From the IMG/VR virus record IMGVR_UViG_3300046373_000092, positions 1 to 64,000 of that record: DNA of 64,000 nt; one strand, 5' to 3'. Of the stretch, positions 1-64,000 are shown one piece after another. Positions within the stretch are counted from its first letter, which is position 1; each line of letters begins with the position of its first letter. Position numbers and translations under genes: made by a program. The DNA is from a virus. Below the pieces are notes generated by a model. It was not told where the DNA came from. It saw nothing but the letters and a program-made list of their open reading frames with translations, and ran no database searches.

Positions 1-22
1 ATTTAATCTATAGGAGATAGAA

Positions 23-259
23 ATGGAAAACTCAGGAACGATCGGTAACTTCGGAACTTACTCGCTAGTGGTAGCGCCGAACGGTATTGCAACAGCTACT
101 ATGAGCGGAAAGTACCCACAAGCCGGAACCGCGGTATTGGATGCGAATACTTCAGTAAAGTTTGATCTTATCGAAGCACTGAAGCTTGCGGCTAGAGAAA
201 CTACTAATGGGGTTGATGACATTATGGTAGCCATGATTGCAAAGGCGTTTGGTCGCTAA
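23..259 (+). CDS. Small protein of unknown function
   Basis: This 78-residue protein has a strong ribosome binding site (AGGAG at 12-16) six bases before the ATG. The N-terminal half is rich in Gly, Thr, Ala and Val and looks beta-like. The C-terminal half contains a helix (KLAARETTNGVDDIMVAMI). It is the last gene of a plus-strand unit entering from the left and is followed by a terminator. I do not recognise the family. A small virion or DNA-associated protein is possible but unsupported. Confidence 0.7.
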   Translation: MENSGTIGNFGTYSLVVAPNGIATATMSGKYPQAGTAVLDANTSVKFDLIEALKLAARETTNGVDDIMVAMIAKAFGR

Positions 260-265
260 TTCTTC

Positions 266-283
266 GAGGGAGGAAACTCCCTC
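266..283 (+). terminator. Intrinsic terminator hairpin
   Basis: A perfect 7-bp stem (GAGGGAG with CTCCCTC) closes a GAAA tetraloop just after the stop at 259. The downstream U tract is weak (CTTCTATTT). It ends the incoming plus-strand unit where it converges with the minus-strand operon. Confidence 0.6.
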
Positions 284-286
284 CTT

Positions 287-445
287 CTATTTAAAAATTT
301 CTTGTAGTAGCTCAGATCTAAAAACAGACATCCGCACGGAGGGAAACTTTGGATTACAACCAATCCATGGAAAATCCAGCGAACTTCCTCGTGAACATAA
401 ATACTTTATATCTGCCATACATCTAATTGAATATTTATAATCCAC
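287..445 (-). CDS. EL-tail small protein (52 aa), last gene of the left minus operon
   Basis: It starts at a GTG that overlaps the TAG stop of the upstream membrane protein (TAGTG). The body is cysteine-containing and unrecognised. It ends in the tail VFRSELLQEIFK. No minus-strand gene follows it, so the tail here cannot be maintained as a ribosome binding site for a neighbour. The GTG start is inferred from the overlap, because the preceding Shine-Dalgarno is weak. Confidence 0.6.
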   Translation of the reverse strand: MDYKYSIRCMADIKYLCSRGSSLDFPWIGCNPKFPSVRMSVFRSELLQEIFK

Positions 446-582
446 TACACCACCACTAAGATTACTATTATCGGACAGATCACAATTAAGAATACTGCTA
501 GAGCCGTCACCAGAAAAGGAAGAATGCTCTTGGACCTTTTAGGTAGCCCGGCTCTATATTTGTTTAGATCTACTACAGACAC
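445..582 (-). CDS. Small single-pass membrane protein (45 aa)
   Basis: The GTG start overlaps the stop of the upstream gene by one base. A basic N-terminus (KYRAGLPKRSK) precedes one long hydrophobic stretch, roughly residues 19-45, of Leu, Ile and Val ending in IVILVVV. The likely topology is N-in with one transmembrane helix. It lies in the operon that carries the endolysin, so a lysis or membrane-disturbing role is possible, but no family is recognised. Confidence 0.55.
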   Translation of the reverse strand: MSVVDLNKYRAGLPKRSKSILPFLVTALAVFLIVICPIIVILVVV

Positions 583-896
583 TATAATCTACCAAGGATC
601 ACTAACCCCAGTTTATTAAAACCCTTTACTGAAATTTTTTTCTTCTTGATTCCATCAGACTCGATGTAATTCTGTATGTTGATCCAAACTTTAGTTTCAA
701 TTGTTTCATGAGGTCTAGCAACTACTTCAGCAGATTGAATATAGATTTTTCCTTTAGCATCGATAAATGCATATTCATGATTAGTACTAAGTTTCATATG
801 TCTCCTCTTGGCTCTTTCTTTAGCCTTTAATCTTTTTAAGCGTTCCTCAGAAACGATCATTCCTTTATATCTAAATCTAGCGGGGTATGTTCTCAT
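582..896 (-). CDS. Basic protein of unknown function (104 aa)
   Basis: The first 35 residues are strongly basic and probably helical (ERLKRLKAKERAKRRH). The rest alternates like beta strands (HEYAFIDAKGKIYIQSAEV, then ISVKGFNKLGLVIL). The charge suggests nucleic-acid binding, but there is no recognisable motif. Its ATG overlaps the stop of a 10-codon reading frame (ATGA), and its stop overlaps the next GTG. It lacks the EL-tail of its neighbours. Confidence 0.65.
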   Translation of the reverse strand: MRTYPARFRYKGMIVSEERLKRLKAKERAKRRHMKLSTNHEYAFIDAKGKIYIQSAEVVARPHETIETKVWINIQNYIESDGIKKKKISVKGFNKLGLVILGRL

Positions 897-925
897 TTTG
901 CCATCTCTTTAACTCTAGGTTTCAT
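893..925 (-). CDS. Ten-codon minipeptide ORF coupling two genes
   Basis: The reading frame MKPRVKEMAK begins in an ATGA overlap with the stop of the upstream gene. It ends in another ATGA overlap with the start of the downstream gene. The purine-rich GAGATGGC inside it can act as the next gene's ribosome binding site. It may be a translational relay, a tiny gene, or chance. Confidence 0.35.
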   Translation of the reverse strand: MKPRVKEMAK

Positions 926-1194
926 TTTATAAACTCCGATACATTCCATTGGATTCCGACTAAACGCCAATTGTTGTTAGCCTTCCATTTCAAATATTGT
1001 ACCACGAAACCTTTCTTACGTAAAGCATCAACTATACTTTCACACACTTTTTCTTCAACAAACAATTCTACAAATTCGTGCCCCAGCAAAGCGTTAAGCT
1101 CAATTAAACTTTCGAGTTGCTTTAAACTCGTAACCGGCATAGAGTCGTGGTATTTTTTGTAGAGATCAAGAGCCTTTGCTTTATTTATAGTCAT
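922..1194 (-). CDS. Unknown protein (90 aa)
   Basis: It begins MTINKAKALDLY at an ATG lying inside the 3' end of the upstream EL-tail gene. The Shine-Dalgarno AAAGGAATT is supplied by that gene's tail codons. The first half is mostly helical and rich in Leu and Glu, including SLKQLESLIELNALLGHEF. The second half is beta-like (GFVVQYLKWKANNNWRLVGI). It has no EL-tail and no family is recognised. Confidence 0.65.
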   Translation of the reverse strand: MTINKAKALDLYKKYHDSMPVTSLKQLESLIELNALLGHEFVELFVEEKVCESIVDALRKKGFVVQYLKWKANNNWRLVGIQWNVSEFIK

Positions 1195-1360
1195 TAAATA
1201 ATTCCTTTAGTAGTTCTGAGTAATGTGCGTCTATTCTAATTGCTGATTGATCCATGCCGTCCGAGTACCTAGTACCAGGTCTACTCATTAATCTACGGAA
1301 CCGCCGATGCTGAGTTGTATACAAGCTGGAAAAATACTCTGCTCGCTTATTTATTGCCAC
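1181..1360 (-). CDS. EL-tail small protein, MAINK subgroup (59 aa)
   Basis: The GTG start, followed by GCA ATA AAT AAG (MAINK), lies inside the previous gene's last codons, which read RGNK in the other frame. The body is rich in Arg (QHRRFRRLMSRPGTR). The tail is AIRIDAHYSELLKELF, with AAGGAATT as ribosome binding site for the gene at 1194. The overlap with that gene is 14 bases. Confidence 0.7.
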   Translation of the reverse strand: MAINKRAEYFSSLYTTQHRRFRRLMSRPGTRYSDGMDQSAIRIDAHYSELLKELFNDYK

Positions 1361-1559
1361 GAAATAACTCCTCCAATAACTCGGATTCTATCGCTCTATA
1401 GTTCACTACAAACAGTTCGCCTGTTAAAGCAGCTTGTTTCTTGGCGTCAGTGTAGAATAAATAGTCAAAAGTATAGGTTTCTCTTTTCATCGTTCTGATG
1501 GTTAACCAGTGCAAACTAACGTATTCAAATTGCTCTCTTGCTTTGCAACTAATTGCCAT
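1347..1559 (-). CDS. EL-tail small protein, MAIS subgroup (70 aa)
   Basis: The chosen start is the ATG opening MAISCKAREQF. It overlaps the upstream stop and has CAGGAACTT as ribosome binding site. A longer in-frame extension exists but lacks a binding site. The body includes KRETYTFDYLFYTDAKKQ. The tail is YRAIESELLEELFRGNK, and the final RGNK is dictated by the overlapping MAINK start of the next gene. Confidence 0.7.
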   Translation of the reverse strand: MAISCKAREQFEYVSLHWLTIRTMKRETYTFDYLFYTDAKKQAALTGELFVVNYRAIESELLEELFRGNK

Positions 1560-1716
1560 AAAGTTCCTGGATAATTTTTGATTTAGCAACAGAGAGCTTA
1601 ATCCAGTGAGTGCCGAAATCTCTCCTCTTACTCCATGTTATAAGCTGAATTGTATATTGACTCATATTGTTGCGATATAAGCCAATATTCTCAACTTGCA
1701 TCCATTTATCCTTCAT
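1549..1716 (-). CDS. EL-tail small protein (55 aa)
   Basis: It begins MKDKWMQVENIGLYRN at an ATG inside the last codons of the 270-residue protein upstream. The tail is LSVAKSKIIQELYGN. The CAGGAACTT of Q-E-L is the binding site for the next gene, whose ATG lies inside the tail. The function of the body is unknown. Confidence 0.65.
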   Translation of the reverse strand: MKDKWMQVENIGLYRNNMSQYTIQLITWSKRRDFGTHWIKLSVAKSKIIQELYGN

Positions 1717-2518
1717 ATTGGAACTTACCGCCTACATATTTAATTCCTCTGCTAAATTCCACTAGAGGATGGCTCGCTGGGTAGTAGATGGAATAAATTT
1801 GATTTATAAAATATTCACCATATTTCTTTTTCAAACTATTAAAATATCTTTTCGCTATAAAATTAAAAACAAAATTTTGACGTTTTGAGGAAATGGCGTA
1901 TAGCTCCAGTAGGTAGAGCTTCCTACTACTAGTATCCTGCTTCGGCTTAAACGATCCGATAAACATATTTATTAGCATGCAAGGTAGCCAGTGTAGCGCC
2001 CATATTTTTTTCCCAGCCATTGCAAGCCACGGACTATAGTTCCCAGGATTAATCGGCATAACTCGTCTAGGCTTCACGTTATTGAATATTCCTAAGTTGG
2101 ACGCTCCGTAACTTACTACATCATCCTGAAAGGTATAGTCGCAGATTACTGATCCTGCGCAAATTGCATCTATGTTGTCGTGAGAAATTGATCTTCTGAT
2201 ATCGTATGGAACGTTCGTACTCTCCTTTGCCCCACGATCATAAAGCCCAGGACAAACTTGCAGATCTCGGACTAGCTTGTAGAATCTAGCGCGGTCTAGC
2301 CCGTCAAGCTCTCCGCGAATATGCAGCAGCATTAAGAACTCTGCATAATAGAGAATTCCGTTTTCTGTCGTTGTGCGCATATAAGGAAGATTGACGCCAG
2401 GTTGAAGTTCTAGCCCGTGAAAAGTTGAATAATATTCTCTATAGACTTCAGACTTCAACATTTCTGCTTTCCTTTTTACAATATAATTTGTTGTTAGAGA
2501 TTTCCAAAATGGATTCAT
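1706..2518 (-). CDS. Unknown 270-residue phage protein
   Basis: It starts at MNPFWKSL with a strong AGGAG seven bases upstream. An upstream TTG would add 18 residues but lies inside a terminator hairpin. The protein is mixed alpha/beta, with a charged N-terminal half, a central stretch SISHDNIDAICAG and a hydrophobic aromatic segment WALHWLPCMLINMFIG. The S-x-D-N spacing faintly recalls uncharacterised phage proteins with an S-R-D-Q-L segment, but I cannot assign a function. It is the first gene behind the promoter at 2601-2629 and follows an attenuator-like hairpin. Confidence 0.7.
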   Translation of the reverse strand: MNPFWKSLTTNYIVKRKAEMLKSEVYREYYSTFHGLELQPGVNLPYMRTTTENGILYYAEFLMLLHIRGELDGLDRARFYKLVRDLQVCPGLYDRGAKESTNVPYDIRRSISHDNIDAICAGSVICDYTFQDDVVSYGASNLGIFNNVKPRRVMPINPGNYSPWLAMAGKKIWALHWLPCMLINMFIGSFKPKQDTSSRKLYLLELYAISSKRQNFVFNFIAKRYFNSLKKKYGEYFINQIYSIYYPASHPLVEFSRGIKYVGGKFQYEG

Positions 2519-2527
2519 ATATCTCCT

Positions 2528-2557
2528 AAAAAGAAAGGAACCCGTTTTAAGGGTTCC
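2528..2557 (-). terminator. Terminator or attenuator in the leader of the 1706-2518 gene
   Basis: The minus strand reads GGAACCC, a short loop, GGGTTCC, then TTTCTTTTT. This 7-bp GC-rich stem with a U tract lies between the promoter at 2601-2629 and the start codon at 2518. It either stops transcripts arriving from upstream or attenuates the local promoter. Confidence 0.7.
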
Positions 2558-2600
2558 CTGCGTATTCAAGACTCAACACGCTAAGCTGGAGGGTAATTAG

Positions 2601-2629
2601 ATTGTATCAGATTTAGTGCTCTGTGTCAA
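2601..2629 (-). promoter_or_regulatory. Sigma70-type promoter, minus strand
   Basis: TTGACA (2624-2629) and TACAAT (2601-2606) are separated by 17 bases, with TG in the extended -10 position. The -35 overlaps the stop of the upstream EL-tail gene. It drives the genes from 2518 leftwards. Confidence 0.75.
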
Positions 2630-2799
2630 GTAAAAAGTTCTTGGAGTATTAAAGATTCTAAACACACAACCGCCACTACGGGATTATCCGACAGATCCTT
2701 ATGGCATGCATAAGAGTCTAATAAAGGTGCATAGTACTTGGATTTGAAATACGTTCTAACATCTCTAACATCTATGAATATCCCATTTTTTTTACACAC
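2626..2799 (-). CDS. EL-tail small protein (57 aa)
   Basis: The GTG start overlaps the end of the two-TM protein (GTGTGTAA). The body begins MCKKNGIFIDVRDVRTYF. The tail is VVCLESLILQELFT. The next gene starts more than 100 bases downstream behind its own promoter and binding site, so this tail is kept without a coupled start codon. Confidence 0.65.
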   Translation of the reverse strand: MCKKNGIFIDVRDVRTYFKSKYYAPLLDSYACHKDLSDNPVVAVVCLESLILQELFT

Positions 2800-2989
2800 G
2801 AACTCTATCCCAAAGTCGGTCAGAAATTACAATCAAGAAAGGAGCTGCTATTAAAATAATAAAGGATGCAATAAATATCCAAGGATTATAGATAGGAGCG
2901 ACTATAGCAAAGAGCAGTAAGAACATACAGATGAAAGTCCATACAATCGCCATAGATACATTAAAAGCGTTAATCCAGTCACTATTCAT
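2792..2989 (-). CDS. Two-TM small membrane protein, holin candidate (65 aa)
   Basis: Two hydrophobic segments are visible, about residues 10-31 (AIVWTFICMFLLLFAIVAPIY) and 36-57 (WIFIASFIILIAAPFLIVIS). A charged C-terminus, DRLWDRVRV, follows. Its size, topology and place in the same operon as the M15 endolysin are compatible with a class II holin. The sequence gives no family-specific proof. GGGAG lies seven bases before the ATG. Confidence 0.6.
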   Translation of the reverse strand: MNSDWINAFNVSMAIVWTFICMFLLLFAIVAPIYNPWIFIASFIILIAAPFLIVISDRLWDRVRV

Positions 2990-3134
2990 AAAGCTCCCTC
3001 ACTATTTTAGACCGAGCAGACGCTATTCTTATTGCTAATTGGTAGCCGCTCTCTAATAACATGATGCGTTCATACCCCATATCATGGTGGTTGACATGAC
3101 CAAGCCAATGTAGTGGTACGTATTTATGTACCAC
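2982..3134 (-). CDS. EL-tail small protein (50 aa)
   Basis: The GTG start overlaps the last codons of the gene upstream (RGT in that frame). The body is His-rich (VPLHWLGHVNHHDMGYE). The tail is AIRIASARSKIVRELYE, and its AGGGAGCTT is the binding site for the two-TM protein. The overlap with that gene is eight bases. Confidence 0.65.
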   Translation of the reverse strand: MVHKYVPLHWLGHVNHHDMGYERIMLLESGYQLAIRIASARSKIVRELYE

Positions 3135-3474
3135 GAATCTTTCCAGTAATCATCTCTGCAATTTCTAAAGCTTCCTGCTGTTTTTCTGTAGCAACTGCAA
3201 TTAGCTCATCTTTATTTTCTCTGGGAGTTTCTTCCGCATTTAAGAAATCCACGGCTTCTTCTAGAGATTGTCTAATACCTTCTACGAAGTCCTTTAAGTA
3301 TTCAGCTTCGTATTTTTTAACCTTAATATACATACTGTTTGGAGTGATACGCTTGTTTAGCTCGTCCAAAACCACTGCCACTTCAACGTCATTACCTTTA
3401 ATAGCATTGTTTCTCGCTGCGTACAATATCTCACTCAACATTTTACTCTGCTTCTGATTTAGCGTTAGCTTCAC
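3124..3474 (-). CDS. Helical protein of unknown function (116 aa)
   Basis: The start is a GTG preceded by GGAG within the end of the upstream gene, overlapping it by 32 bases. An internal ATG (MLSEILYAARNN) is an alternative start. The protein is acidic and mostly helical (EYLKDFVEGIRQSLEEAVDF, ATEKQQEALEIAEMITGK). It may be a coiled-coil adaptor. No family is recognised. Confidence 0.6.
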   Translation of the reverse strand: MKLTLNQKQSKMLSEILYAARNNAIKGNDVEVAVVLDELNKRITPNSMYIKVKKYEAEYLKDFVEGIRQSLEEAVDFLNAEETPRENKDELIAVATEKQQEALEIAEMITGKIRGT

Positions 3475-3847
3475 GTAATTTCTCCTCTTTGAATCTTCTC
3501 TTTAAGATTGCCGATTGTTCTGATTTAGCTTTTTTATTGTTTCCGAAAATTTGTCCTTCGTACCCTTTTAAGTGAACCTTCCTGAGGGAAGTGACTGTCT
3601 GCCAAAACGTCGCAAGAAAGGGAATGCTGAATACCCAACCCTCGTATGCCATATCTCCGGATTCTTGCCCGACCACTCTGAGAATGTTCATCGCGTCTTT
3701 ATTAGAAAGAGAGAGCCTGTTCGCAATTCTGCGAGAAAGCTCTCGAGTTCCTTCAGTCTGCCATCTAGACCTCATTATAACGGGGTATCTATTATAAGGT
3801 TTTTCTAGCGGACCAAGAGGACGTAGTGGTTCTTTTTTATTTTTCAT
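3443..3847 (-). CDS. Possible HU/IHF-like DNA-binding protein (134 aa)
   Basis: Residues about 36-85 resemble the start of the HU/IHF fold: a helix-turn-helix segment (RRIANRLSLSNKDAMNIL) is followed by a stretch like the V-x-I-P-x-x-A-x-F region (WVFSIPFLATFW). The C-terminus is basic and helical (ILKRRFKEEKLREAN). If the match is right it would bind phage DNA, but it could equally be an unrelated basic protein. It sits directly downstream of the endolysin. Confidence 0.5.
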   Translation of the reverse strand: MKNKKEPLRPLGPLEKPYNRYPVIMRSRWQTEGTRELSRRIANRLSLSNKDAMNILRVVGQESGDMAYEGWVFSIPFLATFWQTVTSLRKVHLKGYEGQIFGNNKKAKSEQSAILKRRFKEEKLREANAKSEAE

Positions 3848-3850
3848 AAA

Positions 3851-4252
3851 TTAATAGATCCAGGTGCGTTTACCGGATGGTTTTGCAGGGCGTACATCCA
3901 CATGTATAAATCCCTTAGGTCTACCGTCTCCGATGTTATCAAATATATCATAACATATTGCGTATAATTTATCAAGCTTTTCTTTAGTGCTATTTGTAGG
4001 CTTTACATCTGCCGCCAGACCGTTCGGATGCTGGGACCCGACAGCTCCACCCACAGCCTTGTTGTGTGCTGGACAGCGATATCCGGAAGTAATCGTTAGG
4101 CTTTCTCCAAATTTAACACGAACCTTTTCGAGTAGGTCGACTAGCCCTTGGTCGATGTAATTTTCTGTACATGCTCCGCAAACACAATCAAATTCTGTCG
4201 TGTCAAAATGAGTAGTAATTTGAACCTTTTCTTTTGGCTTAAATTTAATCAT
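3851..4252 (-). CDS. M15-family peptidase, probable endolysin
   Basis: This is a peptidoglycan peptidase of the M15 (D-Ala-D-Ala carboxypeptidase-like) class, which cleaves peptide stems at lysis. With the start MIKFKPKEK (AGGAGG seven bases upstream) it has 133 residues. The conserved ITSGYRCPAHN segment is at 54-64, zinc ligands are H75 and D82 in GSQHPNGLAAD, and the last histidine is H117 in GFIHVDVR. It has no signal peptide, so export would need a holin. The start codon overlaps the stop of the upstream gene (TAATG). Confidence 0.88.
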   Translation of the reverse strand: MIKFKPKEKVQITTHFDTTEFDCVCGACTENYIDQGLVDLLEKVRVKFGESLTITSGYRCPAHNKAVGGAVGSQHPNGLAADVKPTNSTKEKLDKLYAICYDIFDNIGDGRPKGFIHVDVRPAKPSGKRTWIY

Positions 4253-4644
4253 TATCTTCCTCCTAAAAATTCGTGGAACCACTGCCCCACTTCTGGCTCT
4301 CCAAGAAGTGTTGAGATTGCAGTACGGGACTGAGTCTGCTTCTTTGGAAGCAAGAAGGGTCCCACACCTTTATTAAGTTCAATAAAATCTCTCCATTGTT
4401 TCACAGCTATAGGCATAGCTTCTGAGATAAAATCAGCCTTATTCATAGGTATGAGATCTGTGTAATCTTGGTAGTTTATTTTGAAAACTTGAATGTCCGC
4501 CAACGATTCTATCGAAATTTCATCTGCTGTTGTAATCACTCCTTTAGTGACAAGATCGTAACCGGCTCTGTGTTGAATATCCACTGTCCGATCAACAATA
4601 AAATAATAATTGTGGAAATCTTTTTGCAGTTTGTAATAATTCAT
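4252..4644 (-). CDS. Unknown protein preceding the endolysin (130 aa)
   Basis: This is the first gene behind the promoter at 4679-4707. It has no transmembrane segment or known motif. Visible segments include MNYYKLQKDFHNYYFIVD at the N-terminus and WRDFIELNKGVGPFLL near residue 85. The last codons (FLGGR, TTA GGA GGA AGA) double as the endolysin's ribosome binding site. This is the same economy seen in the EL-tail genes but with a different peptide. Confidence 0.65.
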   Translation of the reverse strand: MNYYKLQKDFHNYYFIVDRTVDIQHRAGYDLVTKGVITTADEISIESLADIQVFKINYQDYTDLIPMNKADFISEAMPIAVKQWRDFIELNKGVGPFLLPKKQTQSRTAISTLLGEPEVGQWFHEFLGGR

Positions 4645-4678
4645 TTGACATTCTCCGATAGTCCAGTATAGTAGTACT

Positions 4679-4707
4679 ATGTTATCATAATTCTAGGGAT
4701 AACGCAA
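4679..4707 (-). promoter_or_regulatory. Sigma70-type promoter of the left minus operon
   Basis: TTGCGT (4702-4707) and TAACAT (4679-4684) are 17 bases apart with a TG extended -10. It diverges from the plus-strand promoter at 4726-4753. Confidence 0.55.
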
Positions 4708-4725
4708 GTTTTTTCTAAATAATCC

Positions 4726-4753
4726 TTGACTTTTTTAACGCATTGAGTATAAT
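4726..4753 (+). promoter_or_regulatory. Sigma70-type promoter of the virion operon
   Basis: TTGACT (4726-4731) and TATAAT (4748-4753) are 16 bases apart, giving a predicted start near 4760. It would transcribe a roughly 230-base leader before the first gene at 4991. Confidence 0.7.
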
Positions 4754-4759
4754 GACAGC

Positions 4760-4990
4760 ATATAAGCTAAGACAAGTAGCAAAGCCGAGTCAAAACGAGG
4801 CGATGTAGCGAACGCTTCTATGCCTGGTTAGGCAGAACCCACGTCAAATATCCACATTAATCAATATTTTCAGTAATTAACAAATATATATGAAGGACTT
4901 ATAACAAGTAGCATAGCATCTCGTGATGCATTATGTAACAGGCTTTAACGTAATACAATCCTTCTTTATTTAATAAAATTAGGAGTGTTC
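4760..4990 (+). ncRNA. Structured leader or candidate small RNA upstream of the virion operon
   Basis: No open reading frame of note is present. Small inverted repeats are visible: TGCCT-GGTT-AGGCA, AGCG-AA-CGCT and GCATC-TCGT-GATGC. A near-direct repeat of ACAAGTAGCA lies at about 4772 and 4904. The region contains one late-motif copy. It could be a 5' leader, a regulatory RNA, or two stacked transcription starts. No known RNA family was recognised. Confidence 0.4.
4877..4893 (+). promoter_or_regulatory. Late promoter motif, copy 1
   Basis: The sequence is TTAACAAATATATATGA, 98 bases upstream of the ATG at 4991. A hairpin (GCATC-TCGT-GATGC) follows in the leader. Confidence 0.65.
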
Positions 4991-5257
4991 ATGAAGAACC
5001 TAAATTACTTATTTATTCTTATTTGTACATATCTCGGAAGAATCATTCTTTTTGGAGCTAATTTTCCAGAAGCAGTAGTGTTTATTGCTTGTATTTCTTA
5101 CTTACTAATTAATAAGTATTTGAAACATATTAAAATTGAAAAATATAATTCTAGCGTTGATGAAAAAATTAACAAGATCGAAGAAGAGGTCAAGAAAGTC
5201 TCTGCATCGGCAGCGGCACTTCAAATAGGTAACACCTATTCAATGCAAAGGAAATAA
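4991..5257 (+). CDS. Small membrane protein with coiled-coil tail (88 aa)
   Basis: The ATG is preceded by AGGAG at 4981-4985. Two hydrophobic segments fill residues about 5-45 (LFILICTYLGRIILFG, AVVFIACISYLLINKYL). They are followed by a charged helix (DEKINKIEEEVKKVSAS) likely to form a coiled coil. Its position just before the terminase genes is typical for small phage membrane proteins of unknown role. A holin-like role is possible. Confidence 0.65.
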   Translation: MKNLNYLFILICTYLGRIILFGANFPEAVVFIACISYLLINKYLKHIKIEKYNSSVDEKINKIEEEVKKVSASAAALQIGNTYSMQRK

Positions 5258-5259
5258 TT

Positions 5260-5667
5260 ATGAAAAATAATTTAATTGACTTCTCAAAGTTCAAAACTCT
5301 AGCAGATCTACAAAGATATGCCAATGATCAATTTTCCACAATACTAAAAATGCAAGCTCAGGCGGAAGAATATCAATCTAAGATCGAGCATTTGGAAGAA
5401 TTGCTTCGAACAGGAGGATCTGCCATTACGGTTGGATCTAATGAGTTGGAAATTGCGCGGATCGAGCTGAACCGCCTCTATCAGCACTCACTAAGAGAGC
5501 CACTAGATGAGAAGCAAATAAGATCTTATAAAATCTATACAGACTGTCTCCTTGCTATTCAAGGAAAAACTCCTGAGAAAAAACCCAAACAAAAAGAAGA
5601 GCAGCTATCTACTGAAGACTTAATTAACTTAGCACTTCAGGCGATGCCAGAAGCAGATGGCAACTAA
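5260..5667 (+). CDS. Candidate small terminase subunit (135 aa)
   Basis: It lies directly before the large terminase, overlapping it by 11 bases, which is the usual place for the DNA-recognition subunit. The sequence is helical: an N-terminal segment with LADLQRYANDQ, a long helix around residues 28-52, then a helical pair around 64-100 and an acidic tail. I see no clear helix-turn-helix, so the assignment rests mainly on position and size. Confidence 0.5.
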   Translation: MKNNLIDFSKFKTLADLQRYANDQFSTILKMQAQAEEYQSKIEHLEELLRTGGSAITVGSNELEIARIELNRLYQHSLREPLDEKQIRSYKIYTDCLLAIQGKTPEKKPKQKEEQLSTEDLINLALQAMPEADGN

Positions 5668-7072
5668 TGCTACATCTCCAGCCAAAGCCCGCGAGTTGCT
5701 TTGGAGACAGGGAAGAGTTGTAGACTTCTTACTAGATGCAAATCAAAAAGAAGTTTACGCTACATTTAAAAACAATAACATTAAAACACAGGTTGTGGTT
5801 TTATCTCGTCAATCAGGTAAATCCTACGGTCTTTCTACTATTGCCATTCAGGAATGTTTGACTAGACCTAACATCATAGTTACATACGTTGCCCCTAGAC
5901 TAAACCAGGTTAAGAGAATTGCTAAAGGCACACTTAGAGAAATTCTAAAGACGTGTCCCAAGGATCTGCAGCCCACATTCAATAAGCAGGATAACCAGTA
6001 CGTATTCCATAACGGATCTATTCTACAGCTAGGTGCTCTCAACAACGATAGAGCCGATGATCTTCGCGGTAGTAAGTCACATCTTATTATCGTGGATGAG
6101 GCGGGCTTCGTAGACGACCTAAATTACGTTCTAAAGTCGGTTCTTTACCCAATGCTCAACACGACCAAGGGTAATCTACTAATCTGCTCTACTCCTCCTA
6201 AATCAGCCTCTCACGAGTTCTATGGAGTTGTGAAGCAAGCCGAATTTGACAATACCCTAATCAAAAAAACAATCTATGACTGCCCTAGATACACTTCCGA
6301 TGACATAGACATGTTCGCGAAAGAAGTTGGTGGAAAAGACAGCTCGGATTTTCGTCGCGAGTATTTATGCCAATTTATTACAGACCAAGATAGTGCGGTA
6401 ATTCCAGAAGCTACAGAAGAGAACATGCAATTCATTATTTCCGACCATAAACGCCCAGCTTTCTTTGATTGCTATATTGGAATGGATATTGGGTTTAAGG
6501 ATTTAACCGTCGTTCTATTTGGTTATTATGATTTCAGATCTGGTGTTACAGTAATCGAAGATGAGTTAGTAATTAAAGGAAAGGAAGTTACGACCAGTAA
6601 GCTTGCCGCGGGAATCTTAGAAAAAGAGAATCAATTATGGGGTTTTAAGAAGCCCTACCTAAGGATTGCAGATAACAACAACCTAATACTCCTAAATGAG
6701 CTATCAGTGGACTATTCCCTTCCAATTATGGCAACAGCTAAGGATAATAAAGAAGCTGCGATTAATAATGTACGCATTGCGATATCTGATCACAGGATAA
6801 GAATCAACCCGCGATGCAGAACGTTAATATTCCATCTAAAGAACGCTACCTGGAACAAAAACAGAACAAGCTACGACAGAACTCCCGACGGAGGACATAG
6901 CGATGCTCTGGACGCGTTGGTTTACCTCATGCGAAATATCCAGCCTTCAAAAAACCCGTTTCCCTATAATTTCGATTACTCAGAGGGCGACTATTTCAAC
7001 ATAGACAATAAAAATCGCACTCCATTAGAAAATCACTTAGTTAAAATGTTTAGCGGCACAAAGAAGCGTTAA
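5657..7072 (+). CDS. terL: Terminase large subunit
   Basis: This is the packaging motor ATPase and headful nuclease, acting at the portal. The Walker A-like P-loop is LSRQSGKS at 49-56 and Walker B is LIIVDEA at 143-149. The RNase H-like nuclease domain follows, with MDIGFKDLTVVLFGY near 275, a DNNN segment near 340 and the terminal GGHSDALDALVYL near 410. The length of 471 residues is normal for the family. It overlaps the upstream gene and is followed after two bases by a late promoter copy. Confidence 0.95.
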   Translation: MATNATSPAKARELLWRQGRVVDFLLDANQKEVYATFKNNNIKTQVVVLSRQSGKSYGLSTIAIQECLTRPNIIVTYVAPRLNQVKRIAKGTLREILKTCPKDLQPTFNKQDNQYVFHNGSILQLGALNNDRADDLRGSKSHLIIVDEAGFVDDLNYVLKSVLYPMLNTTKGNLLICSTPPKSASHEFYGVVKQAEFDNTLIKKTIYDCPRYTSDDIDMFAKEVGGKDSSDFRREYLCQFITDQDSAVIPEATEENMQFIISDHKRPAFFDCYIGMDIGFKDLTVVLFGYYDFRSGVTVIEDELVIKGKEVTTSKLAAGILEKENQLWGFKKPYLRIADNNNLILLNELSVDYSLPIMATAKDNKEAAINNVRIAISDHRIRINPRCRTLIFHLKNATWNKNRTSYDRTPDGGHSDALDALVYLMRNIQPSKNPFPYNFDYSEGDYFNIDNKNRTPLENHLVKMFSGTKKR

Positions 7073-7073
7073 G

Positions 7074-7091
7074 TTAACAAATATAGGTAGA
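7074..7091 (+). promoter_or_regulatory. Late promoter motif, copy 2
   Basis: The sequence is TTAACAAATATAGGTAGA, immediately after the terminase stop and about 20 bases before the portal start. Confidence 0.65.
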
Positions 7092-7110
7092 CACACTAAC
7101 TACAGGATAT

Positions 7111-9153
7111 GTGATGGACGTTAGAAAAACCAGAAATGCCGATAATATTTATTTTGCCGCTAAAGATGCTAAAGACACTGCTAGTGTTCTAGAGGGTAAA
7201 GTTCAAAACTGGACCAATAGTCTAGTAGCTAACGGATTCCTTGAAAAACTAAAAGATGTTTGGACTATGTACCATGGAGCCTATTACACAGACGTAGGTA
7301 ATGGACATCAGGTGGCATTCTCCGGAGAGCAGGGGGAAATAGCTAATATTGCTGTTAACCATTTGCGAAACCTTGGACAGCATATGTTGGTAATGACGAC
7401 ATCAACTCGTCCAAGCCTAGAAGCTCGTGCTGCAAACACAGACTTTAAATCAGTTACTCAAACCCAACTAGCAAACGGATTACTCGACTATTACATGCGC
7501 GAAAAGCGTATGGAAAAATACATCCACAGAGCGGTGGAATATGCTATCGTGCTTGGCGCCGGTTACGTAAAGATGGAATGGGATGCCACGGCTGGAAAGG
7601 TAATTGATGAAGACGAAGAAACAGGATTAAAAATAAATGAAGGCGATGTTAAATTTAGTAATTTATCTCCCTTTGATGTTGTTTTTGATATGTCTAAAGA
7701 AGACAGTGGTGATCATGATTGGATTGTTGGAAGATCTTTCAAAAACAGATTCGACCTCATAGCAAAATATCCAGAGCATGAAGATAAGATTTTAACGCTT
7801 CCTACGAAGAGTGAACTTGAACACTTAAACATCTTCAGTCAGCAGGACTCGGACGATGTCGCAGTATTCACGTTATATCACAAGCAAACAGATGCTATGC
7901 CAGACGGAAGAGAATTAACTTTCCTATCTTCTGATATCATTCTACTAGATCAGCCTCTTCCATACAGACGCATCCCAATTTTCAGAATTTCTCCAAACGA
8001 CTTCTTAGGAACTCCGTTTGGCTACTCAAATCTTTTTGATTTGATGCCATTACAAGAATCTATCAATACTTTATACTCAAGTATCCTATCTAACCAGGTA
8101 GCATTCGGGGTTCAGAATATTTTCGTAAAGACTGGATCGAACGTAAACATTACTAACCTGTCGGGTGGACTAAATGTTATCGAAGGTCTAGAAGCCCCAA
8201 CTCCTCTAAACTTATCAGCAACAGCTCCAGAAACTTTTACGTTCTTATCGCAACTTGAACGCACGATTGAAACACTTTCAGGGGTAAACTCGGTAGCTCG
8301 TGGTAACCCAAGTGAGAGCTTAAAGTCGGGAACAGCCTTGGCGCTGGTTCAGTCTATGGCGCTACAATTCATTTCGGGACTACAACAACAGTACGTTCAG
8401 CTACTTGAAGACATGGGAACTGGATTGATCGAAGTTTTAAAAGACTACGCTCACTCTCCCCGCATAGCTTCTATAGTAGGTAAAGCAAACCGCACTAAAC
8501 TTACAGAGTTTAAGTCAGATGACATCTCAGAAATCAATAGAGTAATCGTGGATGTAGGGAACCCTCTTGCACGCACTACTGCCGGTCGTATCCAGATGGC
8601 GGAGCAAATGCTTCAGATGAAGTCAGAAAGCTTTTCTATCCAACAGTATATGCAAGTTATTAACACTGGTAAATTGGAAGTAATGACTGATCCTCTAGTT
8701 CGTGAAGAAAATCTAATCGAACAAGAAAATGAAATGTTGATGGACGGAAAGCAAGTTCGAGTCTTGGCTATTGATGCCCACTTAGAACACATCAAACAAC
8801 ACGGCTCTGTTTTGGCAGATCCTGAGTTAAGAAAGGACGAGAGAGTTACACAGGTGACTTTAGACCACATCCAAGAACATATTAACGCTTTAAAAAATAC
8901 AGACCCGGCTCTACTTCAGATTTTAGGGCAACAACCACTACAGCCACAAATGGCTCAGCCAGGTCAAGAGCAACAAGCTCCAAACATGCCGCAAGATCCT
9001 ACAGTAGGACAGATGACTGAGGATGCTGGACCAATGCCAGGACAGAAGATTCCGGAACAACCAAGAATGCCTAAGGTGCCAGCAGAAGCCCTTCCAAATC
9101 CGGAGATTCAAGCTCAAGCCATGGGTAACGTAAAACCGCCACAAGAACAATAA
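7111..9153 (+). CDS. Portal protein
   Basis: It forms the dodecameric head vertex through which DNA enters and leaves. At 680 residues, directly after the terminase and before scaffold and capsid, it matches the long portals of podovirus-type phages. The core contains FRISPNDFLGTPFGYSN near 295 and a helical crown region. The C-terminal 90 residues are a low-complexity Pro/Gln/Met-rich tail. The start is GTG at 7111 or ATG at 7114, both behind AGGA. Confidence 0.85.
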   Translation: MMDVRKTRNADNIYFAAKDAKDTASVLEGKVQNWTNSLVANGFLEKLKDVWTMYHGAYYTDVGNGHQVAFSGEQGEIANIAVNHLRNLGQHMLVMTTSTRPSLEARAANTDFKSVTQTQLANGLLDYYMREKRMEKYIHRAVEYAIVLGAGYVKMEWDATAGKVIDEDEETGLKINEGDVKFSNLSPFDVVFDMSKEDSGDHDWIVGRSFKNRFDLIAKYPEHEDKILTLPTKSELEHLNIFSQQDSDDVAVFTLYHKQTDAMPDGRELTFLSSDIILLDQPLPYRRIPIFRISPNDFLGTPFGYSNLFDLMPLQESINTLYSSILSNQVAFGVQNIFVKTGSNVNITNLSGGLNVIEGLEAPTPLNLSATAPETFTFLSQLERTIETLSGVNSVARGNPSESLKSGTALALVQSMALQFISGLQQQYVQLLEDMGTGLIEVLKDYAHSPRIASIVGKANRTKLTEFKSDDISEINRVIVDVGNPLARTTAGRIQMAEQMLQMKSESFSIQQYMQVINTGKLEVMTDPLVREENLIEQENEMLMDGKQVRVLAIDAHLEHIKQHGSVLADPELRKDERVTQVTLDHIQEHINALKNTDPALLQILGQQPLQPQMAQPGQEQQAPNMPQDPTVGQMTEDAGPMPGQKIPEQPRMPKVPAEALPNPEIQAQAMGNVKPPQEQ

Positions 9154-9165
9154 GAGGGAGATACT

Positions 9166-9804
9166 ATGTCAGACAGAAGGGTAGAACAAGCATACGAAAG
9201 AGAGCTAGCCAGAAGAGCTAAAGTAGCAGCTATGAATGAAGCCAAAGGTAGGTCCTTGGCAAATATGGCTTCCAAAGGGATTCCGATGGATGGGTTAGAT
9301 AAATCTAAGGCTGCCGATACCTTGAGTGATGTAGTAGATCAAATGCAACAAAAATCCAACCTATCTAACGTTGTAAAAAAAGCAGAGGGATTTGATCCTC
9401 GCATCAATGCTAACGTTCGAGGCGGAAAATTAGACATGATTAAAAAAGCTATGCAAGAAGCTGGAGATGTTGAGCATGCAGTAGCGCCAGAAATGGGAAT
9501 GTTAAAAAATAATAGAGGATTTGCAAAGCTACTTCCTATGCTCGGAATGGGCGGAGCAGCTCTAGCAGCGACAAGCATGTTTAATAAAGCAAATGCTGGA
9601 GATATTCCGGGGGCGGCTCTAGAAGGTGCAGACCTAGCTACAGATTATATTCCGGGAGTTAGTACAGCTAAAATGGCTCTACAGTCTGATGGTTTAAACG
9701 AAGGTGAAGATCAATTGATGGAGCAAATCAATGCGAAACAAAAAGCAGAGGCACAATCTCCCAACTCTAAATTCTCTAAACTCAAAGCTATGATGGGTAG
9801 ATAA
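9166..9804 (+). CDS. Virion-associated protein of unknown function (212 aa)
   Basis: AGAGGGAG precedes the ATG. The N-terminus is basic and helical (AYERELARRAKVAAMNEAKG). A short hydrophobic Ala/Met/Gly stretch (LLPMLGMGGAALAATSMF) lies near residue 125. The composition resembles minor internal virion or ejection proteins. It ends in an ATGA-type overlap with the next gene. Confidence 0.6.
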   Translation: MSDRRVEQAYERELARRAKVAAMNEAKGRSLANMASKGIPMDGLDKSKAADTLSDVVDQMQQKSNLSNVVKKAEGFDPRINANVRGGKLDMIKKAMQEAGDVEHAVAPEMGMLKNNRGFAKLLPMLGMGGAALAATSMFNKANAGDIPGAALEGADLATDYIPGVSTAKMALQSDGLNEGEDQLMEQINAKQKAEAQSPNSKFSKLKAMMGR

Positions 9805-10241
9805 TGAAAAAACTTCTTGAAAGATTAGCAGCCAATCCCGGAGACGAAGATTACGTTTCTGATGATAGAAAATTTAATAAGCTAAATAAAATTAGAAAGG
9901 TTGAGTCTAACGACGGAAAGTATACAGATCACGACTCTGATGCAATTGGAGAATATGGCATGCGTCCAGCAGCCATCCAAGACGCTATGAAAATAGGGAA
10001 CGTAGAGGATCTTAAGGCAGTAGTTGAGAAGATGAAAGAAGACCCGGAAATGCAGCGAGAAGCCGCCAGCAAGTATTATGACATATTAAATAAGACTGCA
10101 AAGGACGACGAAGATGCCATGGCTTATGGTTGGTTGAATGGTCCGACAGGGCTTAAGAAAGCTAAGAACGAAGGAAGAGACATTGCCAGTCATTGGCATG
10201 TAAAGAAATTTCAAAAGTTAAAAGATAAGCTAGGAAACTAA
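9804..10241 (+). CDS. Lytic transglycosylase-like virion protein (145 aa)
   Basis: Residues 28-50 (KIRKVESNDGKY, then GEYGMRPAAI) resemble the catalytic start of soluble lytic transglycosylases, with Glu34 as candidate catalytic acid and a G-x-Y-G-x-x-P motif. Near residue 107, AYGWLNGPTGLKKAK resembles the family's A-Y-N-x-G-P segment. It would be a virion-carried murein hydrolase opening the cell wall during infection. The match is by eye only. Confidence 0.5.
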   Translation: MKKLLERLAANPGDEDYVSDDRKFNKLNKIRKVESNDGKYTDHDSDAIGEYGMRPAAIQDAMKIGNVEDLKAVVEKMKEDPEMQREAASKYYDILNKTAKDDEDAMAYGWLNGPTGLKKAKNEGRDIASHWHVKKFQKLKDKLGN

Positions 10242-10242
10242 A

Positions 10243-10260
10243 TTAACAAATATTATTGAA
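10243..10260 (+). promoter_or_regulatory. Late promoter motif, copy 3
   Basis: The sequence is TTAACAAATATTATTGAA, just after the preceding stop. An imperfect hairpin (GTGTTACCGC with GCGATACAC) follows within the leader to the scaffold gene at 10334. Confidence 0.6.
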
Positions 10261-10333
10261 GTGTTACCGCACTAACGCGATACACAATTAACTTGCTACT
10301 CCTAACGGAATGCAGCTTAAATAAAGAGGATAT

Positions 10334-11251
10334 ATGTCAGACGAAATCAGCAACGACTCAGGTGAGTCACAAGAATCAATCGATCAAGAACTAGGAGCAG
10401 ATCCAACACCGGAAATCACACCGGACATGAGTAAGGAAGAAGTTAAAGAATTGTGGAAAGAGTACACTTTGCGCGTCAACGGGAAAGACATAGTAGAGCG
10501 TATAAATCTAAATGACGATGCGGCGGTAAAAAAACATTTACAATTAAGTAAAGCATCAAATGAGGCTTTTCAGTCTAAGTCCCAGTATGAAAAGCAACTG
10601 AAAGAATACGAGCAGAATGTAGAAGCTCTATTTAAGAAGCTTGCAGAAAACCCAGAAGAAATTTTAAATAACCCAGATTTAGGTCTATCTCGTGAGCAGC
10701 GTAAAAAGCTTGCTGAGAAAATCTTAAATGACGAATTGGATCTTCAAGCTAAATCTCCAGAACAAATAAAATTGGAAGAGGCTCAAGCTGAACTTACAAA
10801 GCTACAAGAAGAAAAGAAGCAGATGCTAGAAGCTAAACAAGCTGCTGAATTTGAGAAACTAAAGCAAGAAGCTGCAGTTCAAATTGAAGCTGAAATCATG
10901 GAAGCTATCGATACGGGTGATTTGCCTAAGTCTAATTACATTACTAAAAAAATGGCAGATTTGGCTCATATCGCATTTAGTCATGGGATTGACATTAACA
11001 TGAAGGATCTTATTCCTCTAGTTAAAAAGCAGTATGTTGACGACATGCGCGACATGCTAGGTAAAATGCCCGACGAAATGGTTGAGGAATTAATTAGCCG
11101 TGACCGAGTTAAAAAGATGAGAAATAGCTACTTGAACAGCATTAAAAAGCAACAAGTTCAACAAGTTAAGATCGAAGACAGCGGATCTAAGCCGGCAGAA
11201 AAGGCTCCTGAGAAGAAGATGAAATTCTCGGAATTCTTTAAAGATATTTAA
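10334..11251 (+). CDS. Capsid scaffolding protein
   Basis: The 305-residue protein is highly acidic and helical. The first 35 residues are Asp, Glu and Ser-rich, and a long coiled coil covers about residues 70-190 (QAELTKLQEEKKQMLEA). The C-terminus is basic and ends KMKFSEFFKDI, as scaffold proteins often end in a capsid-binding helix. It lies between portal and major capsid protein, the canonical place. No protease signature is present in it. Confidence 0.8.
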   Translation: MSDEISNDSGESQESIDQELGADPTPEITPDMSKEEVKELWKEYTLRVNGKDIVERINLNDDAAVKKHLQLSKASNEAFQSKSQYEKQLKEYEQNVEALFKKLAENPEEILNNPDLGLSREQRKKLAEKILNDELDLQAKSPEQIKLEEAQAELTKLQEEKKQMLEAKQAAEFEKLKQEAAVQIEAEIMEAIDTGDLPKSNYITKKMADLAHIAFSHGIDINMKDLIPLVKKQYVDDMRDMLGKMPDEMVEELISRDRVKKMRNSYLNSIKKQQVQQVKIEDSGSKPAEKAPEKKMKFSEFFKDI

Positions 11252-11261
11252 TGTAAAGCGA

Positions 11262-11283
11262 TAGGGTGACGCAAGTTGCCCTA
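11262..11283 (+). terminator. Hairpin between scaffold and capsid genes
   Basis: A nine-base stem (TAGGGTGAC with GTTGCCCTA, two wobble pairs) closes a GCAA tetraloop just before the late motif. The U tract is poor (ATTTAAC), so it may act as a partial terminator or as an RNA-stabilising 3' end. Confidence 0.45.
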
Positions 11284-11285
11284 AT

Positions 11286-11303
11286 TTAACAAATATATAT
11301 AGA
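11286..11303 (+). promoter_or_regulatory. Late promoter motif, copy 4
   Basis: The sequence is TTAACAAATATATATAGA. It heads a roughly 110-base leader, with an imperfect CAACGT/ACGTCGGTTG hairpin, before the decoration and capsid genes. Confidence 0.65.
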
Positions 11304-11414
11304 CAACGTATTGAAAGACGTCGGTTGACTTTATCCCAAGCATTTGCCGGATAGATATCTAAGACTGAAGTAGAGAGAAAGTCTAATTTTTAACAAACAA
11401 AAACAGGAGACACT

Positions 11415-11831
11415 ATGTCAGCATCAGTCTTAGAAAAAAATGAAGTTTTAGAAGCAAGAGCAATTAAGTACAAGTCAGTGCCTATTACAGTAAAAGTAGT
11501 TGGTAACGCAACTCCAGCTTCAAAAGTATTATCAACAGATCTTCCAGGCGTAGCTATCGTTATCGCTCAAGGTCAAACAGCTAACTTGCCATCAGGTGTT
11601 ACAACTGTAACTCCGGCAGACGCTACAGGTCTATACTCAGTAGTATTGGATAAAGAAGCAGTAGGAACAGTTACTAAAGTATTAAAAGTAGAAGTTACAA
11701 ACGTAACATCAACTCAAACAGCAGCAATCTCTTTGTCAAATGGTTACATCGTAATCGACATCGATTCAGCGGCTGACCTTACTGCGGCTAACTCAGAGTG
11801 TATTATTTTCGTAGATTACTTAAGCAGATAA
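11415..11831 (+). CDS. Head decoration-like protein (138 aa)
   Basis: The protein is beta-rich with Val, Thr and Ala (YKSVPITVKVVGNATPAS) and has an interior region of alternating strands. CAGGAG precedes the ATG. It lies immediately before the major capsid protein, where many phages encode a decoration or stabilisation protein. Its codons are strikingly uniform, as in the capsid gene, suggesting high expression. Confidence 0.6.
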   Translation: MSASVLEKNEVLEARAIKYKSVPITVKVVGNATPASKVLSTDLPGVAIVIAQGQTANLPSGVTTVTPADATGLYSVVLDKEAVGTVTKVLKVEVTNVTSTQTAAISLSNGYIVIDIDSAADLTAANSECIIFVDYLSR

Positions 11832-11860
11832 TTTTAAACAAAAAAACAGGAGAACTATAA

Positions 11861-13072
11861 ATGTCTACAGCTAACAACCTTACATCGCTAAACGGTCTTT
11901 TTAAAGAAGTTTACGCAGATAAAATCGAACATTTAATTCCAGAAGGAGTTAAGGTTTATAACTTAATTAAATTCGCACAACGTAACAAGCAACCAGGTAA
12001 CTTCTACAACCAACCAGTTGTATTAGGTCTTGAGCACGGTGTTACTTTTGCTGCTGAAGATGAAGGAGCTTTCGCTCTTAACCCGGCTATCACTGGTCAA
12101 GTTAAGAACGCACAAGTTCGCGGATTCCAAATGTTACTTCGCTCGGTAATGGCTTACGATGCAGCTTACGCTTCATTGGGTGGCGGAGCAAAAGCTTTCG
12201 AAGATGGAACTAAATTCCTAGTTGCGAACATGATGAAGTCAATCGTTCGTAAAGTAGAAATCGCTCTTATCTACGGACAAATTGGTTACGGTGCTGTAGC
12301 TTCAACTGCTGCTAACGTTATCACAATCACAACTGCTGAATGGGCTCCAGGTATTTGGGCTGGTTCAGAAAAAATGAAACTTGAAATCTACTCTTCTGCT
12401 GGAACACTTCGCGGTGACTGTTCAGTAACTGCTGTAGACATGGACCTTAGAACTGTAACTGTTGATTCATTACCTGCTGGCGTAGTTGCTACAGACGTAA
12501 TTTACCACTACGGCGCTTTCCAAAAAGAAATGCCAGGTATCCATAAGATCATCAGCAACACGTCATCTCTTTTCGGGATTTCTGCTGCTACTTACTCTCT
12601 ATGGAAAGGTAACTCTTACTCTGCTGCTGGTGCTCTATCTTTCACAAAACTTTCAACTGCTCTTGCTAGATCAGTAGAGAAAGGATTGGAGTCAAGTGTA
12701 ATCTGTCTTGTTAACCCAAGAACATGGTCTACTCTTATGACAGATATGGCTGCTAACAGAAGATTTGATTCAAGCTACAAGTCATCTGTTGGATCTCAAG
12801 GTAACGAAGTAATTGAATTCTTCTCACAAAACGGTAAGATTGAAATTCACTCTTCAATCTACGTAAAAGAAGGTTACTCTTACTTAATCGCTCCAGAAGA
12901 TTTCTTAAGAATTGGTTCAACTGACATCACGTTCAAACAGCCAGGTAAATCAGACGAATTCTTCAGAGAGTTAGAAAACAATGCAGGTTTCGAACTTCGT
13001 TGTTACTCAAATCAGTCGCTATTCTGCAAAGCGCCAGGAAAGCAAACTCTTATCTCTGGTATCGTTAACTAA
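11861..13072 (+). CDS. Major capsid protein
   Basis: The 403-residue protein follows scaffold and decoration genes, has a strong binding site (AGGAG) and highly optimised codons, and is followed by a strong terminator. Visible features include VYNLIKFAQRNKQPGNFYN near residue 30 and a C-terminal half with VICLVNPRTWSTLMTDMA and the GFELRCYSNQSLFC ending, in keeping with P22-like or N4-like capsid proteins. It forms the icosahedral shell. Confidence 0.88.
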   Translation: MSTANNLTSLNGLFKEVYADKIEHLIPEGVKVYNLIKFAQRNKQPGNFYNQPVVLGLEHGVTFAAEDEGAFALNPAITGQVKNAQVRGFQMLLRSVMAYDAAYASLGGGAKAFEDGTKFLVANMMKSIVRKVEIALIYGQIGYGAVASTAANVITITTAEWAPGIWAGSEKMKLEIYSSAGTLRGDCSVTAVDMDLRTVTVDSLPAGVVATDVIYHYGAFQKEMPGIHKIISNTSSLFGISAATYSLWKGNSYSAAGALSFTKLSTALARSVEKGLESSVICLVNPRTWSTLMTDMAANRRFDSSYKSSVGSQGNEVIEFFSQNGKIEIHSSIYVKEGYSYLIAPEDFLRIGSTDITFKQPGKSDEFFRELENNAGFELRCYSNQSLFCKAPGKQTLISGIVN

Positions 13073-13101
13073 CTATAATTGTTAGAAAATTTCTATCCTA
13101 C

Positions 13102-13128
13102 GGGGAGGCGCAATGCCTCCCTTTTTTA
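13102..13128 (+). terminator. Strong intrinsic terminator after the capsid gene
   Basis: GGGAGGC, a GCAAT loop and GCCTCCC are followed by six Ts, 30 bases after the capsid stop. Confidence 0.88.
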
Positions 13129-13176
13129 TTTCAAGATTGCATTTGACGTACTACACATAAAACTATCTTAGTTAGT

Positions 13177-13193
13177 TTAACAAATATATATGA
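13177..13193 (+). promoter_or_regulatory. Late promoter motif, copy 5
   Basis: The sequence is TTAACAAATATATATGA, followed by the hairpin GCAACAT-TG-ATGTTGC and the HNH gene at 13255. Confidence 0.65.
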
Positions 13194-13254
13194 AATATGC
13201 AACATTGATGTTGCGTAATCTAACTTTGTGTGTTATCCTAACATGGGAGGATTG

Positions 13255-13902
13255 ATGCAGATTTGCAGACTTTGTAATATTGAAAAACCTTTATCTGAAT
13301 TTAGATTTAGAAATGATACTCAAAAGCATAGGTCCGATTGTAAACTATGTCATGAAGTAGTAGTTAAAAAATCTCCATCTAAAGATGCTGAAGCTAAACA
13401 AGCATATCACAGCAATTACTACCAAGAAAATAAAGAAGATATAAAGGCTGCTACAAAGAAAAATCAAGCTGCGAGACCTGATCAAGTTAGGGAATATAAG
13501 AGACTCTATCAATCTGAACGTCGTAAAACTGATCCTATTTTTGCTATGAAAGGTAGATTACGCCACAGATTAAAAGAAGCTCTTAAATATAGTTCATGGA
13601 AAAAAACAACTAAGTTCTATGACTATATAGGATGTTCAAATGAAGAATTAAAAGCTCATATTGAATCTCAATTCGTTCCTGGAATGTCTTGGGAAAATCG
13701 TTCAGAGTGGCACTTAGATCATATTATGCCGTTAAACTATGCCAATACCGCCGAAGAAATGTATGAATTATGCCACTATCAAAATCTACGCCCAATGTGG
13801 GGCACAGATAATTGTTCTAAAAATGCTGAGGTAACAAATGAAGGTTATGCCGCCCTTGCCAGAATTCGTGAGTGTAAAAAATTTACCGACAACAAGCTTT
13901 AA
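13255..13902 (+). CDS. HNH endonuclease with N-terminal zinc finger (215 aa)
   Basis: The chosen start, MQICRLCN, has GGGAGG upstream. Residues 4-32 carry two C-x-x-C pairs (CRLC, CKLC) typical of zinc-finger HNH nucleases. A basic helical middle is followed by the HNH core: HLDHIMPLNYA from about 153, with NLRP and the final asparagine near 180. It is probably a homing-type nuclease inserted between capsid and tail genes. It overlaps the next gene by 65 bases. Confidence 0.85.
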   Translation: MQICRLCNIEKPLSEFRFRNDTQKHRSDCKLCHEVVVKKSPSKDAEAKQAYHSNYYQENKEDIKAATKKNQAARPDQVREYKRLYQSERRKTDPIFAMKGRLRHRLKEALKYSSWKKTTKFYDYIGCSNEELKAHIESQFVPGMSWENRSEWHLDHIMPLNYANTAEEMYELCHYQNLRPMWGTDNCSKNAEVTNEGYAALARIRECKKFTDNKL

Positions 13903-14860
13903 AGTAATTGATAAATTTGTTTTTATCGACTCCCGTCATGGGGAGTTTACAACCCAATTAAGATGCCTTCTGAACGCCGGTGAATCTACTCATCCAAAAG
14001 CAATTCAATCTAGAAGAGAGACTACTAACATAAAAAAGTACGGCGTGAGAAATGTTAAAACTTCTCGGAAGCTAAAAACTACGTCAGTGTGTTGGCAGAA
14101 ACAGAAAAGAGATGAGTTGTTAGCTGAAGATTTACTTGCTGGCTGCCCGACTGGTACAGTCGTTAAGGACTATGTATTTTCTCAAGAGCGGTTCGGTTCT
14201 CAACATAGAAAATTCATTGAGCGGTATGAGTGGCTCGGAACTTGCGGTTTTGGAGTGAGGTATTGTTTTACTACTAGATATGAAGGTAGATTAGCTGGAG
14301 TTGTACTTATTGCCGAGCCTAATGCCTATCAATTTGATAAATCAAGAGAGGCACTTATTCAGCGAGGAGCGTGCGCGTCCTGGACGCCAGTAAACCTAGG
14401 TAGCTCTTTAGTAATGTTCGCCTGTAGATGGATGACAAAGAACACTACCAAAAGAATCTTTACCGCGTACTCAGATCCCGAAGCTGGAGAAATAGGAACA
14501 ATATATCAAGCTTGTAACTTCGATTACTTAGGAAAAGAATTTGGAAATACTAACGGCATATTAGTAGGAAAAAAAATAGTTGGCGAAAGACATTTTACTA
14601 GGACTTCTTCGATGAAGAAATGGGCAAAAGAACTAGGAATTAGATGGGAATTTCATTGGTGTAAAGAAAATGGTTTTCAAGATATAAAAGCCATACCCCC
14701 AGAAATAAAACAACAATTGTTAGATTACGCTAAAAAACAAATGGCTAAGTATAAGCGTGTGAAACGTGAAAAGAAGGGAAAATATGTTCTACTACTAAAT
14801 TTTGGAAATTATAAATTGAATAAAACTTGGGAAGCCAAGCCTTATCCAAAAAGAAGTTGA
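13838..14860 (+). CDS. Mom-like GNAT-fold protein, candidate DNA base modifier
   Basis: The N-terminal 75 residues match a phage domain with FIDSRHGEF and TNIKKYGVRN, often linked to nucleases. The C-terminal domain has GNAT-like strands (RLAGVVLIAEPN near 160) and the YSDPEAGEIGTIYQA segment at 211-225, followed by C-N-F-D-Y-L-G. The latter is characteristic of Mom-family adenine-modifying proteins. If active, it would acylate adenines to protect phage DNA. A basic C-terminus follows. The assignment is by motif only, so another acyltransferase role is possible. Confidence 0.55.
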   Translation: MKVMPPLPEFVSVKNLPTTSFKVIDKFVFIDSRHGEFTTQLRCLLNAGESTHPKAIQSRRETTNIKKYGVRNVKTSRKLKTTSVCWQKQKRDELLAEDLLAGCPTGTVVKDYVFSQERFGSQHRKFIERYEWLGTCGFGVRYCFTTRYEGRLAGVVLIAEPNAYQFDKSREALIQRGACASWTPVNLGSSLVMFACRWMTKNTTKRIFTAYSDPEAGEIGTIYQACNFDYLGKEFGNTNGILVGKKIVGERHFTRTSSMKKWAKELGIRWEFHWCKENGFQDIKAIPPEIKQQLLDYAKKQMAKYKRVKREKKGKYVLLLNFGNYKLNKTWEAKPYPKRS

Positions 14861-14921
14861 TACTTTCTTAATTAACAAGAAGCCTATATGGGAGTTATCA
14901 AGACTTTATATAGGAGTTTAC

Positions 14922-15056
14922 ATGTTAATGATTATCGACTTAAAATTTTTACTAACAAAAGTATCTGGGCTTATTTACCGTTTTTTGGAGAGCATACCCA
15001 ACTCCTCAATATTCCATAGACTCCTGTATTTCCTCATATTTAACAAATATATGTAG
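14922..15056 (+). CDS. Small hydrophobic protein (44 aa)
   Basis: The ATG has TAGGAG at 14911-14916. The peptide MLMIIDLKFLLTKVSGLIYR is followed by a second amphipathic, aromatic stretch ending LLYFLIFNKYM. Its last codons and TAG stop are formed by the late promoter motif at 15040-15057. It may be a membrane peptide or a chance frame. Confidence 0.4.
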   Translation: MLMIIDLKFLLTKVSGLIYRFLESIPNSSIFHRLLYFLIFNKYM

Positions 15057-15057
15057 A
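15040..15057 (+). promoter_or_regulatory. Late promoter motif, copy 6
   Basis: The sequence is TTAACAAATATATGTAGA. The predicted transcript start in TAGAGAC would leave a leader of under 20 bases before the gene at 15074. Confidence 0.7.
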
Positions 15058-15073
15058 GACACAGGAGAAGTTT

Positions 15074-15544
15074 ATGAGCGTTACTCTCACTATAAATAAC
15101 ACACCCTTCGAATATCCAGAACCGGGAGATCAAGCGCCCTGGGGCAGCGGGGCTACCGACTGGAGCATAGAGGTAACTCGAGTACTTAACTCACTCTCAG
15201 GTCCATCGGACATCCTAGAAACTACTGCAATTATTGATAATAACCAAACTACCCCACAGCCTATCGGAGGATTCTTCTTCGATCCTGTTTCGGTACGTTC
15301 ATTCTCTGTTCAAGTATCAATATATCGTGTTTACGGAACAAATGAAATAGCAGAACAATTGACATTCAACGGTCTTAACTTAGGTGCTTCAGGATGGCAA
15401 ATCCAGGCTGATGGAATAGGTAATGCTGGCGTGACGCTAGACATTACAAACTTAGGTCAAGTAACTTATACATCTTCTAATCTAACAGGATCTCCGTATA
15501 GCGGAATTATTAGATTTAGAGGAATTGGTATCTTAAGCGCATAA
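15074..15544 (+). CDS. Tail appendage protein (156 aa)
   Basis: The N-terminus contains YPEPGDQAPWGSGATDW, a pattern recurring in phage tail proteins. Residues about 55-156 are paralogous to the C-terminal domain of the protein at 22919-23431, sharing IDNNQ-x-x-PQ, F-x-PVS-x-RS and the AGVTLDITNLGQVTYTS pattern. It is probably a beta-rich receptor-region component. It heads the tail-fibre cluster behind its own late promoter copy. Confidence 0.65.
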   Translation: MSVTLTINNTPFEYPEPGDQAPWGSGATDWSIEVTRVLNSLSGPSDILETTAIIDNNQTTPQPIGGFFFDPVSVRSFSVQVSIYRVYGTNEIAEQLTFNGLNLGASGWQIQADGIGNAGVTLDITNLGQVTYTSSNLTGSPYSGIIRFRGIGILSA

Positions 15545-15561
15545 TTTAGGGAGACATATAG

Positions 15562-18500
15562 ATGAGTATTAAATCATTCCGTTATTTTTTAAAAGGTATT
15601 GAACTTCGCGGTGAAACCACTGATCCGACAGACAATGCAGAAGGGTCGATTTTTCAGAACAGCACAGACGCTAGATTGCGCACATACATCCAGGGTGCAG
15701 TTCGTAACATTGTTACAGACTCTCAAACACAAACCCTTACTAACAAAACAATTGACGGAGATTTAAACACTCTCGTAGATATTGCTGAATCATCAATTAA
15801 AACAAACCTAACTAACGCAAATAAGTTTATTCTTCGCGACGTCACAGGTGCTGTTGTTTCAAACACAAAAGACGTTCCAACTGGAGCGGTAGTCGGTACT
15901 TCAGACACACAAACGTTCACAAATAAAACGTTTGACGCCAACGCCACAGGTAACTCTATCTCTAACTTAGAGACAGCAGATTTAGCTGCAGGAGTTTTAA
16001 ATACCAGCACATCTTTATCTGGCGCAAGTAACACACAAGTTCCTTCTGCACTAGCAGCTAAATCTTACACCGATGCAGCTATCGTAGCAGCAGCTACAGG
16101 AAACGTTATTGGTCCAGCCTCAGCCACTGATAATGCCATTGCTAGATTTGACACTACTACTGGAAAATTAATTCAAAACTCTGTTGTGACGGTAAGCGAT
16201 ACAGGAGTTGTAGTTGGCGCATCAATTGACGCAGATACAAATACTATCACTAATATTGAAAATGCTGACATTAAAGCTGGTGCCGCTATTGCTAGAAATA
16301 AACTAGCATCTGGTACAAACAACGCGGTAGTATTTAACGATGGCTCTGGAGTAATGTCTAACGCCGCCGACTTAACAGTAACAACTAATGCTTTAACATT
16401 AGCGAATACAAAACACCTTGAGCTACAAGCTGCTACAGATTCTACCACTACAGGTACTGCCGCGACTTTAACAGCATTTAATGCAAGTGCAATCAGACTT
16501 ACAAACTCATCTCTAGTTTCTCTCGCAAACATTCCTTCTGGTAACGATGGACAAGAGCTTGTTCTTTTTAACAGAACAGGAGCTAGCATTGCAATAGCAG
16601 ACGATTCTGCAAGTTTAGGAACAGCTGCCCGTAGAATTTATACAGGTACTGGAACAACTATTACTTTTGCAAATAACTCAGCACTTATTTTACAATACGA
16701 TAACACATCAGTTAGATGGCAAATTATCGGAGGGACTGGATCTGGAACAGGCGGAGCAGAATTACCTCCTTCAGTTTTAGCACAACAAACTTTTGAAACA
16801 GCAGCTATCGGAGACTTCACTCAAACAGGTCTTAACTTAATTTCAGCTCCAGCCGGTATCCTTATTAAAGGAACTAAAGTTGCGCAATTAATTCACCAAG
16901 CAGCTTCTTCACAAAGCTTTAAACAAACTATCGCAGTAGACAGGCTATTTAGAAATAAGTTAATGACAATGACTTTAGATATTAAATCTACAGCTACTGC
17001 CGGTAACTTAACCATCCTTTTTAGAGATGAAACAAACTCTGCTGATATAGGCGTTGCTCAGGCTTTCACTATAGCATCTCAGGCAATTACTATTGCAACT
17101 ACTTCAGGACTTCCAACTTTAGCTGCGCTTTCAAACTCAGTAATTAACACCCTCTTCGTAGGTATGTCCGTAACTGGTTCTGGAATTCCAACGTCTACGA
17201 CCATTTCAGCTATCAATACTTCAACTGGGGTTGTAACTCTTTCTGCCAATGCCACAGCATCTGCCACAGTTACTGCGAGATTTAGTGCTCTACCAGCTAG
17301 AAACACATTCTCGTTTACTATGCCAGTTGGATGTGCGAGCTTCAGTTATACCATCACTGCGCTTCAAGAAGCCAATCTTCCAGAAAGTTATATTGACGAT
17401 ATTTATATCCAGCTTTCTGAAGCCGCTAAAACTAGTACTTCAATTTCTGTATATAAAAATAATGATACAAACTTTTCTGCATATGTTCCAACATTTACTG
17501 GCTTTGGTTCAGTAACTACTTCAAATATTAATTGGAGAAGAGTTGGTGGAAGTGTTGAACTTGAAGGTACTTTTGTTATCGGAACTGCAACTGCGACAGA
17601 ACAAAGAATGTCTTTACCAAATTCAATCGTATCATCGACGGGCATAAATGTTCTTGAACTTGCCGGCGAAATGGATACCAATGCCAACTTGGGGACTATC
17701 TATAAATTATTAGTATTAAAAGAACCATCAGTATCTTATGTGACATTCGGCGCTCAAGCATCTGGAACTCCTGGATTGGCAAAAACAGCATCTAGTGGAC
17801 CTTATCCTTCTGCCGGTTCGATAATGACGATTAAAGCATCTATTCCAATTCAGGGATGGAGTGCTACAGATACAGAAACTAAAACAATTGATTTAACTTC
17901 TTCGGTTTTAGTAACTCAACCAGATTCTATGGTGCGCGTTCAAGGCTCTAACGGTTTTGGATCAACAAATACTAAAATTGCTAGATTTTCTAACCTACTA
18001 ACTACCGTCGGTACTTCCGTATCCTATGCCGATTCAGCTACTTTGGGTGCAAGCTTTACCGCACTAGAGTCTGGAGTATATGAAATTGGATATTCGGCTT
18101 ATAGGGGAACTGCGGGAAGTGGATTAATTGGTATTTCTCTTAACTCCGCTCAGCTTACTACAAACATTCAAAGTGCAACCGCTTCTACCGTATTAGCTAT
18201 CGGCTCTACTGAAGGTAGTGCCGGCGGATTTGATAACATTAATTGGTCTGGTTATTTGACTGCCGGTGACGTGATTAGACCTCACACGGACGGTTCTCAA
18301 GCTTCTGAATCTTACTCGTCATTCACAATGTCTAAAGCCGGATCGATGAAGCAGTTAAACCCTTCTTCAGATCAAAAAATTGATATTCCAACTCACTCAC
18401 TTAGGTTCGAAGGAGCTTCTACTAGAGGTTCTACCGATACTGCAATTGTTAAATTCGACACTCTTTCTAACGTTAAAGGAGATGGATTTTCAGTGGCGAA

Positions 18501-20682
18501 CACTGTCGCGAATGGAACCGTTGTAACGATGACTAAAGCCGGAAGATTAAGCATTTCCTCTAGCTTAGTTCAAGCCGGTACTATAGCTATTTCTAAAAAC
18601 CAAAGCGTTTTAACTGCACTACCTTCTGCATCTGAAGCTATTGCCTCAGATTCGGGGTCAACAGGCTCGAGTAACGTTTCGGCAATAATTGATGTGGTGA
18701 TTGGTGATAAAATAAGAATTGCATCGAACGTGGCAATTAGTGCCGGAAACTTAAATGTTTTCCAACTCTCTCTTTCTGAAAACTCAGTACAAGTTGCTCT
18801 TTCGAACGTGCTTCCACAGTTCACTACTGGAGATTCTTCGGTTTTAGTAAATACTGCAAACGGATCTGGCTCAACTAACACTAGAATTAGAAGATTTTCA
18901 AATATACAAACCAACTCGGGATCGGATGTAATTTATTCAGATTCTGCAACATTGGGCGCAAGTTTTGTTGCCAATTCGGATGGTGAATATTTAATAACGT
19001 ATACTGATGAATTTTCTGCCGCAGATTATTTGGGACTAAGTTTAAATACTTCGGCTCCTTCCACTTCAGTTCAATCCATTCCAACATCAGAAGTTTTGGC
19101 TATGTCAGTAACTCCTGCTGCTAACAATCCACAGACTATTTCTTGGTCTGGACCCCTTTTAAAAGGAGATGTGATAAGACCCCACACTTCAAGCTCGGGG
19201 ACTGGAACGACTGCTGCAAGAACTAAATTTACAATGGTTAAGATTGGTAAGCCAAACATCACTTCAGTAGATGTGACTCCTTTTGTAAATATTAAATCTC
19301 CGGAAGACATTACATTTAGGGCAAGTGGCGCTCCACAAACTTCTTATACGGCAAATACTCCAATTGTATTTACTAGTGTAGTGGAAGATCCGGGAACTCT
19401 TTATAATACAACAACCGGTCAATACACATCTCCTATTACTGGAAATATGACAGTTTCGTATTATTTAAACACTAACGCGGCAATTAATACGATAACTAGT
19501 ATCTACGTAAACGGAGTTTTAAGAGCACCTACTGGATATTCATACAGTGCAACTGGAAACATATTTGGATCTGGAACTGTAAAAGTATTAAAGGGCGATT
19601 TAGTAGACATTAGATCTGCAAACGCTTGGACTGCAACGGGTGGTGGTAACAGTTTAACCATATCTTACCAAAAACCGAATGATGCGGTTGCAACTCCAAT
19701 ACAGCAGATTTCATCGGACACAATTCCATTTGTATTCAAATCAACTGCAATAGTTGACGCCGATCCAGTTGGAACGTTCAACACGTACACGTATGCGATA
19801 AATACGAACACTGCTACGATCTCAGCTTCTGCTCCAACTCAAACAATTGCAAGCATGAACACCAATGGGTTTCAGTTATTTTCAAGAGCATATAACACCG
19901 CTTCTACTACAGCGTCTCCTGCCAGAGTTGAAATTAAGATTGGAAAAGGACTAAAAACTTGCCAAGTAAATGCTTATATATCTGCAGCTAAGACGACTTC
20001 TTTTTCAACGGATTTTGTATCGTTCAACGCCAATGCTGGAGAATATGGAACTTTTATTCAATACAATGAAATCACCGGAGTACTTGTATTAAACGGCGGT
20101 TTAACTTTAACCGCTTCTAATACAACTAAGGCTTTGGGAGTAGATTCAGTCGGAAACGCGGCTCCTACTTCAGGTTACTTTGTGTTCAACGCATCTATGG
20201 CTCCTACAATGGCAGCGTTGCCGACCCTTCAACCAAGAGTTGCTTATTTGAGTGATCAAAAAGCTTCTGGTACGGCAGGAGGTAGTGCAAGTGCGGGATT
20301 CCAAACTAGAACATTAAATACGATTGTAGATTCTACTGGAATTGTTACAAGCTTATCTTCAAATCAATTCACTCTACCGGCTGGAACTTACAGTATTGCT
20401 GCTTTTAGTACGATGTACACCACTACTTCAAACAGAATTAGAATCAGAAACATTACAGATTCTACCAGTCCGATCCTAGGACTTAGTATGAGAAACAATA
20501 CGACTAACGCAGATACAAGTTCGATAAGTACGGCTTCTGGAGAGATTACTATTTCTGCCCCTAAAGTTTTCGAACTACAGCATTACGCCGGTACTGCAAA
20601 GGCTACCGATGGGTTAGGTCAACCCGCTTCGTCAGGAGAGAACGAACTTTATTCTCAAGTAACAATTACTAAAATCAGATAA
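15562..20682 (+). CDS. Giant modular tail fibre or spike protein (1706 aa)
   Basis: The N-terminal 500 residues contain the repeated tail-fibre pattern TNKTID / TNKTFD-A and Ala/Thr-rich beta helices. From about residue 785, three related modules occur (near 786, 946 and 1092), each with G-S-T-x-T-x-I-x-R-F-x-x followed by S-A-T-L-G-A-S-F and a G-x-Y strand. They look like C1q/TNF-type lectin heads. A further such module (YTSPITGNMTVSYYL) is near 1280. It is the likely host-recognition fibre. The next gene looks like its assembly chaperone. Confidence 0.85.
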   Translation: MSIKSFRYFLKGIELRGETTDPTDNAEGSIFQNSTDARLRTYIQGAVRNIVTDSQTQTLTNKTIDGDLNTLVDIAESSIKTNLTNANKFILRDVTGAVVSNTKDVPTGAVVGTSDTQTFTNKTFDANATGNSISNLETADLAAGVLNTSTSLSGASNTQVPSALAAKSYTDAAIVAAATGNVIGPASATDNAIARFDTTTGKLIQNSVVTVSDTGVVVGASIDADTNTITNIENADIKAGAAIARNKLASGTNNAVVFNDGSGVMSNAADLTVTTNALTLANTKHLELQAATDSTTTGTAATLTAFNASAIRLTNSSLVSLANIPSGNDGQELVLFNRTGASIAIADDSASLGTAARRIYTGTGTTITFANNSALILQYDNTSVRWQIIGGTGSGTGGAELPPSVLAQQTFETAAIGDFTQTGLNLISAPAGILIKGTKVAQLIHQAASSQSFKQTIAVDRLFRNKLMTMTLDIKSTATAGNLTILFRDETNSADIGVAQAFTIASQAITIATTSGLPTLAALSNSVINTLFVGMSVTGSGIPTSTTISAINTSTGVVTLSANATASATVTARFSALPARNTFSFTMPVGCASFSYTITALQEANLPESYIDDIYIQLSEAAKTSTSISVYKNNDTNFSAYVPTFTGFGSVTTSNINWRRVGGSVELEGTFVIGTATATEQRMSLPNSIVSSTGINVLELAGEMDTNANLGTIYKLLVLKEPSVSYVTFGAQASGTPGLAKTASSGPYPSAGSIMTIKASIPIQGWSATDTETKTIDLTSSVLVTQPDSMVRVQGSNGFGSTNTKIARFSNLLTTVGTSVSYADSATLGASFTALESGVYEIGYSAYRGTAGSGLIGISLNSAQLTTNIQSATASTVLAIGSTEGSAGGFDNINWSGYLTAGDVIRPHTDGSQASESYSSFTMSKAGSMKQLNPSSDQKIDIPTHSLRFEGASTRGSTDTAIVKFDTLSNVKGDGFSVANTVANGTVVTMTKAGRLSISSSLVQAGTIAISKNQSVLTALPSASEAIASDSGSTGSSNVSAIIDVVIGDKIRIASNVAISAGNLNVFQLSLSENSVQVALSNVLPQFTTGDSSVLVNTANGSGSTNTRIRRFSNIQTNSGSDVIYSDSATLGASFVANSDGEYLITYTDEFSAADYLGLSLNTSAPSTSVQSIPTSEVLAMSVTPAANNPQTISWSGPLLKGDVIRPHTSSSGTGTTAARTKFTMVKIGKPNITSVDVTPFVNIKSPEDITFRASGAPQTSYTANTPIVFTSVVEDPGTLYNTTTGQYTSPITGNMTVSYYLNTNAAINTITSIYVNGVLRAPTGYSYSATGNIFGSGTVKVLKGDLVDIRSANAWTATGGGNSLTISYQKPNDAVATPIQQISSDTIPFVFKSTAIVDADPVGTFNTYTYAINTNTATISASAPTQTIASMNTNGFQLFSRAYNTASTTASPARVEIKIGKGLKTCQVNAYISAAKTTSFSTDFVSFNANAGEYGTFIQYNEITGVLVLNGGLTLTASNTTKALGVDSVGNAAPTSGYFVFNASMAPTMAALPTLQPRVAYLSDQKASGTAGGSASAGFQTRTLNTIVDSTGIVTSLSSNQFTLPAGTYSIAAFSTMYTTTSNRIRIRNITDSTSPILGLSMRNNTTNADTSSISTASGEITISAPKVFELQHYAGTAKATDGLGQPASSGENELYSQVTITKIR

Positions 20683-20690
20683 GGATAATT

Positions 20691-21005
20691 ATGAATATTA
20701 CAGATTTAATCAATGAATATTTAAAAGATAAACAAAGAGATTTAGAAAACGACTGTTTCAACATAGTCGATAACAAAATCTTTTCATGGAACTTTACATA
20801 TGTGCCCCAGCCTACGCAGGAAGAGCTAGAAGCACTAGCTTCTTCAGTAGAGGCAGATCATCTTCAAGAGGCAATTAATGCTGAATCGGAGGCTTATTTA
20901 GCTTCTACAGATTGGTTAATCGTTAGAGAAATGGAGACAGGAATCCAGTGTCCGATTGAAGTGAAAATTGCAAGATCACAGGCTCGATTACAAATAGTTA
21001 GATAG
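20691..21005 (+). CDS. Tail fibre assembly-like protein (104 aa)
   Basis: The C-terminal half (STDWLIVREMETGIQCP, then EVKIARSQARLQIVR) matches the phage tail-fibre assembly or tail chaperone pattern D-W-x-x-x-R-x-x-E-T-G-x-x-x-P-x-x-V-x-x-A-R. The first half is acidic and helical (EEALEALA-like). It follows the giant fibre after eight bases, as expected for a fibre chaperone. Confidence 0.7.
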   Translation: MNITDLINEYLKDKQRDLENDCFNIVDNKIFSWNFTYVPQPTQEELEALASSVEADHLQEAINAESEAYLASTDWLIVREMETGIQCPIEVKIARSQARLQIVR

Positions 21006-21012
21006 GGGGCAT

Positions 21013-21861
21013 ATGGCAGATATTAAGTTTGGTGTAAATAAACAAGCTGTCGGACCGACTATACTCGGACCGTTGGAAGTTTCGGGAGAAACTAAAGTTA
21101 GGTTTATAATCGAGAACGCTACAATCAATAATACGATTGAAATAAGAGGAAGAATTAAAGGGCAAAACTCTTGGGACTTACTCACCACATTTACGGGCAA
21201 CGCTGCTCAGAATGTGAATGTTAACGTTTATGACGAATTAGAAATAGAAATAACTACTTACGAAGCAACTGGAAACTACGTCCGGATACTTGCTTCAGGT
21301 TTTAATCCAGCCGAAGGGTCTGCTATCAATACGATAGGTGTTCCATTCGGCGAAAATGTAGAAGAGAATCCTAGAGTCAATTTCACTTCTAGTGATAACT
21401 CTGTTCACATCTCTGGTACTCAAGGGACCGGCACTATAGATTTTACAGTGTCAGCATCCTCTAATCCAAACTCGTACTCTTCTTTCGTGCCAACTACAGG
21501 AAGCACTCCCACAGCTAACAGCTCCGGAGACAGTCTAACTATGTTGTCGGTAGATAACACAATTATAATTACTGGAAACAATGTCGGAGAGTCTCTAGAT
21601 TTTGGGGTTAGCTCTTTAGTTAAGAATAATTTAGTTAAGCAGGAAGCGAGAACTTTAACACTCTCAGAATACGACGGAAAGCAGTTGACTTTAGCAGCAG
21701 CTCCTTTAGTAGCCAGTAAAACAAGAATGGTTATTATCGGCGGTCCAGAACAAAAGTATTCTATAGATTTTCTAGTGTCGGGAACCACCCTTACATGGTC
21801 TAGCTTAGGAATAGATGGAATTATTGAAATAGGCGACACGTTACTAATAACATATCCATAG
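21013..21861 (+). CDS. Tail appendage protein (282 aa)
   Basis: The protein is beta-rich throughout, with a central Ser/Thr-rich section (GTQGTGTIDFTVSAS) and a C-terminal domain ending GIDGIIEIGDTLLITYP. The end resembles that of the next gene product (GDILVVKFEYL), so the two may share a C-terminal fold. AGGGGGC precedes the ATG. The exact role is unknown, but it belongs to the fibre cluster. Confidence 0.65.
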   Translation: MADIKFGVNKQAVGPTILGPLEVSGETKVRFIIENATINNTIEIRGRIKGQNSWDLLTTFTGNAAQNVNVNVYDELEIEITTYEATGNYVRILASGFNPAEGSAINTIGVPFGENVEENPRVNFTSSDNSVHISGTQGTGTIDFTVSASSNPNSYSSFVPTTGSTPTANSSGDSLTMLSVDNTIIITGNNVGESLDFGVSSLVKNNLVKQEARTLTLSEYDGKQLTLAAAPLVASKTRMVIIGGPEQKYSIDFLVSGTTLTWSSLGIDGIIEIGDTLLITYP

Positions 21862-21867
21862 GAATAT

Positions 21868-22905
21868 ATGACACAAATTAAAAAGAAGTTTATTGAGTCA
21901 AATGCAGTAGACGGAACTAAAATTAGGCTTAATAACGATCAGTTTTTGCGTGCAAGAAATGCTGCAAATAGTGCTGACGTAAACGTACTTAAAGTAGACG
22001 CTTCAGACACTATTCAGTTTCCTTCGGTTCCAGAAGTTTCCTCTGACCCCAGCTCGGCAAACGGGTTAGTAAGAAAATCATACGTAGACAACCTACTAAA
22101 TGGCTTAAAGTGGAAGAATCCCGTTAGAGCTGCCTCTACTGGCAACCTGACATTATCCGGTGCCCAAACTGTCGATGGAGTGTCTCTAATTGCAGGAGAT
22201 AGACTTTTAGCTAAAGACCAAACAGATCCGAAAGAGAACGGTATTTACGTTGTAGCCGCAGGGGCTTATACGAGAGCTATAGACGCCGATGCAGGCTCTG
22301 AATTAGTCAGTGCTGCAGTATTCGCTTCAGAGGGCACTGTGAATGCGGATAAGGGCTTCACATGCTCTACAGATGCCCCAATCACAATCGGTGTAACTAA
22401 CATATCATTTATTCAATTTACGTCAGCAGGATCTTATACGGCTGGAAACGGGATTAACATTACCAGTTCTACTATCTCAGTAGCTCTAGATACTAACCCA
22501 GGACTTGAGTTTAACTCTGCAGCCCTTAGAGTAAAGATCAATGCCGCAGGAGCCCTAACTAGGGATGCCAACGGCTTGGCAGTTAAGGTAGATTCAGCCA
22601 CTACTAAAATAAATGCCTCTAATCAAATTGAAGGCTTGAAAAGAGCAGAATCAATTATAACGTTAAACAGCACAGATATAACAAATCAATATATAGACTT
22701 GTCTCGAGTTGCGGCTTCTGCGGAAGGAATTGTATTTTATTGTGTGGGAGGACCCATACAAACAAATACTATTGACTACACGGTGTCTCTGACTGGAGGA
22801 GCTGGTAGCAACACAAGGATATCTTTCGCCGGAGATTTAGCTACGGCTGGAGCTGCTGCATTGGTTTCTGGAGACATATTAGTAGTAAAGTTTGAATACC
22901 TATAA
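21868..22905 (+). CDS. Tail fibre/tail spike-type protein (345 aa)
   Basis: The N-terminus (KKFIESNAVDGTKIRLNND, FLRARNAANSADVNVLKV) and the middle segment (SYVDNLLNGLKWKNPVR, AKDQTDPKENGIYVV) are patterns seen repeatedly in phage tail-fibre and collar proteins. The C-terminus is a small beta domain. It is likely a structural branch of the host-attachment apparatus. Confidence 0.75.
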   Translation: MTQIKKKFIESNAVDGTKIRLNNDQFLRARNAANSADVNVLKVDASDTIQFPSVPEVSSDPSSANGLVRKSYVDNLLNGLKWKNPVRAASTGNLTLSGAQTVDGVSLIAGDRLLAKDQTDPKENGIYVVAAGAYTRAIDADAGSELVSAAVFASEGTVNADKGFTCSTDAPITIGVTNISFIQFTSAGSYTAGNGINITSSTISVALDTNPGLEFNSAALRVKINAAGALTRDANGLAVKVDSATTKINASNQIEGLKRAESIITLNSTDITNQYIDLSRVAASAEGIVFYCVGGPIQTNTIDYTVSLTGGAGSNTRISFAGDLATAGAAALVSGDILVVKFEYL

Positions 22906-22918
22906 TTAGGAATTTTAA

Positions 22919-23431
22919 GTGAGCCGAATAAGCAAAAAATTTATAAAGTTTGGAACGGGTACAGAAGAGGTTAATTCCCAGTCTATACCCGCCAATTATA
23001 CACCAACCAACTATACACCCAGTCAAGTGTCTTCAGAAGGTACAGATAAAATATCTGCCCATTTGAAAGGCATAAATGCGGCGTTAGCGGGCACCGCCAC
23101 TATTTACGTGGATAGTATCGATAATAACCAATCGTCTCCACAGAGCATCACCAACGCTCTTTTTAATCCAGTCTCAATAAGATCTGTTGAGATTACGTTT
23201 AGTATACGCAGAACAACAAATATAAGTGAGAAAGTATCAACAGGAACAATATACCTGTCATATTTGCCTATAGCGGCAACGTGGGACATCAGCTATGACA
23301 GCACGTCTTCAAATGCGGGAATTACTTTCGATATTACAGATGCAGGACAATTAAACTACACGAGTACTAATATTTCCGGAACAGGATATGCTGGAAACAT
23401 TAAATACACATTTATAACATTCCCTTCATAG
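22919..23431 (+). CDS. Tail appendage protein paralogous to 15074-15544 (170 aa)
   Basis: It starts at GTG with AGGAAT upstream. The N-terminus contains KFGTGTEEVNSQSIPANY and the repeated tetrad YTPTNYTPSQV, a common fibre N-terminal linker. Residues 60-170 are paralogous to the protein at 15074-15544 (IDNNQSSPQS, FNPVSIRS, NAGITFDITDAGQLNYTS). The domain has therefore been duplicated and attached to a new N-terminus. Confidence 0.7.
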   Translation: MSRISKKFIKFGTGTEEVNSQSIPANYTPTNYTPSQVSSEGTDKISAHLKGINAALAGTATIYVDSIDNNQSSPQSITNALFNPVSIRSVEITFSIRRTTNISEKVSTGTIYLSYLPIAATWDISYDSTSSNAGITFDITDAGQLNYTSTNISGTGYAGNIKYTFITFPS

Positions 23432-23441
23432 GATATGAAGT

Positions 23442-24428
23442 ATGAGCAAACAAAATGGATTGAGTATGCTAGACTCTGGGCAAGTCATCCAAGAAGTCCA
23501 CAACGAGTCAGAAAAAGCTTTAGACGTAATCTCAGCCAATAGCTTGGTCCCTAAGCGTTACGGAAAAGTAGAGTTAGAATATATACAATCTGCAGACGGA
23601 ACTTGTAAAGCAGTTAGCACCGCTAAGTATTATTCAAATGGAGCCTACCAGTCACAGACTGCAATAGTTCACGGAGACGTAATTGGAACTCCTCATAAAA
23701 CCACTGTAAATTTCTTTAATCGAACTCCTTCAAATTTAGCAAACAATTACCTCAATATTTTTGATAGTAACGGCTCTGTGTTGGTGTGGTTCAATTTAGA
23801 TGGAACGGGAACTCCTCCCGACAGCGAAGACAGGTTAATAGAAGTTTCCATAGCTTCGTCAGATACAGAACCCCAGCTTGCCCAAAAATTAAATGCGGCA
23901 ATCAATACAGACATTAGCTTTTTCTCAGTAGTTCAAGATGTAATGGCTATGATCGTTAATTACGAATCCGGTATTAGACAAAATAGCGTAGACATTAATT
24001 CTGGGCTAGTTTTAAAAAATATTCAAGGCGTAGATACGAATCGTTTAGATGGTAAATTTTTTTACTTGAATAATGTGGGAATTTCCACACAATATTACGT
24101 CTGGTATAACGTAGATAATCTAAGCACTGATCCAATGGTTCCTGGAAGAACTGGAATCCAAGTAAACATCCCCTATGGAGCCTCGGAAGAGCTAGTAAGT
24201 CTAAATACTGCATTCGCTATTGCTCAAACCACAGACTTCACAACAGAGAATTTCGACAATAAAATCTGTATTAATAACAAATATATAGGTACGGCAGATA
24301 TTATAAAGGATGTGAATTCTGCATTTTCTTTCAAGATAAATACGAAGGGAATGGACCGAGAATTGATAGCGCAACTTGTAATGACGTATGACGTTAATAA
24401 CGACTTAGTTTCCGTGGAAAGGTTATGA
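23442..24428 (+). CDS. Tail protein with tandem VW(F/Y)-type domain (328 aa)
   Basis: Two related units are visible: LNIFDSNGSVLVWFNLDG at about residues 105-165 and FFYLNNVGISTQYYVWYN at about 205-265. Each is followed by a P-containing loop and an I-x-V-x-I strand. The same unit occurs in the long protein at 29335-32757. It is probably a beta-rich structural protein of the tail. It overlaps the next gene by four bases (ATGA). Confidence 0.65.
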   Translation: MSKQNGLSMLDSGQVIQEVHNESEKALDVISANSLVPKRYGKVELEYIQSADGTCKAVSTAKYYSNGAYQSQTAIVHGDVIGTPHKTTVNFFNRTPSNLANNYLNIFDSNGSVLVWFNLDGTGTPPDSEDRLIEVSIASSDTEPQLAQKLNAAINTDISFFSVVQDVMAMIVNYESGIRQNSVDINSGLVLKNIQGVDTNRLDGKFFYLNNVGISTQYYVWYNVDNLSTDPMVPGRTGIQVNIPYGASEELVSLNTAFAIAQTTDFTTENFDNKICINNKYIGTADIIKDVNSAFSFKINTKGMDRELIAQLVMTYDVNNDLVSVERL

Positions 24429-24796
24429 AGTTCAATTTTAATCCTTTGAGTGCACAGTTTGAGCTACAAGCCGGCAACTGTAACACTTCATCGGGAGGGG
24501 CAGCGCAGACCTTTGCTAGCGTCCCAGTTATTCAAAACATTCCAATAGCGAATGCAGATGAAGAAGTGGTCATTACGCTACCAGTAGGTACCAGAAAGCT
24601 AATGTTGAAAGTTAGAAACTACTCTTCAACAGTAAAGTTTAGCTACTCTCAAGGAGATAGCGGCACCAACTACATGACAATTACTAGAGGCTGTTCTTAC
24701 AGTGAAGACAATATTCTCACAGTTACTGGAAATACAAAAATATACATTCAATCGACCAAACCAAATGTCGTAATTGAATGCTTAACATGGGCTTAA
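24425..24796 (+). CDS. Small tail-cluster protein (123 aa)
   Basis: The start overlaps the preceding stop. The sequence is beta-rich with VVITLPVGTRKLMLKVRN in the middle and short aromatic strands at the end (KIYIQSTKPNVVIECLTWA). No family is recognised. It sits in the fibre cluster and is likely a virion component. Confidence 0.6.
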   Translation: MKFNFNPLSAQFELQAGNCNTSSGGAAQTFASVPVIQNIPIANADEEVVITLPVGTRKLMLKVRNYSSTVKFSYSQGDSGTNYMTITRGCSYSEDNILTVTGNTKIYIQSTKPNVVIECLTWA

Positions 24797-24806
24797 TGGA
24801 GGTTTT

Positions 24807-25733
24807 ATGAGTGGTTTAAACAAAGACAGGATTATTTTTGATCCAACTGATCCGACAGTTTCGGAAGACATTGGAGCCTACATTCGCGCAAGCGACGGCA
24901 CTCTAATTACACACACCAATGTTGGTGGAAAAGATGGGTTAGATGTTAACATCATAAATCCAATTACTGTAAATTCTGCATCTGATCGTGCAGAGGATTC
25001 AGCACACACTTCAGGAGATGTAGGATCTTATATTCTAGCTGTAAGGCAGGATACGTTGACATCTTCTACATCGGCTGATGGAGATTATGCTTCATTTAAA
25101 GTGGATTCAGTAGGGTCCCTTTATACTCGCGACACTGGAGTAAAGGCAAGTTTAGATTCTGTAATTAAAACAGATAATGGAGCTTTCACAGATGGAGCTT
25201 CGATGGGGCTAGCTATGTTTGGGGTAGACGCTGCAAACACATACCAGCCGTTTAAATTAAACGCAGCAGGTGAGCTATTAGTAGCTGCAGATGTTTCAGT
25301 TACTACAGGTTCGGATAAAGTAGAGGACTCTGCTCACGCAAATGCGGACGTTGGTACTTACATTCTTTCTGTAAGAGAAGACACTCTAACAAGTTCTACT
25401 TCAGCTTCTGGAGATTATCAATCAATAAAAACAGACGCCCTAGGACGTATGTACACTAACGATGCTCACCAATCAATGTTAGTCACTCCTAAGTCTGTAA
25501 CAACTACAGCCTCTGCTTTAGTAGCTTCAAGTTTAGCAAATAGAAAACAAATTCTTGTTCAGAATATTTCAAGTAAGAACGTTTATCTTGGAACTTCAGC
25601 GGCTGTAACAGATGTTAACGGATTTAAGCTTGGAGCTGGTATGTCAATAGAATTAGATTTGGCAGCAGCGGTAGCATTGTTCGCTATTTCCGTAGGTGCT
25701 GCAGCAGACGTAAGAATAATTGAATTAGCATAA
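24807..25733 (+). CDS. Repeat-containing tail protein (308 aa)
   Basis: Two tandem repeats of about 50 residues are centred near 85 and 190. Each has S-D-x-x-EDSAH followed by DVG-S/T-YIL-x-VR-x-DTLTSSTSA and GDY. The C-terminal 70 residues (VQNISSKNVYLGTSAAV, AAADVRIIEL) form a domain shared with the protein at 25935-26246. TGGAGG precedes the ATG. It is likely a surface or fibre-associated structural protein. Confidence 0.65.
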   Translation: MSGLNKDRIIFDPTDPTVSEDIGAYIRASDGTLITHTNVGGKDGLDVNIINPITVNSASDRAEDSAHTSGDVGSYILAVRQDTLTSSTSADGDYASFKVDSVGSLYTRDTGVKASLDSVIKTDNGAFTDGASMGLAMFGVDAANTYQPFKLNAAGELLVAADVSVTTGSDKVEDSAHANADVGTYILSVREDTLTSSTSASGDYQSIKTDALGRMYTNDAHQSMLVTPKSVTTTASALVASSLANRKQILVQNISSKNVYLGTSAAVTDVNGFKLGAGMSIELDLAAAVALFAISVGAAADVRIIELA

Positions 25734-25740
25734 GGATTAT

Positions 25741-25938
25741 ATGGATAAAAAACAAGAAGCCGCATTAATTGATTCTACTTTAAAACTTCTTCGCAGAGGT
25801 AAATTCGAGTTGTCGGGAGATGAGGCTCTTGTTTTCCATTCCTGCTTTCAATATCTAGTTAAGAAACTAAATGATCTTAATAAACCAGAAGTAGTAATAT
25901 CTCCAGTTGTTGAACCAGTTAAGGGTAAGAAAAAATGA
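25741..25938 (+). CDS. Small helical protein in tail cluster (65 aa)
   Basis: The N-terminal two thirds is a helical, charged segment (EAALIDSTLKLLRRGKFELS) and the C-terminus is VVEPVKGKKK. AAGGAT precedes the ATG. It overlaps the next gene by four bases. It may be a small chaperone or accessory factor for the neighbouring tail proteins. Confidence 0.55.
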   Translation: MDKKQEAALIDSTLKLLRRGKFELSGDEALVFHSCFQYLVKKLNDLNKPEVVISPVVEPVKGKKK

Positions 25939-26246
25939 GCGGGTTAAACGGTGGAGCAGAATATGCAGATGTCTTTACTGACGGATACGTAGCTGGACCA
26001 ATTTCAGTTTCTACTACTCAAGTAGAGGCTAAAGTTGGAGCTACTCGATTTGCATTAAGAGAAAATCTTCGTATATTTAATAACAGCACTACTACTATTT
26101 ACTTTGGTCCGTCAGGAGTATCCTCTACAACAGGGGAGCCTCTTTTAAAAAATCAATGGGTAAATATTCCCATTGGAGATATTGCAGTATTCCTAATTAC
26201 AGCTTCTGGAACAGCGGCTGATGTTCGCATACAAGAGATGGGATAA
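25935..26246 (+). CDS. Small tail protein with shared C-terminal domain (103 aa)
   Basis: The body is paralogous to the last 70 residues of the protein at 24807-25733: an N-S-T-T-T-I-Y-F-G-P strand, a linker with G-E-P-L, and a GTAADVRIQEMG ending against AAADVRIIELA. It may be a stand-alone copy of that domain. Its stop overlaps the next start. Confidence 0.6.
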   Translation: MSGLNGGAEYADVFTDGYVAGPISVSTTQVEAKVGATRFALRENLRIFNNSTTTIYFGPSGVSSTTGEPLLKNQWVNIPIGDIAVFLITASGTAADVRIQEMG

Positions 26247-26707
26247 TGAGTAGAGTAGAAAAATCTGCAGTAGCTGGAAGCGTGCCTTTTGACAATTCGA
26301 CTAATGGGTTCACCTCTACTGATGTACAAGGAGCTATAGAAGAAATAGGAGCATCCGCTTCCCCCGGCTTTTCTTTCTCTAGATCGGGAACTTCTAATGC
26401 AGGGACATATCTGCAAGTAGACGCCGTTCCCTCAAATCAAGCAGGAAGAATTGTTCCACTAAATACAGGATTTGTTACTGATGTATTTATATCTTGTCAG
26501 ACAGCTTCTACGTTTACTGTAGAGTTTCAAAAAAGAGTAGGAACTACTTTCACCACATTTCTAACTGTAACAGTAACTTCAGCAAGAAAATTAACTCAAA
26601 GTTTAACAGCTACTCCAGTTGCTCTGAACGATGAAATATGCGCAAGAATAGGCACAGGAAGTGTCTCCAACATTGTAGTTGGATTAATCATTCGCGGAGG
26701 AACGTAA
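26246..26707 (+). CDS. Tail-cluster protein (153 aa)
   Basis: The N-terminus carries VPFDNSTNGFTSTDVQGAIE, a recurring phage tail-fibre pattern (F-D-N-x-T-x-G-F-x-x-x-D-V-Q-x-A-I-E). The rest is a beta-rich domain (TVEFQKRVGTTFTTFLTVTV). It is likely a distal fibre subunit. The overlap with the next start is TAATG. Confidence 0.65.
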   Translation: MSRVEKSAVAGSVPFDNSTNGFTSTDVQGAIEEIGASASPGFSFSRSGTSNAGTYLQVDAVPSNQAGRIVPLNTGFVTDVFISCQTASTFTVEFQKRVGTTFTTFLTVTVTSARKLTQSLTATPVALNDEICARIGTGSVSNIVVGLIIRGGT

Positions 26708-27744
26708 TGGCTAAAATAGTAAAAAACACAACAGCATCAGCAATATTAGTTTCAGACACTGGAGTTAGTATTCCGGCAACCTCGTCTTACACGATACCGG
26801 GAGTGGATTACCCACTTTGGTCATACTCCTCTGATATAGTTACTCACATCGGATCAGGAGCCATAGTAATCAATGATGGATCTTTTGATTTATCTAAGGC
26901 AGATGGAATTAGTTTATTACAAGGTAATTTTAAGCAGTCTGATTTTATTCCCTCTTTAAAAACTAACGATAGATTGCGCGTAGATGTTAGCGGACTATCA
27001 ACTGATAATTTAGTAGAAGGTACAAACCAATTCTTCACAAATGAAAGAGCGCAGGATGCTGTGGGCAATAGTCTCTTAGATACGGCTTCAGTGGATTTTA
27101 CTTACGACGATGCAGGAAATAGTATTTCTGCGGCGGTCTTGCCGGCAGGAGTAAATCACAATGCACTATCAAACTACGTAGCTAATCAGCACATCGACCA
27201 CTCTGCTGTCAACGTCACCGCAGGCACTGGACTTACTGGAGGAGGAACCATAGCCGCCTCTAGAACTTTATCAATCTCCAATACTACGGTTACGGCAGCA
27301 GCTTATGGATCTTCATCTCAAGTACCGACCTACACAGTAAATGCCCAAGGACAATTGACAGCAGCGGCTAACGTCACAGTTGATAAATTATACGATCATT
27401 GGAACGGAACTACTCAATACAACGCCTCTCAGCTTCGTAAATATACAAATGTGGGAACAACCGATGCGAATGGAAGAGTTACTGTAAACTTAACTCAAAA
27501 CGGGCTAGTCGGAGGCACAGCACTCTTCTCTACTGTGTTTAGTGCTCAGGCAATTGGGGTAGATGGATCTGGGGTAGCAATCCAAGCAATCAACATGTTC
27601 GTAGAATCAATATCTGCCACACAAGTAGTTTTTAGAGCCACTAGAGGAACTTCAGTCGGAGTTCTGGTAGGTGGGACGATAATATCAATTCAATTCGCAG
27701 GAGCTGGCTATACAGTTTATGTGATAGTAGAAGGAGCAAAATAA
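26707..27744 (+). CDS. Tail fibre protein (345 aa)
   Basis: Starting at MAKIVKNTTAS, the protein contains the tail-fibre signature LVEGTNQFFTNERAQDAV near residue 100 and the repeated T-G-L-T-G-G-G-T-I motif near 180. A C-terminal beta domain (VVFRATRGTSVGVLVG) follows. A frame extension to 26638 overlaps the previous gene and lacks a binding site. It is the last long fibre gene of the cluster. Confidence 0.72.
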   Translation: MAKIVKNTTASAILVSDTGVSIPATSSYTIPGVDYPLWSYSSDIVTHIGSGAIVINDGSFDLSKADGISLLQGNFKQSDFIPSLKTNDRLRVDVSGLSTDNLVEGTNQFFTNERAQDAVGNSLLDTASVDFTYDDAGNSISAAVLPAGVNHNALSNYVANQHIDHSAVNVTAGTGLTGGGTIAASRTLSISNTTVTAAAYGSSSQVPTYTVNAQGQLTAAANVTVDKLYDHWNGTTQYNASQLRKYTNVGTTDANGRVTVNLTQNGLVGGTALFSTVFSAQAIGVDGSGVAIQAINMFVESISATQVVFRATRGTSVGVLVGGTIISIQFAGAGYTVYVIVEGAK

Positions 27745-27899
27745 TGACTAAACAAGAAAAACTAGACCAACTTTCAACACTTTTAGAAATACCCGGCAAC
27801 ACTACAAGAGTTATACGACACTTTTTACTTGCTGCATTGGGAAATATTGAAGATGACACCAAGTTAGATGCAATAATCGCTCTCCTATCTGTTGAATAA
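27744..27899 (+). CDS. Small helical protein (51 aa)
   Basis: The ATG overlaps the TAA stop of the preceding fibre gene (TAATG). The sequence MTKQEKLDQLSTLLEIPGN followed by a helix with IRHFLLAALGNIEDD suggests a two-helix protein. It ends the fibre operon segment before late promoter copy 7. The function is unknown. Confidence 0.6.
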   Translation: MTKQEKLDQLSTLLEIPGNTTRVIRHFLLAALGNIEDDTKLDAIIALLSVE

Positions 27900-27939
27900 T
27901 CAATAACATACATATTATTTTATGAGTAATATCCAGTAA

Positions 27940-27958
27940 TTAACAAATATATATGTAA
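27940..27958 (+). promoter_or_regulatory. Late promoter motif, copy 7
   Basis: The sequence is TTAACAAATATATATGTAA, about 27 bases before the gene at 27985. Confidence 0.65.
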
Positions 27959-27984
27959 CAGCCCCACTAAAGGAGAGGAGCCGA

Positions 27985-28353
27985 ATGGAAAAAGAATTCA
28001 AAGAAATGTTGATGAAGCGCATGCAGGAACAAGGAAAAGTTGATCCTAAAAAGCTTGAAGCAAAAGCTTCTATGATGAAAGAACTTTCTGACATGTTAGG
28101 AACTGACATGAAAGATAGCATCTCAAAAGGCATGAACAAAGTTACTGTAGCCTCGGATAGTCCAGAAGGCTTAGAAACTGGTTTAGATTTGGCTAAAAAA
28201 AAATTAAATGCTGAAGAGAACTCTGAAGACATGCCAGAAATGGAAGAGTCTGACGAAGAAAACTATTCAGATGATATGCCAGAATCAGATGATGCAGAAC
28301 TTGCTGAACTTGAAAAAAAGATTGCAGAATTAAAAGCTAAAAAATTAAAATAA
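27985..28353 (+). CDS. Acidic helical virion-associated protein (122 aa)
   Basis: The first 75 residues are basic-amphipathic and Met-rich (FKEMLMKRMQEQGKVDPKK). The following region is very acidic (EESDEENYSDDMPESDD) and the end is a Lys-rich helix. AGGAGAGGAG precedes the ATG. It could be a chaperone or assembly factor for the adaptor encoded next. No family is recognised. Confidence 0.6.
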   Translation: MEKEFKEMLMKRMQEQGKVDPKKLEAKASMMKELSDMLGTDMKDSISKGMNKVTVASDSPEGLETGLDLAKKKLNAEENSEDMPEMEESDEENYSDDMPESDDAELAELEKKIAELKAKKLK

Positions 28354-28369
28354 TATAAGGCGGTACTCC

Positions 28370-29335
28370 ATGGCTACAAGCGGGGCGCTCACCACTAAAA
28401 AACTCATAGCGTCTATTAAACGTAGATGTATGATTCCTACATCTCAAGATACATTCACGGATGCTGATTTGATTGACTTCTTAAATGAAGAAATGATGAT
28501 TGGCATTGTTCCTAAATTAATGCAGCTCAAAGAAGAATACTTAGTATTCGATGAGTACGTTAAAATAGAATCTAACACTTCAGCCTATACTGTTCCAGAA
28601 AGAGCTTTGGGAAGTAAACTAAGAGAAGCCTCTTACGTTGACAGTCTAGATCAAGGAACTGCTAATGCTAACGAATACGAGCTTACTCAGATCGGAGTAG
28701 ACGAGCGTTATTCACTAGCAAACAACACAATTGAAACTAGTAATTGGAAAAGATTTTACATGGAAGGATCAGACCTAGTTCTATTTCCAGATGTAGGATC
28801 TAACCCCTCTGGTTATATAAGATTTTTCTACCACATCCGCCCAGGCACATTAGTTGCCGACACTGAAGTTGCAGTAATCTCAAACATAGACAGAACTACT
28901 GGAGTTATTCTACTGGCTAACGCGCCAACTAAATTTCAAACTGGAAAGCAGTATGATTTCGTAAGAGCACGTTCGCCTCATAACATTATATCAATAGATA
29001 AAATGGCTAGTAACTACAGCACGGGTACTAAGACTATTCAATTTGCAATAGACGACATTCCCGCCAATCTTCAAGTTGGAGATTATATTTCTGCAGCAGG
29101 AGAGAGCTGTATTCCAAGCGTTCCCACAGAGCTTCACTCTATTCTTGCGCAACGTGTTGCGCAAAGGGTGTTGGAGTCTATTGGAGATACTCAAGGCTTA
29201 ACAAACGCTACCGCTAAGCTGGCAGAAATGGAATCTAACATGGCGATCATGCTCCAATCTCGCGTTGAAGGTGCTCCAAGAAAAGTAGTAAATAGAAACA
29301 ATACCATGAGAAGAAACGGTAGAGGATATTTCTAA
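28370..29335 (+). CDS. Head-to-tail adaptor (P22 gp4-like)
   Basis: The 321-residue protein begins with KKLIASIKRRCMIPTSQDTF and a DADLIDFLNEEM helix, typical of gp4/tail accessory factor-like adaptors that ring the portal. A beta-rich insert covers about residues 50-230 and the C-terminus is helical (ILAQRVAQRVLESIGD). It overlaps by one base with the long hub protein, the expected order adaptor then stabilisation protein. Confidence 0.75.
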   Translation: MATSGALTTKKLIASIKRRCMIPTSQDTFTDADLIDFLNEEMMIGIVPKLMQLKEEYLVFDEYVKIESNTSAYTVPERALGSKLREASYVDSLDQGTANANEYELTQIGVDERYSLANNTIETSNWKRFYMEGSDLVLFPDVGSNPSGYIRFFYHIRPGTLVADTEVAVISNIDRTTGVILLANAPTKFQTGKQYDFVRARSPHNIISIDKMASNYSTGTKTIQFAIDDIPANLQVGDYISAAGESCIPSVPTELHSILAQRVAQRVLESIGDTQGLTNATAKLAEMESNMAIMLQSRVEGAPRKVVNRNNTMRRNGRGYF

Positions 29336-32300
29336 TGTCTCAATACTTAAACTTAAACCCAAAAGGTTTATTTACATACTACAATAACCTATCGGAGGTT
29401 TCTCCGGGAGCCCTTCTGAAGGGAACTAATACCGTTTTAAATAGAAACGGAGTTATTAATCCTAGACGTGGTATAAAGTATTACGGTCCTACTCTGCCGA
29501 ATCTTGCTGATAGAGCAAAGCAATTAATGCAATATAAAGATACCCTCATCCGCCACGTTAATGATAAATTAGCGTTTGAAGTCGGAGCTGGAGTATTTAC
29601 TGATTTTGAAGGTGACTTTACAGAAGTAATTACTGGAGAAAGAACAAAGTATTTAGAAAATAAGGGTAACTTATATTTCACATCGTCAGAAGGAGTTCAA
29701 AAGATTTCTGTAAAGGACGCTAGTGAATTTGGAGATGCAGTAATTACACAAACAGGGGCTCCGGCTGCTTTGGGTGGATACGCTCTTCCAAACTATTCGA
29801 CATTAGGATTTTTAAATCTTGGGTCACAAGTTCCATACCAAGTTACATGGTCTATAAAAGATGCAAATAATTTACTTATAGAAGGAGTTCCTTCGGAAAT
29901 AATTGTTTGTAAAAATGAATCTCCAACCTCAGATGTTTCTGTAGACCTAACAGTTCAGATTCCTTCTGGAGTAAATGAAGATTATATTTTAAGAATATAC
30001 AGAGCCGAGCAGTCTCTCTTAACAGATCCACTCAAAGTAACTTATAATTTAGTATTCGAAGGTAATCCGGAGACAGTAGATATTATTTTAGGATATATCA
30101 CATACACTGATTTTGTTAACGAATCTTTTAGAAATGCGGGGGAGCCTCTTTACACAAACGCTACTTCAGAGGGTATTTCTCAAGCTAACTATAGACCTCC
30201 AAGTGCTCGTGACATTGAACTATTCAATAACTCCGTATTCTATGCAAATACCAGAGAAGCTCACCAAAAAAACTTTTCAATGATTACGTCAGAAGATTTA
30301 CTTGCAACTACTAAAATTACGATTGCGGATAATGATGGCACATACACTGTCCAATTTAGAGGACAAACGGAACAATCTACTATAGTTGTTCAACAGTCTA
30401 GTTTAATTACTGACCATTCCTTTTTCTTGGTAAACTCAGCAAATAATGAAAGAAGATATTTTGTATGGTTCGATAAAAGTGGAGATAATATTACTCCAGA
30501 ATATCCAGAACACGTAGGAAGATTCCCTCTTCGCATTGACGTATCTACTCCAATGACGGCAATTCAAGTTGGAACTGAAATCGAAAATACATTAGCCAAT
30601 TTACTAGACTTTGCAGTAACTAGTTTGCTGGGAATTGTATCCTTTTTCAATCTTTATAATGGATATGCCGATGCTACCGCAGACAGCGTAGGGCAGCCTA
30701 CTAACTTTACATTCACGACTTTGCAACAAGGTTTAGGACAAGATGCAAGTTTAGGCTTCGCATTACTAAGTAACAAAACTACAGACGCAGAAAGAATCGC
30801 AGAAATGACTAAAAGTTTAGTAGATACCTTTACTCAGATGCAGAATAAATATATCGTAAAATATACGAGTACTTTTGATAGCATTCCTGGTATATTCTCA
30901 GTCATGTCTTCAAGTTTAGTGGATATGCCGTTCTACATCACCACAAATGAATTCGACGCCTCAACTTCGTTTAGTCCAGCCCTAAATGTTGCATTTACTA
31001 ACACTACAGCTACGGTAAGTCCTTTGGCGTGTACTCTAACAACTTCAGCCCCGCATGGTTTAGTAGTTGGAGATAAAGTTTTCATCTATAACTTCAAAAC
31101 TAATACTTCCACAGTTAGCGGTCAATACACAGTTACAGCGGTTCCGACTTCTACTACATATACAATTAATTTGACTATACTAAGCTTACTTAGCGCGGGG
31201 TTTGTTACTAAAGCCGCTGGAGCTAGTGAGAACAACGCTACAATCAATAGCTTATATTTTTCTAAAGATAATCAGCCAGAGTCTGTTCCTTTAGTTAATC
31301 AAATTTTAGTGGGGTCTTCAGATGCTCCAATCTTAAGAATTAAGGCTCTCAGAGAATCCCTATTTATTTTTAAGACCGACGGGCTATTCCGCCTAAGCGG
31401 GTTCAGTGCGAGTGATTTCGTAGTACAGTTATTCGACAACACAGTAATCTTAAAATGCCCGGACAGTGTAGCTAGTTTGAGCAACGAGATCTACTGCTTT
31501 GCTAATCAGGGAGTCGTAAAGATTTCTGAGGTTGGAAAAGACGTAATATCTAAGCCAATCTACGACAAGTTAATCCCATTCATCACTACTAACACTAATC
31601 TAGCGAAGGCTACGTTTGGGGTGGCATATGAATCGGATAGATCGTACATTCTGTTTACGGTTAAGTCTAAATTAGATACTACTTCTACAGTGGCGTATCG
31701 CTACAATGTGGACACAGATTCTTGGACTGACTGGGATGTACACAAGACTTGTGGGATCTTAAAACAACTAGACGATAAACTTTATTTTGGTTCAGCCATT
31801 GCCAATACACTTGAGCAGGAAAGAAAGGACTTTAACAGGTTCGACTATGCTGACAGAGAAATTATTCTAAGCTTAGCAGCCTCTTCATTAACTGGCAACA
31901 TAATCAAGCCTTCTAATTTTGAAACAGTTGCTGTTAACGATGTTATTACTCAAACTCAGTATGTAACACTTTACCAATTTAACCAATTGTTAAAAAAATT
32001 AGATCTAGACAATGGAATAAACAGCTACAGCTTTTTTGCAAACTTAGCAGCAGCCCCAGGAGGAAACCTTTCTTCTTATTTTACTTCTTTAGTAACTAGA
32101 TTGAATATTCAAGACACGAATCCGTTTGTAGATACTCATGGAAATACTTCGTATGTGTTCAATGGATCGAGTGATTTTGCATCTATCCAAACTCAATACA
32201 ATGCAGTTATAGATAGATTAAATGAATCTCCAACGTTGTTTCTGAGCAACTACGCTAAGTCGCTAACTACGACATTACAAGAAGCTATTGTCTTAGAAAA

Positions 32301-32757
32301 AGACACAACCCTAAAGCAATTTACATTAGAGAAAAGTCCTTCGTTCATTCAAGGTCCAATCTTAATTTATAAGGGAATTAATACAGAGATTGAATTTGTT
32401 CCTCAACATGGAGGAGATCCTTCAACTTTAAAACAATTTAGCAGCGGTACGATCCTTCTTGAAAATAGAAGCTTTTATTCTGCTTACGTAGGGTTTAACA
32501 GTGACCTAAGTGTGAACTACGACAACGTACTCATTTCTCCAGTATCATACGGTAATTGGGGAGATTTTACTTGGGGAACTGGCGCTATCTGGGGCGGTCA
32601 AGGAGATCGTGCTCCACTAAGAACTTATATCCCTGCTAAGAAGCAAAGATGTAGATTTATTGGAGCTAGATTCTCTCACGGGATTGCATTGCAGTCATTT
32701 TCACTATATGGACTTAGCTTGACGTTTACCGTTAGTAGCGAAAGAGCGTATAAATAA
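29335..32757 (+). CDS. Tail tube/hub stabilisation protein (P22 gp10-like), 1140 aa
   Basis: The N-terminus LNPKGLFTYYNNLSEVSPGA, then GVINPRRGIKYYG, is the signature of the tail-hub/stabilisation family (P22 gp10, T7 gp12-type function). Near residue 360 is a VW-type domain (YFVWFDKSG) shared with the protein at 23442. A beta-propeller-like middle includes TDGLFRLSG near 680, and the final domain has the WGDFTWGTGAIWGG aromatic stretch. It would close the portal channel and anchor the fibres. Confidence 0.8.
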   Translation: MSQYLNLNPKGLFTYYNNLSEVSPGALLKGTNTVLNRNGVINPRRGIKYYGPTLPNLADRAKQLMQYKDTLIRHVNDKLAFEVGAGVFTDFEGDFTEVITGERTKYLENKGNLYFTSSEGVQKISVKDASEFGDAVITQTGAPAALGGYALPNYSTLGFLNLGSQVPYQVTWSIKDANNLLIEGVPSEIIVCKNESPTSDVSVDLTVQIPSGVNEDYILRIYRAEQSLLTDPLKVTYNLVFEGNPETVDIILGYITYTDFVNESFRNAGEPLYTNATSEGISQANYRPPSARDIELFNNSVFYANTREAHQKNFSMITSEDLLATTKITIADNDGTYTVQFRGQTEQSTIVVQQSSLITDHSFFLVNSANNERRYFVWFDKSGDNITPEYPEHVGRFPLRIDVSTPMTAIQVGTEIENTLANLLDFAVTSLLGIVSFFNLYNGYADATADSVGQPTNFTFTTLQQGLGQDASLGFALLSNKTTDAERIAEMTKSLVDTFTQMQNKYIVKYTSTFDSIPGIFSVMSSSLVDMPFYITTNEFDASTSFSPALNVAFTNTTATVSPLACTLTTSAPHGLVVGDKVFIYNFKTNTSTVSGQYTVTAVPTSTTYTINLTILSLLSAGFVTKAAGASENNATINSLYFSKDNQPESVPLVNQILVGSSDAPILRIKALRESLFIFKTDGLFRLSGFSASDFVVQLFDNTVILKCPDSVASLSNEIYCFANQGVVKISEVGKDVISKPIYDKLIPFITTNTNLAKATFGVAYESDRSYILFTVKSKLDTTSTVAYRYNVDTDSWTDWDVHKTCGILKQLDDKLYFGSAIANTLEQERKDFNRFDYADREIILSLAASSLTGNIIKPSNFETVAVNDVITQTQYVTLYQFNQLLKKLDLDNGINSYSFFANLAAAPGGNLSSYFTSLVTRLNIQDTNPFVDTHGNTSYVFNGSSDFASIQTQYNAVIDRLNESPTLFLSNYAKSLTTTLQEAIVLEKDTTLKQFTLEKSPSFIQGPILIYKGINTEIEFVPQHGGDPSTLKQFSSGTILLENRSFYSAYVGFNSDLSVNYDNVLISPVSYGNWGDFTWGTGAIWGGQGDRAPLRTYIPAKKQRCRFIGARFSHGIALQSFSLYGLSLTFTVSSERAYK

Positions 32758-33161
32758 TGGCTAAACTACAGACTAAAAAAATTAATGTAAACGACTTTTC
32801 TCCAGATGCTCGTCAGGATATAGCGAAGATTGCAAGGTCTTTAAACCCTTTTTTTGACGACGTGGAGAGAGCTTTTAGGAAGGGCTTGTCTGTGGAAGAC
32901 AACCTACCATTTCAATACATTACAGTAACTCTAGAAGTTGATGCAAACGGCAAGCCAAAACAGCAGGTAAGCACATCTTTTAACTTGACAAATTTGAAAG
33001 GCTGCGTTATAATTAATGCTAAAGCTGCCGATACTACTGTGTTCCCCACAGCCACGCCTTTTGCAAGTTTCAATACTTCAGGCTCTGTATTTACAGTAAC
33101 GAATGTTGCCGGTTTACCCGCAGATAAATCATTCACACTAACCCTTTTATTGATGGCGTAA
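32757..33161 (+). CDS. Small virion-associated protein (134 aa)
   Basis: It overlaps the preceding stop (TAATG). A helical N-terminal half (SPDARQDIAKIARSLNPFFD) precedes a beta-rich C-terminal half (FQYITVTLEVDANGKPKQQ). It is probably a minor tail or needle component because of its place behind the hub protein. I do not recognise the family. Confidence 0.6.
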   Translation: MAKLQTKKINVNDFSPDARQDIAKIARSLNPFFDDVERAFRKGLSVEDNLPFQYITVTLEVDANGKPKQQVSTSFNLTNLKGCVIINAKAADTTVFPTATPFASFNTSGSVFTVTNVAGLPADKSFTLTLLLMA

Positions 33162-33162
33162 T

Positions 33163-35613
33163 ATGACACAAGAAGAACAAGACGTAGTAAATTTAGCCAC
33201 TCCTGAAAACTTCCTGGGTTTTGACGATAAGGGCAGCGCTATTATCAGAAATGCCAGTGGACAGTTACAAGCTTACGGAGGCTCCGACTGGACCGCAGTT
33301 ACCGATGCTTTAAAAGCTAAGCACGGAGAAAAATCATTTAACGACTATATTGGTAATGAACAATTAAAAGCTTTGGGTGGAGAATTCCAAGGTATTGATG
33401 AAGAGTCTGGAGCTGCTGTCTTTACAAAAGACGGAGAGACTTTCGGTATTGCAAAAGATGACCCTGACTACAAAAATCTATTTAATGTAGCTAAGAATTC
33501 TGCTCCGGCTAAAACTTGGTTTAACCCAAATTACGAAAAACAATTTAATCAAATTCAAGAAAAGGGAACTCAGTTTTCTGGATTCGATGATCAGGGAAAT
33601 GCTCTATTTAAAAACAAAGTAGGACAATACGAAACAGTAACTAATAAAGATGCTGGATTTTACAAGTATGCTCAGAAGTTTAAATCTGATCAAAAATTCC
33701 AAGGTGTTCAAGGTGTATCTAATGCAGTAAAGGGAGAGAACGTTGCTCCTATTGGAAACATGAATTCTAATGTAGCCTCTACTTCTGCCGACGCCAATAG
33801 AAAAGCATTAGGTGCTCAAGGTGGAGGATTTAGTCGATTTTCTGCAAGCTCAACCACCCCAGGTAAATTACAAAACAATGCTCCCAGTGCTAATCAACCG
33901 ACTACTGTGGGAGGAGCTAAGCCGCCAGTCAATATCGCTCCACCTACTACAGCTTCAGCAGCTCAACAGCAGCCAGTTGGATCGTACAATGCTCAAGCCC
34001 TAAATACAGGAGCTAAAGTTAAAAAAGCTAAAGCTCAGCCAGTACAAGCTCCTCCTTCGATGAGTGTTTCTGACATTGCTGTAAAGATGGGTAAAGAATA
34101 CGCTACGAACTTTGCTAATCAAAAATTAGCTGAAGTAAAAACTGCTGCTAAAGAAGGAGCTACAAACTTCGTCAAAACAGCAACACAGCCATACAGAGAT
34201 TTAGCTAGTGGACAAATAAAAGAAGCCACTGGATTTGACCCTTCAAAGTCTTTATCTGAACAAGCGGCAGAACAGGCAGGAAAGGCAACTGGAGTAGATT
34301 CACAATATTTCGTTGATCCAAAAAATGCAGCAATAAACCAAGCTAGTAGTGCTATAAATGATAAACTAGGATTCGATGCAGTAGCTGCAGCCCGAGATCC
34401 TAAAGCATATTTAAAGCAACAAGCTGAAGAGCAGTTATCAAAACAACTGGGCTTCAACGTTGCTGAGTTAGCCAAAGATCCAAAGCAGTTTGCAATCAAC
34501 CAAGGTGTAAACATGCTCGCCAATTATACGGGTGCCGACGCTGGGACTTTAGCCGGAGCTGCCGGAGCCTTATTTAAAGGCGGAAACATGGTTGAGAACG
34601 CTAAGGAATATGCAAAAGAAGAAGCTAAAAGACAAGCTAAGCAAGCTGCTCTAAATCAAATCGCAAGTTATTACGGAGTAGATGCCAACGCAGTAGGTGG
34701 AGCTTACGACGTAGGTAAAGACGTATTGAAGGGCGGAGTAAGCGAAGACACGGCTAGAAAGGCTGGAGAGACTGCGGCTAGAGCTGCCGTAATGTACTAC
34801 ACGGGAGGAACAGTAACCCCAGAAAATTTAGAGTTGGCATCTAACGTATTACTAAAAGGATATGAAGGAGCTTCTAATAAGTTTGGAACGGTTGGAACAC
34901 TAGCTGCCCACCCTTTAAAAACTTATGGTGAGATGTATGGAGCAGCCGGAGATATCCTAGATTACGGAATTAAAGATGTCGGACAAATGGGAGCTGACAT
35001 GTATAGCAACGGTAAGAATGATATTGGTGGTCTTAAAATGATTGCTAAAGGTAACATTGGCGATGGTATTTCTCAAATAGCCAAAGGCTCTTTAGACATG
35101 GTTACAAAAAATATCGCAGCATCCCCCGTAGCTGCTGTTAAAAAGATTGTATCTTCAGTAGGTAGCGCAGTTAAAAACATTTTCTGTTTTGACGGTAACA
35201 CTGAAATTTTAATGGAAGATGGCAGCTATAAAAAAATTAAGCTAATTAAACTAGGGGATAAAATTGCTCTAGGTGGATTAGTAACGGCTATCGGACAATC
35301 AGCCTCTACTGAAATCTACAACTACAACGGAGTAAAGGTAGCTGGCGGACATGCGGTTTTTGAAGATGGAAAATGGGTACGAGTCTTCGATAGTAAGAAA
35401 GGTGAGTTACTGGAAGGGGAAGAGCTTATAGTTTATCCAATGTCGACAGAACACCACTTAATCGTAACTAAAGACCAGATCTGGGCTGACTTACTGGAAG
35501 TAGACGACAAGCAAAACAAAACTGAAGCTGAGTCTTTAAAAGAACTCAACAAGCAGACAGTAAAAAATAAAATGTTGAAATCTTACCTGAAGGTTAAATT
35601 TGGAATTAGTTAA
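33163..35613 (+). CDS. Virion protein with C-terminal Hint (hedgehog/intein-type) domain, 816 aa
   Basis: The N-terminal 175 residues hold three repeats of F-x-G-F/I-D-D-x-G-x-A. An Ala/Lys-rich helical region follows, resembling internal ejection proteins. From residue 675 a Hint domain begins: CFDGNTEILMEDGSYK with Cys675 as splice-type nucleophile, L-G-D-K-I, and the block-B-like VAGGHAVF (His near 730). There is no C-terminal His-Asn or extein, so cleavage of the hedgehog or bacterial type is more likely than splicing. Hint domains on virion proteins are known, but their role is not settled. Confidence 0.75.
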   Translation: MTQEEQDVVNLATPENFLGFDDKGSAIIRNASGQLQAYGGSDWTAVTDALKAKHGEKSFNDYIGNEQLKALGGEFQGIDEESGAAVFTKDGETFGIAKDDPDYKNLFNVAKNSAPAKTWFNPNYEKQFNQIQEKGTQFSGFDDQGNALFKNKVGQYETVTNKDAGFYKYAQKFKSDQKFQGVQGVSNAVKGENVAPIGNMNSNVASTSADANRKALGAQGGGFSRFSASSTTPGKLQNNAPSANQPTTVGGAKPPVNIAPPTTASAAQQQPVGSYNAQALNTGAKVKKAKAQPVQAPPSMSVSDIAVKMGKEYATNFANQKLAEVKTAAKEGATNFVKTATQPYRDLASGQIKEATGFDPSKSLSEQAAEQAGKATGVDSQYFVDPKNAAINQASSAINDKLGFDAVAAARDPKAYLKQQAEEQLSKQLGFNVAELAKDPKQFAINQGVNMLANYTGADAGTLAGAAGALFKGGNMVENAKEYAKEEAKRQAKQAALNQIASYYGVDANAVGGAYDVGKDVLKGGVSEDTARKAGETAARAAVMYYTGGTVTPENLELASNVLLKGYEGASNKFGTVGTLAAHPLKTYGEMYGAAGDILDYGIKDVGQMGADMYSNGKNDIGGLKMIAKGNIGDGISQIAKGSLDMVTKNIAASPVAAVKKIVSSVGSAVKNIFCFDGNTEILMEDGSYKKIKLIKLGDKIALGGLVTAIGQSASTEIYNYNGVKVAGGHAVFEDGKWVRVFDSKKGELLEGEELIVYPMSTEHHLIVTKDQIWADLLEVDDKQNKTEAESLKELNKQTVKNKMLKSYLKVKFGIS

Positions 35614-36028
35614 ATACGAAAATGAGGATTATCCACTAATTTTAGAATGGTTTGCCAAGTACAACTGGGCTCCTTGCGATGCTGACTGCTTCCCAGTGAA
35701 CACTTACTTCGCTGTTAAAGACGGACGTAAGCTAGCACTATCTTGCTTCATGGCTACAGATTCTACCATAGCCTTTATGGGAATTACCCTCACCAATAGA
35801 GATGAAGGTTCTCCCGCAGAGCAATCAGAAGCTGTTGATTTTTTGTTGAAGGAAATTGCCCAAAAAGCCAAAGAACAAGGTTACAACTACTTATACAATT
35901 TCACTGAAAGTAGAGCTATGGTCTATAGATTTAGAAAACAGGGATTCAGAGTGGCTAACCGAGGAATATCTTACAGTATCGTGGGGGATTTAACAAATAC
36001 CGGACGTACTAAATTTTTCGAAGAATAA
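35600..36028 (+). CDS. GNAT-like acetyltransferase-fold protein (142 aa)
   Basis: It starts with TTG at 35600, overlapping the Hint gene by 14 bases, with AAGG upstream. The sequence has the GNAT order: an N-terminal helix (DYPLILEWFAKYNW), central strands (YFAVKDGRKLALSCFMATD, AFMGITLTNRD), a helix (VDFLLKEIAQKAKEQGY) and a Y-R-F-R-K-Q-G-F end. The acceptor is unknown. In phages such proteins sometimes modify virion or host proteins. Confidence 0.65.
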   Translation: MELVKYENEDYPLILEWFAKYNWAPCDADCFPVNTYFAVKDGRKLALSCFMATDSTIAFMGITLTNRDEGSPAEQSEAVDFLLKEIAQKAKEQGYNYLYNFTESRAMVYRFRKQGFRVANRGISYSIVGDLTNTGRTKFFEE

Positions 36029-36034
36029 GCTAAG

Positions 36035-36052
36035 TTAACAAATATATGTAGA
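36035..36052 (+). promoter_or_regulatory. Late promoter motif, copy 8
   Basis: The sequence is TTAACAAATATATGTAGA, only 10 bases before the ATG at 36062. The gene's GAGGT binding site abuts the motif, so transcription must start inside or right at its end. Confidence 0.7.
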
Positions 36053-36061
36053 GGTTCACAC

Positions 36062-37372
36062 ATGGGATTATTCGATTCACTATTAAAATCAGTATCTAAC
36101 TATATACCTGACGAATACGAAGACGATGTTGCGGCTGCCGCACAAGAATATGCTCCTCAAGCCAAAGAGCTTGGATCTAGTGCTTTGTCGAGTATTGGCA
36201 GTTCTTTAAGTGGATTATTCAACTCAAACCCTACCAACGGCAGAATGTCTGACGAAGACTACGCTAAGTGGAAAGCGGCTGGGAATGACGACTCAAAACC
36301 TGGCTTTTGGGAAAACCTATTTACGGACGATCCAAACTCTGGATGGTACGATACAATGAACCAAGTTCCAGACAATGAAAAATACACTACTCGTGCTGAG
36401 CTAGAGGCTGCTAAACTTGCTAATGCAAATAAAGCTAAGTCTCCCGGAATAATGGATAGTATTAAGAATTATTTCACCGACGATCCTAATTCTGGATGGT
36501 ATGATGAAATGACGAACAACAATGCACTAAGAAGCGGAGAAGCTGATTACGATGCATATCTAAAAAATCTTAGAAGTGGGGAAGCAGCATACGCATCTAA
36601 CCCTACAAACAGTAACATGCTTGAAAGCGCCTATAAAACAGCTCTATCTGGAATTGGAAAGGCAGCCCCTACGTTAGGTGCCCTTGCCCCAGTGCTAGGC
36701 TCAGGACTTGGATATTTAGCCTCTAGTGGCTTAAGAGATCAATCTCAGTCCGCTTACAACAACTCATTAAATTCCGCAGGAACTCAAGTTTCTATGGGAC
36801 CATCAGCTTCTGAAAATCTTCAAGACAGTCAACAGGATTTAGCAAACAGAGCTACAGCTACTCAAATGATTGCACAACGTGCGAATATGGGATTAACTGA
36901 CGAAGATAAGGCTATGTTCGAAAAGGCTAGGCAACAAGCTGACGAAGGATTCCAAGCTAATCAATCTAAAATTACTACAGACCTAAACAGACGCGGCATG
37001 GGACTATCTCCAGCTTTAGTAATGGCTCAACAACAACAAGCTGCTCAAGACAACGCAAAACGTCAGAATGACGCTCAACTAGCTCAGACTGCAGAATCAT
37101 TTAAAGCTAAACAAGCGGCTGCTACAGCACTCGGTACAATGGCTAACGCAAACCTACAAGGTGACTTTAGCAGAGGTTTAGCTAAGGCTAACAATCAAGA
37201 TGCTATCTCTAGATTCAATGCTGAACAAGAACGTGCTCGCGCAAATGCCCTTACTCAAGCTCAACAGACTCAAGGAAATCAACTTGGAAATGCTGCAGCA
37301 GATAAGGCAGGAGCTATCACTAATATTGGAAGCGGGATTGGAACGGCTATCGGCGCTCTACTAAAAAAATAA
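36062..37372 (+). CDS. Internal virion / ejection-type protein (436 aa)
   Basis: The N-terminal half contains two copies of FTDDPNSGWYD (near residues 90 and 140) and two of the RSGEA-x-Y unit. The C-terminal half is Ala/Gln-rich and helical (DEDKAMFEKARQQADEGFQA, MAQQQQAAQDNAKRQ) and ends in a Gly/Ala stretch (IGSGIGTAIGALLKK) that could enter membranes. This layout matches DNA-ejection proteins of P22-like phages (gp7/gp16/gp20 functions). Direct homology is not provable by eye. Confidence 0.65.
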   Translation: MGLFDSLLKSVSNYIPDEYEDDVAAAAQEYAPQAKELGSSALSSIGSSLSGLFNSNPTNGRMSDEDYAKWKAAGNDDSKPGFWENLFTDDPNSGWYDTMNQVPDNEKYTTRAELEAAKLANANKAKSPGIMDSIKNYFTDDPNSGWYDEMTNNNALRSGEADYDAYLKNLRSGEAAYASNPTNSNMLESAYKTALSGIGKAAPTLGALAPVLGSGLGYLASSGLRDQSQSAYNNSLNSAGTQVSMGPSASENLQDSQQDLANRATATQMIAQRANMGLTDEDKAMFEKARQQADEGFQANQSKITTDLNRRGMGLSPALVMAQQQQAAQDNAKRQNDAQLAQTAESFKAKQAAATALGTMANANLQGDFSRGLAKANNQDAISRFNAEQERARANALTQAQQTQGNQLGNAAADKAGAITNIGSGIGTAIGALLKK

Positions 37373-37381
37373 GGAATTAAT

Positions 37382-38710
37382 ATGGCATCATTTGACGACT
37401 TTTTAAAAATGTTTAAAGACTCCCAAGGAATAGATCAGCCTGCTGTAACCATTCCATACAGACCTGATGAATCTGCTGTTATGCCTCCTCTAGGATTGGC
37501 TATTGGCGGACAACAAGAAATAGTAGGTATGCCTAGTGGATCAACTCCAGATGAGTCTATGCCTGCAGAAATGCCAGCAGCTCCCCCACAAATTACTCCA
37601 GATGTAATCAATAAGCTCAAGGCAATGTCAGCTTCTCGCGCTCCCACAGCAGTTCCGCAAGCTATGCCAATTCCCGCTAAGCCTCCAGTAGATTTAGAAG
37701 ATAAGCAATACCTAGGTGCTCAGGACGAAGCTCGTAAAAATAGAAAGTATGCAGAGTTACTTGCAGCTTCTAACCAAATGGCTCAAGGTGTGGCATCTTT
37801 AGGTGCGGGTAAAAAAGTAGACGTTAACAATGCCGGCGCGGAAATGTTAATGAAGTCTGCCGATGCTCCAGTAAAGGATTTAACTGAGCAAAGAAAACAA
37901 GAGAAAGAATTCTTAGATTTAATGGATGACAAGAAAAAGAACGATCCAACATCTGAAGTTTCTCAACTATACAGAAAAGCATTTAAAGATTTGGGAGTGC
38001 AGTTAGGTGACGGAGCTACGGCTTCTGAACTTGAAAAAGCATCTCCAGTAATCGCGCAAGCTATCAACACTCAGCTAAACAGAGAAGCTCAAAAACTCCG
38101 TTACGCAGAACTAGCGGACAACAAAGCCGAAAGAAATAACGATAAGAAGCGTGAACTTGACGATAAGTATATGTCAAAGTTTAACGACACTATCAACAAG
38201 TTTGAAAAAGAAAAAGTAGAAGGGGACAAGTACTTCGACACAGCATTAACTCTTGCTGACGACGCTACTAAGTCACCTACAGCCGCAGTAAACTTAGCCC
38301 GATCTTTGATTAAGTCAATTGAAGGTGCTGGAGCCAGAGTTTCTGATAAGGATATTGAAACTACTCTAAGAGCCGGAGGTGTTAGTGACAACGCCATCGC
38401 TCAACTACAGACAGCGGAAAGCGGAACTATCCCTCCATTTCAAGCTGAAGACGTAAAAAAACTAATGAGAGCAATGAAGGCTATTTCAGATACTAAATTT
38501 AATGAAAGAAAAGAGCAGATGGTTTACCGCCAAGCTCAGTTGTTAAAAACTACTCCGGAAAGAATTAAAGAAGCTACGTTTATGCCAGAAGCTAAGAAAG
38601 AGTCTACTGAATCAAACACAGTAAGAGTTATTTCTCCGGCAGGAAAAACGGGAACAATTCCAAGATCAAACTTAGAAGCGGCTAAAAAACAAGGCTTCAA
38701 GGAAATATAA
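37382..38710 (+). CDS. Internal virion / ejection-type protein (442 aa)
   Basis: A Pro/Met-rich, disordered N-terminus (residues 20-110) is followed by helical segments rich in Lys, Asp and Ala (ELADNKAERNNDKKRELDDK). The C-terminus (RVISPAGKTGTIPRSNLE) is a short beta pattern also seen at the ends of phage structural proteins. It overlaps the next gene by one base. It is probably the second of a set of three ejected proteins. Confidence 0.6.
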   Translation: MASFDDFLKMFKDSQGIDQPAVTIPYRPDESAVMPPLGLAIGGQQEIVGMPSGSTPDESMPAEMPAAPPQITPDVINKLKAMSASRAPTAVPQAMPIPAKPPVDLEDKQYLGAQDEARKNRKYAELLAASNQMAQGVASLGAGKKVDVNNAGAEMLMKSADAPVKDLTEQRKQEKEFLDLMDDKKKNDPTSEVSQLYRKAFKDLGVQLGDGATASELEKASPVIAQAINTQLNREAQKLRYAELADNKAERNNDKKRELDDKYMSKFNDTINKFEKEKVEGDKYFDTALTLADDATKSPTAAVNLARSLIKSIEGAGARVSDKDIETTLRAGGVSDNAIAQLQTAESGTIPPFQAEDVKKLMRAMKAISDTKFNERKEQMVYRQAQLLKTTPERIKEATFMPEAKKESTESNTVRVISPAGKTGTIPRSNLEAAKKQGFKEI

Positions 38711-40491
38711 TGAAAGACTTTAAAGATTTAGGATTTCAGGAAGACGATCACTCAGATTTGGGATTCCAAGCTGATGATCACGCACAATCTTCTCCGGCGA
38801 GTGAAGCTCCAGGATATTTAGAATCTTTTGGCAGAGGTGCAGCTCAGGGAGCTAGCATGGGATTTGCAGACGAAGCAACTGCAGGAATTGAGTCACTACT
38901 TACTAATAAAAAATATGAAGATGCTTTAGCAGAGTCTAGAGCTAATTATAAGGCAGCAGAAGAGACCAATCCTAAAATGTCACTAGCGGGTAACTTGACT
39001 GGTGGTGTGGCAGGTGGAGCAGCTCTATCAGCCGCAGCAGCCCCATTAGCAGGTGTTGCCGGAATTAGCAAGGCAGCTCAAGCTATTAGCACTTTAGACA
39101 AGCTTAAAAAGGCTGCAGCACTAGGTGCAGGTATGGGAGCTATTACTTCTGCAGGAACTTCAGAAGAGCCTCTAATGACTCGTCCAGTAGAGTTGGCTAA
39201 AGACGTAGCAACGGGAGCCGCTCTAGGTGGAGTCGGTGGAGCAGTGTTTAGTAAGGCTGGGGATTTGGCTGGTAAAGCCGCTTCAAAGGCACGCGAAATA
39301 GGAGCTATCGATGATATGTTTAGGGCTTTTAACGTGGGCGAAAGAGGTTATAACTATTTTAAGCCTGGAGATATGGAAAAACTCGAAGGAGAAGCTACAG
39401 AAGCTGCAGCTAAAACTAGAGACACTGTTCAACAAAAACTAGCTAACTTTGCAAATGCAAAAAAGCAGATACTAAATACAGCAGAACAACAAGGAAAGAC
39501 GATTGATATTCTTCCTATGTTTAACAAAGCTAAAGTTGAAATAGAAAACTTAACATTAGATGAAATTGGTGCCGCCGACAAAAGGAAGTTACAAAGTGTT
39601 TTAAACGGTCTTCCTCAACAGTTGGATTACCAAAATATTTCTCCATCTCAAGCAGACAGAATTAAGCAGATGTTTTCAAACTACACGTCTTTTGGGGACG
39701 AGTCTTTAAAAACTAAAGAAGCTAAAAAGATCGCTATGGACATGGTTAAAGCCCTGGACGCACAAGTATTAAATTCAGTAGACGACGTAACTACTACTGC
39801 CGCCATCTCAGGAATGCAGCAAGAATTGGGTAACGAAGTAACAGATTACCTAGCTCGTGCTCAGGCTCCTGGACAATCTAGTATGAAGACTGTGAATAAA
39901 GGCTTGAGTGATCTAATGACTACTCAAGAAATACTAGGTCAAGACAGCGGTAATGCTGCTGATAGAATTAAACAAATTCAAAAGCTACGCACCATGCTCG
40001 GACGTACAGCTTCTGAGGGTGACGGCGGTATTACTGCCCGCGAAACAATAAAAGAAACTAAGAAAGTACTCCAGAATATTGCCCCGGAAATTGCTGAGCA
40101 AACAATCGGGAAAGCGGAAGATCTGGCAGACGATCTATATTTAAAGAAGCTTGCCAAAGGACAGATTCAGTCTGGGGTTGGTAGCTTGTGGGGTATTGGT
40201 AACATTGCTTCAGTGGGTGGATCAAACATCGCAGGGAGCGTTTATGGAGCTTCTAAGGGACTTGCCACTCCAGACAGTACAGGCTTTAGAATGATGGCTA
40301 AATATGCTAGCAAAGGCGGAGACAACGCTCTAAGTTCAGCATTAGATAAGATTGCAAATACAGTAGATGATAGTAGACGTAAGGCTATGGTAAACACATT
40401 AATGCAAACTCCGTATTACAGAAAGAAAATTGAAGAAATACAAAACAAACTTGAAGGGATGATGGGCGACGACGATGGATCAAAGAATTAA
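38710..40491 (+). CDS. Internal virion / ejection-type protein (593 aa)
   Basis: The N-terminus has a duplicated motif (DLGFQEDDHSDLGFQADDH). Residues 60-170 are Gly/Ala-rich (NLTGGVAGGAALSAAAAPL), as in membrane-crossing ejection proteins. A long helical coiled-coil region follows (EATEAAAKTRDTVQQKLAN). It overlaps the next gene by 17 bases. Placed third in the set at the end of the virion operon, it is likely ejected with the DNA. Confidence 0.62.
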   Translation: MKDFKDLGFQEDDHSDLGFQADDHAQSSPASEAPGYLESFGRGAAQGASMGFADEATAGIESLLTNKKYEDALAESRANYKAAEETNPKMSLAGNLTGGVAGGAALSAAAAPLAGVAGISKAAQAISTLDKLKKAAALGAGMGAITSAGTSEEPLMTRPVELAKDVATGAALGGVGGAVFSKAGDLAGKAASKAREIGAIDDMFRAFNVGERGYNYFKPGDMEKLEGEATEAAAKTRDTVQQKLANFANAKKQILNTAEQQGKTIDILPMFNKAKVEIENLTLDEIGAADKRKLQSVLNGLPQQLDYQNISPSQADRIKQMFSNYTSFGDESLKTKEAKKIAMDMVKALDAQVLNSVDDVTTTAAISGMQQELGNEVTDYLARAQAPGQSSMKTVNKGLSDLMTTQEILGQDSGNAADRIKQIQKLRTMLGRTASEGDGGITARETIKETKKVLQNIAPEIAEQTIGKAEDLADDLYLKKLAKGQIQSGVGSLWGIGNIASVGGSNIAGSVYGASKGLATPDSTGFRMMAKYASKGGDNALSSALDKIANTVDDSRRKAMVNTLMQTPYYRKKIEEIQNKLEGMMGDDDGSKN

Positions 40492-40777
40492 TCGACTTGA
40501 AGAGAAGTTAGACACTAAGTTAGATTCTATCGTGGAAAAGCTCCATGATATTAACATAACTTTAATTAGAAACACTGACTCTCTGGAAGTGCACGAAATG
40601 CGCACAGACATCGCCGAAAAGAAGCTTTCTCTTTACGAAGATCGATTAGACCAGCTAGAAGCAAAAGATAAATTGATCACATCAATAGTTACAAAAATTA
40701 TTCCCGGAGTGGCGGCATGTGTAATGTTCGTTTACAAAATGGGGTGGTTTGAAAAATTAATTAAACTTTTTTCTTAA
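40475..40777 (+). CDS. Coiled-coil plus C-terminal TM protein, holin-like (100 aa)
   Basis: A long coiled coil covers about residues 1-70 (INRLEEKLDTKLDSIVEKLH). A single transmembrane segment follows near 75-90 (IIPGVAACVMFVYKMGW) and then a basic end. The topology recalls XhlA-type lysis accessory proteins or phage holins with one TM. It is the last plus-strand gene and converges with the minus-strand gene at 40761, overlapping it by 17 bases. Confidence 0.55.
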   Translation: MDQRINRLEEKLDTKLDSIVEKLHDINITLIRNTDSLEVHEMRTDIAEKKLSLYEDRLDQLEAKDKLITSIVTKIIPGVAACVMFVYKMGWFEKLIKLFS

Positions 40778-41195
40778 CGTCATCCAGCACGGCAATCATA
40801 AGAGTTTCGAAGTCATTTAACTCAGCATAAGTTGATTCATCTACTGCTTCAATTAAATCAGTTGGATATAACATCTCACCCTTAGCCTTAGCCACCGACA
40901 AGTAGTCCATGTTATTATGATTGTTTCTGTCATAACACTCCTTACGTGTTGCAGCATCTGTGGGATGAATACAGCTCTTCAGGTACTTACCATCTCCTCT
41001 AACGCTGCCTTCTTCCTTTTTGAAGTCCCCAGAATAATATTCTCCGCTAAATCTATTCAGCCAGTCCATTTCGTCCGGCGTCAATTTATCAAGGTAATCG
41101 TAATCAATTTTATCGAATTTAGTTCGAGAATTAACTCTTGGATTTAAAGCTGGGTATTTTGTTGAAGCGCGTTTCTTTTTTTTGTCGGAAGACAT
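40761..41195 (-). CDS. Unknown protein, end of the right minus operon (144 aa)
   Basis: The first 40 residues are strongly basic (MSSDKKKKRASTKYP) and disordered. The middle contains YLDKLTPDEMDWLNRFSGEY, and the C-terminus is acidic. It resembles a phage DNA-associated or host-takeover protein but no family is recognised. The promoter at 41279-41306 lies about 80 bases upstream. Confidence 0.65.
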   Translation of the reverse strand: MSSDKKKKRASTKYPALNPRVNSRTKFDKIDYDYLDKLTPDEMDWLNRFSGEYYSGDFKKEEGSVRGDGKYLKSCIHPTDAATRKECYDRNNHNNMDYLSVAKAKGEMLYPTDLIEAVDESTYAELNDFETLMIAVLDDVKKKV

Positions 41196-41460
41196 AGGCT
41201 AGGTTTCTCTCTCTGAAGAAGGACGGATTGTTGCAATTAAAAACAACAACAGTTCTTCTGTGATTGGTAGTACCTACAATTATAGCACAAAACGTGCCAA
41301 AGTCAAGCAAATTATCTGACTGTTCGCAATATATTTCATAAAGGCAACGTAAATCAATACTTACCTCTTGTTTTTTAGTTAGGTCGATTCCATGATAGGC
41401 GATGAACTCGTCTAAAGACTGGAATACTGTTTTGGCTAAATCAACTAAAGAGTGTGTCAA
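41131..41460 (-). CDS. Unknown protein (109 aa), overlapping its neighbour
   Basis: A TTG start (MTHSLVDLAKTVFQSL) has GGGAGG seven bases upstream, formed by the end of the upstream EL-tail gene. The sequence is helical, then beta-like (LLDFGTFCAIIVGTTNHRR). Its 3' end overlaps the next gene by 65 bases and spans the promoter at 41279-41306, so the last part may not be functional coding sequence. A longer frame from 41541 also exists but has no binding site. Confidence 0.45.
   Translation of the reverse strand: MTHSLVDLAKTVFQSLDEFIAYHGIDLTKKQEVSIDLRCLYEIYCEQSDNLLDFGTFCAIIVGTTNHRRTVVVFNCNNPSFFRERNLAYVFRQKKETRFNKIPSFKSKS
41279..41306 (-). promoter_or_regulatory. Sigma70-type promoter, TGTGC-TATAAT type
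   Basis: TTGACT (41301-41306) and TATAAT (41279-41284) are 16 bases apart. The extended -10 TGTGCTATAAT is shared with four other minus-strand promoters. Confidence 0.72.
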
Positions 41461-41638
41461 TAATACCTCCCGGAGAAACTTCGACGAAATACACGTTTCT
41501 CGTTCCATTTTCAGCCCTGGACCACTCCACAAATTCCTCATTGTACCGCACCGAATAGTATATAATACTATATTTTCTATTTACACAGATGTATACTTTT
41601 GGAATTGGTTTTTCAAATAATCTAGTGAAGAAGCTCAT
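41441..41638 (-). CDS. EL-tail family variant (65 aa)
   Basis: The start MSFFTRLFEKPIPK has GGAGG seven bases before the ATG. The tail is divergent: YFVEVSPGGIIDTLFS, keeping the hydrophobic I-I-x-x-L-F end but not E-L. Its GGGAGG codons serve as binding site for the next gene. The body includes YSIIYYSVRYNEEFVEW. Confidence 0.55.
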   Translation of the reverse strand: MSFFTRLFEKPIPKVYICVNRKYSIIYYSVRYNEEFVEWSRAENGTRNVYFVEVSPGGIIDTLFS

Positions 41639-41813
41639 ATAGAAGTCCTCCAAATGCAAACAATTCTGCGCGAACAAGGTACATGCCGTCCCGCCTAAAA
41701 TCTTCAGCGTTCCTTTCATTATGGGTGGAGTAGTTCTGCCAGCAATCAGAATACTTATTTTTATGTGCGTATAGAAAGTGGGAGCGGGACATAAAAATCT
41801 TATAACATTTCAT
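41622..41813 (-). CDS. EL-tail small protein (63 aa)
   Basis: It begins MKCYKIFMSRSHFLYAHKNK at an ATG overlapping the upstream TGA. The body is Tyr, Asn and Arg-rich. The tail is LVRAELFAFGGLLYELLH, with GGAGGA encoding Gly-Gly and the downstream binding site. Confidence 0.6.
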   Translation of the reverse strand: MKCYKIFMSRSHFLYAHKNKYSDCWQNYSTHNERNAEDFRRDGMYLVRAELFAFGGLLYELLH

Positions 41814-41992
41814 TTGCAAAGTTCCCTAATAAGTTCCGATTTTAGAGTAGCTTCTTTTATAACGAGCCAAGATCCTCTATCTACTATTTTTCTATGTGAA
41901 TAGTTTAACACCAACATGTTATTCCAATTTCTTAAACTGTCCATTAAATTGTTTTTAGTAATTAGTCTATATCTTAATTTATCCTTCGACAT
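41810..41992 (-). CDS. EL-tail small protein (60 aa)
   Basis: MSKDKLRYRLITKNNLMDSL starts inside the end of the upstream gene (overlap 19 bases). The tail is WLVIKEATLKSELIRELCK, with AGGGAACTT as the next binding site and an ATGA overlap with the next start. Confidence 0.65.
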   Translation of the reverse strand: MSKDKLRYRLITKNNLMDSLRNWNNMLVLNYSHRKIVDRGSWLVIKEATLKSELIRELCK

Positions 41993-42231
41993 TTTAGATC
42001 CAGGTAAAGTTTGAAAGCCTCTAAGGGGCAATCAGTGCTATATACCAAATCTCCATTCTGCCAGATTTCAGCTTCTTCCGACTCTGAGCAATAGGAAAAT
42101 ACATAGCGCTTATCCTGAGAATAGAACTCGATGGCTCCAATGTCAAGCTTTTTCACTGAACGAGGGGAAAATGATGCTATTAGTTTTTCTCCCGGAGTTC
42201 GGAAGAATCGGTAGTAAAGTTTTTTAAACAT
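41974..42231 (-). CDS. Unknown small protein (85 aa)
   Basis: The N-terminus is basic and aromatic (MFKKLYYRFFRTPGEKL). The middle contains a beta-like AIEFYSQDKRYVFSYCSE. It lacks the EL-tail, ending FKLYLDLKCRRIN. AAGGAT precedes the ATG. The function is unknown. Confidence 0.6.
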   Translation of the reverse strand: MFKKLYYRFFRTPGEKLIASFSPRSVKKLDIGAIEFYSQDKRYVFSYCSESEEAEIWQNGDLVYSTDCPLEAFKLYLDLKCRRIN

Positions 42232-42254
42232 AGCAAATCCTTTGCAGTGTTAAT

Positions 42255-42509
42255 TTAGTAGCGTGACTTTATTTCTTTTTTAAGTTGCCCTAATTTTAAG
42301 TCTAATTCTTTTAGCGAAAATTCTTTGTCAGCTTCGAAAGAATAGTAGTCCAGAATTGCGTCTTCCGCATCATACCCAATACTGCGGCAAGTCATCGAAG
42401 ATATTTCTGAGATTCTTTTATTTAGAAAAGTAATACTATTTATTAAGTGCATATTGGACATTTCAGATATATTTAAAACTTCTCCACTTTTAGTTTTCCA
42501 AGTACTCAT
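42255..42509 (-). CDS. Unknown helical protein (84 aa)
   Basis: A short N-terminus (TWKTKSGEVLNISEM) is followed by two predicted helices: HLINSITFLNKRISEI and FSLKELDLKLGQLKKEI. It may pack as a helical hairpin. It starts at an ATGA overlap with the upstream membrane protein. No family is recognised. Confidence 0.6.
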   Translation of the reverse strand: MSTWKTKSGEVLNISEMSNMHLINSITFLNKRISEISSMTCRSIGYDAEDAILDYYSFEADKEFSLKELDLKLGQLKKEIKSRY

Positions 42510-42736
42510 CTTCTCTTTCCTTTTAGTATAACTTTAGATCCAGATTTTTTTAATAGAGGCTTGAAATTCAATATTAAGTAGATTATAAACGAAAGCAACA
42601 AGGCTCCCCAAGACATGGCAGAAATAACCAGTATAGAAGCTAAAGATGCTCCGTCGATGTCGTTGCCCAAAACCCTACTCACGTAAAATGTAAGTATGAT
42701 AAAAGTAAGTATGAACCCAGATAAGTAAATAATCAT
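42506..42736 (-). CDS. Two-TM membrane protein (76 aa)
   Basis: TM1 lies at residues 1-22 (IIYLSGFILTFIILTFYVS) and TM2 at about 35-58 (ILVISAMSWGALLLSFIIYL). A Lys/Arg-rich C-terminus follows. It resembles the protein at 43154-43360 in topology and in the IYL-x-GF-x-L start. The role is unknown. Confidence 0.65.
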   Translation of the reverse strand: MIIYLSGFILTFIILTFYVSRVLGNDIDGASLASILVISAMSWGALLLSFIIYLILNFKPLLKKSGSKVILKGKRR

Positions 42737-42984
42737 TCTTCCTCTTCCTCAAATTCCTCGTCAATAATTCCAGAAATGACCGCAGGACTAATACCATTAG
42801 TCGGACAGTCTACGGAGCAGCTCCACTCCAGTCTCCCGGTAGGGGCTCCCAAGCTAATGCCCTTTATAAAGTATTCTTTGCAATTGTTAGAATGTACAGG
42901 TTTAAAAACTTCAAATTTACTTACACTAGTCTGATCAAAAGCATATTCTAAAAAATCAATGTAAAGCTTTGTTTTTAGATTCAT
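42733..42984 (-). CDS. Small protein with distant EL-tail-like end (83 aa)
   Basis: Contains SKFEVFKPVHSNNCKEYF and a GAPTGR motif also present at 43777-43986. The end, GISPAVISGIIDEEFEEEEE, resembles a degenerate EL-tail (S-P-A-V-I-S-G-I-I) extended by an acidic run. It overlaps its neighbours by a few bases on each side. Confidence 0.55.
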   Translation of the reverse strand: MNLKTKLYIDFLEYAFDQTSVSKFEVFKPVHSNNCKEYFIKGISLGAPTGRLEWSCSVDCPTNGISPAVISGIIDEEFEEEEE

Positions 42985-43154
42985 TAAAGGTATCCTATTA
43001 GTTCGTAGTGATTTTTAACTAACTTTTCTACAGTAACTTTATCATCAAGTATCCACTCGTCTGGAGCGCACCATCTATCTTGAGATTCTATGCCGTTTTC
43101 AGTAATTCTAAATATTAGTAAATAATCTGTTACTTCGCTGTAATAAATAGCCAT
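42984..43154 (-). CDS. Small protein, MAIYY start (56 aa)
   Basis: The ATG overlaps the TAA of the upstream membrane protein (TAATG) and the stop overlaps the next ATG the same way. The sequence starts MAIYYSEVTDYLLIFRITEN and ends VEKLVKNHYELIGYL. It is similar in size to the EL-tail genes but its end differs. The function is unknown. Confidence 0.55.
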   Translation of the reverse strand: MAIYYSEVTDYLLIFRITENGIESQDRWCAPDEWILDDKVTVEKLVKNHYELIGYL

Positions 43155-43360
43155 TATTTTTTAGCCTTGATAAGTACGATTTTAGAAAGTGCTGATATAT
43201 AATACAATGCAAATACAACCGTTACCCAAGAAAATATCCCTATAAGTATACAAAAAATTAAATTTTTAATAGTTAGATCTTCTTTATCTTCAACTACAGA
43301 GCAAAAAATTGCACTAATTATTGCTAATACAAATCCTATTAAGTAAATAGTTAGTCCCAT
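43154..43360 (-). CDS. Two-TM membrane protein, paralogue of 42506-42736 (68 aa)
   Basis: Two hydrophobic segments lie near residues 3-22 (LTIYLIGFVLAIISAIFCSV) and 33-58 (LIFCILIGIFSWVTVVFAL). A short acidic loop separates them and a Lys-rich end follows. Shared features with 42506-42736 are the IYL-x-GF start and S-W before the second helix end. Confidence 0.62.
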   Translation of the reverse strand: MGLTIYLIGFVLAIISAIFCSVVEDKEDLTIKNLIFCILIGIFSWVTVVFALYYISALSKIVLIKAKK

Positions 43361-43780
43361 CTAAAACTCCAGTCCTAAGGTTAAGCCGATCTTCTTATCT
43401 GTCGTCGCCATTGCCCCGACCACAACATTACTGAAAACTCTCTTAGAAACTATAACACCGTAGTCACGCTGTGTCAAGTCATTAATTGGAACGTAAGCTA
43501 AAGCCTGTAGCGTCAATCCGACTCTGTTCTCCACCACTTTAGAAGACTCTTGTTTAGCCTCTACCACAGTGCGCGTGTCTTCTCTTTCGTGCTCAGTCTC
43601 AGTAATGGTGCCATCTGGTTTAGTGATCTTCTCTCTATAGACGACCTTAGTCTTAGCCTCTTCCTTTACATACTCTTTTTTGACTACTTCAACAGTCTTA
43701 GTTGGCTTTGTGAAATATCCAGCTCCAAAAGCTAAGCCTAGGGCTAATACAGAAAAGATAATTTTATTAGTTGTTGTCAT
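43361..43780 (-). CDS. Membrane-anchored coiled-coil protein, spanin-like topology (139 aa)
   Basis: An N-terminal hydrophobic segment (IIFSVLALGLAFGAGYF, about residues 7-23) precedes a highly charged region (VKKEYVKEEAKTKVVYREK) with T-E-T-E-H-E-R-E-D. A C-terminal beta-like domain (DYGVIVSKRVFSNVVVG) follows. The layout fits a periplasm-facing anchored protein such as an inner-membrane spanin, but no lysis partner is evident next to it. Confidence 0.55.
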   Translation of the reverse strand: MTTTNKIIFSVLALGLAFGAGYFTKPTKTVEVVKKEYVKEEAKTKVVYREKITKPDGTITETEHEREDTRTVVEAKQESSKVVENRVGLTLQALAYVPINDLTQRDYGVIVSKRVFSNVVVGAMATTDKKIGLTLGLEF

Positions 43781-43986
43781 GAGAATAATTCCTTAATTAA
43801 ATTGGAGTGTAGAACTTTGATATTCGCTACAAATATTCCATCGGAGGTAGAGTAATTATCGCTGTAATTTTTAGATTCGCTGTACGCCCTACCCGTGGGT
43901 GCTCCCACGTCTCTGCCCGTGTGATAGACTTGGAAATGCTCTAAGTAGAACCAGTTGAATTGTTTTTTATTCTTATTACTAATCAT
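43777..43986 (-). CDS. EL-tail small protein, MISNK subgroup (69 aa)
   Basis: It starts MISNKNKKQFNWFYLEHFQ, sharing the M-(A)-I-S-N-K-x4-F-x-W start of several members. It contains GAPTGR and a Ser/Tyr-rich stretch. The tail is FVANIKVLHSNLIKELFS. It is the first gene after a terminator hairpin at 43995-44021. Confidence 0.68.
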   Translation of the reverse strand: MISNKNKKQFNWFYLEHFQVYHTGRDVGAPTGRAYSESKNYSDNYSTSDGIFVANIKVLHSNLIKELFS

Positions 43987-43994
43987 AAGATTCC

Positions 43995-44021
43995 AAAGAG
44001 AAAAGGAGCCTTTCGGCTCCT
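43995..44021 (-). terminator. Intrinsic terminator after the exported protease gene
   Basis: On the minus strand AGGAGCC-GAAA-GGCTCCT forms a seven-base stem, followed by TTTTCTCTT. It lies eight bases after the stop at 44029. Confidence 0.82.
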
Positions 44022-44028
44022 AGAAGGT

Positions 44029-44961
44029 TTAGTATTTGGGAGTAGAGATTGTCTTAGGACCCCTGAATTCTCTGTTAACGTAGAACATTAATGTTTTGTA
44101 AGCATTGTTTTTCTGAGCAGCAGAAATGATATCGCCAGTTATAGACTTGCCACTAAGGGAATTACTGCCGTCTGATTTTTGAGCAGGAAGATCGTAACCT
44201 ACGCTAGTTAAAATATAAACATCACCAGTAACTACGTTGACGAATCTAATTTGGTATCTCAATACTGAGGTACTTAGTGGACAACTTGACATATCATACT
44301 TTATCTCTAAAGAAATAGGTCCTTCTAAATAATATCTAGATTGTGTAGACTTGATAGAACTTGATAGGTTTGAAGCACAAGACAAGTCCACCACTTTATC
44401 AGCGTATCCGCCCGAGACAGCATAATCCCCAGTAGTCCATAGCTCATTATCATACTGTTTTCTGTAGCTCTCCAGAGTTTGTTTGCCGTTAGTTCTAGCT
44501 ACGACTCCAGAATCCATAGTAGTGATGATTTGTTTTAGATAAGCAATTCTATTATCAATAGACATGCCCTCTCCAAATTCTCCGCCCTCCATTCCAGAAA
44601 CTGGGTGAGACATTAGAACTCCAGTATTAGTGATAAGTCTTTCTCCTGGATTAGCCTGAGCAATTTGAAATCCCATTGAGGCTGAAAAAATGTTTACAGT
44701 CTTAACTGGTTTTTTGTATCCCTTTAGGTACTGAATAAGATCTAATCCGTCGAATACACTTCCGCCGGGAGTGTTTAAAACAAGATAAATAACAGGCTCT
44801 TGATTTGATTCTAGTTTAGCCAGACTTAAGATAGTCTCCGTCACAGAGTTAGCAGAAACTGCATCGTTTAAAGTAACAGTGTTGTTTAAATTTAGGTCAA
44901 TGACCTCAGCACTTAAAGCTGTTACACTAAACAGCAATAGCATTCCCAGGATAAATTTCAT
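44029..44961 (-). CDS. Exported ClpP/SppA-like serine protease (310 aa)
   Basis: A signal peptide (MKFILGMLLLFSVTALSAE) precedes a ClpP/crotonase-fold domain. The oxyanion segment NTPGGSVFDG is at 63-72, the nucleophile is Ser95 in FSASMGFQIA, His119 lies in LMSHP, and Asp179 in TTGDYAVSGGYADKV is a plausible third residue. A C-terminal extension of about 115 residues is beta-like. It would act in the periplasm or at the membrane rather than on proheads. It may degrade or process host envelope proteins. A strong terminator follows. Confidence 0.75.
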   Translation of the reverse strand: MKFILGMLLLFSVTALSAEVIDLNLNNTVTLNDAVSANSVTETILSLAKLESNQEPVIYLVLNTPGGSVFDGLDLIQYLKGYKKPVKTVNIFSASMGFQIAQANPGERLITNTGVLMSHPVSGMEGGEFGEGMSIDNRIAYLKQIITTMDSGVVARTNGKQTLESYRKQYDNELWTTGDYAVSGGYADKVVDLSCASNLSSSIKSTQSRYYLEGPISLEIKYDMSSCPLSTSVLRYQIRFVNVVTGDVYILTSVGYDLPAQKSDGSNSLSGKSITGDIISAAQKNNAYKTLMFYVNREFRGPKTISTPKY

Positions 44962-45227
44962 TAAGACTCCTTGTCTATTTTCTTAGCTCGTCGTGAGCCA
45001 ACTTGCAGGTTTTTTGTGCGAAAAGCAAAGCGCCTTCCAAAATAAAGGAAACAGCTCGAATAAAATACATCAGTAAGCATAGAGGAAGTTTTAACTTCTC
45101 TATCCAAGTAGAGCGCTCTGCCGTTTAAGAAGAGGATAAAGTAGAATGACACCATTACTAAAAACTTAGAGGTGCTGAATTTATCAGTAGCTTCGTCGTG
45201 AGATAAGTATACTAGTAATCTTCTCAT
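44961..45227 (-). CDS. Small protein with one hydrophobic segment (88 aa)
   Basis: The start is MRRLLVYLSHDEATDKF, where the ATG overlaps the stop of the upstream membrane protein (ATGA). A hydrophobic stretch (FLVMVSFYFILFLNG) lies at residues 23-37 and the C-terminus is basic (FRTKNLQVGSRRAKK). It precedes the exported protease directly and may be a partner. The function is unknown. Confidence 0.58.
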   Translation of the reverse strand: MRRLLVYLSHDEATDKFSTSKFLVMVSFYFILFLNGRALYLDREVKTSSMLTDVFYSSCFLYFGRRFAFRTKNLQVGSRRAKKIDKES

Positions 45228-45373
45228 ACGTGTGCCGCCATATAAAGCCCGATGCCGATAAACATCCAAATGCATCCGTAAGTAGAGTTAAGAGACTCAT
45301 CTTTATTTTTATTCCATTGGTCCAAAAATGCTACGTGTGCAATGTATAGTGCCATAAAAATTATAATGCTCAT
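45224..45373 (-). CDS. Small two-helix membrane protein (49 aa)
   Basis: MSIIIFMALYIAHVAFLD is one hydrophobic helix and CIWMFIGIGLYMAAHV a second, joined by a charged loop (NKNKDESLN). Start and stop overlap their neighbours (ATGA at the 3' end). It is short but fits the operon's tight packing. Confidence 0.6.
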   Translation of the reverse strand: MSIIIFMALYIAHVAFLDQWNKNKDESLNSTYGCIWMFIGIGLYMAAHV

Positions 45374-45765
45374 TTCTTTTTCCCTTTTTTAACCTTCTTT
45401 AGTATACTCTTTTTGTTGGGTCGCGTCAAGACCTTTTTTCGACTTCTTGCTAATTCTCTTTCTTCTCGCGTCTTTGCGTCGTGATGCGTTTTGCAGATTA
45501 CTTGGAGCCCAAACACGTCACAAAACAATCTGAGGATAAAGCTGTCGAATCCCTGCCACCCCACGTTAGGATCTACCGCTGGCTCTATATGATCTACTTG
45601 CACGTCCTTGGCACGATGTAACACGTCAGGACCGCAAATGGCACAATGATACAGTCCGCGCTCTACACGAGCAGCTCGCAATGCGTCACCTCGTGCGGGA
45701 GAACGCAGCCAAGCGCGGCGGAGAGTTGAGACGCAGTAGGATTTTAGTTTAGAATCGATAGCCAT
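45370..45765 (-). CDS. HNH endonuclease (131 aa)
   Basis: This is a phage-type HNH nuclease: C41-x-x-C44 (YHCAICG), the VDHIEP core with His59, W-x-x-F-D-S-F-I-x-R-L-F-C, and C91-x-x-H94 followed by H-x-A-K-T. The C-terminus is very basic. It starts MAIDSK at a TAATG overlap with the upstream EL-tail gene. Such nucleases can nick DNA at packaging or act as mobile genes. Confidence 0.85.
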   Translation of the reverse strand: MAIDSKLKSYCVSTLRRAWLRSPARGDALRAARVERGLYHCAICGPDVLHRAKDVQVDHIEPAVDPNVGWQGFDSFILRLFCDVFGLQVICKTHHDAKTREERELARSRKKVLTRPNKKSILKKVKKGKKK

Positions 45766-45953
45766 TATTTTTTCCTAGTTAGTTCTTTAATTAATTTTGA
45801 GTTTATAGCCCCTTTACAGATATACCATTGATTGGAAGATATATGAAATGACCCATATTTTCCAAACTTCAAAGGACCGAGGCGGGTTAATTCTAGAAGA
45901 TAGTACATGTTTAACCACGTGAAAGAGGGCTTATCTTTATTGCTAATAGCCAT
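45765..45953 (-). CDS. EL-tail small protein, MAISNK subgroup (62 aa)
   Basis: The start MAISNKDKPSFTWLNMYYLL shows the subgroup pattern with F11 and W13. The body is aromatic and Leu-rich. The tail is WYICKGAINSKLIKELTRKK. The start lies inside the last codons of the upstream member. Confidence 0.7.
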   Translation of the reverse strand: MAISNKDKPSFTWLNMYYLLELTRLGPLKFGKYGSFHISSNQWYICKGAINSKLIKELTRKK

Positions 45954-46128
45954 ATAACTCTCTTAGTAGCTCTGATTTATAGACAGATTCGGAGATAACA
46001 AAACAGTCTTCAAGACACTCATATTTTGAAGATTTATAATTATTAATAAAGCTGTGAGATATTCCTTCCGATAATATTTCCTGATTAGTCCAGTCAAATT
46101 TAAAGTCCTTTTTATTGCTAATTGCCAC
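45943..46128 (-). CDS. EL-tail small protein, MAISNK subgroup (61 aa)
   Basis: The start is MAISNKKDFKFDWTNQEILS and the tail is FVISESVYKSELLRELYGY. The start codon (GTG) is formed by the CGTGGCAATT of the upstream gene's R-G-N codons. Confidence 0.72.
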   Translation of the reverse strand: MAISNKKDFKFDWTNQEILSEGISHSFINNYKSSKYECLEDCFVISESVYKSELLRELYGY

Positions 46129-46276
46129 GGAACAACTCCTGAAAAATGTCAGTGCCTAATAGCTGTATTTTGTGGGTTCCTCTACTGTGAGACAGATAGG
46201 CTATCTCATCACCTCCGTATCTAGAGTGAAGTGCTATGTTGAATTGCATAAATTTAGGAGAATAAATAAATTTCAC
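46118..46276 (-). CDS. EL-tail small protein (52 aa)
   Basis: A GTG start (MKFIYSPKFMQFNIALHS) overlaps the upstream TGA and is preceded by AAGGAACT. The body contains RYGGDEIAYLSHSRG. The tail is THKIQLLGTDIFQELFRGN, whose final R-G-N codons contain the next member's GTG start. Confidence 0.66.
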   Translation of the reverse strand: MKFIYSPKFMQFNIALHSRYGGDEIAYLSHSRGTHKIQLLGTDIFQELFRGN

Positions 46277-46449
46277 GATAATAGTTCCTTGTAAACGGCA
46301 GATCTGAACACATCTAAGTGGAGCACATAGCGAGTTCTCCAAGGACGAGTCCTAGCATAGTCGTAAGTTCCAGACTGGATTAGACCACTGTTAAAAGCTT
46401 GAATTGAATGAACAGGAAAAAACCAAGCATCAGTCTTGTTTATCGCCAT
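46273..46449 (-). CDS. EL-tail small protein, MAINK subgroup (58 aa)
   Basis: The start MAINKTDAWFFPVHSIQAF is preceded by GGAAAACGAAA. The body ends in an Arg-rich segment (ARTRPWRTR). The tail is YVLHLDVFRSAVYKELLS. Confidence 0.7.
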   Translation of the reverse strand: MAINKTDAWFFPVHSIQAFNSGLIQSGTYDYARTRPWRTRYVLHLDVFRSAVYKELLS

Positions 46450-46591
46450 TTTCGTTTTCCTTAAAAAAGTCAATCATTTCTTTAGAAAAGTAATCGAGGA
46501 AGATTTCTGTTTCTAAGTCCAGCTCGTCGTCCTGAGGGATCTTGTGGATCATTTTAATTTTAGCGATTAGTTTTTTCTTAAGCTCTTCCAT
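46430..46591 (-). CDS. Small helical protein without EL-tail (53 aa)
   Basis: MEELKKKLIAKIKMIHKIPQ is a basic helix, followed by an acidic second half (DDELDLETEIFLDYFSKEMI). The ATG overlaps the end of the upstream member's tail codons. It may be a helical binding protein. No family is recognised. Confidence 0.6.
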   Translation of the reverse strand: MEELKKKLIAKIKMIHKIPQDDELDLETEIFLDYFSKEMIDFFKENENGDKQD

Positions 46592-46775
46592 ATAGCTCCT
46601 CTAGTAGTGTAGAATATATTACTCGGTGATTTAAAATTATGAATTCATTTTTATACCAGAAAAGCTCGGAAACCGCCTCTTCAAATGTGTAAGATCCGAC
46701 CTTGTAATCTAAATCCAGCAGCCACTCTGCATACATCCAATCAAAAGTATCTGTGTCTTTATTACTTATCGCCAT
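46578..46775 (-). CDS. EL-tail small protein, MAISNK subgroup (65 aa)
   Basis: The start MAISNKDTDTFDWMYAEWLL again has F11 and W13. The tail is FIILNHRVIYSTLLEELYGRA, with GAGGAGCT as binding site for the gene starting at 46591. Confidence 0.72.
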   Translation of the reverse strand: MAISNKDTDTFDWMYAEWLLDLDYKVGSYTFEEAVSELFWYKNEFIILNHRVIYSTLLEELYGRA

Positions 46776-46956
46776 ACAATTCCTTAAAAATTGGAGTCCT
46801 CAATGTTGCGTAGCGAACTATGAATGTCGGAGGAGTGTGGTGAGTTCCAATTCTATAATGATCCTTTATCTCCTCAAAACTGCCCCGAGCTGGGTGAAGG
46901 GTCCATCCGCCATACCCTTTGTAAAAAAATCTATGTTGAAGCTCCGGTCTTTTCAC
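46762..46956 (-). CDS. EL-tail small protein, LHPxxG subgroup (64 aa)
   Basis: The second of two in-frame GTGs is chosen because it gives MKRPELQHRFFYKGYGGW, parallel to the paralogue at 47132-47317. Shared motifs are W-x-LHP-x-x-G, EIK-x-x-Y and FIVR. The tail is FIVRYATLRTPIFKELYGDK. Confidence 0.7.
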   Translation of the reverse strand: MKRPELQHRFFYKGYGGWTLHPARGSFEEIKDHYRIGTHHTPPTFIVRYATLRTPIFKELYGDK

Positions 46957-47135
46957 AACCACAATTCCTTAAATAAATCACTGTGAACAGACTTTAGTCT
47001 GTAGATGTAAACGGGATATACCCAAGGAGTGTATTTATTAATTTTGTAGTATTGTAACCTAGCATGAGATCCATCTATCAATTTATGAAAAGCTTGTTTG
47101 CCAAAATGTCCCAAGACAAATCTATGCCTTTTCAT
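46953..47135 (-). CDS. EL-tail small protein (60 aa)
   Basis: The body is basic and aromatic (MKRHRFVLGHFGKQAFHKL). The tail is VYIYRLKSVHSDLFKELWL, and AAGGAATT of K-E-L is the binding site of the next gene. It lies between the two LHPxxG paralogues but does not share their body. Confidence 0.68.
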   Translation of the reverse strand: MKRHRFVLGHFGKQAFHKLIDGSHARLQYYKINKYTPWVYPVYIYRLKSVHSDLFKELWL

Positions 47136-47317
47136 TTAAATAACTCCGCAAATATTTCAGCTCTACAGACGCCGGCTCTAACAATGAATGCTGAAACAAA
47201 TGTTGAATAATGAGGATATAATTCTTTAATTTCTTGGTATTTTCCGGAATGAGGATGAAGTCGCCACTTGTTGTAATTATAAAAATAAAGTTTATGAATT
47301 AAGTTAGGTTTTTTCAT
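47132..47317 (-). CDS. EL-tail small protein, LHPxxG subgroup (61 aa)
   Basis: MKKPNLIHKLYFYNYNKW is followed by LHPHSG, QEIKELYPHY and the tail FIVRAGVCRAEIFAELFK. It aligns along its length with 46762-46956, so the two are duplicates with a different gene inserted between them. Confidence 0.7.
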   Translation of the reverse strand: MKKPNLIHKLYFYNYNKWRLHPHSGKYQEIKELYPHYSTFVSAFIVRAGVCRAEIFAELFK

Positions 47318-47603
47318 TACTAATAGTCTCTCTGTGGTTACAAACTTTGCAAACTCTAAGCTCTCTGTTTCCAGGAATAGGTATCTTTAGGTAAGGTCCT
47401 CTTGCACAGTTAGGGCAAGTTAACTCCTGACGTCGTTCGGACTTCTCTTCCGAAAAGTCGGCAAAAGCTTCTTGCATTTCCTCCAGATTTCTCTGAATAT
47501 TTTGAAGCTGTTTCAGCTCGCGTTTTAAGCGACGATTCTCGCTCTCCAGTTTACGGATTTCTCCACGATAATGTTCAGACTCAGAGCGATCTTTATTTCT
47601 CAA
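47304..47603 (-). CDS. Coiled-coil zinc-ribbon protein (99 aa)
   Basis: A TTG start is preceded by GAGG. Residues 8-58 are a charged coiled coil (YRGEIRKLESENRRLKREL). A zinc ribbon follows with C63-x-x-C66 and C85-x-x-C88 (CPNC, CKVC). This layout suits a dimeric nucleic-acid-binding or transcription-modulating protein. No specific family is assigned. Confidence 0.7.
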   Translation of the reverse strand: MRNKDRSESEHYRGEIRKLESENRRLKRELKQLQNIQRNLEEMQEAFADFSEEKSERRQELTCPNCARGPYLKIPIPGNRELRVCKVCNHRETISNEKT

Positions 47604-47793
47604 AAAATTTTACCTCTAAAAAAAGAGATGAAACTATAGAAGATTCGGGAACATCAAGTCTTAGAAAAATAGCACCAGTAAATGTGCCTTTAAATTTCAC
47701 TCCTTGGTAGGAGGGATCTAAATTCCAAGCTCCAACCATAAGTCCCTTGGAATTAATCCAACAAATTCTAAAATCACGAGTAATTGGTATCAT
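47593..47793 (-). CDS. EL-tail family variant (66 aa)
   Basis: MIPITRDFRICWINSKGLMV precedes a beta-like body. The end IFLRLDVPESSIVSSLFLEV resembles an EL-tail in L-D-V-x-x-S-x-I-V but lacks E-L and continues for eight residues. It is a divergent member, or a separate small protein. Confidence 0.55.
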   Translation of the reverse strand: MIPITRDFRICWINSKGLMVGAWNLDPSYQGVKFKGTFTGAIFLRLDVPESSIVSSLFLEVKFFEK

Positions 47794-48182
47794 TTCTTAG
47801 CCTTAACCTTAATACAGTAGCCATCCTGAAATATTACAGGTAAATCTCTATCTATCATTATGTCATAAAAGCGTTTGTGCGTCAAGTTATCTTTTAATAA
47901 TTGCACTCTATGCTCGTTACTGCCGCAAAGTATTAGGCTATGTCTAACGGGGCAAATTAAGCCGCTGGGAGACAGAAGTAGGGTGTTGGTAGCTAAGGTT
48001 AGGTTCGGGCTGCCAGATAGGCTAATGGTGAAATTACTGGAATATAGGGGGATGATGGATTTTACTGTCGCCTCAGTAATTGTATTGTCTTCGTCCAAAA
48101 CATTAATTTTGTCGCCAATGCTTATTTTAGTAATAGAGGTAGCCACTTTGTTTTTCCAAACTACATAATTACTTAATATCAT
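47790..48182 (-). CDS. Unknown beta-rich protein, faintly Hint-like (130 aa)
   Basis: ITKISIGDKINVLDEDNTI followed by a V-K-S-I strand and NLTLATNTLLLSPSGL resemble the strands of Hint domains that lack the N-terminal Cys. The C-terminus is helical then strand-like (LPVIFQDGYCIKV). The resemblance is weak and structure prediction would decide. It overlaps both neighbours. Confidence 0.5.
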   Translation of the reverse strand: MILSNYVVWKNKVATSITKISIGDKINVLDEDNTITEATVKSIIPLYSSNFTISLSGSPNLTLATNTLLLSPSGLICPVRHSLILCGSNEHRVQLLKDNLTHKRFYDIMIDRDLPVIFQDGYCIKVKAKK

Positions 48183-48354
48183 AAAGTGCCTGGATTATTT
48201 TAGACTTTACAGACTTTTCGTTTACAAACTTAGGATTAGCCATAAATCCATTTTGCCAGTAATCTGCAGAGTAGTCTAAGCTGAAGTTTAGAAATATATG
48301 CATGCGCACAGTTTCGAGGCTATCAAAAAATATCCCACGAGTTGAGCGTTTCAT
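48169..48354 (-). CDS. EL-tail small protein, A-L variant (61 aa)
   Basis: MKRSTRGIFFDSLETVRMH begins a basic-aromatic body. The tail is KFVNEKSVKSKIIQALYDIK, with Ala in place of Glu. It is still preceded by S-K-I-I. The start overlaps the previous stop (ATGA). Confidence 0.62.
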   Translation of the reverse strand: MKRSTRGIFFDSLETVRMHIFLNFSLDYSADYWQNGFMANPKFVNEKSVKSKIIQALYDIK

Positions 48355-48557
48355 TTTAGCAGACCCTCAATAACAGAACTCCGGAAAACTCTAACATCTA
48401 TTGCGGTATCATGGGTGGAATAGGGATCGTAAACTTCACGAAGAGGCACGAATTCAGATATCTCGTGTTCTAAATAATCTCTATCCTTTAAATATCTATA
48501 AATAAAACTTTCCTCGTTATCTACCCAAAAATATTTATTATCGAGAATACGTTTCAT
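48351..48557 (-). CDS. EL-tail small protein, G-L variant (68 aa)
   Basis: MKRILDNKYFWVDNEESFIY has alternating aromatic and acidic residues. The tail is AIDVRVFRSSVIEGLLK, with Gly replacing the second acidic position of E-L. GAGGGT serves as the downstream binding site. Confidence 0.62.
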   Translation of the reverse strand: MKRILDNKYFWVDNEESFIYRYLKDRDYLEHEISEFVPLREVYDPYSTHDTAIDVRVFRSSVIEGLLK

Positions 48558-48733
48558 TTTACAATTCCTATAGTAGGAAACAGTTCTTGTATCAGGGCAG
48601 AATTAATAGTGTTTTGACAAGCTAAAAATATATCTTCGGGATAGAGAGGTAAACTGAAATCATACCTAGGATGCCCGCCAGTAATGAGTACTTCATCTGA
48701 AAAAAATGTTTTGTATACTAGATAATATTTCAT
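48554..48733 (-). CDS. EL-tail small protein (59 aa)
   Basis: MKYYLVYKTFFSDEVLITGG starts at an ATG inside the previous dNMP kinase stop. The tail is NTINSALIQELFPTIGIVK; it runs nine residues past E-L to an ATGA overlap with the next start. Confidence 0.65.
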   Translation of the reverse strand: MKYYLVYKTFFSDEVLITGGHPRYDFSLPLYPEDIFLACQNTINSALIQELFPTIGIVK

Positions 48734-49362
48734 GATCTTTTGAATCTCTCAGAATGCCAAAGTTTAACGTCTAACTCCAGTCTAGTTAAAGTATCGTCAT
48801 TGTTAATAATAACGTCATAGTCTTTATCTTCCCCTATAGACAGTTCAGAGACGTGTCCCGACCCTTCGTATCCTGCACGCTTAATTCTGATCAGAGTAGC
48901 CCCTAGAGACTTTAGCGCGGCTCTTTCGTTGGGAAATCTAGCGTCAGTAATTACAATGTGCCCTTCCGTTTTTTTAACAACGTCTAGCGCCAAGTTAACA
49001 AGAAAGTCTTCGGCGATACAGTTACGTAACAGCTCTGTTCCGATAAACTGCAGTATCTCTCGGGGGGTGTTAAAAAACTTGTCTCTGCCATGCTGCATTA
49101 GTAGCTGGGTCTGCATTTCGTCAGCATTAACTAACTTAGCCAAAATCTCCACATTTTCAATTCTCATAATTACTGGAGAATTAAAGCTAAGGTCTTTAAG
49201 CGCATCATCTGTAAAATGGATTAGGGGGAGCTGCATACACTCGGCAGAAAGCTTACGCAGAGGATCTGCAAAGGCTACTCTTTGATAATTGAAGTGACGT
49301 TTTAATATATCAGCGACGACATCTTTACCTGAGCGTTTAGGAGCAGAGAGTACGATAATCAT
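48730..49362 (-). CDS. Deoxynucleoside monophosphate kinase (210 aa)
   Basis: It phosphorylates dNMPs for phage DNA synthesis. The P-loop SAPKRSGKDVVAD is at residues 6-18, followed by the conserved FADPLRKLS. TPREILQFIGTELLR is at about 99-113 and the VITDARFPNE segment near 140 carries the conserved R-x-P-N-E pattern. Length and motifs match phage dNMP kinases (T4 gene 1-type). It sits between two EL-tail genes, overlapping both. Confidence 0.9.
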   Translation of the reverse strand: MIIVLSAPKRSGKDVVADILKRHFNYQRVAFADPLRKLSAECMQLPLIHFTDDALKDLSFNSPVIMRIENVEILAKLVNADEMQTQLLMQHGRDKFFNTPREILQFIGTELLRNCIAEDFLVNLALDVVKKTEGHIVITDARFPNERAALKSLGATLIRIKRAGYEGSGHVSELSIGEDKDYDVIINNDDTLTRLELDVKLWHSERFKRS

Positions 49363-49541
49363 AAGTATAATTCCTTTAGTAGTTGTGATTTGAAGATTTT
49401 ATTATTAAGAATAACCGACCCGTGAAACGGGTTTTTGCAGAAAGAGTAGGGCATATTCCTATAGATAGATGATGCAATTGCATCACTTAAATAGAGGAAT
49501 GCGTAGTAGTCGAACTGGGATTTGTTTTTTCCGCTAATCAT
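49359..49541 (-). CDS. EL-tail small protein, MISGK subgroup (60 aa)
   Basis: MISGKNKSQFDYYAFLYLSD keeps the M-I-S-x-K-N-K-x-Q-F-x-aromatic start. The tail is SVILNNKIFKSQLLKELYL, with AAGGAATT as binding site for the dNMP kinase. Confidence 0.7.
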   Translation of the reverse strand: MISGKNKSQFDYYAFLYLSDAIASSIYRNMPYSFCKNPFHGSVILNNKIFKSQLLKELYL

Positions 49542-49723
49542 GACAATAGCTCCTTCATAATTGAGGATTGGAATACGTCAATTAGAGTTATTCTCCAATT
49601 TCTAGCCTTAGCAATATCCGGAGTGTGTATGCACAAATCTAAATTTCTAGTTGCAGCTTTTAAGTCTGAGTACGTTAGGGGGCTATCGGAGCTATACCCC
49701 CTCTTAGTATTATCTATCGCCAC
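49538..49723 (-). CDS. EL-tail small protein, MAIDN subgroup (61 aa)
   Basis: The start is a GTG formed in the CGTGGCGAT of the upstream gene's R-G-D codons, giving MAIDNTKRGYSSD. A longer frame to 49753 overlaps the previous tail. The tail is WRITLIDVFQSSIMKELLS. Confidence 0.68.
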   Translation of the reverse strand: MAIDNTKRGYSSDSPLTYSDLKAATRNLDLCIHTPDIAKARNWRITLIDVFQSSIMKELLS

Positions 49724-49916
49724 GAAATAGCTCCTGGATAATCTTAGATTCAAGCATGTCGTATAGCCAAATACTGAATCCGTATTCTTCTGCCATTAAA
49801 GAGTCGTGTCTTTGATGTATCCCATACCTCGAACTGTCCAAAGCTCTTTTAAAAACATCCATTGAACCGCGCTTAAATCTATAGGTGTAGCCTAGTTTGT
49901 TTTTATTTATTGCCAT
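49710..49916 (-). CDS. EL-tail small protein, MAINK subgroup (68 aa)
   Basis: MAINKNKLGYTYRFKRGSMD starts inside the S-N-G-N-K codons of the previous gene. The tail is FSIWLYDMLESKIIQELFR followed by G-D-R, with R-G-D created by the overlap. Confidence 0.7.
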   Translation of the reverse strand: MAINKNKLGYTYRFKRGSMDVFKRALDSSRYGIHQRHDSLMAEEYGFSIWLYDMLESKIIQELFRGDR

Positions 49917-50115
49917 TAGATGCCTCAAATAATTCTAAAAATATCTCAGATTGAAAGTATTCATTGCGAACAAAATATCCATATTGCCCTCCCGTATTCG
50001 GAGTGTGACACCCATCAAATGGATTATCGGAATACTCGAGATAATCAGAGTAGAAATCTTTAGTCTCAGAGAAATTATAAAATCTACAGCCCAGCAAGTC
50101 TTTTCTTGTCGCCAT
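49903..50115 (-). CDS. EL-tail small protein (70 aa)
   Basis: MATRKDLLGCRFYNFSETK begins the body, which includes DNPFDGCHTPNTGG. The tail is FVRNEYFQSEIFLELFEAS followed by N-G-N-K. Confidence 0.68.
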   Translation of the reverse strand: MATRKDLLGCRFYNFSETKDFYSDYLEYSDNPFDGCHTPNTGGQYGYFVRNEYFQSEIFLELFEASNGNK

Positions 50116-50116
50116 A

Positions 50117-50293
50117 CTAGTCCTTAAATAAAGCTATGAATAATTCTGAGTTGAGTGTTTCATTGCAAAAAAATCGGTCTTTGTTTATAATCCCAGGGTC
50201 ACTCGACAGCCATCGACCGTAAGAGCTTCCGACATAATTCTTTAGACAGTACGGCAGTACCGCAAACTTACTAAATACAAATCCTTGCTTCAT
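50117..50293 (-). CDS. EL-tail small protein, A-L variant (58 aa)
   Basis: MKQGFVFSKFAVLPYCLKNY starts at an ATG overlapping the stop of the zincin gene. The tail is RFFCNETLNSELFIALFKD. TTTAAGGAC supplies the binding site for the next start at 50115. Confidence 0.66.
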   Translation of the reverse strand: MKQGFVFSKFAVLPYCLKNYVGSSYGRWLSSDPGIINKDRFFCNETLNSELFIALFKD

Positions 50294-50634
50294 TTTTTAC
50301 TCGATACAGTGGCGACGTAATCTAAAACATTGCGGGTCCAATTTCCAATTTCGAAGTAATGTTCCTCTAGCAGTTCAAAGATTAATTCTTCCATCTGTGC
50401 AGCAGTAATGTTGGCAGAGGTTGTTCCAGAAGATTCCACCATAGCGTGTCCAATTTCATGCATTACCAATCCGAACTTAACTCTATCCGTGCAAAAGTAA
50501 ATTTCACGTTCCTCGGGATACGTTATTGCCGCACTGTCTGAGCCATGTTTACGCTTATACAAAGCAGGAGACTGGACAAATATCTTCCAGTCAAGTCCTT
50601 TAATGTTAATTGTCATATATTGTTTTTTAGTCAT
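50290..50634 (-). CDS. Small zincin-like metallopeptidase (114 aa)
   Basis: The H59-E60-x-x-H63 motif in VMHEIGHAMVES is the zinc site of zincin metalloproteases. The domain is short, without a signal peptide, and ends in helices (ELIFELLEEHYFEIGNW). GAGG precedes the ATG. Possible roles are anti-host toxin, antitoxin processing or cleavage of a regulator. The family is not identified. Confidence 0.65.
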   Translation of the reverse strand: MTKKQYMTINIKGLDWKIFVQSPALYKRKHGSDSAAITYPEEREIYFCTDRVKFGLVMHEIGHAMVESSGTTSANITAAQMEELIFELLEEHYFEIGNWTRNVLDYVATVSSKK

Positions 50635-50647
50635 AACGTCCTCAGTA

Positions 50648-50677
50648 ATTGTAGCACAGTGTCATTGCTAATTGCAA
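50648..50677 (-). promoter_or_regulatory. Sigma70-type promoter, TGTGC-TACAAT type
   Basis: TTGCAA (50672-50677) and TACAAT (50648-50653) are 18 bases apart with the shared TGTGC extended -10. The -35 overlaps the stop codon region of the upstream EL-tail gene. Confidence 0.55.
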
Positions 50678-50841
50678 CAAAGTTCTTGAATAAGTTCTGA
50701 TTTAATACAAGACTCAGATAGTGCATATTTCCAATGATGCTTCACAAAGTGGAAGTCATATTGGTATTCCAACCCATTAATGAGGGGTAGTTCATATAAA
50801 ATATCGTCCACTCCAATATACAATCTCTTTTTGTCTATCAC
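50668..50841 (-). CDS. EL-tail small protein (57 aa)
   Basis: A GTG start (MIDKKRLYIGVDDILYELPL) overlaps the TGA of the exonuclease (GTGA). The tail is YALSESCIKSELIQELCCN. The next gene starts more than 30 bases downstream behind its own promoter and binding site, so the tail is not needed there as a binding site. Confidence 0.68.
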   Translation of the reverse strand: MIDKKRLYIGVDDILYELPLINGLEYQYDFHFVKHHWKYALSESCIKSELIQELCCN

Positions 50842-51773
50842 TTTAGCAATGCCTTACGTTTTGATTTCGCTAATAGGTTAACATTATCCTTAAACTCTTT
50901 CTGACAGTTAGTGCAAACATAACGCTGGAACTTCCCAGAGTTGCTGTAGATAAAGCCCTTCGACTTGAACTCTTCATTGCCGCAAGTACAACGTTCTTTC
51001 GCATCATCTGAAGAAAAGATGTTAAACTGGATAGTCTTGTCCCATGGGGCTAGTACAAAGTAGAGTTCTTCCAAAGATAGGATATCAAACTTGTTGTATC
51101 TCTCCATTGATTTCCAAGCCTTCAGATTACCCTTCAAACACTCTCTCCAAAGTGAGAATCCCGGGAAGTCACTATGATCTTGCTTCTTGTATTTGGTGCA
51201 AAGTTTATCGGTCATATAGGCTAGTTTATTACTAGTGAAGCCGAAATGTTTTTTTGCAATGCGAAGTGTATCAATATTTCTAAAACTAGTTACAGGAGGC
51301 ATGCCGTTAAGAATAAAACGAGCGTTGAGTTTCTTAATGTCAAACTTGATACCATTTTGAGTAAGCAGGATATCCGCCTCGTCCATTAAACTGTGGATAG
51401 TTTTTAGTAGCTTGAGGTCATTTCTGGGATCTTTCTCATCCCTGTTATCAGCATAGAATATCTCATTTTCGGGAGAGCCTAGCCACTTTGCTGAGAAGCT
51501 GGCAATCGACCAATCCACTTTAACCATCTCCAATCCAATGTTCTGGTCAAATAACCCCCAAGTGTAGCACTCAAGAGGAAAAGTCTCAATGTCCACTACA
51601 AGTACCTTAGCGCCCTGTGTAACGCTATTAGCCGTCTCTAAATGTCTATAGTAGGTCTTGCGTAATGCATTAGCAGAATATCCCGAAAAATGATCGGTGA
51701 GCTGCTTCCACGTCAATTTATCGTTATCCCTTAAATTGATTAGTTCCATTACTTTGTCTAGTGATAAGCTCAT
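50838..51773 (-). CDS. DnaQ/RNase H-like 3'-5' exonuclease with zinc ribbon (311 aa)
   Basis: An N-terminal helix-turn-helix-like region (residues 1-45) precedes the exonuclease core. D61-I-E63 in LVVDIETFPLE is the first metal site. Further conserved blocks are NGIKFDIKKLNARF near 139 and YNKFDILSLEELY near 228. A C-terminal zinc ribbon has C-x-C near 262 and C-x-x-C near 285. It is likely a replication or repair exonuclease. It lies in the replication operon behind the polymerase. Confidence 0.78.
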   Translation of the reverse strand: MSLSLDKVMELINLRDNDKLTWKQLTDHFSGYSANALRKTYYRHLETANSVTQGAKVLVVDIETFPLECYTWGLFDQNIGLEMVKVDWSIASFSAKWLGSPENEIFYADNRDEKDPRNDLKLLKTIHSLMDEADILLTQNGIKFDIKKLNARFILNGMPPVTSFRNIDTLRIAKKHFGFTSNKLAYMTDKLCTKYKKQDHSDFPGFSLWRECLKGNLKAWKSMERYNKFDILSLEELYFVLAPWDKTIQFNIFSSDDAKERCTCGNEEFKSKGFIYSNSGKFQRYVCTNCQKEFKDNVNLLAKSKRKALLK

Positions 51774-51776
51774 TAA

Positions 51777-52121
51777 TTACTCCTGTAATTCCCATTCGTT
51801 ATGGATTGTGCATATTTCTTTGGGAACATATTCCATTTTTCCCATATATCTAAATTTGTTAAATACTCTTTTCGGATTAGTATCATATTCGCCAATTATT
51901 AAATAACAATCGCTGTCAGCAGCAGAATCTACTAAATAAGTTTTGCCGAACATTTCATTTTTAACACGGTCATAGCGGAGGGCGACAAGCGCCTCCGGTT
52001 TAATTTTATCGTAGACATCTTGACTGATTACCAACTCTCCGCTATCTCCGATATAACTGTTTGGAAAAAGATTCAATGCGTCACGAAGGGTGGCAACTGT
52101 TATTTTTCTTAGCTTAGGCAT
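51777..52121 (-). CDS. Unknown protein (114 aa)
   Basis: TVATLRDALNLFPNSYIGD starts a helix followed by beta-like segments (CYLIIGEYDT, FNKFRYMGKMEYVPKEICT). It ends WELQE. It starts inside the end of the upstream EL-tail gene (overlap 13 bases). No domain is recognised. Confidence 0.6.
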   Translation of the reverse strand: MPKLRKITVATLRDALNLFPNSYIGDSGELVISQDVYDKIKPEALVALRYDRVKNEMFGKTYLVDSAADSDCYLIIGEYDTNPKRVFNKFRYMGKMEYVPKEICTIHNEWELQE

Positions 52122-52297
52122 AATTCCCTCACAATTTCAGAATAGAAAACATCTACGTCTATATAAATACCAACAATTCTCTTATAAGAATAAGAATTAC
52201 CCCAAGTACACTGCTTTACAGGCTTGTAGCTAGCTATACTGATTATAGAAGCGCCAGTAGAAACGGCAACGTAATATTTATCGTCAAATCTCTTCAT
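52109..52297 (-). CDS. EL-tail small protein (62 aa)
   Basis: MKRFDDKYYVAVSTGASIIS begins a small beta-like body. The tail is VGIYIDVDVFYSEIVRELC followed by L-S. The binding site AGGGAATT for the next gene is inside the tail. Confidence 0.68.
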   Translation of the reverse strand: MKRFDDKYYVAVSTGASIISIASYKPVKQCTWGNSYSYKRIVGIYIDVDVFYSEIVRELCLS

Positions 52298-52476
52298 TGA
52301 ACCATTCCACTATCTGTTGATTCAGTAATCATTTTAAAATATAATGCTACAGACAGAGCTACTATATCCGTAAGTACTTCGCGCTGCTCTAAGTCCATAC
52401 TAACTACTTCTAATTTATCGGCTACGATAGTAACAATTTCTGCAACAATGTCTGAGTTAAGTGAGTATGTTTTCAT
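52294..52476 (-). CDS. Small helical protein (60 aa)
   Basis: The sequence is all-helical in appearance (SDIVAEIVTIVADKLEVVS, EVLTDIVALSVALYFKMI). There is no EL-tail. It overlaps the next start. It may be a helical regulator, but nothing specific is visible. Confidence 0.6.
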   Translation of the reverse strand: MKTYSLNSDIVAEIVTIVADKLEVVSMDLEQREVLTDIVALSVALYFKMITESTDSGMVQ

Positions 52477-52878
52477 TTATTCCTTAATTTTACGAGTATG
52501 GATTTCTCTGCAAACTTCTATAGTGGCTGAGTGAGTTCTGACATAATCAATTTTACTGATTTCGTTACAGTTTAAAGTTCCTGATCCATTTGGAAATTGA
52601 AATGATAATAATCTACTATATCTCAACTCCTCAACATAATTTCTAACTGTATAATGATCGTAGTCGTATATATTCTTATCCTCATAAGAAATATTAGGAA
52701 GTAATTGTTTAGTAAGTCTCTCTGAAAATGGAACCGTGATTACATCCCCATTTTTAGTAGTAATGGTTACAACATACTCTCCAATAGTAACGTCACGTTT
52801 ATTAGTCTGTTCGATTTCCCAAACATATTCAGCAGGAGTTTTTTTGAATCCAAAGAATGCTAAAATTTTATCTTTCAT
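52477..52878 (-). CDS. Unknown protein (133 aa)
   Basis: The start MKDKILAFFGFKKTPAEY has GAGGAAATA upstream and overlaps the previous TAA (TAATG). The middle is beta-rich (YVVTITTKNGDVITVPFS), and the second half contains KIDYVRTHSATIEV. No family is recognised. Confidence 0.6.
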   Translation of the reverse strand: MKDKILAFFGFKKTPAEYVWEIEQTNKRDVTIGEYVVTITTKNGDVITVPFSERLTKQLLPNISYEDKNIYDYDHYTVRNYVEELRYSRLLSFQFPNGSGTLNCNEISKIDYVRTHSATIEVCREIHTRKIKE

Positions 52879-53069
52879 TATTTCCTCATGTCTAAAGTTA
52901 CGCGACAAGCTAGTAGCAAATCTGCCATATGAGAGGCGTCGTCCACAGCCTTGGCGGAGTATCGGTTCATTACTACAAGTCTTTCGCTGTAATATTTCGT
53001 AGCAAGGGTTCCTCCGCAGACCACTCCAGTAAACAATACTAGTGTGTATACAATAATTTTTATGAGCAT
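52878..53069 (-). CDS. Small membrane-anchored protein (63 aa)
   Basis: An N-terminal hydrophobic segment (IIVYTLVLFTGVVCGG) precedes a hydrophilic helix with LVVMNRYSAKAVDDASHM. The Cys follows valines, so the lipobox is not canonical. A spanin or lysis-accessory role is possible but unproven. It is first behind the promoter at 53094-53122. Confidence 0.58.
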   Translation of the reverse strand: MLIKIIVYTLVLFTGVVCGGTLATKYYSERLVVMNRYSAKAVDDASHMADLLLACRVTLDMRK

Positions 53070-53093
53070 GATTCCTCCAAGAAAGCTTAGTAT

Positions 53094-53122
53094 ATTATAA
53101 CACAGTTAGTCGTGTTTTGCAA
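53094..53122 (-). promoter_or_regulatory. Sigma70-type promoter, TGTGT-TATAAT type
   Basis: TTGCAA (53117-53122) and TATAAT (53094-53099) are 17 bases apart with the shared TGTG extended -10. It lies within the 3' end of the small gene at 53095-53334. Confidence 0.75.
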
Positions 53123-53334
53123 TGGAATTTTAAAATGTCAACATTTATTTTATCAATTCTTACTTCATAAAGTCCGGAGTATAAATGCCACTTAGTAGAG
53201 CCATCCAACTTAAATGTGAATGGTATATTTAATTCATTTAGTCTATTTTCACCAATCACTATATACTCTATAGTAGTTCCGGGATGAAATAGTGCGTCCA
53301 CTTCCAACATTGCAAGTCTAATCCACGGCGACAT
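53095..53334 (-). CDS. Small protein with degenerate EL-tail (79 aa)
   Basis: MSPWIRLAMLEVDALFHPG begins it. Near the end, YEVRIDKINVDILKFHCK resembles V-R-I-D-x-x-x-x-D-I-L of an EL-tail, but E-L is replaced by K-F and the frame runs on 11 residues through the -35 and spacer of the promoter at 53094. The tail appears to have decayed when the promoter arose there. Confidence 0.6.
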   Translation of the reverse strand: MSPWIRLAMLEVDALFHPGTTIEYIVIGENRLNELNIPFTFKLDGSTKWHLYSGLYEVRIDKINVDILKFHCKTRLTVL

Positions 53335-53335
53335 A

Positions 53336-55633
53336 TTATTTTCCCTCTCTTAAATTATAAGCTACTGTCGGCTCCGCAATTAACGGCATCAGTAGTGTGT
53401 TTGTATTCTCCATACAGTCTTTAACAATTTCGCAAGATCTATCTAATTCTTGTTTATTAGCAGTAGCTACCCATTCGTCGTGAACCTGCAAACTTAACCA
53501 AGCGTCCGTCCCCTCTTCCAGAAACTTCTTAGCCATAGCTATTCCGGCTCTGTTTACTAAACTGGCAGCGGCAGATTGAATCGGGAAGTTAAGGGCGTTA
53601 TTTAATAGACCGTTGTAAGTCTTGCTAATGTCTTTAGCTTCTTGATATGTTATGCCGTGACGTTTTGCGATTAGCCCAAGTTTTTTGTAGTCGAGGATGC
53701 CGTCGCCGTAAGTGTCGTATATTTCTTTCACTCTCGGTAAATGGCGGACACGTCCAAACTTACTAGTTACTTTCCCAGTGGTCTTGGCTTCACGTAAATA
53801 CTGGTCCATCTTCTTCTTCAGTCCGGGGAAAGCTTTAAAATAGTTATCAATAATGACCTGAGCCTCCTCCATACTGATGTTGAGAGTCTTGGATAGTTTC
53901 CCAGCCTTCATTCCATAGCGAATTCCCAAAGCATAAGCCTTGGCATCTTGACGCTTTTTTGGAAACAACTTCTTCAAAAAGTTAGCAGCCTTTTTATCAG
54001 CAGAGACCCCTTGAATATTTTCAGCATTAATCGCCACTACTGAGTACATGTCTAAGCTGTCTGTGAAGATTTTAATTAAAGCTTCGTCTCCAGCATCGTC
54101 AGCAAAGACTCTCGGCTCCAAAGATTCATAATCGTCATCAATGTAAGCGTAGCCCGGTTTAGGAATTAGCAGTTCCCTAATAATATCGTTAAACTTCGCG
54201 ATAGTTGGATGCTCTTCTTCCTCGTCTTCTTTCGGCTTCGGAAATTGTTGAGCATCCGATCCGTAGCGCCCAGAGGTAGTTCCGTGCTGTTTAAAGCTTG
54301 GATACCAGATGCCATCTTCTTGTTGATCAATCAGACGTTGGTAATAACTACTTTGTATTTTTGTAAGTTTATTAAATATTCTAAGTTGAGTTGCCCAGTC
54401 AAAGCCATATTTTTCGGCGATATGTTCAACCACTTTTTCGTCAAATTGATCTCCGCCGGTCTTTGTTTTCGAAAGAGAAGCAATTCCCATGTAATCAAAA
54501 ACAATCCTTTTAAGATGATGTTTGGAGCTAATGTTGATGAAGTTTTCGGAGTCATCAGATTCTTTTAGTAGCTGTAGTTGTATTTCTCTTGTGACATACT
54601 CTGGAAGATCTTCTAGTCCCAATAGAAATTTAAGACCCGCACCTCCCCTCGGAAGTATATCAGAGTTAAGGCTTTCTAAATTTTTTTTAGTGATGCTAAA
54701 TTTACCGGCAGCAGTTCGAGGTAGTGGCAAATCATAATATGTTGCAACTTTCTGAGCAAAACCTCCACTATTTTTGGGAGCAAATTCTTGTTCAAGTCGT
54801 TCCTGAACAAATCTCTGCCCTGCCGGAGTAGCCATCAAAGCATCAATTACTATTTTTTCGTAGTTTGCCAATTCAATAGTTATTTCTGCATTTGCCTTTA
54901 GTAGTTTTGGCATGTCGAGGTATACCCCTCGGTGCTCCATCTTCACCGTGCAATATTTATATAGCGGCATAACCTCATCTTCGTAAAAAAAGCCGTGTAA
55001 ACTTTCAACGTGCAGTCTAACTTCTAAAAACTTGAACAATCGAATAGTCATATCTACATCGGCACAGCAGTAGTAGCCTATAAGCTCCATATCGCCTTTG
55101 TAGATGTCTTTCTGAGTCTTCAGCCATTTACCTCCGTTGCGTTTAACAGACTCCGCCAGTTCTAATTGCTCCTGGTTAGAAGCGTCCTGTTCGTCGAGTC
55201 CAATCTCAACTTTGTATTTTTCTGCAAGGAACTTCAAACCAACGTTAGATTCCTCGTCTAGTGTGTGCTCCATTAGCTGAGTATCGGCGTGTAACGATCC
55301 GAGATAATTTACCTTTAAGTCATTCATGGTAATGCGAATATCGTAACTAGCGTTGTGCATTACAAGCTTTTTCGACTTCATAGCATCAAGCAGTAGTTTG
55401 TGATTAAAGGGCAGGGCGAAATCGACAAGAGTGTCAGTCTCGACATCAAATTTGAAGAGAGGATAGTAGTAACCCATGCCCTCTTGCCCAGTGAAGCCAT
55501 ACCCAATTACTGTGTCTTTGCGAACGTTTAGTCCAGTAGTCTCTGTATCATAGGCAATGAATTCATGCGACTTAATGTGGTCCAAGGCTTCTTGAAAAAG
55601 TTCTGGAGTGTTAATAATCAAATAATTCTTCAT
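53336..55633 (-). CDS. Family A DNA polymerase with 3'-5' exonuclease (765 aa)
   Basis: The exonuclease motif FIAYDTETTGL carries D29 and E31. Polymerase motif A reads IDDDYESLEPRVFA near residue 498, motif B KRQDAKAYALGIRYG near 560 and motif C QVHDEW near 715. There is no 5'-3' exonuclease domain. It replicates the phage genome. Motif A has E-S-L-E-P-R where bacterial Pol I has S-Q-I-E-L-R. The start lies inside the tail of the upstream EL-tail gene. Confidence 0.95.
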   Translation of the reverse strand: MKNYLIINTPELFQEALDHIKSHEFIAYDTETTGLNVRKDTVIGYGFTGQEGMGYYYPLFKFDVETDTLVDFALPFNHKLLLDAMKSKKLVMHNASYDIRITMNDLKVNYLGSLHADTQLMEHTLDEESNVGLKFLAEKYKVEIGLDEQDASNQEQLELAESVKRNGGKWLKTQKDIYKGDMELIGYYCCADVDMTIRLFKFLEVRLHVESLHGFFYEDEVMPLYKYCTVKMEHRGVYLDMPKLLKANAEITIELANYEKIVIDALMATPAGQRFVQERLEQEFAPKNSGGFAQKVATYYDLPLPRTAAGKFSITKKNLESLNSDILPRGGAGLKFLLGLEDLPEYVTREIQLQLLKESDDSENFINISSKHHLKRIVFDYMGIASLSKTKTGGDQFDEKVVEHIAEKYGFDWATQLRIFNKLTKIQSSYYQRLIDQQEDGIWYPSFKQHGTTSGRYGSDAQQFPKPKEDEEEEHPTIAKFNDIIRELLIPKPGYAYIDDDYESLEPRVFADDAGDEALIKIFTDSLDMYSVVAINAENIQGVSADKKAANFLKKLFPKKRQDAKAYALGIRYGMKAGKLSKTLNISMEEAQVIIDNYFKAFPGLKKKMDQYLREAKTTGKVTSKFGRVRHLPRVKEIYDTYGDGILDYKKLGLIAKRHGITYQEAKDISKTYNGLLNNALNFPIQSAAASLVNRAGIAMAKKFLEEGTDAWLSLQVHDEWVATANKQELDRSCEIVKDCMENTNTLLMPLIAEPTVAYNLREGK

Positions 55634-55808
55634 CTATTAATTCCTTAAAAACTTCAGACGTTATTGCTAAATATTTCACATAGTCATTATTTAAGAGGGT
55701 GTATGCAAAATTAGCGGAATCGCCTATGAACCAAGTTCCGGTTTCATCGCGATACCCAACTAGCTCTGAGCCGTCCTTATTTATCTTATATCCTTTCACA
55801 GTGCTCAT
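55611..55808 (-). CDS. EL-tail small protein upstream of the polymerase (65 aa)
   Basis: MSTVKGYKINKDGSELVGYR precedes a beta-like body (TGTWFIGDSANFAYTLLN). The tail is YLAITSEVFKELIDEELF followed by D-Y. AAGGAATT of K-E-L is the polymerase binding site, and the polymerase ATG is inside the tail. Confidence 0.68.
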   Translation of the reverse strand: MSTVKGYKINKDGSELVGYRDETGTWFIGDSANFAYTLLNNDYVKYLAITSEVFKELIDEELFDY

Positions 55809-56065
55809 GATGGACCCAAAGGCAAATCCTTTCTTCGAGGACGAGATTCAGCGTCCTGCGCTCTAGGGGCGGCAGACACTAGATAGCCGCTCTGAACTAA
55901 CTCTTGTTCAAGTTCCTCGTGTAATAATGTGCGTTTATGAGGATTTTTTTCATACGCTACAAATTCTTTAACCTCACATACGAATTCAATAAACTCCACC
56001 CCAGCCATCATAGCCATAAAAAAAAGAACCGCGTATCCAACCCATTGAGCTATTTCATTTAACAT
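55805..56065 (-). CDS. Single-TM protein with helical tail (86 aa)
   Basis: One transmembrane segment (WVGYAVLFFMAMMAGVEF) lies at residues 8-25. It is followed by a charged helix (KRTLLHEELEQELVQSGY) and a Pro/Arg-rich end. The start lies just inside the upstream EL-tail gene. The function is unknown. Confidence 0.6.
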   Translation of the reverse strand: MLNEIAQWVGYAVLFFMAMMAGVEFIEFVCEVKEFVAYEKNPHKRTLLHEELEQELVQSGYLVSAAPRAQDAESRPRRKDLPLGPS

Positions 56066-56220
56066 AAAATCTCCTGTAAGATTCTAGAATTATATGCTGA
56101 AGGTTTCAGGAATAGGGATTTGGGGCATTCGTAATCCCAATGCACCCCTAAAGCCCAATACTTAATCCTACCTCGAAGAGACCAATAGTTTTCTGCCCAG
56201 CCAGACGTATCAATTTTCAT
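56059..56220 (-). CDS. EL-tail small protein, E-I variant (53 aa)
   Basis: MKIDTSGWAENYWSLRGRIK begins a Trp-rich body. The tail is SLFLKPSAYNSRILQEILC, and CAGGAGAT is the next binding site. The start overlaps the upstream zincin stop. Confidence 0.65.
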   Translation of the reverse strand: MKIDTSGWAENYWSLRGRIKYWALGVHWDYECPKSLFLKPSAYNSRILQEILC

Positions 56221-56699
56221 TGTGCCAAATCCCCCTGCACTGAGAATAGTTCCTTCCAGTAATGTTTCACGTTACGCTGGTAATCAGAATCCTGCATTAA
56301 ATTAGGATTCATAATACTGAACGGTGACTTATCCAAAAATTTCTCTTCTGTGTGCTTTCTGTGCAAAACAGCATGTCCCAATTCGTGCGCAATAGTATTC
56401 TCTCTTTGCGAAGCAGAAGACTTACTCCAAAGGAACTTGTTTATAAAAATAAATTTTTGATGTGTACTGTAAGAGTCTGGAGCGCGTCCTTGCACATCTA
56501 TAGGTAGTTTATCAGAAAAACGAATATATAGCAAGTAAAAAGGTTCAAACTTAACGTTTTGCGATTTTGCCTCTTGCATAAATTTATCAACATATGGACG
56601 GAATTCATCTGAACAGATTACTCGGTTATGCATGTAAGCATAGGCTGCCACTAAAAAGAGGAGGTGTAGCGTGATGCTTGCGCAGGCTGTTCTAAACAT
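56217..56699 (-). CDS. Secreted zinc metallopeptidase (160 aa)
   Basis: A signal or anchor segment (ASITLHLLFLVAAYAYM, residues 7-23) precedes the domain. H105-E106-L-G-H109 in AHELGHAVLHRKH is a zincin motif with a possible third ligand in the H-x-x-E-E region. FSIMNPNLM is near 126. It would act in the periplasm or on the envelope. The AAAGGAATT binding site is provided by the upstream gene's tail codons. Confidence 0.75.
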   Translation of the reverse strand: MFRTACASITLHLLFLVAAYAYMHNRVICSDEFRPYVDKFMQEAKSQNVKFEPFYLLYIRFSDKLPIDVQGRAPDSYSTHQKFIFINKFLWSKSSASQRENTIAHELGHAVLHRKHTEEKFLDKSPFSIMNPNLMQDSDYQRNVKHYWKELFSVQGDLAQ

Positions 56700-56884
56700 A
56701 ATAATTCCTTTATTACGGCAGTATATTTAAGGCGCTCAATCAGTGAAAGCTGTGTTAAAGTGATGGTATCTGAACCTTTACTTCCTGAAAATTGAAGGCA
56801 ATGATAATTATTTCTGCAGTGTCTAGCGACTTCTCTGAAATCAAAATTGTATCTAAAAATTTCAACTAAGTTTTTAAAGTTCAT
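56651..56884 (-). CDS. EL-tail small protein with readthrough end (77 aa)
   Basis: MNFKNLVEIFRYNFDFREVA starts at an ATGA overlap with the HNH gene. The tail RLKYTAVIKELLC matches the family, but no stop follows; the frame continues 15 residues (LEQPAQASRYTSSF) over the start of the zincin gene. The normal stop may have been lost. Confidence 0.6.
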   Translation of the reverse strand: MNFKNLVEIFRYNFDFREVARHCRNNYHCLQFSGSKGSDTITLTQLSLIERLKYTAVIKELLCLEQPAQASRYTSSF

Positions 56885-57393
56885 ATATGTCTCCAAATCT
56901 CTCTTCTAACTAATTTTCCAACGTGCTTATATTGAAGATTCATTTTGGTAGCGATGTCTCTCTTGGACATTCCCTCTTCGTGGAGTTTTCTAACCTCCAA
57001 AACAATCTCATTAGTAACTATAGAATCTGGGTGCTGTTCTCCTTGGACGTGTGGTATAAACATCCTTCCTTGTTTAAGGCAGTGATCCATGTTCATTTTT
57101 CTAGTACACCACTGAAGATTATCAAATCTATTGTTTAAAGGATTATTATCGATATGATTAATCTCTTTATAATTATTCATATTAGAAATAAAATGCTTAG
57201 CTACTAATTGATGCACTCTCCATTCAACAGCCTTCCCATCTTTTCTAAGAGCCACCTGCTCATAGCCTTTTTTAGTAATTCTCGCTTTTAAAAATTTATT
57301 ACTTTTCAAGCTAAACAGTCTTCCTAGATTTGAAATTTCATACCCAGAAAAACCATTTACAGCCTTAAATATTTCCCCACTAAAACAAGTCAT
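56881..57393 (-). CDS. HNH homing-type endonuclease with NUMOD4 and HTH (170 aa)
   Basis: An N-terminal NUMOD4-like segment (FSGYEISNLGRLFSLKSNK) precedes the HNH core with VHQLVAKHFI (His61) and INHIDNNPLNN (His80). A C-terminal helix-turn-helix (EEGMSKRDIATKMNLQYKHV) completes the family layout. It is probably a mobile nuclease gene inserted between the primase-helicase and a small gene, with AT-richer codons than its neighbours. Confidence 0.86.
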   Translation of the reverse strand: MTCFSGEIFKAVNGFSGYEISNLGRLFSLKSNKFLKARITKKGYEQVALRKDGKAVEWRVHQLVAKHFISNMNNYKEINHIDNNPLNNRFDNLQWCTRKMNMDHCLKQGRMFIPHVQGEQHPDSIVTNEIVLEVRKLHEEGMSKRDIATKMNLQYKHVGKLVRREIWRHI

Positions 57394-59332
57394 TATCTGC
57401 CTTTTTCTTATTTGCCTTCTGTACTCTCAATTCCTCTAAATTAATCTTCTCTATAGCCTCTAACTCTCGGATACTTCCAGTTACTCCATCCCAGGCAAAA
57501 TCGAGAGAAAACATAGCTCCATGTCGATTTTTTAGACAATCGAGGGAATAGTACTTATCATTTTCGAATGTTCTAGGGCTGGCTCCAGGTCTTGAAACCC
57601 AGAGCATAGCATTCGATAGCTCAGCAAGTGCTCCAGACCCCTTAAAAGCAGCGTATGTTTCCGCAGGTTCATCCATTCTTTGGTTAGCTTTGTTTGGCTG
57701 TCCAAGAAATACAACACACTTACGAAGTGCTGAAGCTATCTCTTTTAGCCCCTGAACAGAGTACATTGAGCGTTGAGTAGGGTCGCTGTAGTCGGACCTA
57801 ATCAAGTCTAAGTAGTCTACTAAAATAAATTTAATGTCTGTGCCAAGAGCTTGTTCTGTTCTGATAATTCTATCTTTCATCTCTTCGATGGACATTCCGG
57901 CGGAACGAACAAAATTAACGTTGCTGTAATTTTCCGCAAGACAGAGTCTGAATTTCTCTCTCCAAGACGGATCTTCCATTCTAGTATAAACTTCCTTAGC
58001 AGAAATTTTATAATGCTTTTGAATTAGCTTTTGATAAACATCTTCTAAAGACATGTCGAAAGAAAAGAACATACTGTTAACAGCTTGCTTAGAAGTATTG
58101 TTTAGTAGCTGAAGAGATAGCGAGGTCTTCCCAGAACCAGGGCTACCTCCAATTGCATACACTCTTCCTACTTGCGCTTCCAGAGCTGCATCCAAAGATT
58201 TAATCCCGAATTCCAATCTGTTTTTGCCGATATTAGCAGCGTAGTCCTCAAAAATGTTTCCAACTTGTTCTACTGAAATAACATCTTCTTTTGACTTCAC
58301 AATGTGTTTAGCTGGGATGCTTGCCGCTAACGACATCAGTAGTTCGTCTGACTTCTCAGAGTAAGTGCCGCCGTTCCAGCTCGGACTGTAAACTTGACGA
58401 ATAATGTTACTCCAAATCTCAGACTTTGGAAATTTATCACACCCCATTAGTAAGGATTGTTTTTCCATTGCTGATTTAATTAAGTAATACGCCTTATTCT
58501 CGTCATATCCAAGGTTACGATAAGTAGAGGCTAAGATCATTCCTGCGTGAGAACGAGATCCAGCCGGGAAGAAACCCAACTCTACTAGCCATTTAGCTGG
58601 AGATAAGTCTGTGGGCTTTTTAGTCCAATCAACGTCATTGATGTTAATTACTGTAACTTCTTTTAGGGGCTTCACAGAGGGAGTTTTTGCCTTTAAATCC
58701 TTCATTAGCGTAGTAAGCTTAACTGGAGCCCATGCGTCTTTAATAGCTGAATACTCCAGCTCTTGCTTTGCTACTTCCGCAATTTCAGTTGCCGATAGTG
58801 TGCGAAGATCCTCAACTCCCAACGGATATTTAAATAATCCGGATTTCTGGTGTTTTGTGAGGGGCAATCTAAAAATGCGAGTGGCGTTGTATATTTTAGA
58901 ATCTACAGTGGTCAGTCCTTCTGCAATGTTCATGCAAATATTTTTTGTTTCGGATGGCGTTAAACGTTCTCCGTCAAGTTGCACAGACACTTCAAATCCT
59001 TTATTTCCGCTAAAGAAAATACGAATGTTCTCTTCTGTGTAGCCCTGAGACTGAAGCCTCTTAACAAGCTCTACCGCGTCGATACGAGCCTCTTCAACGT
59101 GCTTCTCACTGTCGAAGTCCCATGTTAACTTGTCAGTCGTTACGTCGGTCATCCCAGCTACAGATCCAGTAGTTTGGAATGTTTTGAATTGGGCATCGTT
59201 AAAATAGAATAAGGAAGTGTAGGCATCCTTGTTTTTGTTTAGTGATTTATACACGCCAGTAAGGTCGTTGCCAATTACTGGAATTAAAGTACCTTTATCT
59301 GCTAAGTCTTTGCAAAGTCTGATGTAATCCAT
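57380..59332 (-). CDS. Primase-helicase fusion (AEP primase plus DnaB-type helicase), 650 aa
   Basis: The N-terminal half is an archaeo-eukaryotic-type primase: D72-x-D74 in LTWDFDSEK, then FFSGNKGFEV at 107-115 and IYNATRIFRLP near 142. The usual histidine of the S-G-x-K-G-F-H motif is Glu114 here. The C-terminal half is a RecA/DnaB helicase with Walker A GGSPGSGKTS near 395 and a Walker B region IKFILVDYLDLIR. It would unwind and prime the fork for the polymerase at 53336. The start overlaps the upstream EL-tail gene. Confidence 0.82.
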   Translation of the reverse strand: MDYIRLCKDLADKGTLIPVIGNDLTGVYKSLNKNKDAYTSLFYFNDAQFKTFQTTGSVAGMTDVTTDKLTWDFDSEKHVEEARIDAVELVKRLQSQGYTEENIRIFFSGNKGFEVSVQLDGERLTPSETKNICMNIAEGLTTVDSKIYNATRIFRLPLTKHQKSGLFKYPLGVEDLRTLSATEIAEVAKQELEYSAIKDAWAPVKLTTLMKDLKAKTPSVKPLKEVTVININDVDWTKKPTDLSPAKWLVELGFFPAGSRSHAGMILASTYRNLGYDENKAYYLIKSAMEKQSLLMGCDKFPKSEIWSNIIRQVYSPSWNGGTYSEKSDELLMSLAASIPAKHIVKSKEDVISVEQVGNIFEDYAANIGKNRLEFGIKSLDAALEAQVGRVYAIGGSPGSGKTSLSLQLLNNTSKQAVNSMFFSFDMSLEDVYQKLIQKHYKISAKEVYTRMEDPSWREKFRLCLAENYSNVNFVRSAGMSIEEMKDRIIRTEQALGTDIKFILVDYLDLIRSDYSDPTQRSMYSVQGLKEIASALRKCVVFLGQPNKANQRMDEPAETYAAFKGSGALAELSNAMLWVSRPGASPRTFENDKYYSLDCLKNRHGAMFSLDFAWDGVTGSIRELEAIEKINLEELRVQKANKKKADNDLF

Positions 59333-59520
59333 TTTATTTTATCCTCTAGTAATGTTTGAAATATGTCTGATTGAAAAATTCTCTTAGTAATAACTGTATA
59401 ATTTGTTCTGTCTCCGAACCATCGGTGAGCTTTGGTAAACTGGATGCCCTCTCGGTGCCCAATCTCCAGCAAAGTTTCTAAAAAATTAGGATAGATCAGC
59501 TCATGTGGATTTCTTTTCAT
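59302..59520 (-). CDS. EL-tail family variant (72 aa)
   Basis: MKRNPHELIYPNFLETLLEI begins it. The tail YTVITKRIFQSDIFQTLLED keeps V-I-x-x-x-I-F-x-S-D-I-F but has T-L, and the frame runs on 15 residues into the primase start. The start lies in the tail of the next upstream member. Confidence 0.62.
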   Translation of the reverse strand: MKRNPHELIYPNFLETLLEIGHREGIQFTKAHRWFGDRTNYTVITKRIFQSDIFQTLLEDKIKWITSDFAKT

Positions 59521-59710
59521 TTAGTAATTCCTGAAAAATTTCAGTAAAGAATACTCTTTTGCAAATAGCGGCTCTGTCCCAAACGCGATAATTATGAGTC
59601 GAGAATGTCCACCCACTCCACCAAGTAGTTTTTTTAACTAAAACTCTGTCCAAGAAGTCGGAATTAACTTTATCCCCGTCTTTTAATTTATAACCGGTGT
59701 ATTTCAGCAC
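59501..59710 (-). CDS. EL-tail small protein (69 aa)
   Basis: A GTG start gives MLKYTGYKLKDGDKVNSDFL behind GGAGAATT. The tail is AAICKRVFFTEIFQELLNEK followed by K-S-T, and CAGGAATT is the next binding site. Its K-R-V-F-x-T/S-x-I-F-Q pattern is close to that of 59302-59520, so the two are probable duplicates. Confidence 0.66.
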   Translation of the reverse strand: MLKYTGYKLKDGDKVNSDFLDRVLVKKTTWWSGWTFSTHNYRVWDRAAICKRVFFTEIFQELLNEKKST

Positions 59711-60003
59711 AACAATTCTCCAATTAAATCAGAAGTAGTAACTGTTAATTTTACGTTCACTGGAGTAAACTTTCCGATCCAAATGTTAGTAATAATCTTG
59801 CCAATATAAGATCCAATAAAATTGGCATCACTACAAGCTTGATACGGGATACTTTGCGTTTGCATTTTTCTAGTAGTCATGTTTTGTATTGTTAACTGTA
59901 TGTAATAACTCTCTTGCCGATCTGTAAGATGTATTCGATACAAATCCCCCCTAAAGTATATGGGATCTTGGAATTCACGAAGCGCATTGATAATGACACC
60001 CAT
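59704..60003 (-). CDS. EL-tail protein, long member (99 aa)
   Basis: MGVIINALREFQDPIYFRG and a beta-rich body (ESYYIQLTIQNMTTRKMQTQ) precede the tail VNVKLTVTTSDLIGELLC. GGAGAATTG is the binding site for the next gene. At 99 residues it is the longest member seen. Confidence 0.64.
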   Translation of the reverse strand: MGVIINALREFQDPIYFRGDLYRIHLTDRQESYYIQLTIQNMTTRKMQTQSIPYQACSDANFIGSYIGKIITNIWIGKFTPVNVKLTVTTSDLIGELLC

Positions 60004-60005
60004 TA

Positions 60006-61178
60006 CTAAGTTCCATACTCGTTAATGAAGATCTTTCTTCCCCAAGGAATTCCGTCCCAAGTGTGCTTTCCGATAATTGTCCAAAGAGTGGGCAGATTGC
60101 TTTTGGGAACTTCCTCGTAGAAGTCTCCGTCGGTAAAACAGACAATAACATCAGCTCCCAATTCTTCGGCTTTCTTAAATCCCGGAGACATTACTGTCCC
60201 TCCACGACCCTGAATTTCAGGCTTCATTCTAGGATTAAACTCTCTCACGTTCTGAACATCACTGTCACACTCAATAAGAGTAATTTGCATGTTGGGGTAG
60301 AACTGTTGAAGTTTAGCCATTTCGCTCCAGCCCTGGGCTAGATATTCATCTGACATAGACCCTGAAGTATCGAGTAGGAAAGCTAAGTGCATCTCCCATT
60401 CTTTCTTTTTACCGGCAAACATCGTCCCGTAACGTCTGTTACGCTTCTTGCGAGAGCCTGTTCTAGTAAAGTTAACTGCATTGTTTACAAATTTTCTCAG
60501 CTCAGACTTCCAATTGATTTTAGAAGCAAAGAGCTGGTCCAAGATTACTGAAAGACCGTTAGACATGTTCCCAGCTCCTCCAGCAGCATCCGAAGCCTTT
60601 TTAGCGGCTTTCTTTACGAGGTGCTCTTTGTAGGCTTGAGAGATATCTTTTCCATCTGATTCTTCCCAAACGTCGTGATCATCAAATTGATCTCCAGCTC
60701 CAGACTCATCAAACTTGTCCTGACATTTTTCGATGATGCGAGCATAGTAGTCGAATGACTGTAGAGCTTGGATAGAAGACGGTTCCACGAACTCAGAACA
60801 AGCCTCGCGGAACCTAGCAAGAGTGACGCCGCCGATTTCATCAACCGACTCCTCAATTCCTTCCATTTGATTAATAGTACAATCCATCGCAATGTTTTTT
60901 TGCTTGTGAGTAAGCTTGTCGAAATCCATGCGATCTTTAGAGAGGGTGCAATGATTTAGAATCAAGTGAAGACACTCATGTTTTAAAATGTCTTCTTGCT
61001 GCTTATTAGTCTTAGAATCGAACCATTCGCTGTTAACATACAGATTGATTTGATCTGTTACACTTACTCCCAGAGTAGGGCATTTAGTAGTGTAAACACG
61101 ACGACAACTTTGCAAAATTGAAGCGTAGAAAATATTTTGAGACATAATAAGTCTTGAGATAGCTGATTCTAATGACAT
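60006..61178 (-). CDS. VWA-like metallopeptidase-type protein (390 aa)
   Basis: The start MSLESAISRL has GAGGGTG upstream. Residues 63-76 hold DILKHECLHLIL, an H-E-C-L-H zincin motif, followed by a region with MDCTINQMEG. The C-terminus is a von Willebrand A-like domain with LLDTSGSMSDEY near 267 (MIDAS D-x-S-x-S). This is the layout of the DUF2201-type partner of MoxR ATPases. The two would remodel a protein complex, but the substrate is unknown. Confidence 0.82.
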   Translation of the reverse strand: MSLESAISRLIMSQNIFYASILQSCRRVYTTKCPTLGVSVTDQINLYVNSEWFDSKTNKQQEDILKHECLHLILNHCTLSKDRMDFDKLTHKQKNIAMDCTINQMEGIEESVDEIGGVTLARFREACSEFVEPSSIQALQSFDYYARIIEKCQDKFDESGAGDQFDDHDVWEESDGKDISQAYKEHLVKKAAKKASDAAGGAGNMSNGLSVILDQLFASKINWKSELRKFVNNAVNFTRTGSRKKRNRRYGTMFAGKKKEWEMHLAFLLDTSGSMSDEYLAQGWSEMAKLQQFYPNMQITLIECDSDVQNVREFNPRMKPEIQGRGGTVMSPGFKKAEELGADVIVCFTDGDFYEEVPKSNLPTLWTIIGKHTWDGIPWGRKIFINEYGT

Positions 61179-61191
61179 AAACACCCTCATG

Positions 61192-61314
61192 TTATTTATA
61201 GAGACAGTTGCAGTGCTTGCAATTTTTAAGATCCTTGAACCAACGAAATTTACCGTCGTGCGAATGGAGCCCAAAAAAGCAAGCTATTAATTGAATCAAT
61301 TTATCCTGATCCAC
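61192..61314 (-). CDS. Cys/His-rich minipeptide between the MoxR and VWA genes (40 aa)
   Basis: A GTG start overlaps the stop of the ATPase gene (TAGTG). The sequence MDQDKLIQLIACFFGLHSHD is followed by C32-x-x-C35-x-C37 near the end (NCKHCNC). It may be a tiny zinc-binding adaptor. It is short, but it fills the gap between two functionally linked genes exactly. Confidence 0.5.
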   Translation of the reverse strand: MDQDKLIQLIACFFGLHSHDGKFRWFKDLKNCKHCNCLYK

Positions 61315-62423
61315 TACTTGCTTTCTTCAGTAAGCGAAGATTGAACTTTCTCAACAACTCCAGCAGCCTTTTGTTGCTTCACAAGGTTTAGCAATCTGTC
61401 GTTCTTATTTAAGAATCCTTCGATAACGATGTCGTCATTAATAAAGTTTTCAACTTTGATTAAGTTAAACAAATTCGCAATAGCCAAGTCACCTGGAATA
61501 GCTAGTAGGAATTCATTTACCTGGGCAACGTTGTGTTCAGTGATGATTGTTGTTTCCAACGCTAGAAGCGCCATAAGCTCTTCTGAAGCAAGAGAAAGCA
61601 TCGGCATGTTGTGCTGAGCTACTAGATCCTTAACATTGTTAAAGTCGCGCAACATAGCTTCAACGTCAATTTTCTTAGGCTTTTCACGAACGTATGACTC
61701 GAAAGCTGCCGCAGCTTCAGATCCTACCATTCCTTGCCCAATTTCGAATCTAATAGACTCCGGCAATCCTAAATTGATTAGGGATTGAAATCTAATTGCA
61801 GAACGTCTAGACGGCTTGATGTCTGCGTAGCTTAGAGGTGCTAAGTCCTGCTCGATCATGTTCTTGTGTTCTTGTAGGAACGAAATGAAGTCTCCGTTAG
61901 TTGTAGACTTTGCGTACGAGATGAACTCTTCTTTAGAAGGTTCGAAGTTGATGTGGCAAAATCTGTCTGAGAAAGCTGGGTCAGTGAGGTCTAGTACCGA
62001 GTAGTCCCCGTTTGGTGGGTTCATCGCTGCGATGACCTTAGTATTTACAAGCTTGTGCGGTCCAAGTTGAGAGCCCGTCTCTACTGCCTGGAAAATAGCT
62101 TGGATCAAATCTTTATGTGATCTATTTACTTCGTCGAAAAATAGGATGGTTTCTTGTTCCTCAGAACCATTTAAAAACTCAGGAGCAGCAAAAACAGTGT
62201 TGATAGCTCTGCCCGCGTCATTTCTAACGAAGTCAGCTAGACCAATTAAGTCACCTGCGTCAGAAAGTTGCCCAAGACGGATAACTACTAGACGAGATCC
62301 CCTAGCCTGCGCAATTTGCTCTACTACAGTAGTCTTTCCTACGCCGTGGTACCCGCGAAGTAATGGTGTGATTTTTGCTTTGAAAAGAAAGTCTACTGCT
62401 GTTGTAATGTCTGAAATCTTCAT
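61314..62423 (-). CDS. MoxR-type AAA+ ATPase (369 aa)
   Basis: Walker A GYHGVGKTTVVEQ is at 24-36, Walker B ETILFFDEVNR at about 91-101, and the sensor segment AAMNPPNGDYSVLDL is near 130. An acidic, helical C-terminal lid follows (VKNLVAQHNMPM-like). It works with the VWA protein encoded next, as in MoxR-VWA chaperone pairs. The gene has its own promoter at 62471-62499. Confidence 0.9.
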   Translation of the reverse strand: MKISDITTAVDFLFKAKITPLLRGYHGVGKTTVVEQIAQARGSRLVVIRLGQLSDAGDLIGLADFVRNDAGRAINTVFAAPEFLNGSEEQETILFFDEVNRSHKDLIQAIFQAVETGSQLGPHKLVNTKVIAAMNPPNGDYSVLDLTDPAFSDRFCHINFEPSKEEFISYAKSTTNGDFISFLQEHKNMIEQDLAPLSYADIKPSRRSAIRFQSLINLGLPESIRFEIGQGMVGSEAAAAFESYVREKPKKIDVEAMLRDFNNVKDLVAQHNMPMLSLASEELMALLALETTIITEHNVAQVNEFLLAIPGDLAIANLFNLIKVENFINDDIVIEGFLNKNDRLLNLVKQQKAAGVVEKVQSSLTEESK

Positions 62424-62470
62424 TATCCCTCCTGGAATATTTTATTGTAGGAAACCTTGTCCTGGTTAAA

Positions 62471-62499
62471 TTTATAGCACAGCGTTAATTATTTGTCAA
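62471..62499 (-). promoter_or_regulatory. Sigma70-type promoter of the MoxR operon
   Basis: TTGACA (62494-62499) and TATAAA (62471-62476) are 17 bases apart with the shared TGTGC extended -10. The -35 overlaps the end of the upstream EL-tail gene. Confidence 0.8.
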
Positions 62500-62665
62500 G
62501 CGAAAATAATTCTTTTATTAAAGCAGAATTTCTTGTGTCATATTTAATTAAATATGCTCCCGGATCGGAGCCAACGTTGGCTATTCCATTTTCATCCACT
62601 AGAAATGAACCATCATATTCTAAATGATCAATCCAAAAAACATAGTCTCCAATTTCAATTTTCAT
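62489..62665 (-). CDS. EL-tail small protein, MKIxxGD subgroup (58 aa)
   Basis: MKIEIGDYVFWIDHLEYDG begins the body. The tail is YLIKYDTRNSALIKELFS followed by L-D-K. The next gene starts about 65 bases downstream behind a promoter and its own binding site. The ribosome-binding-site role therefore cannot explain this tail. Confidence 0.65.
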   Translation of the reverse strand: MKIEIGDYVFWIDHLEYDGSFLVDENGIANVGSDPGAYLIKYDTRNSALIKELFSLDK

Positions 62666-62851
62666 AAAAACAATCCCATTATTACTGCAGATTTCAATGC
62701 AACTACTCTAACGGGCTGTGTTTGTTCTATACCGTATAAGTCCGAGGCGCGCATCTGCCACCTCGATCTACTGGTTTCATAGAAGTCTCGGAGTTCTTCC
62801 GCAGAATCATGATATAGCCCCCCAGCACCAGTCTCCAACTTTAATCTTCAT
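62662..62851 (-). pseudogene. Frameshifted EL-tail gene (G6 run)
   Basis: The frame opens MKIKVGDWCWG, like its MKxKxGDxCW paralogues, but at a run of six Gs it runs into a stop (MKIKVGDWCWGAIS). One base fewer in the run joins it to LYHDSAEELRDFYETSRSRW, ending in the tail VVALKSAVIMGLFL. The 190-base length from start to stop is one more than a multiple of three. It is a pseudogene, phase-variable, or a programmed frameshift. Confidence 0.6.
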
Positions 62852-63002
62852 CTAGCAACTCCTGAAAAATTACAGACTCGTAAACAGTAACTCTAATGTG
62901 AAAATAATCCTCGTGCTTTTGAAAATTAAATCCTCCGTGATGTTTCCAATAAAGATCAACAGGAGTCTTATAGTAGAATGGCTTGGATATATCAATTTTC
63001 AT
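62841..63002 (-). CDS. EL-tail small protein (53 aa)
   Basis: MKIDISKPFYYKTPVDLYWK begins a body rich in Tyr, His and Phe. The tail is HIRVTVYESVIFQELLDED, with CAGGAGTT as the next binding site. It overlaps the previous and next starts. Confidence 0.66.
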   Translation of the reverse strand: MKIDISKPFYYKTPVDLYWKHHGGFNFQKHEDYFHIRVTVYESVIFQELLDED

Positions 63003-63006
63003 CTAG

Positions 63007-63168
63007 CTAACTCCTGTAGCAGCGAAGAGCAGAAATTTTTACCACCGGCAGGTGTTTTGAAAAAACATTATTCATGGGAAGTATCCAGCCGGAGCTTTTA
63101 GCAACGCTAGCTCTTATATCAATTAAGTTTCGGTAATACCAACATGAGTCACCTGGTTTAGCTTTCAC
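63007..63168 (-). CDS. EL-tail gene that has lost its tail frame (53 aa)
   Basis: MKAKPGDSCWYYRNLIDIR matches the paralogue at 63158-63334. The expected tail is out of frame: the frame ends ISALRCYRS, while the adjacent frame reads CSSLLQELAR. The pattern fits a deletion of about seven bases after A-L-R. The CAGGAGTT downstream binding site is intact, so translation of the next gene is preserved while the tag is lost. Confidence 0.58.
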   Translation of the reverse strand: MKAKPGDSCWYYRNLIDIRASVAKSSGWILPMNNVFSKHLPVVKISALRCYRS

Positions 63169-63334
63169 ACGCCAACTCCTGTAATAGTTCAGAACGCATA
63201 GCTATTATTTTTACAAAGGGGTAAGCAAGGGGTAACGGCTTTTTCAGTACCCATCCAGCTTTATTGTTAGTACTTTGCCTAATATCAAGAGTACTGGCGT
63301 AATACCAACACAAATCACCAGTTTTAGCTTTCAT
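63158..63334 (-). CDS. EL-tail small protein, MKAKTGDxCW subgroup (58 aa)
   Basis: The start MKAKTGDLCWYYASTLDIR has TTGGAGTAAAG before the ATG. A longer in-frame extension to 63433 is possible but lacks a clear binding site. The tail is FVKIIAMRSELLQELACES. It is the intact form of which 63007-63168 is the damaged copy. Confidence 0.65.
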   Translation of the reverse strand: MKAKTGDLCWYYASTLDIRQSTNNKAGWVLKKPLPLAYPFVKIIAMRSELLQELACES

Positions 63335-63336
63335 CT

Positions 63337-63393
63337 TTACTCCAATAAAACAGTTAGTAGCATAATCCCAATCCATAGGAAAAATAACGTCAT
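63337..63393 (-). CDS. Hydrophobic mini-ORF (18 aa)
   Basis: The ATG (MTLFFLWIGIMLLTVLLE) has GAGGTGCTT upstream and ends just before the next start. It is a single membrane-spanning peptide. The stretch can also be read as the in-frame extension of the gene at 63158, so only one of the two may be real. Confidence 0.35.
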   Translation of the reverse strand: MTLFFLWIGIMLLTVLLE

Positions 63394-63450
63394 AAGCACC
63401 TCTTGTGTTTTTAGTAGTATAAACTAAAAACAATAGGATGCAAGTGGAAA

Positions 63451-63630
63451 TTACTTCGGAGACTGAGGAAGCAAAGCCTCTAATATATCTGACTCAACAC
63501 TGTCTACTCTAATTCTAAATCTATTTGGTAAGAAGCTGGAACTCCCTTTAAATGTGCGCACCCAATAAATAGGATGAAAGCAATCTTCCCACAGGCTGTA
63601 GTAGTGGAAGTGTCCCTGTTTAAGCTTCAT
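63451..63630 (-). CDS. EL-tail small protein, A-L variant (59 aa)
   Basis: MKLKQGHFHYYSLWEDCFHP starts at an ATGA overlap with the previous gene. The tail is FRIRVDSVESDILEALLPQS followed by P-K. The next start is 60-120 bases away, so the tail is kept without coupling. Confidence 0.66.
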   Translation of the reverse strand: MKLKQGHFHYYSLWEDCFHPIYWVRTFKGSSSFLPNRFRIRVDSVESDILEALLPQSPK

Positions 63631-63830
63631 TTGAATGCTCTCCAAATTTCTGCGTTAACAGCATCTACTCTAATTACAAAGTTTCCTGCCGTGTACGAAA
63701 GAATCAGATCTTGAAAACGGACTCCATAGCGATAAGAGCCCCTATTTCTATAGCCCGCACTGTAAGATATCCAAGCACAACCTCTCTGAGAAGATAGAAT
63801 TACGCACTTGTCTGTTGGTCTAATTTTCAT
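63627..63830 (-). CDS. EL-tail small protein, A-F variant (67 aa)
   Basis: MKIRPTDKCVILSSQRGCAW begins a Tyr- and Arg-rich body. The tail is NFVIRVDAVNAEIWRAFK, a divergent ending that keeps V-I-R-V-D-A-V-x-A-E-I. An ATGA overlap joins it to the previous 21-residue gene. Confidence 0.64.
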   Translation of the reverse strand: MKIRPTDKCVILSSQRGCAWISYSAGYRNRGSYRYGVRFQDLILSYTAGNFVIRVDAVNAEIWRAFK

Positions 63831-63892
63831 CCTACAAACTCACGCCTAATGAATAACTCTTCTGTACAAAATATAATATAATATGGCTCCAT
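63827..63892 (-). CDS. Leader minigene, almost only a tail (21 aa)
   Basis: Behind the promoter at 63908-63935, GGAGG precedes an ATG encoding MEPYYIIFCTEELFIRREFV. It contains C-T-E-E-L-F near the middle, like a bare EL-tail. It may be a leader peptide that couples translation into the array, or a minimal member. Confidence 0.45.
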   Translation of the reverse strand: MEPYYIIFCTEELFIRREFVG

Positions 63893-63907
63893 ACTCACCT
63901 CCAGCAC

Positions 63908-63935
63908 AGTATAGCACAATTATGCCGTATGTCAA
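63908..63935 (-). promoter_or_regulatory. Sigma70-type promoter of the right minus array
   Basis: TTGACA (63930-63935) and TATACT (63908-63913) are 16 bases apart, with TGTGC extended -10. It follows a terminator and starts the array towards 40761. Confidence 0.8.
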
Positions 63936-63936
63936 T

Positions 63937-63960
63937 TAAAAAAGCCCTCTTTCGAGGGCT
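63937..63960 (-). terminator. Intrinsic terminator upstream of the array promoter
   Basis: On the minus strand AGCCCTC-GAAA-GAGGGCT is followed by six Ts, ending the gene that enters from the right. Confidence 0.88.
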
Positions 63961-63964
63961 ATGC

Positions 63965-64000
63965 TTAACGTGAAGTAGAAACTTTTTTCTTGACAGCCTC
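63965..64000 (-). CDS. Partial gene entering from the right (C-terminus only)
   Basis: The last 11 residues, EAVKKKVSTSR, are Lys-rich and end at TAA. The rest lies outside the window. A basic C-terminus of this kind would fit a DNA-binding protein, but nothing more can be said. Confidence 0.5.
   Translation of the reverse strand, partial: EAVKKKVSTSR

Follow-up and report, generated by a model that had tools for sequence, protein, structure and literature searches.

A short C-terminal tail recurs on many small proteins of one phage group, to which it is restricted; it is constrained at the protein level, occurs on many types of protein body and is overlaid, at synonymous positions, by the ribosome binding site of the following gene. 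The tail appears to be a portable motif selected as protein, with S or T at position 0, L or I at +2, usually E at +5, L at +6 and a hydrophobic residue at +7, and would be carried by many small accessory proteins whose bodies mostly differ and whose genes seem to have been inserted between core genes. Where the next gene overlaps, the synonymous codons of +4 and +5 are tuned, such that the same stretch serves as the Shine-Dalgarno sequence of that gene. We give a probability of about 50% to the reading that small accessory proteins bear the tail as a portable tag for docking or sorting, read in trans by a putative receptor. In this capacity the tail may bring them to one shared partner, of phage or host origin, as a sorting, loading or turnover tag, and the small proteins would be delivered to that partner during infection.

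The window analysed here covers 64 kb of the virus record G000 (82,065 bases), and its genes are open reading frame (ORF) calls. The tail family of this 82-kb phage has about 56 members, all small ORFs: the family HMM gave 56 matches in the record, 0 matches in 13 related phage records and, on a second set of 50 records, three weak matches to the tail only. The members within the window are collected in Table 1, together with the neighbouring features.

Table 1. Tail genes and neighbouring features in the window
Feature	Coordinates	Strand	Remarks
Uncoupled tail member	287..445	-	ends SELLQEIFK, then stop; last gene before a terminator and a convergent gene
Array of three coupled tail genes	1181..1716	-	1181-1360, 1347-1559, 1549-1716
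Terminator-like hairpin and T-run	2535..2559	-	predicted; downstream of the 2601-2629 promoter
Sigma-70-like promoter, putative	2601..2629	-	TTGACA-17-TACAAT; 11/12 matches, TG before -10; consensus match only
Uncoupled tail member	2626..2799	-	ends C-L-E-S-L-I-L-Q-E-L-F-T (SLILQELFT, then stop)
Coupled tail gene	2982..3134	-	
Coupled tail gene	41810..41992	-	
Coupled tail gene	43777..43986	-	
Array of eight tail genes	45765..47317	-	45765, 45943, 46118, 46273, 46578, 46762, 46953, 47132
Three tail genes	48169..48733	-	
Five tail genes	49359..50293	-	between two core genes
Uncoupled tail member	50668..50841	-	ends SELIQELCCN, then stop; next gene 33 nt on, with its own GAGG
Coupled tail gene	52109..52297	-	2-nt spacing
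Coupled tail gene	56059..56220	-	
Two tail genes	59302..59710	-	longer C-terminal extension past the tail in 59302-59520
DUF2201 metallopeptidase and VWA-like protein, usual MoxR partner	60006..61274	-	candidate tail partner
MoxR-like AAA+ ATPase	61314..62423	-	candidate tail partner
Uncoupled tail member	62489..62665	-	ends SALIKELFSLDK, then stop; MKIEIGD N-terminus recognisable independently of the tail
Array with MKxKxGD N-termini	62662..63830	-	two members frameshift-disrupted (62662-62838, 63007-63168)
Uncoupled tail member	63451..63630	-	ends SDILEALLPQSPK, then stop (A at +5); MKLKQG N-terminus recognisable

Tail genes of the window

The core of the tail, S0-x-[IL]-[ILFV]-[KQR]-E-L-[FLY], was found by regular expression within the last 20 residues in 45 of the 122 tiled small ORFs of this phage, versus 0 of 362 in six related phages. 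Its tails extend up to about 8 residues beyond +7, and a free C-terminus at a fixed distance is therefore not essential in G000. A matrix built from coupled tails separates 12 uncoupled members from 479 control ORFs, and with only S0 to +3 in use (+4 to +7 masked) it does so at p = 3e-9, in a test that is not independent because the uncoupled members had been recognised partly by their tails. A non-circular check is provided by the N-termini: among 16 ORFs selected only by an MKxKxG-like N-terminus, 15 carry the tail, including the uncoupled genes at 62489, 63451 and 66192, and the sixteenth is frameshifted. An HMM test of the uncoupled members by their bodies only was weak, the bodies being too divergent.

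The original prediction cited five ORFs whose tails have no coupled start behind them. ORF lists and translations bear out all five on the minus strand, each ending S-x-[IL]-[IL]-x-x-[LI]. The individual endings that it quoted are also correct, and only its register fails, for 63451-63630, in which A-L aligns with the E-L of the other members and the E falls one position upstream. Downstream gaps, a hairpin and a promoter confirm that none of the five has a start coupled to its tail. Thus, 287-445 runs into a hairpin and a convergent gene; the gap after 62489-62665 is 66 nt, and that after 63451-63630 is about 117 nt with the next start taken at 63334 by homology of its N-terminus. For 2626-2799, the tail codons are CAA GAA CTT, which hold no Shine-Dalgarno sequence, and this ORF outscores all 479 control small ORFs in a matrix trained on other phages. 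The separate promoter claimed for the gene after it was located as well, the 11/12-match site beginning in the stop codon of the ORF; as a consensus match only, this putative promoter would drive that gene. The near-consensus promoter is followed by the hairpin at 2535-2559 before the next gene (minus strand), an arrangement that might form an attenuator.

Tail genes overlap the next gene (NTGA overlaps) far more often than other small genes do (39/57 vs 63/236, p = 8e-9), and given this strong association the link of the tail to coupling is not incidental. In the array at 45765..47317 the starts of the next genes lie within the tail codons. In other members the extra codons past the tail carry the Shine-Dalgarno sequence instead, as at 48554, 49903, 50117 and 80115, and also at 45765; the E-L codons of 48554-48733 are CAA GAA CTG with the Shine-Dalgarno sequence of the next gene further downstream, and at 49903 and 50117 it stands after the E-L codons, not in them. 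A core-gene pair separated by five tail genes in G000 has a 26-bp gap in the related phage G001, and a second pair, with eight tail genes between its members in G000, has a gap of 481 bp there. It may be that a gene bringing its own coupling site could insert upstream of another without harming the translation of the latter. Two ORFs of the array at 62662..63830, both on the minus strand, look frameshift-broken: 62662-62838 has an MKIKVGD-type start in another frame that is soon stopped, and 63007-63168 has lost its tail residues and retained the Shine-Dalgarno DNA.

The amino acids and the binding site

A member was termed coupled when its +5 codon lies 4-14 nt upstream of the hand-assigned next start, which yielded 40 coupled and 13 uncoupled members; later tests used 12 uncoupled members, as 52109, with its 2-nt spacing, is better treated as coupled. 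That the E-L codons double as the Shine-Dalgarno sequence of the next gene had been raised as a way to explain the motif away, and in the coupled members this dual use is real and visible at synonymous positions. The K, Q or E codon at +4 ends in G in 25/25 coupled members vs 1/9 uncoupled ones (Fisher p = 5e-7), on a genome background of 33-39% G-ending codons for K and Q, and E at +5 is encoded by GAG in 21/33 vs 1/10 (p = 0.004).

The loss of conservation that an artefact would predict for members with no coupled gene was not seen among the 13 uncoupled members, all of which retain S0, [IL] at +2 and L or I at +6 (13/13 each). E at +5 persists in 10/13 of them and is the least constrained main position once a member is uncoupled; by comparison with the 13/13 of S and [IL], the binding site accounts for some of its conservation. 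In the uncoupled members the amino acids thus persist and the Shine-Dalgarno bases do not, such that the motif belongs to the protein and the Shine-Dalgarno sequence is superimposed on it at synonymous positions. The residues S-x-[IL]-[IL], which the original prediction held not to be dictated by a binding site, indeed lie upstream of the Shine-Dalgarno sequence (S0 to +3) and are kept where there is no coupling.

The comparison of synonymous and non-synonymous positions that had been proposed as a check was carried out on G000 paralogues and on orthologues from the sister phages, the G000 family having no orthologues of its own. The proportions are Nei-Gojobori values over all pairs, and are descriptive, given the saturation of pS and the non-independence of the pairs. 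The uncoupled G000 members have a pS of 0.69 and a pN of 0.17 at S0, +2 and +6, and a pS of 0.72 and a pN of 0.65 over the eight residues upstream. Among sister orthologues, the last eight codons give a pS of 0.72 and a pN of 0.16, and the bodies a pS of 0.67 and a pN of 0.36. Conservation is accordingly not confined to GGAG-like bases, and the free drift of S-x-[IL]-[IL] that was to refute the idea did not appear. Tail serines are split between TCN and AGY codons roughly as in the background, and constraint acts on the amino acids of the tail.

Tails in related phages

Relatives were found by DNA polymerase and helicase searches. Six of them (G001, G002, G005, G006, G015 and G048) form a tail-less set with common replication genes and a comparable rate of NTGA overlap, in which 615 genes contain 2 strict tails. 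Twelve records (G014, G016-G022 and G064-G067), several of them near-identical or partial, form a tail-bearing sister set whose DNA polymerase, where the gene is covered, is mostly 52-57% identical to that of G000. In these records 108 proteins (715 tiled-ORF-sized comparisons) end [ST]-x-[LIVM]-x-x-[EQGAKD]-[LIVMF]-x-COOH. The sister motif, [ST]-x-L-x-x-E-L-φ, stops one residue after the L, and uncoupled sister tails also end exactly there.

A well-covered sister phage has about twenty tailed, otherwise mostly unrelated proteins. Removal of near-duplicates leaves 63 non-redundant tails, on bodies that BLAST groups into 31 clusters, a count in which one cluster joins two body types and several may be remotely related to one another. 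Among the bearers are a 99-aa protein (KKTGLLKELE) whose N-terminus has a hydrophobic segment, helical-looking proteins of 46-47 aa (KKTSLGKELF) and 59 aa (SSSLGRELG), many barrel-like proteins (LSSLExELL), a 143-aa protein (VTSLEIELT), a 91-aa protein (NTSLGRELF) and a 116-aa protein. Many sister bodies look like one KOW/SH3-like fold, and some clusters may therefore be distantly related and have their tail by inheritance. The 143-aa protein (MGTRALIHVKDGRK..., e.g. L145:1499-1930) occurs in G064 and its relatives, and its homologues in a Vibrio phage and a Pseudoalteromonas phage stop before the tail, a comparison that concerns this one protein family.

Tail scores are bimodal in the sister genomes, nearly all unlisted tails scoring above about 8-12 and most other genes below 0. 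With the matrix of sister tails, the G000 family stands out (Mann-Whitney p = 4e-23) and the other small genes of G000 do not, and when the profiles of the G000 family and of the barrel-like sister family are aligned, the only columns that match are ten, namely the tail. One sister, G019 (L152), departs from the others at +5, where its four recognisable tails carry G, A, G or V in place of E. This hints at a coordinated replacement, on a small number of tails whose +5 codons retain the initial G that a binding site needs.

Searches beyond these records were made at several levels. A DNA pattern for SSLExEL-ATGA hit seven viral contigs, four of them already in the set and one more with tails. 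A nucleotide search of phage records gave no match for G000; tblastn with 23 joined G000 members against 50,697 phage records returned only background (E ~10), and with 15 joined sister proteins no match among phage records. In an alignment-based collection search the full G000 family was too divergent and a tight subfamily led to nothing that was confirmed, and bacterial genome contigs searched for a host identified none. The G000 family has no Pfam match at 0.1 and only isolated single-member PHROG and PADLOC matches, and the sister family only isolated weak matches in family HMM searches. No description of the motif was found in the literature on phage C-terminal tags, and no Pfam and no convincing PHROG or PADLOC family or paper matches the tail proteins.

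Structure, competing readings and minor observations

AlphaFold2 models from family alignments, of moderate confidence, give a G000 member three strands, with the tail in a C-terminal helix (mean pLDDT 79, helix ~87-90), and a sister member five strands and a C-terminal helix (mean pLDDT 74), with a pLDDT of roughly 76-90 in the tail block across both. The tail is thus predicted to form a short helix that ends the protein or nearly so, and the Ser at its start would fit an N-cap. Foldseek likens the sister model to KOW/SH3-like domains such as the Spt5/NusG KOW (probability >0.9 for several, E ~0.1) and found no match for the G000 model. These matches, the three strands and helix of the G000 model and the location of all members within one phage group would suit an origin by shared ancestry, in which a small beta-barrel is closed by the tail as its C-terminal helix, and the needs of folding preserve this helix in a paralogous family that has expanded and evolves fast, with the Shine-Dalgarno overlay being secondary. 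We regard this as rather unlikely. Tails also occur on the helical-looking 46- and 59-aa bodies and on the 91- and 116-aa proteins, the tagged 143-aa protein has tail-less homologues, and a helix whose role is to close the fold would not have to keep to exactly one residue before the stop in some 30 clusters. The KOW/SH3-like family itself (Spt5, NusG, ribosomal L24 type), a weakly predicted fold for many of the tagged sister bodies, does not include such tails.

A translation module, whereby the tail codons are the Shine-Dalgarno sequence and spacer of the next gene, or the nascent tail peptide aids termination-reinitiation, would agree with the strong enrichment of NTGA overlaps, the preference for xxG and GAG in coupled members and the next start codons inside tail codons. 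Coupling through a Shine-Dalgarno sequence inside the upstream gene is a known arrangement, and is statistically demonstrated in the coupled members, yet it does not account for S, +2 and +6 or for the uncoupled members, which retain S, [IL] and L with the Shine-Dalgarno sequence lost. Since S0 to +3 lie upstream of that sequence, the six relatives with comparable overlap rates have almost no tails, and the motif-to-stop distance varies in G000, which ill suits a termination-stalling peptide, we judge this reading quite improbable. The possibility that the tails mark recombination junctions or the ends of recently copied DNA draws on the tail-gene arrays between core genes; it was rejected as barely credible, being largely refuted by the codon diversity of the tails, in which synonymous sites are saturated (pS ~0.7, as in the flanks) and Ser is encoded by TCN as well as AGY near background. 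Known C-terminal degrons, of the ssrA type and others, are short C-terminal hydrophobic signals, which the tail resembles in its short hydrophobic C-terminus on small, mostly early-region proteins; it differs in being genome-encoded on many proteins and not LAA-like. As a degron, the tail would limit the lifetime of early accessory proteins and be read by a host protease or by the phage MoxR/metallopeptidase pair, a reading that we find very doubtful. In a comparison of gene content, MoxR and DUF2201-VWA are the clearest genes that are common to tail-bearing genomes and nearly absent from tail-less ones: the pair is present in G000, G064, G066 and G020, the other tail-bearing records being fragments, and weakly in one of the six tail-less genomes, G006, whose homologue is 25-28% identical and which has no tails, counter to a role in reading them. 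MoxR-VWA pairs are known in jumbo phages, and a role in virion assembly is proposed for them there, which also speaks against turnover (PMC7824862). The same kind of gene pair, MoxR-vWA-metallopeptidase, adjoins tail genes here, and no link to C-terminal tails is drawn in the passages on the jumbo-phage pairs that were consulted. The pair is a lead, not evidence, as a candidate partner of the tail.

The portable docking motif finds its nearest likeness in the encapsulin cargo loading peptides, C-terminal docking peptides on unrelated proteins (PMC7355545). The likeness lies in a short C-terminal peptide common to unrelated proteins, and the encapsulin peptide is sufficient to dock to the shell. 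The phage tail differs in its motif, in the many more tagged proteins per genome, in the Shine-Dalgarno overlay and in the dispersal of the tagged genes through the early/replication region and not beside a shell gene. More tentatively, a whole phage clade may possess an address-tag system, in which several unrelated folds would be represented among the 20 to 50 small accessory proteins of each genome that bear the same helical tag for one receptor, with the tag coevolving with that receptor. A shared motif would give many tiny phage genes of unknown function a common handle, and one pull-down with the tail could reveal the partner and thus the process served by dozens of unknown proteins. The tail also offers a clear example from nature of one DNA stretch that is both protein motif and ribosome binding site, with layers that are separable by means of coupled vs uncoupled copies.

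Further tail-like sequences were noted in the part of the G000 record outside the window. The ORF at 81152-81382 (plus strand; L002 17253-17483) ends LQSQLITALID, and a short tail-like fragment at 78380-78478 (minus strand), in a gene-poor stretch, is possibly a remnant. At 73120-73410 (minus strand; L002 9221-9511), a 96-aa protein that is not of the family ends SSKILELLQKQK and scores high in the sister-phage tail matrix; its homologues occur in tail-less phages as well.
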